A stretch of 30,427 nt of DNA, taken from the IMG/VR virus record IMGVR_UViG_3300020183_003294, positions 1-30,427 of that record. One strand, given 5' to 3'. Positions 1-30,427 of the stretch are shown here, piece by piece. Within the stretch, counting starts at the first letter, position 1, and the number at the start of each line of letters is the position of its first letter. Origin of the DNA: a virus. Both the position numbers and the translations under genes were made by a program. The notes beneath the pieces were generated by a model, which was not told the origin of the DNA, made no database searches, and worked only from the letters and a program-made list of their open reading frames with translations.

Positions 1-553
1 TATCGTTTGGTCCGAATATTGCTGTACATCTTGCAAGTGCGATTTCTAATCCTGAAAATTTAGAAACATGTTCCATTAACTTTTCACGATACCTTCTCAT
101 CCACCCATATCCGTAATATGATTTATATGGTTCATCAACCCAATATTCATCTTCAGTTATTGGTCTTCTAATATCAGGATATCCGGTTGAGCTGTTTAAA
201 TCCAAAAATCTTTTAACACCATTTTTTGCACAAGCTTCTAAAACATTACCAATTAAATTTAATTGTTTTAATGATATTTGTACATCAGTTGGTACCGATG
301 AGGGATGTGCTATTTCACCAGCACAATGAATAACATAATCGGCACCATAAGTTAATTTGATACAATCATCTAATTTCATCAAATCTATATCTCTTAAAAT
401 TTGAATATGATTGTGTTCATATTGTAAATCATTTTTATGTATGTGTGTTCTTACATATGCACCTGTTTCAACTAGTTTCATTAGAAAATGTGTACCAATA
501 AATCCAGAACCACCGGTTACGACTACTCTTTTTCCTTTTAAAAAATTACTCAT
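1..553 (-). CDS. NAD-dependent epimerase/reductase, GDP-L-fucose-synthase-like (3' end outside window)
   Basis: Partial gene: the start codon is at 553-551 and the reading frame stays open for 184 residues to the window edge. It begins with a Rossmann dinucleotide motif, GGSGFIG at residues 14-20, followed by the extended-SDR acidic and ADYVIHCAG segments. The SSTGYP stretch (121-126) resembles the SSxxYP signature of GDP-4-keto-6-deoxymannose epimerase/reductases (GDP-fucose synthase, ColC). The expected YxxxK catalytic pair reads Tyr149-Gly-Trp-Met-Arg153, so Arg sits where Lys is expected. It starts one base after the stop of the upstream SDR gene and is the last gene of the run. Family assignment as SDR is firm; the exact substrate is inferred, with a role in a GDP-deoxyhexose pathway most likely given the 3-dehydratase-like gene two genes upstream. 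Confidence 0.85.
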   Translation of the reverse strand, partial: MSNFLKGKRVVVTGGSGFIGTHFLMKLVETGAYVRTHIHKNDLQYEHNHIQILRDIDLMKLDDCIKLTYGADYVIHCAGEIAHPSSVPTDVQISLKQLNLIGNVLEACAKNGVKRFLDLNSSTGYPDIRRPITEDEYWVDEPYKSYYGYGWMRRYREKLMEHVSKFSGLEIALARCTAIFGPND

Positions 554-554
554 A

Positions 555-1532
555 TTAATGATTTACAAATGGGTTATATCTCTTATCCAACATTTCTTTA
601 TTTTCCAAATACCATTCTGTGGTTAATCTAATACCATCCTCTAATGATACTAATGGTTCAATACCATACGATTTTGCACGTGTGGTATCAAATAACCTTA
701 TGTCATCTCCCTTATTATTATTTGAATTTGAAAATTTAACTAAATTTTTTCTACTCGAATTAAGATAAACTAATTCAACTAAATCTCTTATTGAACGTCC
801 ATTACCTGAACCTAAATTAATTGGTTCTGTTATTTTATTCTCAACGGCCATTATCATTCCTCTTGCCACATCATCACAATAAATAAAATCTCTAATTGCT
901 GAACCATCTCCCATAACTTCCAACACATCATTCTCATTAGCTTTTCTAATAAGAGATGGTACGACCATTGCATTTTCAGGATTGAAATTATCATATGGAC
1001 CATAAACATTAGCGGGTCTTACTATTGAAAATCTATCAAACCCATGTTGAATTTTATATGTTTCAATTTGTAATTCTCCAATTCGTTTTGCCCAACCTGG
1101 ATACCTATCATTTGGTGACGGAAATGTATCCCAAACAGTGTCTTCTTTGAATATTTGAGCGGGAGCATATACACCGACTGAACTGGTATATAAAAACCAT
1201 TCAACATTCGCTTCATATGCTGCTTGTATCATATTGGTATTAAATTGTAACATGGGAACCATGAAATCAACAGGTTGTTCTTTACACATTTTTGGTGACC
1301 CTTTAACACCAGCCAAATGGAATACAAAATCCATTCCTTTACAGATATCCAAACAATTGTCGAAAAACCTTAAATCAACTTGTAAGTGTTCAACACTTTC
1401 AGGTAAATCAGATGGTTTTGTTAAATCTGCAATAAAAATTTTACATTCCTTTTCTAACAACAATTTCACTAAGGATCTTCCTATCATTCCACCACCACCT
1501 GTTATTAATACTTTTTTATCTTTAAACATCAT
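555..1532 (-). CDS. NAD-dependent sugar epimerase/dehydratase (extended SDR)
   Basis: A 325-residue extended short-chain dehydrogenase of normal family length, probably acting on a nucleotide sugar. Visible motifs are TGGGGMIG (11-18) for NAD(P) binding, DFVFHLAG (68-75), YTSSVGVY with the catalytic Ser/Thr (115-122), and RPANVYGP near residue 172. The catalytic Tyr/Lys region reads RYPGWAKR: Tyr144 and Lys149 are five residues apart instead of four, so either Pro145 occupies the usual Tyr position or the active site is shifted. Two consecutive ATG codons (1532 and 1529) could start it, and the start overlaps the end of the upstream PLP-enzyme gene by 11 bases, indicating translational coupling. 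It likely catalyses an epimerisation, reduction or dehydration in the same nucleotide-sugar pathway as its two neighbours. Confidence 0.88.
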   Translation of the reverse strand: MMFKDKKVLITGGGGMIGRSLVKLLLEKECKIFIADLTKPSDLPESVEHLQVDLRFFDNCLDICKGMDFVFHLAGVKGSPKMCKEQPVDFMVPMLQFNTNMIQAAYEANVEWFLYTSSVGVYAPAQIFKEDTVWDTFPSPNDRYPGWAKRIGELQIETYKIQHGFDRFSIVRPANVYGPYDNFNPENAMVVPSLIRKANENDVLEVMGDGSAIRDFIYCDDVARGMIMAVENKITEPINLGSGNGRSIRDLVELVYLNSSRKNLVKFSNSNNNKGDDIRLFDTTRAKSYGIEPLVSLEDGIRLTTEWYLENKEMLDKRYNPFVNH

Positions 1533-2706
1533 TTAATTTTTTACATAGTTCAATTATTTGTTCATCCGTCAAATCTGTGTGATTACCAATATATAATGAA
1601 TTGTTATGGATGTAATTCACATTATCTAATTTACCTACAATTCTATGTTCATATTTTTCCAAGAAAGGTTGTAAAACTTGATTACCACCTCCAGATGTTC
1701 CTAAACGGTACTCCACACCACACAAATCTAAAATATCACAAACACTACTGTAATCATCATTTATATGTAATCTATCAGTGTAATGTGGATGCATAACTAA
1801 GGGTAAAGCAAAATTACTATTCTCACCATCATCCCATTCTGTTTTGAATTTTCTAGAATCAAGATTATCTAACCAAACTTTGAAATTATGTCTTCTCTTT
1901 TCAACATTATAGTCAATTCTTTTCATCTGTTCAATACCTAAAACGGCATTCAATTCCGTACTTCTCATATTAAATCCAGCAACCGCAAACGTGAATAAAG
2001 GATTTAATTGTGGGTAATTTTCTTTAAAAAATTGCTGAGATTCTAATGAACTTTCTCTTGTCATTCCGTGTGAACGAAATAATCTTGCTAAGTCATCGTG
2101 TAAATCTTCCTTAACACAAACCATACCACCTTCAACAGTTGTTATATGGTGTCCAAAATAAAATGAAAATATAGATATATCACCAAAAGTACCAACTTTT
2201 TGACCTTTATAACTAGCACCATGTGATTCACAACAATCTTCAATTAAAAGAATATCTTTTTCTTTTGCAATTTTTACTATTTCTTCATTGATTGCATTAA
2301 AACCTAAACAATGAACTAAAACAATTGCTTTTGTTTGGGGTGTGATTGCTTTTTCAATATTTTCCAATGTTATCGAAAGATTATCCATTGATATATCAAC
2401 AAAAACAGGTGTCATACCAAGTTGTACTATTGATGAAACGTCTGAAACCCAACCAAGTGGTGGTACTATAACTTCACCGATACCTAACAGTTCTTTTACC
2501 ATGGCTATTGAAATGTAATTTCCTGAACTACCGGAATTTACCATAGTACTATGTTTAACTCCTAACCATTTCGACCATAATTTTTCGAATTCTTTTACTT
2601 TATCACCATTAGTTAATCTTTGATTTGATAATATAAAATCCGCTAATACTTTTCTATCAGATTCTGAGATATTATTGTTTATTAATGGCCATTTATAATT
2701 TTTCAT
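1522..2706 (-). CDS. PLP-dependent sugar 3-dehydratase-like protein (DegT/DnrJ/EryC1/StrS fold, ColD/RfbH-like)
   Basis: At 394 residues this is a full-length DegT/DnrJ/EryC1/StrS fold-type I PLP protein. It has NSGSSGNY (57-64) for phosphate binding, the PLP-ring Asp in LLIEDCCESHG (153-163), and the active-site loop SFYFGHHITTVEGG (181-194). Aligning the loop to the family K-x-I-T-T-G-E-G-G pattern puts His186 where aminotransferases have the Schiff-base Lys. In established members with this change (ColD, and E1/RfbH), the enzyme is a 3-dehydratase that removes the C3 hydroxyl of a 4-keto-6-deoxy sugar. I therefore infer a dehydratase making a 3-deoxy sugar, not an aminotransferase. I see no [2Fe-2S] cysteine cluster that would favour the E1 subtype. 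Its stop overlaps the following SDR start by 11 bases. Confidence 0.88.
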   Translation of the reverse strand: MKNYKWPLINNNISESDRKVLADFILSNQRLTNGDKVKEFEKLWSKWLGVKHSTMVNSGSSGNYISIAMVKELLGIGEVIVPPLGWVSDVSSIVQLGMTPVFVDISMDNLSITLENIEKAITPQTKAIVLVHCLGFNAINEEIVKIAKEKDILLIEDCCESHGASYKGQKVGTFGDISIFSFYFGHHITTVEGGMVCVKEDLHDDLARLFRSHGMTRESSLESQQFFKENYPQLNPLFTFAVAGFNMRSTELNAVLGIEQMKRIDYNVEKRRHNFKVWLDNLDSRKFKTEWDDGENSNFALPLVMHPHYTDRLHINDDYSSVCDILDLCGVEYRLGTSGGGNQVLQPFLEKYEHRIVGKLDNVNYIHNNSLYIGNHTDLTDEQIIELCKKLNDV

Positions 2707-2750
2707 ATAATTTAAATATAAAGAAACCTTTTATGATAGTAAAGTAAAAC
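2707..2750. other. Short intergenic gap inside the gene run
   Basis: A 44-base AT-rich spacer between the oxygenase stop and the PLP-enzyme start, one of the few real gaps in the run. I see no hairpin followed by a T-run, no late-promoter-like motif and no convincing ribosome-binding site. An AAGG lies about 18 bases upstream of the 2706 start, which is too far to be a normal Shine-Dalgarno sequence. Confidence 0.5.
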
Positions 2751-3407
2751 TTACATGATATCGAAGTATTCCCCTATCATAAATTTAGTTTTCATATTGA
2801 TTGAACCATCTGTATTTGGTACAAATTTTATTGGGTCTATCAATCTGAAATCAACAGAAACTCGTGTTTGTTGACTTTCGTTTGGTTTATTACCATGTAC
2901 TAAATTTGCACCATCAAATATTAAAATCTCACCATACTTTACTTCATATGGTTTATAATCTGATTTGTTTTCTCTACTCTCCATCCATATTGTATTATAT
3001 TGATTGGTATGTACGAATGGTAACCAGAAATTAACTTCGGTTGTACCATGGTTATAAGTTTTATCTTTGTGCCATTCACCTACTGCAAGGTTTCCATTGG
3101 CTAACTGAACTCTGAATGTTGGTATAACTTGATATACGATTTGGTTATAACCAAATCTCTCTTTCAAATCATTTACCAATTCCAAATAAGTTGGTAAAAA
3201 TTCTTTTCTAAATTTATCATAATATCTTTTATGCCAAATAGTTGATTGGTCTTTTTCTCTTATCAAAACATCATAGTGTTCTAAAGTATGTAACTCTTCT
3301 AATGGTGTGGTTTCTCCTTCCCAAACTTCTAACATTTGAGAAACAATTTGTCTAAAAGGATACTTTTTTGTATCGTAATCAATTTTATAAGGTGTATTCA
3401 AGTACAT
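2751..3407 (-). CDS. StrG-like 2-oxoglutarate/Fe(II)-dependent oxygenase
   Basis: A 218-residue protein with the double-stranded beta-helix iron-binding pattern. EWHKDKTYNH at 111-120 supplies His113 and Asp115 (HxD), LVHGN gives the distal His171, and TRVSVDFR at 181-188 supplies the 2-oxoglutarate-binding Arg (probably Arg182 followed by Ser184). The segments EVNFWLPF and GEILIFDGANLVHGN resemble, from memory, the StrG family of streptomycin and related clusters, whose members are predicted hydroxylases of sugar-type substrates. I infer hydroxylation or oxidation of a glycan or sugar-nucleotide intermediate. The start overlaps the end of the upstream gene by 23 bases. The oxygenase assignment is strong from the facial triad; the StrG comparison and the substrate are tentative. 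Confidence 0.82.
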   Translation of the reverse strand: MYLNTPYKIDYDTKKYPFRQIVSQMLEVWEGETTPLEELHTLEHYDVLIREKDQSTIWHKRYYDKFRKEFLPTYLELVNDLKERFGYNQIVYQVIPTFRVQLANGNLAVGEWHKDKTYNHGTTEVNFWLPFVHTNQYNTIWMESRENKSDYKPYEVKYGEILIFDGANLVHGNKPNESQQTRVSVDFRLIDPIKFVPNTDGSINMKTKFMIGEYFDIM

Positions 3408-4146
3408 TTTTTTCGAATATTTCTTTTAATAAATTAGTTTCAATTTTTATTGGATTATGAATTCCCATGGGGTCATAATAATAATCGTCTTCCATTGCAA
3501 ATTTTTTAGCACTTTCCAAATCGGCTAAACCATCGTCTAACAAATATTTTGAAAAATATATGTCTTCCCACATTCCGTAATCCGATTTGTATTTTTCAGT
3601 TATTTTAATCATTTTGTCTCTTGTTCTTAAAGATAAACCACCATTTCCTACAAAACAACCTTCTTTTGGTTTTTTCCAAGGAGCACCAATATAATCCCAT
3701 TTTAAAAAATCCTCGATTCCACTTTTTAGCAACATAGAATCATTTTGAAAAATTAATATCTTATTTCCCATAGATTTTTTCCAAAATTCAGTAGATTTCA
3801 AAATTTCAGTGTGAGTTTGTCTACTTGTAAAATTTGGTATATTCAAATTTTCATAAACAATGTTTTCAAATTCTTTAAACAAATTTTTTAAATAATATTC
3901 ATTTTCACTATTATGAAAAATTTGTAATCCCCACTTAACACCTAAACTATTATTATTTAAGAAATATAAATGATTTTTTACAATAGGTAATAGTTCAGGT
4001 AAACATCTTAAATCGAACAGTGAAGCATAATAGTTTGAATTTTCGTCAATCTCGGGTATGTAATTTTCTAATTTATTCTCAAAAATTTTCAAATATTTTT
4101 TAAACAATAGTAAATTTTCCTCTTTATAAATTAATTCTTGACTCAT
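3385..4146 (-). CDS. DUF5672-type putative glycosyltransferase
   Basis: A 253-residue protein whose centre carries the signature I associate with DUF5672 proteins: IFQNDSMLL (132-140), WDYIGAPW (150-157) and VGNGGLSLR (166-174), followed by a conserved acidic WEDIYFS segment. Members of this family are found in bacterial and viral glycan loci and are treated as GT-A-like glycosyltransferases; the N-D-S in FQNDS stands in the position of a DxD-like metal and nucleotide site. The N-terminal 100 residues are rich in Lys, Asn and Tyr and do not match anything I recognise. The gene overlaps the upstream SGNH gene by 4 bases (ATGA type). The donor sugar cannot be told from sequence. Confidence 0.8.
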   Translation of the reverse strand: MSQELIYKEENLLLFKKYLKIFENKLENYIPEIDENSNYYASLFDLRCLPELLPIVKNHLYFLNNNSLGVKWGLQIFHNSENEYYLKNLFKEFENIVYENLNIPNFTSRQTHTEILKSTEFWKKSMGNKILIFQNDSMLLKSGIEDFLKWDYIGAPWKKPKEGCFVGNGGLSLRTRDKMIKITEKYKSDYGMWEDIYFSKYLLDDGLADLESAKKFAMEDDYYYDPMGIHNPIKIETNLLKEIFEKNVLEYTL

Positions 4147-4766
4147 AATTTATCTTTAATATTTTCATAAATGTAATCACCTATAATTTTATATCCCTCT
4201 AAGTTTGGATGATAATCTCCTTCGTAAAAATTTTTCTCATCATTCCATATACTTCTACTACCATATTCCCACACACTCATATCATTTTTTATTTCATAAT
4301 CTCTTAGTACATCCGCAACACAACCATTTGGATTTATGAAATATTTTGGTAATTGGGTAGTGTCGAATTCATAATCTTTAAAAGATGGGTAAAACGAATT
4401 AAAATAAAAATGTTTTATACCTATTAGTTCTTTTTCTAACATGTTGTAAATGTCAATTACGGTTTCACTATCATGTCTCATATATCTATATGGCCAAGAA
4501 AACATTATTATGATAACATCATCTGTATCGATATAACCGTTTTGTAATGAAACCACCACATTGTTGTAAATGTATTTGTTACCATCACCACAAACACCGT
4601 TATTTACGTATACACACCCTAATTTTTCAGCCGTCCATCTCGGCCAAGAATTCTGTTCCCTAAGTCTTTCAATAAAAAGTGGGGGATTTGGTATCTCTTT
4701 ATAAGACTCGTCTGTCTCAACTCCATGGCCCGCGGTCCAACTATCACCAAAACAAATTATTCTCAT
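4143..4766 (-). CDS. SGNH/GDSL-hydrolase-like protein
   Basis: A 207-residue protein with a GDSWTAG block I (residues 7-13, nucleophile Ser9) and an NNGVCGDGNKY segment at 55-65 that could supply the Gly and Asn oxyanion residues. The C-terminal block is EGDYHPNLEGY, with His186 and Asp184 two residues before it; the family usually has DxxH, so the spacing is one shorter here. SGNH proteins act as esterases or, in glycan loci, as O-acetyl transferases or deacetylases, which fits this context. There is no signal peptide. It overlaps its neighbours by 1 and 4 bases and sits directly after another SGNH-like gene, so the two may act on the same glycan or as a pair. Confidence 0.82.
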   Translation of the reverse strand: MRIICFGDSWTAGHGVETDESYKEIPNPPLFIERLREQNSWPRWTAEKLGCVYVNNGVCGDGNKYIYNNVVVSLQNGYIDTDDVIIIMFSWPYRYMRHDSETVIDIYNMLEKELIGIKHFYFNSFYPSFKDYEFDTTQLPKYFINPNGCVADVLRDYEIKNDMSVWEYGSRSIWNDEKNFYEGDYHPNLEGYKIIGDYIYENIKDKL

Positions 4767-5509
4767 TATAGGAATTCTTTAATGTAGTTATACATATACT
4801 CTGATTGAGTGATGTGACCGTATTCGCCGAAATGTCCATCATTAACGGTTTCATTTGTTTCTTGAGAAATTTTTGCAATTAGTCTATCGTGTTGTTTATT
4901 ACAGAGGTCCTCAATTTCAGACATAATACCTCTATTAATGTTCTCGTAATCATTTCCTTTAATAATTCTATAATCATCTTTAAATAGGGTTTTAAATTGT
5001 ATAGTTATATGTTCATCACTAGACCAATGAAAAACGTGTGCACCTATTTTGTTTAGATAAATGTTAATCAATAACATCCAAGAGAACACCTCTTCAATCC
5101 ACAAATGGTGTGTTCTATTAATTAATACCTCATTTATTGCGTTTTGGGATACACTTATACCAGGAAACCCACCAACACTATTTGGTTGTATTTGATTGAA
5201 GACGTTTTCCTCCTCATTAACTAATTGAAATCTAGCCGGATTTGTCCATCCAAATATTAGAATATCGTCTTTTTTTATAGAGTGTACAAACTCTAAAAAT
5301 TGTTTAAATATTAAATAATTACTAGAACCACCAACCGCTCTATTTTGACATTCATACCCTAATTTATTTGCTAATAATGTTGGCCAAACGTCGGGAAGGT
5401 TATTATTTCTACATTTTTTATATTCGTCATATTTGCTTGTCATGTAGGGGTGTCCTACAGGGTAATATTCTGCGGTGAAACTACATCCAAATGTCCATAG
5501 TGTGCTCAT
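4766..5509 (-). CDS. SGNH-hydrolase-like protein (GCSFT type)
   Basis: A 247-residue protein that opens with LWTFGCSFTAEY, so block I is GCSFT with Ser10 as the predicted nucleophile and Cys in place of the usual Asp. NRAVGGSSNYLIF near residue 56 fits the oxyanion Gly/Asn blocks (RxxGGSSN). The C-terminus has DGHFGEYGH, giving Asp224-x-His226. It is one of five SGNH-like genes in this run and shares the GCSFT block with those at 7886-8758 and 13882-14724. Overlaps are 1 base downstream and 4 bases upstream. Likely an acyl esterase or acyltransferase on a glycan; substrate unknown, and with only short motifs conserved the catalytic activity is not certain. Confidence 0.75.
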   Translation of the reverse strand: MSTLWTFGCSFTAEYYPVGHPYMTSKYDEYKKCRNNNLPDVWPTLLANKLGYECQNRAVGGSSNYLIFKQFLEFVHSIKKDDILIFGWTNPARFQLVNEEENVFNQIQPNSVGGFPGISVSQNAINEVLINRTHHLWIEEVFSWMLLINIYLNKIGAHVFHWSSDEHITIQFKTLFKDDYRIIKGNDYENINRGIMSEIEDLCNKQHDRLIAKISQETNETVNDGHFGEYGHITQSEYMYNYIKEFL

Positions 5510-6855
5510 GATTTGTTTGTTAAATTACTAAAGAACATATAGTCTCTTTTTATTTTTAAAATATCTAATACCCTTTGTTTATTAGCCTCAAACCTTTCAA
5601 AATTATTTTCATAAAATTTAATAAATTTATCTTTATTTTCATAGACTCTTTTTATTTCTCTGAAAATATCGAAAAACCTTAGTTTGTCGTTCATCTTATC
5701 ATCGTAATTGTGATCAATCATATCTTCAAAAAAATCAAAACCATATTTTTGTTTCATAATTGAAATATGATGTGGGGTTGCAATTATAATTGGGAATTGA
5801 TAAAAGAAAAATGGTCTAAATGATTTTTCAGTAATTTGTACAACGTTTGGACAATTACTAAACATTGATTCTGTTACAATATTCACATAAGATTCTTCAA
5901 ATGTTTTATTCTTCTCAGGAATTTGTTGCCATTTGGGTAGCATGGTTTTGTCTAATTCTTGTAATGGTTTAAACCATCCTTCGTCACCTTCATAATCACT
6001 AACTTTCATTTGAATGTTATTGAAATATTCGATCTCTTCGTCTAAAATTTCAATTGCTGTTGAGTCGAACAGGGAATCATAAAAGTTACCGACGGGATAC
6101 CCCCAATATGTCGGTACCAACGACCAATTCACATCTTTATCCAATAATCCGATTTTTTTTAACAGAACTAAAATGGCATACCTATGTGATTTCGGTGATT
6201 TATTGTGACATAAAAAAAATTTACCTTCTTTTTCTTTTTTATAAACAGAACCTATTTTTTGTAAAACTCTAGTGGATGAGTTTGGAATGAACTCAAGAGC
6301 ATGTTCTTTTACTTTAAAATCACCATGTATTTTTTTCAACCAATGTATTTTTGCGTTATTATTTACAAAGTATACTTTTTCAAGATTTATACCTAATTTT
6401 TTTAGATAATCGACCGTTAATCTATAACCTAATTCACTATCGGGTTCATGTTCAGTTAAGAAAATTAAAAATAAATTATCATATTCTATTAAAGATTTGG
6501 TTACCTCATTACTTAGTGGTTTTTTACCATCTAATATTGCCTGTACATTTTCTCCGTGAACATGAGGGATACAAAAAAATCTTGATAAATCAAAACTGTA
6601 ATGGTTTATAATGTAATAAAAATTCTCTTCAGGTCTTTCACTTATTTCATTAAATCTACATCTTTTTACTGTAAATTTTTCGCTCTCTTCAAGCACGGGT
6701 TCCAAGAACTCATAACTCAACATCCTATCTAAATAATTGTTTATAAGATTATACCCATCCCAAAATGTTTTTTCACCATAGATATTGACGCAATTCGGTA
6801 TTGGTTCTTCCGAATCTATTGGCCAATTATCATATACTAAATTTAATACTCTCAT
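5506..6855 (-). CDS. Putative GT-B glycosyltransferase, GT10-like motif family (paralogue 1)
   Basis: A 449-residue protein that belongs with three others in this window. The shared motifs appear in the same order: NKSPKSHR (218-225), NIVTES (325-330), QITEKSFRPFFFYQFP (340-355) and YGFDFFEDMIDHNYD (371-385). The TES...TEK arrangement resembles the donor-site region of GT10 fucosyltransferases (FEN...TEK), so I infer a nucleotide-sugar-binding GT-B enzyme. This copy has a long N-terminal half, including FLTEHEPDSELGY, and about 90 extra residues between the HR and TES motifs. The C-terminal part is a charged helical region. It overlaps both neighbours by 4 bases. The relationship among the four copies is directly visible; the glycosyltransferase function is inferred. 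Confidence 0.7.
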   Translation of the reverse strand: MRVLNLVYDNWPIDSEEPIPNCVNIYGEKTFWDGYNLINNYLDRMLSYEFLEPVLEESEKFTVKRCRFNEISERPEENFYYIINHYSFDLSRFFCIPHVHGENVQAILDGKKPLSNEVTKSLIEYDNLFLIFLTEHEPDSELGYRLTVDYLKKLGINLEKVYFVNNNAKIHWLKKIHGDFKVKEHALEFIPNSSTRVLQKIGSVYKKEKEGKFFLCHNKSPKSHRYAILVLLKKIGLLDKDVNWSLVPTYWGYPVGNFYDSLFDSTAIEILDEEIEYFNNIQMKVSDYEGDEGWFKPLQELDKTMLPKWQQIPEKNKTFEESYVNIVTESMFSNCPNVVQITEKSFRPFFFYQFPIIIATPHHISIMKQKYGFDFFEDMIDHNYDDKMNDKLRFFDIFREIKRVYENKDKFIKFYENNFERFEANKQRVLDILKIKRDYMFFSNLTNKS

Positions 6856-7889
6856 ATATTTTTTAATATGTTTTTCATAAAACCGTAACTTTTATCTATA
6901 AACTCTGAATTATTTTTTAAATCATATTTTATACACAATTCCTTAAATATTTTTGGTACATACTCGTCTTGAATAATTAGTTCATATGCACGTTTTTTAT
7001 TGTATAATATGATATCAAAATTTTCTTCATATAGTTTATTTAAATCCATTCCTTTTAGATTTTTTATATTTTGGATAACACCTTCTGCTCTTTTTTCTAA
7101 GTCATCTTCTGAATCAAAAGAATAGTCAAAAATATTATCATATAATTTAAATCCATAATTTTTTAGTATCGAATTTTGATTTTTACTTCCATAACATAAA
7201 AATGGTTGTTCCATTAAAATTGGTTTGAATGTTTTCTCTGTTATAAACTCACACTCAATGTTAGATTCTGTAACGAGAAAGAAAAAAGAATTATTATTAA
7301 TTAAAAAGTCAGTTCTATCGTTGTGATTTGTCTCATTAAACTCATCTAGATTTAGTATTTTTTCCTGCCAATTTTTAAAATTATAATATCCTCTTGACCA
7401 TATCTCATCACTTAGTTTACACCAAGATATATTTCCATAATTTTCGAGTCCGTTTTGAAAAATTTTATCAATCAACAAACATCTATGATAATGTGGTTTA
7501 TTATTATACGATATGAATAATTTATCAAAATTTTTATTAATTTTTATGTTGTTTAAATTATTAGAATAATATGGACACATAAATGCATAAGTAAAATGTA
7601 ATAAAAATGTAGGCCAATTATGGATTATAATTTTTTCATATTTATTTATTTTTTCATAATACTTTTCATCTTGTGCACCAAAAATTATATGTGTTGTTGT
7701 ATCATTTTTTTTACATATCAAATTTAATAAATTAAAATCATAGTTTTCATTACCTCCAGATAACGCAAATTCACCAAATGATAATATAAGAACATCTTTA
7801 GGTTTTGTTTCGTTAATTTTTATTATAACATCGTCAAAACTAAATCGACTTAAATCGTTTGAATTACATATTAATATTTCTGATGTCAT
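6852..7889 (-). CDS. Putative GT-B glycosyltransferase, GT10-like motif family (paralogue 2)
   Basis: At 345 residues this is the shortest of the four related proteins. It has NNKPHYHR (129-136), FLVTES (204-209), FITEKTFKPILMEQPF (215-230) and YGFKLYDNIFDYSFD (245-259). The FLVTES...FITEK spacing is close to the GT10 fucosyltransferase donor-site motif (FxxENS...VTEK...AG..P), the best hint to function. The first 125 residues look like a reduced Rossmann-like domain (DVLILSFGEFALSGG, HIIFGAQDEKYY). The composition is very rich in Asn, Lys and Ile. It overlaps both neighbours by 4 bases and lies next to an SGNH gene, a pairing repeated elsewhere in the run. Confidence 0.68.
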   Translation of the reverse strand: MTSEILICNSNDLSRFSFDDVIIKINETKPKDVLILSFGEFALSGGNENYDFNLLNLICKKNDTTTHIIFGAQDEKYYEKINKYEKIIIHNWPTFLLHFTYAFMCPYYSNNLNNIKINKNFDKLFISYNNKPHYHRCLLIDKIFQNGLENYGNISWCKLSDEIWSRGYYNFKNWQEKILNLDEFNETNHNDRTDFLINNNSFFFLVTESNIECEFITEKTFKPILMEQPFLCYGSKNQNSILKNYGFKLYDNIFDYSFDSEDDLEKRAEGVIQNIKNLKGMDLNKLYEENFDIILYNKKRAYELIIQDEYVPKIFKELCIKYDLKNNSEFIDKSYGFMKNILKNI

Positions 7890-8758
7890 AAAAAATCTTG
7901 AATTTTAGGTGGCCATCTTAGATATGGATGTTCGTTATTAATATAATTGATTCTCCTACCATTATTTTTTTCAAAATCACTCTCTATTTTAACAATTTCA
8001 TCTTTATCTGTTATGTAAGATGTCCAATCCACAGAATTTTTATGTAATTCAGCATCGAATGAATTGTTTTTTAAATCAAATGAATTTAAAACATACTTAG
8101 AGAACAAAAAATGACAATATGGTGATGGGTGATCGTCCCCATATATATTATTTTCATTTTCATAATAATAGGTTAATTTTTCTCTAAAATCTATATCACT
8201 ATTTAATATAAAACTTTCAACACTATCGATATAATTTTCATCTACAACCATTTTTAAATCCTCAAGAATACCACTCTCGGATGTCTCTTTATATTTTTTT
8301 ATCAGTTCATTTGGAATTTCTCCCGGTTCTCCCATCACATTAGAAATCCACGGCTCCAACATATAAAACCATTTAAAATTAATACCTTCGCTCTTCAATA
8401 ATGATAGTAAAACAACAATATAAGATAACAATTCATTCCCTTTTTGATTAACCGAGAAATATTTTTGAATATAATGATTGTCAAATAATGGTGAATTCGT
8501 AATTAAACCACCCGAATCCCACTCATTATTAATCATGATATCCTCTCGAGCCAATGCACTCCATTGTATTGTTACATAGTCATTCTTTTTTATTTTTTTT
8601 TCATAAATAAGTCTGACGATTTTATTAAATATAGATTTATTACCCGATCCTGATCGACCATAATTATATGTTTGGTCAAAATAAGGAGATAGATAATCAA
8701 CATACGTTGGATATTTGAAATTAGTAAAACTACACCCGAAAGAAAAAAGGTTTTTCAT
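7886..8758 (-). CDS. SGNH-hydrolase-like protein (GCSFT type)
   Basis: A 290-residue protein starting MKNLFSFGCSFT, giving block I with Ser10. YGRSGSGNKSIF (33-44) fits the oxyanion Gly and Asn blocks, and IQWSALAREDI (64-74) sits where a core strand and following helix would be. The C-terminal block is YGDDHPSP (206-213), giving Asp208-x-His210. After it comes a tail of about 70 residues ending PYLRWPPKIQDFL that the shorter paralogues lack. The gene lies between two of the GT10-like paralogues with overlaps of 4 bases and 1 base, suggesting that the ester or acyl modification is made on the glycan those enzymes assemble. No signal peptide is visible. The substrate is unknown. Confidence 0.75.
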   Translation of the reverse strand: MKNLFSFGCSFTNFKYPTYVDYLSPYFDQTYNYGRSGSGNKSIFNKIVRLIYEKKIKKNDYVTIQWSALAREDIMINNEWDSGGLITNSPLFDNHYIQKYFSVNQKGNELLSYIVVLLSLLKSEGINFKWFYMLEPWISNVMGEPGEIPNELIKKYKETSESGILEDLKMVVDENYIDSVESFILNSDIDFREKLTYYYENENNIYGDDHPSPYCHFLFSKYVLNSFDLKNNSFDAELHKNSVDWTSYITDKDEIVKIESDFEKNNGRRINYINNEHPYLRWPPKIQDFL

Positions 8759-10053
8759 TAAATCAGTGCATTTTTATCTAATTCTTTTTTTATGATACTA
8801 TACGGATAGGGGAGTGAATTACCGGCGTTATGTCTCAAAACCTCAAAGTTGTGTTTCAATGTTTTTTCCATATCTCTATACATAGATAATTTATTTTCTA
8901 TTTTATCTATTTGATAAAGAACCTTAACTATTTCGTTAATTCTTTTGGTGTCCTCCATTTCATCATAACTTTCATCAAACCAATTTGAAAATGTTTCATA
9001 CCCCAATTTTTTTAATTCTCTCAAACTAAAACGATTACCCATAACAATAAATGGGTGGTAACATGTCATCGGTTTAAATATCTTCTCACTTAAAAATACC
9101 GTACCTTGTTTGTCCTCATACTGTGCCTCACTTATGACAGACACCCAAGAATCTAAATGTGGTTTTTCATGTATTCTTACAACGTAATAGTTAGGGTCGT
9201 GAATTTCATTTGAAGTGTCGTATATTACTGATGGTAATGTTTTATACAATTCTTGGGTAAATTTATTATCCATAGTGATTCCGCAAAAATATCTACCTCT
9301 TTCTGGATCATCGAACTGATTCATACTAACAAGTCCCCTACTTAATAAATTTGTATAATATAATTTAGCATAAAACCATATTCTATGTTCTCTCGGTTTT
9401 TTGTTTAAATTATTAAATAATTTAATCTTATCGTTGTTATATATTTTATATTGATAGTGTTCTTCAAATGTATTCAATGGGGTTCCATTTCTTGTCATAT
9501 CTATTGATTGTGAAAACACATCGGATTCGAAATGTGAATATGGAATTACGTGTATGTTGATTTTTTGTGGTTTTTCTTGTAACCACATATCATACCTTTC
9601 TTTAATTATCGAATTACCTGTTACAAAGAATATTTGATTTGGGGATATGTCATATTCGATACATTCATTATGAAAAAAATCGAAAACCCAATCATCATGA
9701 TATCCTTCAAAACTTGAGTCTATTAATAGATATGCATTACCATTTCTCAAATCTTTTAGGAAAGTCTCATTAATAAACTCGAAAAGGCTGGGTATTGTGG
9801 AATCTGCAGAATGTTTACCTCCCGTCCACATGACTGGATCATTATTGACACCGATTGGGATTAAATAAGTTTTAGGTCTATTATCAATACGGAAATCATT
9901 TGAAATAAATTCATAAGATCTATTGAAACTCCTTAGAAAAGACATCCTATTATAGAAAGGACAAAGTGTAAATCTTGTGGAACCCGCTTTATTCATAACC
10001 CAATGGTTCACAAAATTTCTTGGGGTTGCTATATCTTCAAATACAAAGTTCAT
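8758..10053 (-). CDS. Putative GT-B glycosyltransferase, GT10-like motif family (paralogue 3)
   Basis: A 431-residue protein with NKKPREHR (217-224), SVISEA (305-310), FLSEKIFKPMTCYHPF (320-335) and GYETFSNWFDESYD (351-364). Of the four paralogues it is closest to the C-terminal half of the 10058-12181 fusion. Besides these motifs the two share an N-terminal block: LIDSSFEGY...IFFVTGN here and LIHQFEGYSG...VHYIHGN there. That suggests a tandem duplication in which one copy gained an SDR domain. The segment between HR and SEK (about 100 residues) probably forms the interdomain hinge of a GT-B fold. It is separated from the upstream fusion gene by only 4 bases. Function as a sugar transferase is inferred from motif resemblance to GT10 and from context. 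Confidence 0.7.
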   Translation of the reverse strand: MNFVFEDIATPRNFVNHWVMNKAGSTRFTLCPFYNRMSFLRSFNRSYEFISNDFRIDNRPKTYLIPIGVNNDPVMWTGGKHSADSTIPSLFEFINETFLKDLRNGNAYLLIDSSFEGYHDDWVFDFFHNECIEYDISPNQIFFVTGNSIIKERYDMWLQEKPQKINIHVIPYSHFESDVFSQSIDMTRNGTPLNTFEEHYQYKIYNNDKIKLFNNLNKKPREHRIWFYAKLYYTNLLSRGLVSMNQFDDPERGRYFCGITMDNKFTQELYKTLPSVIYDTSNEIHDPNYYVVRIHEKPHLDSWVSVISEAQYEDKQGTVFLSEKIFKPMTCYHPFIVMGNRFSLRELKKLGYETFSNWFDESYDEMEDTKRINEIVKVLYQIDKIENKLSMYRDMEKTLKHNFEVLRHNAGNSLPYPYSIIKKELDKNALI

Positions 10054-10057
10054 TTCA

Positions 10058-12181
10058 TTAAAATGTTTTCCAAATTTTTCTTAATATTTCTACAATCGGC
10101 TTCTTATTATCAGACCATCCGTGTCCATCATAGTCATATTTTTCTTTTATAATTTCCACAAATCTATTTCTATTAAATAGACAAACCTCATACATTTCTT
10201 CTCTAATTTGTGTGAGTTCTTCTATTGATTTTGATTTAAATTTATTTAATTCATTTACAATCTTTTCTATCTTTTTATGATGGTCCGGCTCCAAATCGTA
10301 ACTTTCGTCAATCCATCTATCAAATGTCCTGAATCCTTGTTCTTTTAGATACGATAATGTATGTAAATTTCCCAATAAAATAAATGGTTGACCCGCAACT
10401 ATTGGTTTCCAAATTTTTTCAGAAATAAAGAGAATGGAGGTGTCAATCAGGGTCTCTGTAATGACCGAAATAAATGTAGACTCGTAATCAGGTATTTCAA
10501 TGTTTACCGCCCAATTTATATCTAATGTTCTATCTATTTCAATAGGTGTTATTTTAGATAAGTCTTCATATTCATCATATGGTTCAAACTTACCCAAACT
10601 TATTTTCCCTCGATTAAAAAGTTCATTTTTTATCAATTCATTTACCAAATGCACTCTATGTGGTCTTGGGTTTCTGTTATATGATAATATCAAATGCTTA
10701 TCATCAATTGGTTCAAATTTAACAATATCATTCTTTAGAAGTCTATAATCCACCCACGAATCAAATATTGATATGGGGTGACATGTAAAACTGAGACCCC
10801 TTTGTTTCCTAACTTCATCAACAAGAAGGTTACCATGAATATAATGTACGTTTTTATCGGGTAGATTTGATTCTTTAATCCATTTATCTATTACCTCTAA
10901 GTCATTATTATATATATTCATTCCACTATACCCTTCGAATTGGTGAATTAAAACAATTTTGCACCTATCTTCCCGTACATCCTTAAGATATTCTTCAGAA
11001 ATACATTTAAAACCAATGTCAATGTTTTTAGTAAAAAATTTATTGTCATAAACATTTATAAGGTATAAATGATTTTTTTTATTTAATCTATTTTTTTCAA
11101 CGTAGTTTATTAAAGAATTATATTTTGTTGTAATGTTTTCTCTTAACACATCATCGGGCCATAATTTATTAGAATCTTCTATATTGAATAGATTCCACAC
11201 ACCCCAAGATTTAGGAAAATCAAAACTACCTGTTTCTTTTAGATACCAAGATTTTGAAAAACCATTAGGTCTATAATAATTAAAAACTGTGTCCCAGTCC
11301 TCTAACGAACAAACAATTTTTTCATCATTAATTAGTTCTGTGAATCCATCTTCAAAAGTTATGTGGTTAAATTGTATGTGACTTTCTAATTTAGAAAAAT
11401 CGACTTTATATGATCTACTATCTTCACTTACGATTAATGTATATTCTAAATCAGGTTTTATCGATTTATTTATTCTATCAATTAAATCCTTTTTACTTAT
11501 GTTTAACTCCTTTTTACCTATATTAATAATTTTACCATCAAAATCGTTTTCAATTAAACTTTTTAATACTCTTACACAATCTTTAATGTGAATGTGTGGT
11601 CTTTCGGCTAACGGGTCAAATATTTCTATTAATCTATTATGTTTTATATCATCAATCAAATTGTTTATTAAGACATCATCCCTACGTAATTTACTTGCAC
11701 CATAAAGAGTTGATAATCTTACAATTTTAAATTTTGGATTATTTTTTGAAAGTATAATATTTTCACATTTAATTTTTAATTCTGAATATAAAGACGTAAT
11801 CTGTGTCTCAGAATTTTCATTAACTATATCGTTTCTTTTTCCATAAACACTACAACTGCTTGAGAAAATGAGTCTTGTGTTTTCGTTGTTAATTAAGTTA
11901 ATAGTATTTCTGAATTCTTTTACCGGTTCTATTAATTGTATTTCATCTGTTAAATCTAAAAGCCTCGGTGATGCTAAGTATATAATTAAATCCATCGAAT
12001 TAACCAAATCAGAATAATTCCCGATGTTACATACATCATCATTAATTACCTTTATATTATTATTCAAAAAAGTGATATTACTGTATAAGAATTTATCATA
12101 TACTGTAACATCATAATCAATAAGACTGTTGGATAATGGAATACCTAAATAACCAGCACCTCCTATAATTAAAATTTTCAT
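10058..12181 (-). CDS. Bifunctional fusion: NAD-dependent sugar epimerase (SDR) + GT10-like glycosyltransferase (paralogue 4)
   Basis: A 707-residue two-domain protein. Residues 1 to about 290 are an extended SDR with GGAGYLG (7-13), LIIYLASP (65-72), FSSSCSVYG (106-114), the canonical catalytic pair Tyr132-Ser-Glu-Leu-Lys136, and RLSTLYGAS (155-163). Residues of roughly 360-707 are the fourth copy of the GT10-like family: NRNPRPHR (502-509), SVITET (572-577), FISEKIWKPIVAGQPF (585-600) and GFRTFDRWIDESYD (616-629). The linker of about 70 residues contains WDTVFNYYRPNGFSKSWYL. A fusion of this kind would couple making an epimerised nucleotide sugar to its transfer. It follows the amidinotransferase gene after a single base. 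The SDR half is certain; the transferase half is inferred. Confidence 0.85.
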   Translation of the reverse strand: MKILIIGGAGYLGIPLSNSLIDYDVTVYDKFLYSNITFLNNNIKVINDDVCNIGNYSDLVNSMDLIIYLASPRLLDLTDEIQLIEPVKEFRNTINLINNENTRLIFSSSCSVYGKRNDIVNENSETQITSLYSELKIKCENIILSKNNPKFKIVRLSTLYGASKLRRDDVLINNLIDDIKHNRLIEIFDPLAERPHIHIKDCVRVLKSLIENDFDGKIINIGKKELNISKKDLIDRINKSIKPDLEYTLIVSEDSRSYKVDFSKLESHIQFNHITFEDGFTELINDEKIVCSLEDWDTVFNYYRPNGFSKSWYLKETGSFDFPKSWGVWNLFNIEDSNKLWPDDVLRENITTKYNSLINYVEKNRLNKKNHLYLINVYDNKFFTKNIDIGFKCISEEYLKDVREDRCKIVLIHQFEGYSGMNIYNNDLEVIDKWIKESNLPDKNVHYIHGNLLVDEVRKQRGLSFTCHPISIFDSWVDYRLLKNDIVKFEPIDDKHLILSYNRNPRPHRVHLVNELIKNELFNRGKISLGKFEPYDEYEDLSKITPIEIDRTLDINWAVNIEIPDYESTFISVITETLIDTSILFISEKIWKPIVAGQPFILLGNLHTLSYLKEQGFRTFDRWIDESYDLEPDHHKKIEKIVNELNKFKSKSIEELTQIREEMYEVCLFNRNRFVEIIKEKYDYDGHGWSDNKKPIVEILRKIWKTF

Positions 12182-12182
12182 A

Positions 12183-13193
12183 TTAGTCTCTTAATAATTC
12201 AGTTGTAACGCAATGAAAAGAACCACCCAAAGTTCTTGAATGTCTTATCTTGCAATCCAACGATTCAATATTATATTTTTTTAATTCTTTAATTAAATCC
12301 TGTTGTCTATTATCAACTATAACAGTATTTTCATCTATTGATAGTAGGTTAACTCCTATCCAAACTGACGCTCTAATTGTTTTATGATAACCTATGTCAA
12401 CCATAGGTGGACACCATATTTTATCCCATGATTTTAGAAACTCCGGCATGTTATTTTCATTTACTCTTTCAGGATTTAATAAACAAAGCCCCTCTCGAAG
12501 TAATGCAATGGTTGAGTCTATGTGGATATAAGAATAAACATTTTCAATTGTATGTATTCTGTAATCTTTACCCAAAAAGTTTTGCAACCATTTAGCGCCC
12601 TTTAAGTTACCGGTGTTAGATACCAAATATAAAATATCATTATTACATCTTAGAATGTTTGCTGCGTCAAAAACCGGTTCATAATTGTTCAATGTTATTT
12701 TTGATAAATCTTCTCTTTGATACATTGAATCGAGTAATCTCGGTTTTGGTGCTGCAACCCAATTTGCACCTTGTTCCATTTTTCCAATAAAAATATCTCT
12801 GAAACAATCGGTTTCAAATTGTCTTGATCTAAGTGACATTGGTGATTCTAATATGTTATTACCAATCACGGTTACAGTATCTCGAGGACAAAATGTATAA
12901 TACTGTGTTGTCTCCCAATAACCATTTGATACTGGTTTTTGTGTATCTATTGGGGTTGGACGATGTACTTTAACGCCCGTATCTTTTAATAAATCTGATA
13001 ATTTTTCTAAATCTTCAAAAGTTTCATCATACACTTTAGAATCCCAAAAACCGATTTCATCTTTCGGTATTTCATTTTCCGTCGCGTAGTTTATACAATG
13101 TAAATCTTTACCATGTGTTGGCATATTTGCATTGTCAATTGTGCCGACGATTATTTCTCTAAGTCTACCCCATTCATTATTAACTGATACCAT
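12183..13193 (-). CDS. Glycine/inosamine amidinotransferase-family protein
   Basis: A 336-residue member of the amidinotransferase family, which contains arginine:glycine amidinotransferase (AGAT) and StrB-type inosamine-phosphate amidinotransferases. The catalytic triad is in place: Asp176 in EPVFDAAN (172-179), His224 in YIHIDST (222-228) and Cys328 in GGSFHCVT (323-330). The Asp to His distance (48 residues) is nearly the same as in human AGAT. The N-terminus, NNEWGRLREIIVG, fits the family opening and supports the start at 13193, even though this overlaps the upstream SGNH gene by 43 bases. The enzyme would move an amidino group from arginine to an amine, making a guanidino group, here plausibly on an aminosugar or on a protein or small amine. 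Acceptor unknown. Confidence 0.92.
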   Translation of the reverse strand: MVSVNNEWGRLREIIVGTIDNANMPTHGKDLHCINYATENEIPKDEIGFWDSKVYDETFEDLEKLSDLLKDTGVKVHRPTPIDTQKPVSNGYWETTQYYTFCPRDTVTVIGNNILESPMSLRSRQFETDCFRDIFIGKMEQGANWVAAPKPRLLDSMYQREDLSKITLNNYEPVFDAANILRCNNDILYLVSNTGNLKGAKWLQNFLGKDYRIHTIENVYSYIHIDSTIALLREGLCLLNPERVNENNMPEFLKSWDKIWCPPMVDIGYHKTIRASVWIGVNLLSIDENTVIVDNRQQDLIKELKKYNIESLDCKIRHSRTLGGSFHCVTTELLRD

Positions 13194-13885
13194 CGTTTTA
13201 TTTTTTTATTTTTTAATAATATGTTTTTTATTTCATAATGACCTAATTGATTTGGGTGGTACCCATTACCTTCAAAAAATTCACCAATAAACATATTTTT
13301 AGTGGGTCCGTCTGTCTGATTCTCTATTAAATTTATGTCTTCTAAATTCGTTAAAATTGAGGTTAGACTTCTGTCAAAATCTAAAAAATTTTCCTTCAAT
13401 AATAAATTATTAAATGATTCATAAATTTTTAATTTACCATAATTGTGAACGAATAAAAAGTGAACATGTTTTTCTTTAAAAAATTCTTGTAAAACAAATA
13501 GAAAAAGTGATTGATGATATTCGTACCATATTTTTCTATGTGTTATTGTATTTACATATAATGATAATTCAGACTTTCTAATCTCATCAATTGTATCATC
13601 ATTGAATAAACTTTCATCAGGAACCCATAAACTGGATATTTTATTATCAATATTTTCATAATACCACCTAACGTCCGGTGGAACTATTACTAACACAAAA
13701 TCTTCTAAATTAAATTCACAATGATTTATAATATCATGTGTTATTTGACCAAAAGACGCACCCTCAACACTCTTGTTTTTAAAAGAAATATTTAAATCTT
13801 CAGCAATTAGATTTACAAAAGGTTTTTCTTTAGTCAAATCCAATTCACTTCCATATCCCCAACTGTCTCCGAAACAATATATCAC
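13151..13885 (-). CDS. SGNH/GDSL-hydrolase-like protein
   Basis: A 244-residue protein with IYCFGDSWGYG at the N-terminus (Ser8 nucleophile), KSVEGASFGQI near 38-48 for the oxyanion Gly block, and a C-terminal GNGYHPNQLGH containing His210. The usual Asp three residues before that His is Asn207 here, so the triad may be incomplete or re-arranged. The opening resembles the 4143-4766 protein more than the GCSFT group. It pairs with the SGNH-like gene immediately upstream (4-base overlap), and its 3' end overlaps the amidinotransferase start by 43 bases. Probably an acyl-ester hydrolase or transferase acting on a glycan intermediate; no secretion signal. Confidence 0.78.
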   Translation of the reverse strand: MIYCFGDSWGYGSELDLTKEKPFVNLIAEDLNISFKNKSVEGASFGQITHDIINHCEFNLEDFVLVIVPPDVRWYYENIDNKISSLWVPDESLFNDDTIDEIRKSELSLYVNTITHRKIWYEYHQSLFLFVLQEFFKEKHVHFLFVHNYGKLKIYESFNNLLLKENFLDFDRSLTSILTNLEDINLIENQTDGPTKNMFIGEFFEGNGYHPNQLGHYEIKNILLKNKKIKRWYQLIMNGVDLEK

Positions 13886-14724
13886 TTATTAATTTGTTTA
13901 GTCTTTAATATTTCATTTACAACAATATCTTGAGATAAATGTCCGTTATGTGATAAATCACGTCCTGTAGTTCCTGTTGTGTCATCAATGGAGAGTAGGG
14001 TTATATCGTTTTTAAAAAAATAATCAGAATATTCGATATCAAAATCACCATTCCAAGTCCAATGAATTACAGGTATATCCATAGATTTCCAAATATTGTT
14101 ACAGGTCATTATTGAAAAATTAACATTTTTCATTCTTTCACCACAGTTCTCCATATAACTTGTGATATACCAAGGTCCGTATTCTTTTGCGTTTTTTGGA
14201 TATAAATCTTCAGGATAAGTTGGTGAGAACAATTCGATATCTAAAGATTTGTTTTCTTGATTCAAAAAAGTATAGAACGTTCTATGTTTAAATGGCCATT
14301 GATAAATTACATACTTTGGAAATTTTTTATTTCCTAAAATAAAATTCTGATACAAAAGTGTATTGTACATTTGGAAATCGGGGCCGGTTGCTCCCATACC
14401 TAAATTCAAAATGTCCATATCTAATATTAGGCCAAGTTTTGTTGACCACATATCACTATGATAAAGTCCAACTCCTTCTGTAAAAGAACATCCAAATACC
14501 AATATATAATCATCTTTTAACTCATCAAATTCCATACTTCTATATCCCCAAGAATTATATTGATATGTTATCGGTTTTTCATAATAGTACCAATTTGTAC
14601 CAAAAATATCTTTGTTCTTTATAAAAGATTCGGGAGAATCTGTGTCCTTAAAATATTTTGTTGTGTTGGAGTTGTGTGTGTTTTGGATTACAGGACAACT
14701 ATTATTAACTGATATGTACGACAT
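13882..14724 (-). CDS. SGNH-hydrolase-like protein (GCSFT type, canonical DxxH)
   Basis: A 280-residue protein with a pre-domain containing YQYNSWGYRSMEF (54-66), a lead-in seen in many SGNH proteins (NSxGYRxxE) just before block I. Block I is VFGCSFTEG (76-84, Ser80). NLGMGATGPDFQ supplies oxyanion Gly residues. The C-terminus has GRDLSHNGH, giving a canonical Asp256-x-x-His259. Of the five SGNH-like proteins here it has the most complete triad. It overlaps its neighbours by 1 base (upstream DegT-like gene) and 4 bases (downstream SGNH gene). The likely activity is esterase or O-acyltransferase on a sugar. Confidence 0.8.
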   Translation of the reverse strand: MSYISVNNSCPVIQNTHNSNTTKYFKDTDSPESFIKNKDIFGTNWYYYEKPITYQYNSWGYRSMEFDELKDDYILVFGCSFTEGVGLYHSDMWSTKLGLILDMDILNLGMGATGPDFQMYNTLLYQNFILGNKKFPKYVIYQWPFKHRTFYTFLNQENKSLDIELFSPTYPEDLYPKNAKEYGPWYITSYMENCGERMKNVNFSIMTCNNIWKSMDIPVIHWTWNGDFDIEYSDYFFKNDITLLSIDDTTGTTGRDLSHNGHLSQDIVVNEILKTKQINK

Positions 14725-15404
14725 TATTTAAAAACGTTAAAGTTCTTTAAGTTTGGATAACTTTTATTGTTGTGAGAGTCGTCATTAATTTTTGGTATCG
14801 TATCCATTAAAATAATACCTCTCGCGGCGTCCTCTGGTGTCATGTAATAATGCCAACCATAAAATTCAATATTGTCTTGGTCGTATGGTAAGTCTAAATT
14901 TCTACCATCATAACAAACTTTTTTAAACCACTTATAGGCATCATAATCATTACATAAAATCATACCCCCTTTACCGATTGGTATTCTTTTTTTTATTTGG
15001 AATGAAATAATTTGAAATCCGCTTATATACATATCTTTGGTCCACCTACCTGCGGAATCCCATATATCTAATGGTTCTAGTTTATACACACCGGACCATT
15101 CCTTATCAACAAATTCAAAATCATATCCCGCGTGTTTTATATACATAGGAACTGAGGTATATGTGTGTGATGGTATGTATAATTTTTGTGGTTGATTTAT
15201 ATATTTCAAAACAAGAAATAATCCATGTGTACAACAATCAACCGCAACAGCATACTTTGATCCACAAAATTTTGCAACTTTATCTTCAAATAAAGAAACA
15301 ACTTCATGTGGTTGTGTCCAATTATACCCTAATTCTTTTATCTGTTCTAATTCAGGTCTAGATAAGTTTATTGGTGGTTTTCCTAATGGCCATTCCTTGA
15401 ACAT
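14724..15404 (-). CDS. Short DegT/DnrJ/EryC1/StrS-type PLP protein
   Basis: A 226-residue relative of sugar aminotransferases, which are normally about 370 residues. Visible family elements are the VAVDCCTHGLFLVL phosphate-binding start (53-66), YIPSHTYTSVP (76-86), the PLP-ring Asp116 in IWDSAGR, and the active-site loop SFQIKKRIPIGKGG (134-147). In the loop Lys139 aligns with the Schiff-base Lys, so aminotransferase chemistry is possible. The usual GEGG is GKGG (Lys145). The C-terminal small domain is largely missing: the protein ends about 80 residues after the loop, directly at the next gene's start, with no remnant in another frame. It may be a compact viral form or a degenerate one. The start at 15404 overlaps the upstream gene by 47 bases. 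Confidence 0.8.
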   Translation of the reverse strand: MFKEWPLGKPPINLSRPELEQIKELGYNWTQPHEVVSLFEDKVAKFCGSKYAVAVDCCTHGLFLVLKYINQPQKLYIPSHTYTSVPMYIKHAGYDFEFVDKEWSGVYKLEPLDIWDSAGRWTKDMYISGFQIISFQIKKRIPIGKGGMILCNDYDAYKWFKKVCYDGRNLDLPYDQDNIEFYGWHYYMTPEDAARGIILMDTIPKINDDSHNNKSYPNLKNFNVFK

Positions 15405-16503
15405 CTTTTATAAATGTTTTATTTTTAAATTCATGTGATAATTCCTCTTTAAACTCATAGGAACCCGGTTGGTCCCATTCTTTACCAAAAAGTCTTTTCA
15501 GTAATTTATTCTCTAAATCATCAGTTGGGTATGACCAAGGTTGATTTCTATAATAAACCGCAAATTCACTCCATGTTGACCTATGTGATCTAACTAAAAA
15601 TTTACAAAAACTAAGTGAAAATAAATCTACAATATTACTGATTACTTGTCCCCTAACTAATTTTCTGATATCAACACCCGCACTTAACAAATAATCTTGA
15701 ACTACGGGAATAAAATCTTCCTTTGTAATTATTTTGTCTTGATACTTGTCTTTGTAATATGAAAACATTTCATAAGGCAAATCACAACTAATATAAAATT
15801 TTTGTTCGGGATTAATTTCCAAAATCCTATCTATAATTTTAAAATATAACTCATCTTTAAAAAATTTGTAACCTCTATTTACTGCACCCTTTATGGCGTG
15901 AAGTTCTTCAAAGTCTTTTCTAATATGTTCAGGTAACGACAAAACATCCTCTTCTTTGATGGATACACCACAATTTCTTCTGATATGAATACCAATAACA
16001 TCCTTAGTATTTCTACGTAAAAAATCCTCTATAAAATGATGTCTTAAAGTAATTGAAGTTAATGGTCTCCACTTAACATTTTTTCTAGTATAATTTTGTA
16101 ATTCTTCATATCCAAAATCAGAATACCAATGATTATCCTGTGTTAAATCGAAACAATTATTTTTAAACATATTGTCCAACATATCTCGGTCAATTTTGGA
16201 TGCCAATCTTACATCATCGTTTTGTAAATCGAATACGGTTTTAAATCTTAAATTTTGGAATTTAAATTCATGATATAATCCATATTCATATTCTAAAAAT
16301 TTAAAAGTAGCGGTATTTGGGAGATATAACAAATCTAATTCAGGCCAATGAAGGTGTTGTAGTATTATTTTGAAATCGTAATTATTTTGTTTACATATTT
16401 CATGTGCAATTTCCCAATGGAATATTCTATTACATAACCCAGTATCATTTTCCGACCAACCACCATATGGCTCTAACCATCTTAATGTTTTATTGTATTC
16501 CAT
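15358..16503 (-). CDS. GT-B fucosyltransferase-like protein (GT11/GT23/O-FucT-type motifs)
   Basis: A 381-residue protein with the three motifs shared by alpha-1,2-, alpha-1,6- and protein O-fucosyltransferases. The N-terminal glycine-rich GLCNRIF (22-28) is comparable to GGLGNRLF. GIHIRRNCG (171-179) matches the H-x-R-R motif that binds GDP-fucose. FYISCDLPYE (236-245) and VDLFSLSFCKFLVRSHRSTWSEFA (292-315 overall) correspond to the C-terminal donor-site region. I infer transfer of L-fucose or a related GDP-sugar. That fits the GDP-fucose-synthase-like SDR at the end of the run, although no GDP-mannose 4,6-dehydratase lies in this window. The 1-base overlap with the upstream radical-SAM gene and 47-base overlap downstream show tight coupling. 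Confidence 0.82.
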   Translation of the reverse strand: MEYNKTLRWLEPYGGWSENDTGLCNRIFHWEIAHEICKQNNYDFKIILQHLHWPELDLLYLPNTATFKFLEYEYGLYHEFKFQNLRFKTVFDLQNDDVRLASKIDRDMLDNMFKNNCFDLTQDNHWYSDFGYEELQNYTRKNVKWRPLTSITLRHHFIEDFLRRNTKDVIGIHIRRNCGVSIKEEDVLSLPEHIRKDFEELHAIKGAVNRGYKFFKDELYFKIIDRILEINPEQKFYISCDLPYEMFSYYKDKYQDKIITKEDFIPVVQDYLLSAGVDIRKLVRGQVISNIVDLFSLSFCKFLVRSHRSTWSEFAVYYRNQPWSYPTDDLENKLLKRLFGKEWDQPGSYEFKEELSHEFKNKTFIKDVQGMAIRKTTNKLI

Positions 16504-17951
16504 TAACTATTGTAATTTTCTTTATCTGAGACATATTCACCCGGTTCATAATGTGTGATTCTACCGTTAGTAACATTAACATTCGGTATTGAGTTGTCTA
16601 CCACTAATGAATCGTACCATTCAGCTATCTCAGGAAAAGTTTGTTGAAAGTTTTTGTTTCTACGAATGTCGTATTGAACATAAAAACTTTTAAAGTCGTG
16701 ATGTTGTAAAGAGTTATCTAACTCTGTTGTGTTGTGTCCTCTATTAACAACTTCAATATAGTCAATAAGTCTTTGAATTTGAGCCTTCTCTCCAACGGTT
16801 AGTAAATCACTATTTTTATGTTTTCTAAACCATATTGATAATTTGCCGTGTAATTCATACTTAATTTCGTTTGGTAACACTAAAGGTGACATAAACGCCG
16901 GCCATCTTAAGATATTTAAATCTACAATAGGTTTATGTGTACCATATTTAGCTTTAAGAGATAACATATCATCTAAAAACTCTGTGATACTAAACAAACA
17001 CAAACTATTAATAGTCATCATAATCACCACCTGTCTAAAGTTTGCATTTTCAATAAACTTTACAAGATTTGATTTCCATAATTCGTAATTTAAACCATCT
17101 CTAATATATTCGGCGTGTGGACCATAGGACTCATTACTGGTATATAAATCAAACTCCTTAACTTCAACCTCGTGTGTAACATTAATGAGTTTTTTAAGTG
17201 TCTTATCATTTAAACCTAAATTTGAATTAATGGCTAACCTTAAATTAGGTGACGGGTATTGTTTCATCAAATCTATAAATTGCCAGAAGTTCCTACTTTG
17301 TGAAGGTTCACCACCAGTAACTCGAATCTCCAATAACTTTTGTGATAGTTCGGGCCACCATTCTAAAAACGCCTTTACATATGGATTATTTTCATTGTAT
17401 TTACCGAATATTTCAGACCAAGATCCATCAGCATAATACGCACCCGCACTTGTTGTCTTGAATTTTTGATATGCCCCGTTATCTTTAATATCCTTTCCCC
17501 AAGTTGTCGAGTATCCTGAGTTACAATATGAACAAGCGAAATTACATGTTCTATCAAAAGACACCTCAATTGTTTTTGGGGTGATGTCCTCGTTCCAAGG
17601 AATTTCTTTTAATTTCGCAATATCTTGTTCTTCGTAAATAATACTTTTATACACCCTGTCGGCAATATTATTTCTACCAATATCCTCAACCCTCCAACAA
17701 TAAGAACATTCGGCGGGTTTTACTCCCTCCAACATCATTTTTCTTATTCTCTTTTTAAAATCGGTATTATGTAGTGCCGATGGATTTGTTTTAATTGCTT
17801 CAGCATCAATTGGATGTGGTAACGGTAAATGACAGGAATTTGTAAAACCGTGTCCAAGGTGTAAACTTACGTTATACCATTTAGCCGCACAAAAACTACA
17901 ACTAACTGAATTTAAGTGTTTATCTCTCCAATTTGCTAATTCTTCTGACAT
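16503..17951 (-). CDS. Radical SAM protein with N-terminal twitch-like cysteine module
   Basis: A 482-residue radical SAM enzyme. The CX3CX2C that binds the 4Fe-4S cluster and SAM is RTCNFACSYC (Cys136, Cys140, Cys143), followed by VTGGEPSQS (211-219). Upstream lies a second cysteine set, Cys18, Cys21, Cys40, Cys82 and Cys85 (SCSFCAAKW, TNSCHLP, ECSYCWRVED), resembling the N-terminal auxiliary-cluster module of twitch-domain radical SAM proteins. The chemistry is unknown; such proteins are recurrent in phage glycan regions. It is clearly paralogous to residues 220-684 of the 18703-20757 fusion, which carries an N-terminal LamG domain. Here the LamG is instead the separate upstream gene, in the same frame with a stop and 12 open codons between. 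Confidence 0.9.
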   Translation of the reverse strand: MSEELANWRDKHLNSVSCSFCAAKWYNVSLHLGHGFTNSCHLPLPHPIDAEAIKTNPSALHNTDFKKRIRKMMLEGVKPAECSYCWRVEDIGRNNIADRVYKSIIYEEQDIAKLKEIPWNEDITPKTIEVSFDRTCNFACSYCNSGYSTTWGKDIKDNGAYQKFKTTSAGAYYADGSWSEIFGKYNENNPYVKAFLEWWPELSQKLLEIRVTGGEPSQSRNFWQFIDLMKQYPSPNLRLAINSNLGLNDKTLKKLINVTHEVEVKEFDLYTSNESYGPHAEYIRDGLNYELWKSNLVKFIENANFRQVVIMMTINSLCLFSITEFLDDMLSLKAKYGTHKPIVDLNILRWPAFMSPLVLPNEIKYELHGKLSIWFRKHKNSDLLTVGEKAQIQRLIDYIEVVNRGHNTTELDNSLQHHDFKSFYVQYDIRRNKNFQQTFPEIAEWYDSLVVDNSIPNVNVTNGRITHYEPGEYVSDKENYNS

Positions 17952-17987
17952 GTGATTTTTTTTAAAATATACGTTATTTTTTTGATA

Positions 17988-18713
17988 TTAAGAAATAAAC
18001 TCTTTAGGTACTTTTTCTAGAAAATTTGTATTTTTTGATTCATCGTAAACTATACCTAAATTATTTATTGTGTTAAAGTTATATATACAAAGAATATCAT
18101 TATAAAATAGTTTATAAGGTAACTCTTGTGTTTTAATTTGATGAATGGTTTTTACATCATCTATTTTAATTTGATTTTTAATTATTGTAAAAAATTCAAT
18201 GTCCATTTCACCATGATATCTTGTATTTTCATTTTCAGACTGAGGACTTGAGCACCCTAAATAAAGTCCAGGTATTTGATAATCATCAACAAAATTTTCA
18301 CCAAATTCATACGTATTAGAAATTTCAAAGTTTTTGTAAAGAACGATTGTCTGCCCTATTCTTTGTATTGTCACAATTACTCCGTTATGGATTTCCTGTT
18401 CCTCAATTCCTTTCAAATTTACAAAGTGAAACTTTTCATCTGATGTCCAAAATTCAAATGCAATACATTTTGATTCTTCATTATAAGTTAAACCCATATT
18501 CTTACCAGGTTTACCAAATACCATACATATTGTATCCTTTTTGTATTCTAATTTTATTTTAAATTCTACACTTATTGTGAAGTCATTTAAAAACAAATTT
18601 TCAAAATCTGAATTGTCTGATTTATTAAATTCTGTTACGTATTGATTATCATTATGACTTGTTAAGTCCCATTTAAATTTTATCCAATATGGTTTTTTAT
18701 ATTCAATTCTCAT
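17988..18713 (-). CDS. Stand-alone LamG/concanavalin A-like domain protein
   Basis: A 241-residue protein that is almost entirely one LamG-type jelly roll. Its opening MRIEYKKPYWIKFKW parallels MKINYKKPRQIRAKS in the fusion gene next to it. FGKPGKNMGLTYNEE and IAFEFWTSDEKFHF parallel LGIPGKNFGISYDYE and FVFEFWTKDDQ there. The LYLGCSSPQ...YHGEMDIEFFTI segment is the closing LamG strand motif, and YDESKN matches the terminal D-S-G-N-G-N element. LamG domains of this sort bind carbohydrates or proteins, so it may guide a partner enzyme to its substrate. Its stop (TAA at 17990-17988) precedes the radical SAM gene by 36 bases in the same frame, and its start overlaps the upstream fusion gene by 11 bases. 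Confidence 0.82.
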   Translation of the reverse strand: MRIEYKKPYWIKFKWDLTSHNDNQYVTEFNKSDNSDFENLFLNDFTISVEFKIKLEYKKDTICMVFGKPGKNMGLTYNEESKCIAFEFWTSDEKFHFVNLKGIEEQEIHNGVIVTIQRIGQTIVLYKNFEISNTYEFGENFVDDYQIPGLYLGCSSPQSENENTRYHGEMDIEFFTIIKNQIKIDDVKTIHQIKTQELPYKLFYNDILCIYNFNTINNLGIVYDESKNTNFLEKVPKEFIS

Positions 18714-20757
18714 TTACTATTTTTTTAAAAAAATCTTTTAATTCGGGGAAATATTCTTCCCAATTATATCCTCTTCTTTTTTGATATTCATCTAAAAACA
18801 AAACCAAATCTTTTTTGTGATCATCAAATTTTTCAATTGAGGTTTCCAAATCGGCAACAAAAATATCTCTAATTCTTGTTATTTTTTCTATCTCTTGTGT
18901 AGAAAACCCAACATCATCAATTGTTTGTTGTTTGTAAAAGTTTAAACTTCTATAAGTAGAGTTGAACTTCATGTATTTAATCCATCTTTCAAAAACTTCA
19001 ACATTTATGTAATCCTTTAACATTCTAAAACTCATAAATGGCGGATGTCTTAGATATGACGTGTCCAAAATAATTGCAGAATTCCAAACTCTGTTTACAT
19101 TAAAATGTTTGATTTTGAATTTATGAATCTTTTTTATTAATTCTTCATAAGAAAACACACTGAACATATTGAAAGTTGACATTACAACAATAGTAACTGC
19201 TTCTAAACATGTTAAAATTTTATCAATGTTACGGAAAAGTCTTTCGAAGTTCATTCCATATCTTGTGAATTCGGATTGTTTACCATAAGCATCACATGAA
19301 GTAAAAATAACAATTTCTTTAACTCTTTTTTCATTTATAATTCTTGTCAATTTTTCAATCAATCTATCAATTAAATCATCTGTAACACCCAAATTAGTAT
19401 TGATTGATAATTTTAAATTTGTATTAGGTGATTCCGTTTCAATAATGTGATCCAATACTTTCCAAGTGTCCTTAGATAAAAGTGGTTCTCCTCCCGTAAT
19501 TCTAAATGTGTCTAAATTTCTATATAACTCAGGCCACCATTCCCAAAATGCCTCAACATATGGATTTTTATCTGAGTGTCTAAATGGTCTTGTATTTCTT
19601 TCATCCATTCTCTCAGTACTGTTAAACTGAAATGTCTTTAAATTATATGCACCAAATTCATTAATTTCCTCCATCCATTTTGATGAGTACTCTGGTCCAC
19701 AATATGCACATTTAAAATTACAAGTGTTAGAAAAATTTACCTCAACATATTTTGGCACATAGTTGTCTCTCCAATCAGAAGTTGCAATTTCATCAAAATG
19801 TGGTTCAGACCATGGTTCCGCAGATTTAAATATTCTATCAGAAAATGAATTACTATTATCTTCAACATTCCAACAATAGTTACATTCTTTAGGTCTTTGA
19901 CCACTTAACATTTCTTTCCTAGCCTGTTTTTTAGTTAAGCTATTGTGTAGTGCGGTATGGTTTCTTTTTAGTTCCCCTAATTTAACTTTATGTGGTTCAG
20001 GGTGGTGACAAGAATGAGTTGTACCATTGTGTAAATGCATTGTAACCTGTGTCCATTTTGCCAAACAAAACCCACACCCAACAGAATTTAATTTTTGTTT
20101 TGTTTTATCAAAGTCCACCATTTCAGTAAACTCCTCAACATCTATAAATTCTGAGTAATTACCGTTTCCTGTTGTGTCGTTGATTATTTTAATATTCTCA
20201 TCAACAGATAAATCTAAATTACAAATCATTTTATCATTAGTAAGATTATTCACGTCGTTATACACAGTAAAACTTTGAATATCCATTTCTGTGTAACAAC
20301 CATGAAGTAAAGATGACGTTTTATGACAACCGATATATATTGGTTGTTTGTAATATTCTCTTAGTAACGTATGGTTTTTTTTAATTTCAATAGTGTCAAA
20401 TAAGATGTCATAATTTTTGTATAACTTGAATGTCTTATTTATCAAATCATATGCAATAGATATTACAATTCCTTTTCTAATTTCATCTATTGTTATATCA
20501 TAATCTTTGTGGCAATTGAAATGGAGGTCCCCTTGGTCATCTTTCGTCCAAAATTCAAATACAAAAGTGTTAACTTCATAATCATAACTAATACCAAAAT
20601 TTTTACCAGGTATACCTAAAAACCCAATTTTTTTATCTTGTTTAAAAGTCTTCTCCACTTTGAATGACATAGTGATAGTAAAACTTGTATCGGTCAGTAA
20701 ATTATAGGAATAAGATTTGGCTCTTATCTGTCTAGGTTTTTTATAATTAATTTTCAT
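18703..20757 (-). CDS. LamG-radical SAM fusion protein with twitch-like cysteine module
   Basis: A 684-residue fusion. Residues 1 to about 200 are a LamG-like domain (FLGIPGKNFGISY at 46-58, FEFWTKDDQ, IYIGCHK...HGCYTEMDIQSFTVY, ending DTTGNGN at 194-200). Residues from about 220 are a radical SAM enzyme of the same type as 16503-17951: auxiliary cysteines Cys228, Cys231, Cys250, Cys292 and Cys295, radical SAM cysteines Cys346, Cys350 and Cys353 in NTCNFKCAYC, and RITGGEPLL (419-427). The fusion shows that the LamG is a functional partner of the radical SAM chemistry and not a chance neighbour. It overlaps the upstream GT7 gene by 4 bases. The reaction is unknown; modification of a peptide or glycan recognised by the LamG domain is the natural guess. 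Confidence 0.9.
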   Translation of the reverse strand: MKINYKKPRQIRAKSYSYNLLTDTSFTITMSFKVEKTFKQDKKIGFLGIPGKNFGISYDYEVNTFVFEFWTKDDQGDLHFNCHKDYDITIDEIRKGIVISIAYDLINKTFKLYKNYDILFDTIEIKKNHTLLREYYKQPIYIGCHKTSSLLHGCYTEMDIQSFTVYNDVNNLTNDKMICNLDLSVDENIKIINDTTGNGNYSEFIDVEEFTEMVDFDKTKQKLNSVGCGFCLAKWTQVTMHLHNGTTHSCHHPEPHKVKLGELKRNHTALHNSLTKKQARKEMLSGQRPKECNYCWNVEDNSNSFSDRIFKSAEPWSEPHFDEIATSDWRDNYVPKYVEVNFSNTCNFKCAYCGPEYSSKWMEEINEFGAYNLKTFQFNSTERMDERNTRPFRHSDKNPYVEAFWEWWPELYRNLDTFRITGGEPLLSKDTWKVLDHIIETESPNTNLKLSINTNLGVTDDLIDRLIEKLTRIINEKRVKEIVIFTSCDAYGKQSEFTRYGMNFERLFRNIDKILTCLEAVTIVVMSTFNMFSVFSYEELIKKIHKFKIKHFNVNRVWNSAIILDTSYLRHPPFMSFRMLKDYINVEVFERWIKYMKFNSTYRSLNFYKQQTIDDVGFSTQEIEKITRIRDIFVADLETSIEKFDDHKKDLVLFLDEYQKRRGYNWEEYFPELKDFFKKIVNEN

Positions 20758-22181
20758 TTCATTTTTGTATTTATGAACATTGTGTTTGGATATAACGTCT
20801 CATCTATGTCCACAATTTCTGTAACTTCAGTAATCTTATTAAACCCTTCTTCTTTATATCTTATTTTTTGTTGTTGCATCTCTGTAACAAATCGTCTTTC
20901 ATTACGTGCAGTTGTCTCCCCTTTAGCCCACTCCCCATTTACATAACCCTCATCAACATGAAATAAACAATCGAATATTCCTTCTTTTCTATATGGTAAA
21001 ATATTATCAATAACTTCGATGTCTTCTTGTGTGAATTTTAAGTCATTACTTTTACATTCTAAGTCTTGGGATAACTCAATTTGTCCTCTTGTAAACTCAT
21101 AATGAAGTTTTAGATTCTCATTATTTTCTTCCTTAAAGATTTCTAAAGAATCATCAAAAAATTTATCATATATTTTTATCTCCGATATTTTTCCTTTATA
21201 ATATGTGTTTAAGTGACTACAGAAACCAAAAATGAATGGTTTATTTGGTTCATGTCTTTTTAATTCTCCTTCAATAGGAAAGGATTCATTTAATTTAATT
21301 CCACTTTTGTTTGTAATCAATTCATTATTTACAAATAAAAATTGTTCTTTAGTTTCACTATTATACGACATCGTTACCCAAGTCCAAAGATTTTCAAATC
21401 TCTTTGCCCAATTGTAATAATGATTATTATCCTTATTAAAACATACCATAGTGACCGCTCGTGAGTTATTAAAAGATAAACCCCAAGTCCAAGACCCTTC
21501 TTTCCTGATTAATGGATATTCTATAAATCTTCTTTCTTTATCCCCCACTAACCATATCGGGTGTTTATCATGTTGTTGTTCTGATCTATACAAAATGGAA
21601 ATGGTGTGGTCTTCATTAAGACATTTATTTATTTCTCTTGTTGAATTAGAAGTGAAGAATGAAGTTAATCCGTTGAAATTTGCAACAACTCTATTTTTAT
21701 ATGTCTTATATACTTTACCTGTGGTATAACCTTCATAGTAACATCTCCAAAATAAGTCATCATCCTCCTGACCCCAATCCCAATAGTCATTCGAATATCC
21801 GTTGGTGTTATCTACCTGTTCTTTATTAAAAAGAACCACACCACCAAAATATTGGTCATACCCCAATCCGTAATTATACTTCGATAATCCTGTTGCAATA
21901 TGTATTGGATTTATTTCAGGATATGAGTAGTCACACGATTCGTCGTGTGGAACCATATCAACATCATGCCAAGCAATATAATCACACCCATCTTGAAATG
22001 CGTAATAAGCGGCAATGTTTTTCATCGCACCTCTATTAAACAATTTATCATCAACTTGATGACCTACATAGAATTTGTGTGGTATACCTTGATTATTTAA
22101 ATAATTTGTTAACTCAGGTATAAGTTTTTCTATATGTTCCTTTCTATTCCGATATGGTATGCAAATCCCTAATTTTTTCAT
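20754..22181 (-). CDS. GT7 (beta-1,4-galactosyltransferase family) glycosyltransferase with LamG domain inserted in the catalytic fold, copy 2
   Basis: A 475-residue protein. The first 145 residues carry the GT7 N-terminal motifs: IPYRNR (8-13), LFNRGAMKN (47-55), WHDVDMVP (71-78) with the DVD metal site, YFGGVVLF (111-118) and NGYSNDYWDWGQEDDDLF (127-144). Residues of roughly 163-395 are a LamG-like domain (VANFNGLTSFF start; FIFGFCSH...YYKGKISEIKIY near its end). The GT7 fold then resumes with PYRKEGIFDCLFHVDEG (396-412), where His408 fits the metal-binding His of the family MxxH motif (Cys405 replaces Met), then NERRF (427-431) and KEEGFN (443-448). Most likely it transfers a hexose or N-acetylhexosamine. 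It overlaps its neighbours by 4 bases each and is a diverged tandem copy of 22178-23599. Confidence 0.88.
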   Translation of the reverse strand: MKKLGICIPYRNRKEHIEKLIPELTNYLNNQGIPHKFYVGHQVDDKLFNRGAMKNIAAYYAFQDGCDYIAWHDVDMVPHDESCDYSYPEINPIHIATGLSKYNYGLGYDQYFGGVVLFNKEQVDNTNGYSNDYWDWGQEDDDLFWRCYYEGYTTGKVYKTYKNRVVANFNGLTSFFTSNSTREINKCLNEDHTISILYRSEQQHDKHPIWLVGDKERRFIEYPLIRKEGSWTWGLSFNNSRAVTMVCFNKDNNHYYNWAKRFENLWTWVTMSYNSETKEQFLFVNNELITNKSGIKLNESFPIEGELKRHEPNKPFIFGFCSHLNTYYKGKISEIKIYDKFFDDSLEIFKEENNENLKLHYEFTRGQIELSQDLECKSNDLKFTQEDIEVIDNILPYRKEGIFDCLFHVDEGYVNGEWAKGETTARNERRFVTEMQQQKIRYKEEGFNKITEVTEIVDIDETLYPNTMFINTKMK

Positions 22182-23599
22182 ATACCAACAATAATATGAT
22201 TTTCGTTTTTATTTTTTACGTATGAATGTTCAACGTATTCACAATCATTTAATCCGTCTTTTTTGAAATCTGTTGAACCTTTAAGTGTCTCATTATAAAA
22301 TCTTAATTGATTGTATCTTGTTAATTTACTTTTCCAACCATTTAAAACATACCCATTTTCTTCATGTGGTACCAATTTAAATGTTGATTTTCTTCTATAT
22401 GGTATTTCGATTTCAATATATTCTTCAAATGATTCACCAACAATTTCACAATTGTGTATTTCACCGTCATTACCATTCCCACTTAAATCCATTAATTTAT
22501 AACCTTTTATAAATTTAGTGTCATAATATAATATTACCCTATAGTCTGATTTATAGTTCCCGAAGTTTTGTGTCAATCCAAAATATTGATTATCTGAAAT
22601 TTCTTTAATTTCGTCATCATTTAATACATCAGAAAAAACTGCAAAGTTAGATATGGTACCCTTAAAGAATTTTTGATCGTTTCTTCTATTAGGGTTACTA
22701 CATCCTAAATAAAATTTTCTATCCTTACTATAATAATCTCTTAATTTTTTTATTTTTTTACTGTCCACTAATACACCATCTTGATACATCTTTATTTCTT
22801 TTTCATAAGTGTCAATAGTTAAAGTGATATTAGTTTTATAATTGGTTGTTATATTAGATTCTAAATGAATAATATTATTATCAATATCAAATATTTGAAC
22901 TACGTATCTTGAATACGAGGTGAATCCGATAAAAAAATCATAACCGGGTACACCAAAAGACGCAAACACATCATCATCTTTTTCATAATTTAATGTTAAT
23001 TCATCGGGATTGAAACTAATAAAAATTGTATTTTTATATTTGAAATCGAATATGTTGTTTCCCTCAACATAAGCGTCTACACCATTAAATCTTAGAGATG
23101 CCACATTACCACCTTTTAAACTGATTTCTTTTGTGTCTAATGGAATTTTAGACATTTTACATCTATGTAAAAGTTCGGTATCTTCATAACCCCATCCCCA
23201 GTATTTGTTTGAATAACCGTTTACAAGTTCGAACATGTCCATTGGGAAAAGTGTAACTCCTCCAAAATATTCATCAAATACTATTCTTTTGAATTTATCT
23301 GTTGTTATGAAATTAGTTGCCATATGTACAGGTATATCATAATACGAATAATCAACATCATATGGTAACATGTCAACATCGTGAAAAATAACGTAATCAC
23401 ATCTTAACTTTTTGGCATATAAAAAACCAACGTTCAATAGTTTTCCTCTATTGAACGCTAGCCCGTCATCTTGTTCAACTACAATTATTTCATAGTCAAT
23501 ATCAAATTTTGATAAGTAATTTTTTAATGATACTTTAAATTGAACAAGTTGTTTATAACGGTCCCTATATGGTACAATTATACCAAGTTTATGACTCAT
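22178..23599 (-). CDS. GT7 (beta-1,4-galactosyltransferase family) glycosyltransferase with LamG domain inserted in the catalytic fold, copy 1
   Basis: A 473-residue protein with textbook GT7 motifs: VPYRDR (9-14), FNRGKLLNVG (49-58), FHDVDMLP (72-79), YFGGVTLF (111-118) and NGYSNKYWGWGYEDTEL (127-143). From about 165 to 397 there is a LamG jelly roll: SLRFNGVDAYVEG at its start, YLGCSNPNRRN...FFKGTISNFAVF near its end, then DLSGNGNDGEIHN. The GT7 C-terminus follows: PYRRKSTFKLVPHEENGY (400-417; His412 equals the metal-binding His), NQLRF (430-434) and FKKDGLN (445-451). The catalytic part without the insert is about 240 residues, normal for GT7C-containing enzymes. It is 1 base from the 80-residue gene upstream. 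Donor and acceptor are unknown; UDP-galactose or UDP-N-acetylhexosamine donors are typical of the family. Confidence 0.9.
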   Translation of the reverse strand: MSHKLGIIVPYRDRYKQLVQFKVSLKNYLSKFDIDYEIIVVEQDDGLAFNRGKLLNVGFLYAKKLRCDYVIFHDVDMLPYDVDYSYYDIPVHMATNFITTDKFKRIVFDEYFGGVTLFPMDMFELVNGYSNKYWGWGYEDTELLHRCKMSKIPLDTKEISLKGGNVASLRFNGVDAYVEGNNIFDFKYKNTIFISFNPDELTLNYEKDDDVFASFGVPGYDFFIGFTSYSRYVVQIFDIDNNIIHLESNITTNYKTNITLTIDTYEKEIKMYQDGVLVDSKKIKKLRDYYSKDRKFYLGCSNPNRRNDQKFFKGTISNFAVFSDVLNDDEIKEISDNQYFGLTQNFGNYKSDYRVILYYDTKFIKGYKLMDLSGNGNDGEIHNCEIVGESFEEYIEIEIPYRRKSTFKLVPHEENGYVLNGWKSKLTRYNQLRFYNETLKGSTDFKKDGLNDCEYVEHSYVKNKNENHIIVGI

Positions 23600-23841
23600 T
23601 ATTTTTTAGTAGTTTTTTTAGTTGGTGTTTCGGTATCTTCTTCCCCACCTTTAACTATTTTAGTGTGGAATTCAGCCAAATAATATTGAATTCTGCTACT
23701 CCACTCATCCTTATCAATTTCCTCAAACCACACAGTAAGTGCGTCTAATGAATTTGCAATTTTTTCAAGTGCTTTAACTTTTCGTTGTTCAAGAATCAGT
23801 AATTCGTCGTCTGTCTGATTGGTTTTTTTAATTTGTGTCAT
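23599..23841 (-). CDS. Small charged protein of unknown function
   Basis: An 80-residue protein I do not recognise. Residues 10-35 (DDELLILEQRKVKALEKIA region) have a heptad-like hydrophobic pattern suggesting a short helix or coiled coil. A WFEEIDKDEWSSRIQYYL segment follows and the last 18 residues are a charged, Lys/Thr-rich tail (TPTKKTTKK). It overlaps the upstream glycosyltransferase gene by 4 bases and the downstream GT7 gene by 1 base, so it is almost certainly translated as part of the run. A helical accessory or scaffold protein for the neighbouring transferases is possible, but nothing in the sequence shows it. Confidence 0.7.
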   Translation of the reverse strand: MTQIKKTNQTDDELLILEQRKVKALEKIANSLDALTVWFEEIDKDEWSSRIQYYLAEFHTKIVKGGEEDTETPTKKTTKK

Positions 23842-24689
23842 ATTGATTTTATTTTATTAATCAAATTATTCCATTTGGAGTACTCCCCATAATCACCTAA
23901 TATACAATTTTTTTCGAATAAAAACAAGGGGTCGTCTATGTTAATACGAAACTTATTTTTTCTTAATGAATTGTACATAATTCCATACTCATTCGAATAA
24001 GAATAATCTTGATTATTGTTGGCAACTGATTTAATTCTTTCTATCGATGTGGAATCCCATTTGAAATGGTGAACCTGTACATGGTCTTTAGGATTAATTA
24101 ATGGATGATTCCATCCTTGCCATCTCCAAGTTGTTTGATTATCTATTTTTGCATAATGTTGTCCGAATGTAATCTCTATATAACCCCTCATAACACAAAC
24201 CTTATTTGGATTAGCGTTGCTTAAAGGATATCTAAAAAATCCCGCATTCGGAAATTGTTTGAATATGTATTCTTTTTCTTTTAATTCTGAAAATTCACCG
24301 TTTGGACCGATTCTATCTATAAATCCCCCCCTTACTATGTCCCACCCATTTTGTTCACACTCATTAATTAAATCACCTAATTTATTTTTTGGATATAAGT
24401 GAAATTCATCAATATCTGATATTACCCACCAATCGTTTGGTTGTCTATTTGTTATGTAATTATAAAGCATTGTGACTCTCTCCCAATCAAAAATTCTATC
24501 GTGATGGGTTTTAACAATTTTTACATGTTTAAAATCTTTAATAACTTCTTTTACCTCAACATCTAACTTGGGGTTTTCATCGGTGTTATAAACGATGTAA
24601 TTTATCTCATCAACATAGGATGAGTAATGTTGTATATGGTGTTTTATTAAATTTGTGCCGTGACCTATAACTGTAACTAATCTTATCAT
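23838..24689 (-). CDS. GT-A glycosyltransferase, GT2/GT92-like
   Basis: A 283-residue protein beginning RLVTVIGHGTNLIKHHIQHY, the first strand and helix pattern of Glyco_tranf_2_4 and GT92-type enzymes. These start with a strand followed by a His/Tyr-rich helix that describes leaving the bed of the active site. The metal-binding motif is WWVISDIDEFHLYP (87-100), with Asp92-x-Asp94. The C-terminal HPLINPKDHVQVHHFKWD segment contains the clustered His residues often found in the acceptor half of these enzymes. A hexosyltransferase acting on a growing glycan is the probable role. It overlaps both neighbours by 4 bases. Confidence 0.83.
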   Translation of the reverse strand: MIRLVTVIGHGTNLIKHHIQHYSSYVDEINYIVYNTDENPKLDVEVKEVIKDFKHVKIVKTHHDRIFDWERVTMLYNYITNRQPNDWWVISDIDEFHLYPKNKLGDLINECEQNGWDIVRGGFIDRIGPNGEFSELKEKEYIFKQFPNAGFFRYPLSNANPNKVCVMRGYIEITFGQHYAKIDNQTTWRWQGWNHPLINPKDHVQVHHFKWDSTSIERIKSVANNNQDYSYSNEYGIMYNSLRKNKFRINIDDPLFLFEKNCILGDYGEYSKWNNLINKIKSI

Positions 24690-25426
24690 ATTTTTCGATT
24701 TATCAACGTAATTCCACTCGAAGTTGGTTTTGTTGAAAATTTACGAAAATTAAAAAGATTAATCAAGTTCCACTCTTTGTTTTTTTGTAGTTCTTTAATA
24801 AGTTTTGATGGTCCATCAAATCTATGATGGTCTTTCTTTGCATCCTCAGTAATGATTAATGATTTTTCATATTCTGAGTCTGTGTCGTGTATAACGATTA
24901 TACCATTATCTGTAAGTAAATTAGAATATAATTCAAAATCTTTTTTAACACCTTCATATGAATGATCACCATCAATATAAATAAAATCTATTTTTATATC
25001 TTGTCTAACAAAAAAGTCATGATAAGCATCCTCCGATGTTGATTTAATAAATCTTGGATGAAAATTACTTCTAAAAAATGAATTCTCATTATCGACATCG
25101 TTTGGTCCTCCGATTCCATTACAAGCGTCAACTAAATATGTAACACCAATATCTCCCCAATTGTAATCAGGGTCACCTTCAAATATTTTTTGTTTATGTA
25201 AATCTACTCTTGCTTGTGTCATAATTCTTGGTATAAACCCACCACCAGAACCAATACAAACACACACCTTTGACCTCATATGTTGTATGAGTGAATATAT
25301 CAATATACCATCTCCCATGTGAAATTTGGTACCTCCGTGTGTCCACAAATAGGGTAAGTCTTCACCATTGTTTGTGGTTATATTACTTTCAATAAATTCT
25401 TGATTTAATATTGTCTTATCCTTCAT
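24686..25426 (-). CDS. Class I SAM-dependent methyltransferase (Methyltransf_24-like)
   Basis: A 246-residue methyltransferase. VCVCIGSGGGFIPRIM (54-69) is motif I for SAM binding, DFIYIDGDHSYEGVKKDF (147-164) is the post-II segment typical of Methyltransf_24 and sugar or CmcI-like O-methyltransferases, and NGIIVIHDTD (174-183) follows with the catalytic-region Asp. In glycan loci this group methylates hydroxyls of sugars. The sequence EDLPYLWTHGGTKFHMGDG near the N-terminus probably contributes to the substrate site. The start overlaps the upstream gene by 11 bases and the end overlaps the next by 4. Likely it caps or tailors a sugar of the same glycan. Confidence 0.86.
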   Translation of the reverse strand: MKDKTILNQEFIESNITTNNGEDLPYLWTHGGTKFHMGDGILIYSLIQHMRSKVCVCIGSGGGFIPRIMTQARVDLHKQKIFEGDPDYNWGDIGVTYLVDACNGIGGPNDVDNENSFFRSNFHPRFIKSTSEDAYHDFFVRQDIKIDFIYIDGDHSYEGVKKDFELYSNLLTDNGIIVIHDTDSEYEKSLIITEDAKKDHHRFDGPSKLIKELQKNKEWNLINLFNFRKFSTKPTSSGITLINRKI

Positions 25427-26123
25427 AATTTATTAAATCTTTTACCTTCTCATATAAATCTAAGTCCTTATTTAATGGTACACCTGTGACCATTGAACAT
25501 ATTGACATTGTTATTCCTTCCCCCGCACCCACAATTTCTTTATTTTCTAAAATATCACAATATTCTTTTATAATTTGTAGTTTTTCATACCATTTAAAAA
25601 ATTCTGAATAATCGTATTTTTTAAAAACCAAAAAATGTTCCCATATCGTCTCTCTTTCAACAAAATCACCAATTTTAGAATTTACAAACGCATAATACAT
25701 TTTCCAATCATTCTTTAACATTAAATCTAAATCTTTAATTGTGGTTTTTTTTACTCTGTGATTTGAGAGGTTTTCTATATAACTAATACCTTCTTTGAAA
25801 TTATATTTTTTCAATTCGGCAAGAGGGGTGAAATCGATATTATACTTTGTATCTGCATCGAGTATGATTGCTGTATCCTGTTTTATTAGAATTTCCTTAA
25901 CCAATAAAATTTTATCATGATATGATTTATATTGTCTGTTGTACTCTAATACTGTTAAGGATAAGGGTGTGTATTTTGTATAAAAAAATTCGGAATTATC
26001 TGTTAGTACATAACACTTAAATCCTAAATTCAGTAACTTATTTAATTTTTGAACTGTTCCGTCAAAATATTTTTTATCACCAAAACATAAAACACCGAAC
26101 CCTATTTTATTTATTTGCTCCAT
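25416..26123 (-). CDS. Putative GT-A glycosyltransferase (DAD motif)
   Basis: A 235-residue protein with an N-terminal Rossmann-like opening (IGFGVLCFGDKKYF), a YKSYHDKILLVKEIL helix (66-80) before the metal motif, and AIILDADTKY (85-94) with Asp89-Ala-Asp91. The order (KY.DK..L...L...D.VI.LDAD) is that of GT8 and related GT-A enzymes, but I cannot place it in one CAZy family. A conserved-looking WEHFLVFKK stretch (near 157-165) probably forms part of the acceptor side, and GAGEGITMSI follows near 197. It overlaps its neighbours by 17 and 11 bases. It probably adds a hexose to the glycan assembled by this locus. Confidence 0.76.
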   Translation of the reverse strand: MEQINKIGFGVLCFGDKKYFDGTVQKLNKLLNLGFKCYVLTDNSEFFYTKYTPLSLTVLEYNRQYKSYHDKILLVKEILIKQDTAIILDADTKYNIDFTPLAELKKYNFKEGISYIENLSNHRVKKTTIKDLDLMLKNDWKMYYAFVNSKIGDFVERETIWEHFLVFKKYDYSEFFKWYEKLQIIKEYCDILENKEIVGAGEGITMSICSMVTGVPLNKDLDLYEKVKDLINYEG

Positions 26124-26751
26124 ACGCGTACAGTCCCATGTGTTTTATTTCGGAACTCAATAATGTATCAATATATACCTTGTATCCTACTTCCCTTAAT
26201 TTTGTTAATAAATTAAAATCTTCACCTAACCAATCACCAGATTTTTCATTGTAAGTAAATTCAAAATATGGCTTATGAATCTTTTTAAAAATTTCAGTTT
26301 TCATTAAAATACATCCCATACCAACACCCTCCACTTCTATCAATTCTTCTTCTATTTTTAAGGGTAAAAAACTATCCCAATTTCCTATATTTTTATATGC
26401 CACAGGTTTAAGTGGGTTGGTTCTTTTAAGATAATTACAACCTACAATATCTTTGTTATGTTCTAATAATCTTACCGCAGTAGTTGATGGAAAAACCATA
26501 TCACTATCTAACCACAGCACATAATCCGAATTAATTAATTTAGCTTCTTCTATCAGTTTTTCTCTCTGATTTAATAGAATAGTACTTGAGTCAAAAAATA
26601 AGTAAGTGTCAATAATTTCGCTAGTTGTTTTATATAATTGTGATAAACTAAAAGCAAAATGAGTATGAACCATATCCCTTGTTGGCACAACGATTGCCAA
26701 TTTTTTATTTCTACCACTCCAAAGTGAACTATTATACATGTTTTTTCTCAT
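26107..26751 (-). CDS. GT-A glycosyltransferase (GT2-like, phage type)
   Basis: A 214-residue compact GT-A enzyme. KLAIVVPTRDMVHTHFAFSL (17-36) is the first strand and helix, YVLWLDSDMVFP (77-88) carries the DSD metal motif, VEGVGMGCILMK (140-151) and GDWLGEDFNL (172-181) are the usual acceptor-site and catalytic-base segments, and IKHMG (202-206) supplies the late metal-binding His. This arrangement is common in phage and archaeal GT2-like transferases. It is the second gene of the enzyme run and overlaps the neighbours by 4 and 17 bases. Donor and acceptor are unknown. Confidence 0.85.
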   Translation of the reverse strand: MRKNMYNSSLWSGRNKKLAIVVPTRDMVHTHFAFSLSQLYKTTSEIIDTYLFFDSSTILLNQREKLIEEAKLINSDYVLWLDSDMVFPSTTAVRLLEHNKDIVGCNYLKRTNPLKPVAYKNIGNWDSFLPLKIEEELIEVEGVGMGCILMKTEIFKKIHKPYFEFTYNEKSGDWLGEDFNLLTKLREVGYKVYIDTLLSSEIKHMGLYAYGANK

Positions 26752-27194
26752 AAACCTGGTGTGTTGTTAGATATTGTGTCTTCTTGGTTTGTCAAATTTT
26801 TTGCTAAAGAAATTAACTCCTGAATTCTTTTAGAAAAAAGTTGATAATCTTTGATTGGTAAATGACTTATTATTGAATATGTTTCCTTAGAAAAAGTGTT
26901 TGTTGTTACGATTTCAATTGCACCGATTCTCGCCCACTTTTCTATAATGGAAATTCTTGAGATATTTTCATCGTTATCCAAAATACCTCTAACTGTTTCT
27001 TGATTTAGACTCTTATAAAGTTCAACCAAAATCTCATATTCTTCTTTTGCGTTTTTTGAAAAAAAAGATAAAAATTTTAGTTTTTTGATTCTTTTAATTA
27101 GTTCTATAATCTTATCCTTATCATGATCTATTGCCGACCATTTTATATAGAACAAATCATATTTAGGTGGAAATGGTTTATAACTCAAGTTCAT
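26748..27194 (-). CDS. Hypothetical protein, first gene of the enzyme run
   Basis: A 148-residue protein I do not recognise. It is rich in Lys, Ile and Glu, and its predicted character is mostly helical: IIELIKRIKKLKFLSFFSKNAKEE near 29-52, then a central EKWARIGAIEIV strand-like piece, then ISLAKNL. There is no signal peptide or membrane segment. It starts 39 bases after the 77-residue structural-type gene and its end overlaps a glycosyltransferase gene by 4 bases. Because it lies between the virion genes and the glycan genes it could belong to either, for example as a small virion or assembly protein. Confidence 0.7.
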   Translation of the reverse strand: MNLSYKPFPPKYDLFYIKWSAIDHDKDKIIELIKRIKKLKFLSFFSKNAKEEYEILVELYKSLNQETVRGILDNDENISRISIIEKWARIGAIEIVTTNTFSKETYSIISHLPIKDYQLFSKRIQELISLAKNLTNQEDTISNNTPGL

Positions 27195-27233
27195 TGAGTT
27201 AATATAATAAAAAAAATTAGAATTGTGAATGAA
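27195..27233. other. Short intergenic gap
   Basis: A 39-base AT-rich spacer between the 77-residue and 148-residue genes. On the minus strand it contains a run of eight T residues but no stem before it, so I do not call a terminator, and no late-promoter-like or Shine-Dalgarno-like sequence is visible before the 27194 start. Confidence 0.45.
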
Positions 27234-27467
27234 TTAAACGTAATCCTGTGGTGTAGACAAACCTCCAAAATCTGACGACTCTTGTGTTTGTGAACCTGAT
27301 GATATACTTGAGATAACAGTAGTAGCTCGGTTTCTACCGACACCCAAACTTGAGTTTAAACCAATATTTTGACCCGCAGCTACGTTACCTGATCCAGTAA
27401 TTAGCCCCAAAGCTGCTGCGACTTTACCTATACTTATTTCCGAACCGGTTGCTGGTAGTAAACCCAT
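27234..27467 (-). CDS. Small virion-type protein with LPxxGxISxGxV N-terminus
   Basis: A 77-residue protein. The opening GLLPATGSEISIGKVAAALGL matches a pattern I know from phage structural proteins (LPxSGxISxxDVxxxLG), where it starts short or long tail-associated proteins. The rest is Gly/Ser/Asn-rich (GSGNVAAGQNIGLNSSLG) and ends FGGLSTPQDYV. There are no catalytic motifs. Its position directly behind the repeat fibre and before the glycan genes suggests a tail or fibre accessory protein. It has an 83-base leader of its own. Structural role inferred. Confidence 0.72.
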   Translation of the reverse strand: MGLLPATGSEISIGKVAAALGLITGSGNVAAGQNIGLNSSLGVGRNRATTVISSISSGSQTQESSDFGGLSTPQDYV

Positions 27468-27550
27468 TGTAATTAACTAGTTTTTATATAAATACTTATG
27501 TTTTCAGTTTTATTTTGATAATATATCTCAAATTAATTTATAAATGAATT
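27468..27550. other. Intergenic region behind the fibre gene
   Basis: An 83-base AT-rich gap. On the minus strand it has TATAAATT (27542-27535), one mismatch from a T4-type late promoter box, about 70 bases before the next start; in such AT-rich DNA I give this little weight. No terminator hairpin is visible, so transcription from the fibre gene probably continues into the downstream genes. Confidence 0.35.
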
Positions 27551-27898
27551 TTAAAGATTGTGTTTTTTTACTATGTTTTCTAAATCTTCAATTTTTTTAG
27601 ATAGTTCTCTTATTGATTCAATTAATAAGGGTACTATTTTTTCATATTGAATGGTTAAATATTCCTCACCACTTTTAGATTTATCAGTACCATCATTGTC
27701 AAATGGTGCCAATTTTACCGCTTCAGGTAGGACTTCTTTAACATCTTGTGCAAATACACCAACCAATCTTTCTTCGGTGTTAAATTTAGCAACATCTTTT
27801 GCCAATTCATTCCAATTATATGTAAACCCACTTAGTTTTAAAACTTTCTCTAATGGATTTTCTATAAATTCAATATTGGTCTTTAATCTCCTGTCTGA
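27551..27898 (-). other. Peptidase_S74 intramolecular chaperone domain
   Basis: This part of the fibre gene encodes residues 696-810. It starts at the SDRRLK autocleavage motif and includes FTYNWNEL, VGVFAQDVKEVLPEAV and the YEKIVPLLIESIREL helix, all hallmark S74 segments. By analogy with endosialidase and T5 L-shaped tail fibre chaperones it folds the trimer and is then cut off. The nucleophilic Ser696 and the following Asp are intact, so cleavage is expected. Confidence 0.88.
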
Positions 27899-29983
27899 TG
27901 AGTATGCAATAACATCATTACCCGCATCAATTCTACCATCTGTTGCGGATGGGTTAACATTCACACCTAAAGCTCCTGCAGTTACTTTTACGTCACCATT
28001 TGCTTCCAATCTATATCCTGGATTGGTAGTACCTAAACCAACGAAACCTGTTCCAAGAATGTTAAGAACATCATCTACTGAGTGTAGACCCATAGATATT
28101 CTATTACTTGTTGAATTTGCTCCATTATATTGGAAATAGAATTGTCCCATGTTTCTGGAACCATCCGACTGACCAAGTGCATACATAATATGGTCACCCG
28201 CCGCCATTCCACTATTTAATATCCTTACACCTCTTTGGAATGTTCCTGTGCCCGATGCTCTTAAATCTAATAATGGTGTAGACCCATTGTTCGTTCCATT
28301 TACATATAACTGAGACCCATCAAATGTTAAATTAGCTTCAGCGTTTAAAGTGACACCTCCAACACTTGTCATTATTCTATTATCAGCCGCATTTGTAATT
28401 GTGGTTGTTCCACTTGTACCGCTTGAACCTGAACTACCACTTGAACCACTACTTCCACTTGAACCAGAGCTACCTGAACTTCCTGAACTTCCTGAACTAC
28501 CGGAAGAACCTGATGAACCACTAGTACCGCTTGACCCACTATTTCCACTTGTACCCGCTGTTCCTGACGATCCAGAAGTCCCTGAAGTTCCGCTACTTCC
28601 TGAAGTACCACTACTCCCACTACTACCACTACTTCCACTTGTTCCACTACTTCCACTTGAACCACTACTTCCACTAGACCCTGATGTTCCTGATGAACCA
28701 TTAGCTCCACTTGTACCAGATGAACCTGAACTACCACTTGAACCACTACTTCCACTTGAACCAGAGCTACCTGAACTTCCTGAAGTACCGCTAGTACCTG
28801 ATGTTCCACTACTACCACTTGTTCCACTACTTCCTGAATTACCTGAAGAACCTGAACTTCCTGACGAACCTGAAGTACCACTAGTACCCGAACTACCACT
28901 ATTACCAGATGTTCCTGATGAACCACTTGAACCACTTGAACCAGAAGTTCCACTTGAACCACTAGAACCAGATGAACCACTTGAACCTGATGTTCCTGAT
29001 GAACCACTAGAACCAGAAGTTCCACTTGACCCACTAAAACCAGATGAACCTGAAGAACCAGATGTTCCTGACGAACCACTAGAACCAGATGAACCACTTG
29101 TACCTGATGTTCCACTACTTCCTGAAGTTCCGCTAGAACCAGATGTTCCTGAATTTCCACTACTACCTGAAGAACCACTTGAACCTGAAGTACCCGAACT
29201 ACCACTATTACCAGATGTTCCACTTGAGCCGCTGATACCTGAACTTCCTGAAGTTCCACTTGATCCGCTGCTACCCGAACTTCCTGAAGTTCCACTAGTT
29301 CCACTTGAGCCAGATGTTCCTGAAGAACCACTATCACCACTTGTTCCAGAAGAACCAGATGAACCTGAAGAACCAGATGTTCCTGATGAACCACTACTAC
29401 CACTTGTTCCAGATGTTCCCGAAGAACCACTTAATCCAGAAGAACCACTTGAACCACTGCTGCCAGATGTTCCTGATGTTCCACTTGATCCATTCGAACC
29501 GCTTGAACCGGACGTTCCACTACTCCCCGAACTACCTGAGGTGCCTGATAATCCGCTTGTTCCACTGGTTCCTGAAGAACCACTAGTACCCGATGATCCA
29601 CTTGAACCTGATGTGCCGGAAGAACCACTAGTACCACTTAATCCACTCGAACCACTTGTACCAGAAGAACCTGAAGAACCACTACTACCACTTGTTCCAG
29701 AAGAACCAGATGTACCTGAAGTACCTGATGTTGATGCAACAAAGGTTACACCATTTAAAACTAAACTACCACTAACTTTTAATGAACCGGTAAAATCATG
29801 AATATCATCACTTGAGTTACCAAATTTGTTAGATCCACTAACAAAAGATGCGGTTTGATAAATAACTGAAGACGAAATTATATATTGTTGTGCAACAATA
29901 TTACCTTGTATATTTAAATCTCCTGATATATCCGCCGAACCTGATACAATCAGGCCATTTTTGACTTTAAATTCGTTTGCCAT
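27551..29983 (-). CDS. Tail fibre with G-S/T-S collagen-like repeat and Peptidase_S74 intramolecular chaperone
   Basis: An 810-residue virion fibre. The N-terminus, MANEFKVKNGLIVSGSADISG, and later SNKFGNSSDDIHDFTGSL are phrases seen in marine phage fibre proteins and probably form the attachment part. Residues 84-525 are about 147 G-x-S triplets, mostly GTS and GSS, with rare N, L, F, D, A or I substitutions. A beta-rich tip region follows (526-690, including VLNILGTGFVGLGTTNPGYRLE). The C-terminal Peptidase_S74 domain starts at SSDRRLKTNIE. In this family a trimer-assisted autocleavage occurs just before the Ser of the SDxR motif, here Ser696, releasing a chaperone of about 115 residues that ends in a coiled coil (ESIRELSKKIEDLENIVKKH). 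A late-promoter-like site precedes the gene. Confidence 0.93.
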   Translation of the reverse strand: MANEFKVKNGLIVSGSADISGDLNIQGNIVAQQYIISSSVIYQTASFVSGSNKFGNSSDDIHDFTGSLKVSGSLVLNGVTFVASTSGTSGTSGSSGTSGSSGSSGSSGTSGSSGLSGTSGSSGTSGSSGSSGTSGSSGTSGTSGLSGTSGSSGSSGTSGSSGSNGSSGTSGTSGSSGSSGSSGLSGSSGTSGTSGSSGSSGTSGSSGSSGSSGTSGDSGSSGTSGSSGTSGTSGSSGSSGSSGTSGSSGISGSSGTSGNSGSSGTSGSSGSSGSSGNSGTSGSSGTSGSSGTSGTSGSSGSSGSSGTSGSSGSSGFSGSSGTSGSSGSSGTSGSSGSSGSSGSSGTSGSSGSSGSSGTSGNSGSSGTSGTSGSSGSSGSSGNSGSSGTSGSSGTSGTSGTSGSSGSSGSSGSSGSSGSSGSSGTSGANGSSGTSGSSGSSGSSGSSGTSGSSGSSGSSGTSGSSGTSGTSGSSGTAGTSGNSGSSGTSGSSGSSGSSGSSGSSGSSGSSGSSGSSGSSGSSGTSGTTTITNAADNRIMTSVGGVTLNAEANLTFDGSQLYVNGTNNGSTPLLDLRASGTGTFQRGVRILNSGMAAGDHIMYALGQSDGSRNMGQFYFQYNGANSTSNRISMGLHSVDDVLNILGTGFVGLGTTNPGYRLEANGDVKVTAGALGVNVNPSATDGRIDAGNDVIAYSSDRRLKTNIEFIENPLEKVLKLSGFTYNWNELAKDVAKFNTEERLVGVFAQDVKEVLPEAVKLAPFDNDGTDKSKSGEEYLTIQYEKIVPLLIESIRELSKKIEDLENIVKKHNL
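28409..29734 (-). repeat. Collagen-like G-x-S coding repeat
   Basis: About 1.3 kb encoding the 9-base/3-residue repeats of the fibre. Codons vary synonymously, so most units differ at DNA level, but there are long exact direct copies. A 64-base identity occurs between 28424-28487 and 28721-28784 (offset 297, exactly 33 triplets), and a 33-base identity between 28883-28915 and 29189-29221 (offset 306, 34 triplets). The offsets being multiples of nine shows in-register segmental duplication, so the array probably expands and contracts by recombination. The absence of stops in the repeat also opens long false reading frames on the other strand. Confidence 0.95.
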
Positions 29984-30014
29984 TTATCAAATTAGTTTCA
30001 TTATCCACTAATAG

Positions 30015-30022
30015 TATTTATG
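30015..30022 (-). promoter_or_regulatory. Late-promoter-like box (CATAAATA)
   Basis: On the minus strand the bases read CATAAATAC, seven of eight matches to the T4-type late promoter TATAAATA, and fit the NATAAATA form described for T4-like marine phages. It lies about 32 bases before the fibre ATG (29983), which would leave a leader of roughly 20 bases, and lies just downstream of the terminator. In DNA this AT-rich a chance match is quite possible, and no T4-like sigma or clamp gene is in the window. Confidence 0.4.
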
Positions 30023-30061
30023 TGTTTACTATAAATATTTAATCATTTGTCATAAAATAAA

Positions 30062-30084
30062 AAAGGGGGAATAAATCCCCCTTT
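30062..30084 (-). terminator. Rho-independent terminator after the upstream fibre-like gene
   Basis: A perfect 9-base stem (AAAGGGGGA paired with TCCCCCTTT) with a 5-base loop. On the minus strand it is followed by a T-rich tail (TTTATTTT after the stem). It lies 20 bases after the stop at 30104 and before the late-promoter-like site, so it ends the upstream transcript and isolates the fibre gene and the genes behind it. The stem also has a T-run on its plus-strand side, but no plus-strand gene uses it. Confidence 0.88.
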
Positions 30085-30103
30085 CATTGAATTTTTTTTC
30101 ATA

Positions 30104-30427
30104 TTATATAGATAGTGCTCTTGCGAACATAACCACACTCCAAGTTCCTGAAGATGATGTTACAGTAACCGTACCACTATTAGATATAGTGAACGAAATC
30201 GCTGTTGTATTACCTAAGTCAGTTGTTGTGGTTTCAGTCAAATTAGATGTTGAACCATCCCATATACCAACTATACTACCCGCTCTCATATTAGAACCAT
30301 TCTTTACTAAGTAATCAAGAACCACACCGTTATATTCTGATAATGTGAACATTGTTGTACTAGTACTTACAGATTGATTACTTGTACGAACATCTACCTT
30401 ACCATTTAATAACAAGTCACCTGTCAA
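30104..30427 (-). CDS. C-terminal part of a fibre-like virion protein (5' end outside window)
   Basis: The reading frame is open to the window edge. The first codon, TTG, most likely encodes an internal Leu of a longer protein, since L-T-G-D-L-L-L-N-G is the internal repeat phrase of phage tail fibres (TGDLxLNG). The 107 visible residues are Thr/Ser/Val-rich, with NTTAISFTISNSGTVTVTSSSGTWSVVMFARALSI forming short beta strands to the end, as expected for a fibre or appendage tip. There are no catalytic motifs. It is followed by a strong terminator, so it belongs to the transcription unit upstream of the repeat fibre. Confidence 0.75.
   Translation of the reverse strand: MTGDLLLNGKVDVRTSNQSVSTSTTMFTLSEYNGVVLDYLVKNGSNMRAGSIVGIWDGSTSNLTETTTTDLGNTTAISFTISNSGTVTVTSSSGTWSVVMFARALSI

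Follow-up and report, generated by a model that had tools for sequence, protein, structure and literature searches.

Four paralogous proteins of an uncultured phage point to a mainly viral family of putative GT-B glycosyltransferases near GT10

An uncultured virus record of 30,427 bases, analysed here over its whole length (the window), carries nearly all of its genes on the minus strand. Four of these genes had been proposed to encode paralogous glycosyltransferases with a resemblance to the GT10 fucosyltransferases. The locus raises the question which kind of enzyme these genes, named A to D here, encode, which molecule might be glycosylated, and how four related copies came to lie so close to each other. 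All four open reading frames were confirmed exactly with the originally predicted boundaries, and the strand, which had been left unstated, is minus in every case. Their positions are given in Table 1 together with the other features of the window.

Table 1. Position of genes A to D, of the surrounding genes and of a terminator-like element in the 30,427-base window. An empty cell means that no entry applies or is given.
Feature	Coordinates	Strand	Description	Conserved residues
NAD-dependent nucleotide-sugar epimerase/dehydratase	555-1532	(-)	same cluster, by synteny	
DegT/DnrJ sugar aminotransferase	1522-2706	(-)	same cluster, by synteny	
SGNH/GDSL-like gene	4143-4766	(-)	sub-threshold Lipase_GDSL_2 match; downstream of A; syntenic in relatives	
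SGNH/GDSL-like gene	4766-5509	(-)	assigned by motif; downstream of A; syntenic in relatives	
Gene A	5506-6855	(-)	449 aa, glycosyltransferase-like; conserved domain ~5548-6234	E137 (tentative base), R225, E329, E343-K344
Gene B	6852-7889	(-)	345 aa; conserved domain ~6972-7538	E40 or E48 (putative base, alignment-dependent), R136, E208, E218-K219
SGNH/GDSL-like protein	7886-8758	(-)	between B and C; FGCSFT start motif by eye; no Pfam match	
Gene C	8758-10053	(-)	431 aa; conserved domain ~8827-9438	E116, R224, E309, E323-K324
Gene D	10058-12181	(-)	707 aa fusion; C-terminal glycosyltransferase-like part, conserved domain ~10139-10705	R509, E576, E588-K589
Gene D, N-terminal part	~11330-12181	(-)	NAD-dependent epimerase/dehydratase, residues 1-284	
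Amidinotransferase, StrB1-like	12183-13193	(-)	directly upstream of D; 1bwd, E 1e-91	
381-aa protein	15358-16503		no Pfam or PDB match; O-fucosyltransferase-like GT-B resemblance by eye	
Radical SAM protein	16503-17951			
Radical SAM protein	18703-20757		lectin-like N-terminal part	
Two GT7 (beta-galactosyltransferase-type) genes	20754-23599	(-)	second with laminin-G-like domain	
Collagen-like Ser/Thr-Gly repeat fibre protein	27551-29983	(-)	C-terminal Peptidase_S74 chaperone; candidate acceptor	
Terminator-like hairpin	30060-30085		strong; separates the fibre gene from the following one	

The four proteins share a domain of about 200 amino acids, which corresponds to residues ~493-681 in D. 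The motif N-x-x-P-x-x-H-R is exact in all of them (NKSPKSHR in A, NNKPHYHR in B, NKKPREHR in C and NRNPRPHR in D), and the same is true for F/Q-x-S/T-E-K-x-F/W-K/R-P (QITEKSFRP, FITEKTFKP, FLSEKIFKP and FISEKIWKP in the same order) and for G-F/Y...D-x-x-F/Y-D. The predicted motif V-x-S/T-E was found in this form in C and D only; since A reads I-V-T-E and B reads L-V-T-E, it has to be written as [VIL]-x-[ST]-E. BLASTP revealed similarity far beyond chance between all pairs (E<=9e-5), with the highest significance for C-D (6.6e-24), B-D (3e-20) and B-C (4e-11), followed by A-D (3e-9), A-B (9e-7) and A-C (9e-5). A to D share a common ancestry, in line with the proposed paralogy.

The surrounding genes include DegT aminotransferases, epimerases, the amidinotransferase, the GT7 genes and radical SAM proteins, and in addition a methyltransferase and a 2OG oxygenase; apart from the oxygenase, it is this company around A to D which points to glycan biosynthesis. 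The neighbours of the family as a whole (n=110) comprise 18 SDR epimerase/dehydratases, 14 twitch-type radical SAM proteins (NF033640, best E 4.7e-119) and 4 UDP-sugar dehydrogenases. The amidinotransferase is closest to the inosamine-phosphate amidinotransferase StrB1 and adjoins the D orthologue in three other loci as well (L010, L084 and L087), the copies being 79-93% identical, and this phage enzyme suggests synthesis of a guanidino-sugar. Five SGNH/GDSL-like proteins with the motif FG[CD]S[FW] are interleaved with the glycosyltransferase genes (4143-5509, 7886-8758 and 13151-14724), one of which has a Pfam match, and this below threshold; they are possibly sugar acyl-transferases or esterases. 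As general partners of the family the SGNH-like genes are unconvincing, with 20 of 239 neighbours compared with 15 of 334 genes farther off.

None of the 27 gene products of the window has clear transmembrane character, and the acceptor is therefore probably soluble. A candidate is the collagen-like fibre protein beside the cluster, in whose repeat 284 of 450 residues are Ser or Thr, with more than 100 triplets of the G-[ST]-[ST] type. The same collagen-like DNA pattern is present in four further records (G004, G005, G006 and G011). The repeat is found in 5 of 14 family-carrying records and in close relatives only, which rules it out as an acceptor for the whole family. For a virion protein as acceptor in general we see an even chance. 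Another reading, possible but in our view somewhat doubtful, is that the cluster modifies a surface glycan of the host (LPS O-chain or capsule) during infection and in this way excludes other phages. In pelagimyophages a similar hypervariable, glycosyltransferase-rich cluster is located beside the tail fibre genes, and the part of that account which deals with the host-recognition cluster proposes modification of the host surface against other phages for its glycosyltransferases (PMC7029224). Such a function would however depend on host proteins here, as the window is devoid of a membrane protein, flippase, polymerase, ligase and initiating transferase.

Whichever acceptor is used, the family to which A to D belong is large. 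The shared domain had no credible match among the Pfam, PHROG and NCBIfam models, and with respect to these three collections the suggestion that it may deserve a family of its own was borne out. A scan of IMG/VR with the alignment of the four sequences identified at least 285 relatives in uncultured viral contigs. In a detailed set consisting of the window and 80 other viral loci, the four-copy profile recovered A to D and 130 further ORFs in the other loci, 134 in total. Two or more family ORFs are present in 39 of these 81 loci, six loci encode two family domains within a single ORF (L005, L012, L013, L059, L060 and L062), and 13 larger viral records contain 3-10 copies each. In cells the family is rare: among 967 genomes sampled, 8 carry it, including the three seed genomes, and the counts for the three phyla, each including its seed genome, were 4/291, 3/349 and 1/327. 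One seed copy is truly chromosomal because its contig is 936 kb long, while the other two, on contigs of 11-15 kb, may be viral. One cellular member (L241:1-2043) carries an N-terminal methyltransferase-like domain (Methyltransf_11, E 6e-4). When 50,697 phage records were searched by tblastn, C, the C-terminal part of D, the family consensus and two distant members all remained without a match; an epimerase used as control matched 283 records, and a GT7 query matched none.

For C and for the C-terminal part of D, structures were predicted using AlphaFold2 with 87 and 58 sequences, resulting in pLDDT values of 89.6 and 87.9 and a pTM of 0.89 for both. When these models were compared with the PDB by Foldseek, nearly all matches were GT-B proteins, the top ones with a probability of 0.9-1.0. 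The matches of C include OtsA, PimB', UDP-GlcNAc 2-epimerase, TagF, FucT13 and 2nzx, and those of D include HepE, SdgB, FucT13 (E 2.3e-4) and 2nzx (E 5.3e-4). The models thus bear out the expected two Rossmann-like domains, and on their basis C and D are predicted to have a GT-B fold. The TM-scores to solved enzymes are low (about 0.2-0.46), so the orientation of the domains or structural detail differs from known GT-B enzymes, and most of the top matches are proteins other than GT10. A sequence search of the PDB returned weak chance matches alone, with no glycosyltransferase among them. Foldseek against viral models (BFVD) detected 22 proteins of phages and of Mimivirus LCMiAC02 with E-values from 4.5e-19 to 1.6e-7, followed by a gap before the first named glycosyltransferases.

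Judged by secondary structure, both models place the arginine behind the initial strand of the second Rossmann domain and the E-K pair where one of the helices of that domain begins; this helix comes after a strand which ends in the third conserved glutamate. A layout of this kind, as modelled, would be expected of a GT10-type donor site. The relation to GT10 is also evident from profile searches. The family HMM scored at least 15 bits with 58 of 102 GT10 proteins (best 27.7), compared with a maximum of 6.2 bits for the controls (GT4 loci, GT9 loci, neighbours, and reversed and shuffled GT10) and of 4.9 bits for GT4 (PF00534) and GT9 (PF01075). The HMM-HMM comparison which had been recommended as a check was run against GT10, GT4 and GT9 and detected GT10 alone: hhalign gave a probability of 91% (E 1.1e-6), confident over 56 columns, as opposed to at most 0.2% for GT4 and GT9, whose control sets consist of the central ORF of each locus only, and at most 1.1% for 30 column-shuffled decoys. 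The E...T-E-K segment, which had called to mind the GT10 donor site, consequently shows a specific yet remote similarity to it.

It could be argued that A to D are diverged members of GT10 proper, i.e. fucosyltransferases using GDP-fucose. The conserved E, R, E and E-K occur in the same order in both families, GT10 was the sole family detected by profile among those tested, FucT structures are among the matches of the C and D models, and the neighbouring SDRs score with the GDP-fucose synthase model too. These SDRs, however, fit galE, LegB and dTDP models equally well, and none was singled out as a GDP-mannose dehydratase equivalog, so that a supply of GDP-fucose by neighbouring genes was dropped for lack of discrimination. 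PF00852 is the Pfam family met most often among 87 members, though weakly (3/87, best E 2.4e-4), and the GT10 profile scarcely detects the family in the reverse search (best 11 bits, E 0.012). A to D show no match to PF00852 even at E 10, and L025 reaches 15.2 bits at a gathering cut-off of 23.9. In agreement with the original remark that the rest of the protein differs, the GT10 signatures E-N, Y-x-T-E-K (G-Y-x-T-E-K) and I-P-I-Y-W-G are missing; the family consensus at these sites is V-T-E-T, F-I-T-E-K and Q-P-F-I-x-x-G. The family in turn has elements in addition to those of GT10, namely N-x-x-P-x-x-H-R, E-K-x-F-K-P...Q-P-F-I and a C-terminal block G-F-x-x-F-D-x-x-I-D-x-S-Y-D...R...N. The missing match, the sub-threshold score and the lost signatures led us to reject membership in GT10 proper, and a GDP-fucose-dependent GT10 activity of A to D is improbable. 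A to D are very probably nucleotide-sugar-dependent GT-B glycosyltransferases related to GT10, and the best reading is a new, unnamed and mainly viral GT-B family in the neighbourhood of GT10, without a new principle.

Among 87 members the arginine and the E-K pair are invariant (87/87 each), and the glutamates corresponding to E309 and E116 of C are present in 85 and 78 members. The E-K pair falls at the positions of Glu249-Lys250 of GT10, and the putative base glutamate and the arginine align with those of GT10 in a forced global alignment only. In GT10, an arginine acts at the phosphate. For the H. pylori FucT, Glu95 was proposed as base and Glu249 could stabilise an oxonium intermediate (PMC4202792); Tyr246, Glu249 and Lys250 contact the donor (PMC11468063). 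By analogy, we suggest that the C-terminal Rossmann domain of each protein would hold the nucleotide sugar, and that E-K and the arginine of N-x-x-P-x-x-H-R would lie at the diphosphate and the anomeric centre like Glu249, Lys250 and the arginine of GT10. The base would be a glutamate of the N-terminal domain (E116 in C); transfer of the sugar would be inverting and would need no metal ion. Modified sugars would be supplied by the epimerases, the DegT aminotransferase, the amidinotransferase, the methyltransferase and the 2OG oxygenase of the cluster, and D would combine a sugar-modifying SDR with its transferase in one chain. In the weakest step of this scheme, the sugars would be transferred to a soluble acceptor, e.g. 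a fibre of the virion like the Ser/Thr-rich protein beside the cluster. Phage glycosyltransferases often act on DNA bases, as reviewed in the literature, and the enzymes might instead glycosylate hypermodified bases of the phage DNA; the surrounding genes, which serve sugar-nucleotide metabolism and the modification of sugars and lie beside a tail fibre, argue against it, a base-modifying gene of the thymidylate or dCMP hydroxymethylase type was not encountered within this 30-kb window of the genome, and we regard this possibility as very improbable.

A tree built from 81 domains was used to trace the history of the four copies. They are located in four separate clades, and each is joined to an orthologue from another phage with 99-100% support. 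The order D-C-(B)-A-SGNH-SGNH-DUF5672-DegT is kept across several phages. Because of the separate orthologue clades and the syntenic order, the copies must be old and were not recently made in this phage. The expansion by tandem duplication assumed in the original prediction was therefore not borne out: four paralogues inside 7 kb and two-domain ORFs elsewhere, including the sister domains of one ORF in L012 by which tandem duplication does occur in the family, would fit a recent origin within this phage lineage, but the orthologue-paired clades, which count unless long branches distort the tree badly, and the shared gene order make it extremely improbable. The copies are not confined to one architecture: the D-type domain is also fused to an SDR in L010, L048, L084 and L087, L005 combines it with an A-type domain, and it stands alone in L003, L004 and L007.

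Taken together, we tentatively picture a family centred on viruses, of great age in phages and also present in a giant virus, with diverged copies that form an exchangeable toolkit (free, joined to one another or joined to a sugar-making enzyme), which might build phage-specific glycans on virion fibres. For hundreds of environmental phage proteins now listed as "uncharacterized", the assignment would provide a definite fold, a probable active site and an activity that can be assayed. If virions are decorated, the family would provide a genetic handle on the spread of virion glycosylation in uncultured phages; if host glycans are changed, it would be a handle on phage competition. The fusion of SDR and transferase offers a direct route to the donor sugar.

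A comparison with known systems places the family as follows. The clusters of pelagimyophages are, in the sections of that account which describe them, large and variable and contain glycosyltransferases and deoxysugar genes beside tail fibres, as is the case here; GT8 is the commonest type there, and those sections do not name the present family (PMC7029224). The BFVD proteins of uncultured Caudovirales and Mimivirus LCMiAC02 (e.g. A0A6J5LB74) belong by structure to the same family at an identity of 12-23%, and nearly all of them are uncharacterised and carry no glycosyltransferase annotation, unlike the reading given here for A to D. GT4, GT20, GT9 and the non-hydrolysing UDP-GlcNAc 2-epimerase have two Rossmann-like domains as in the family; GT20, GT4 and epimerase structures gave the best Foldseek E-values, GT20 and the epimerases being related by structure only, and for the GT4 and GT9 profiles sequence similarity is undetectable. 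GT10 (PF00852, e.g. H. pylori FucT 2NZW) combines the GT-B fold with the order E...R...E...[T/S]-E-K, as does the family.
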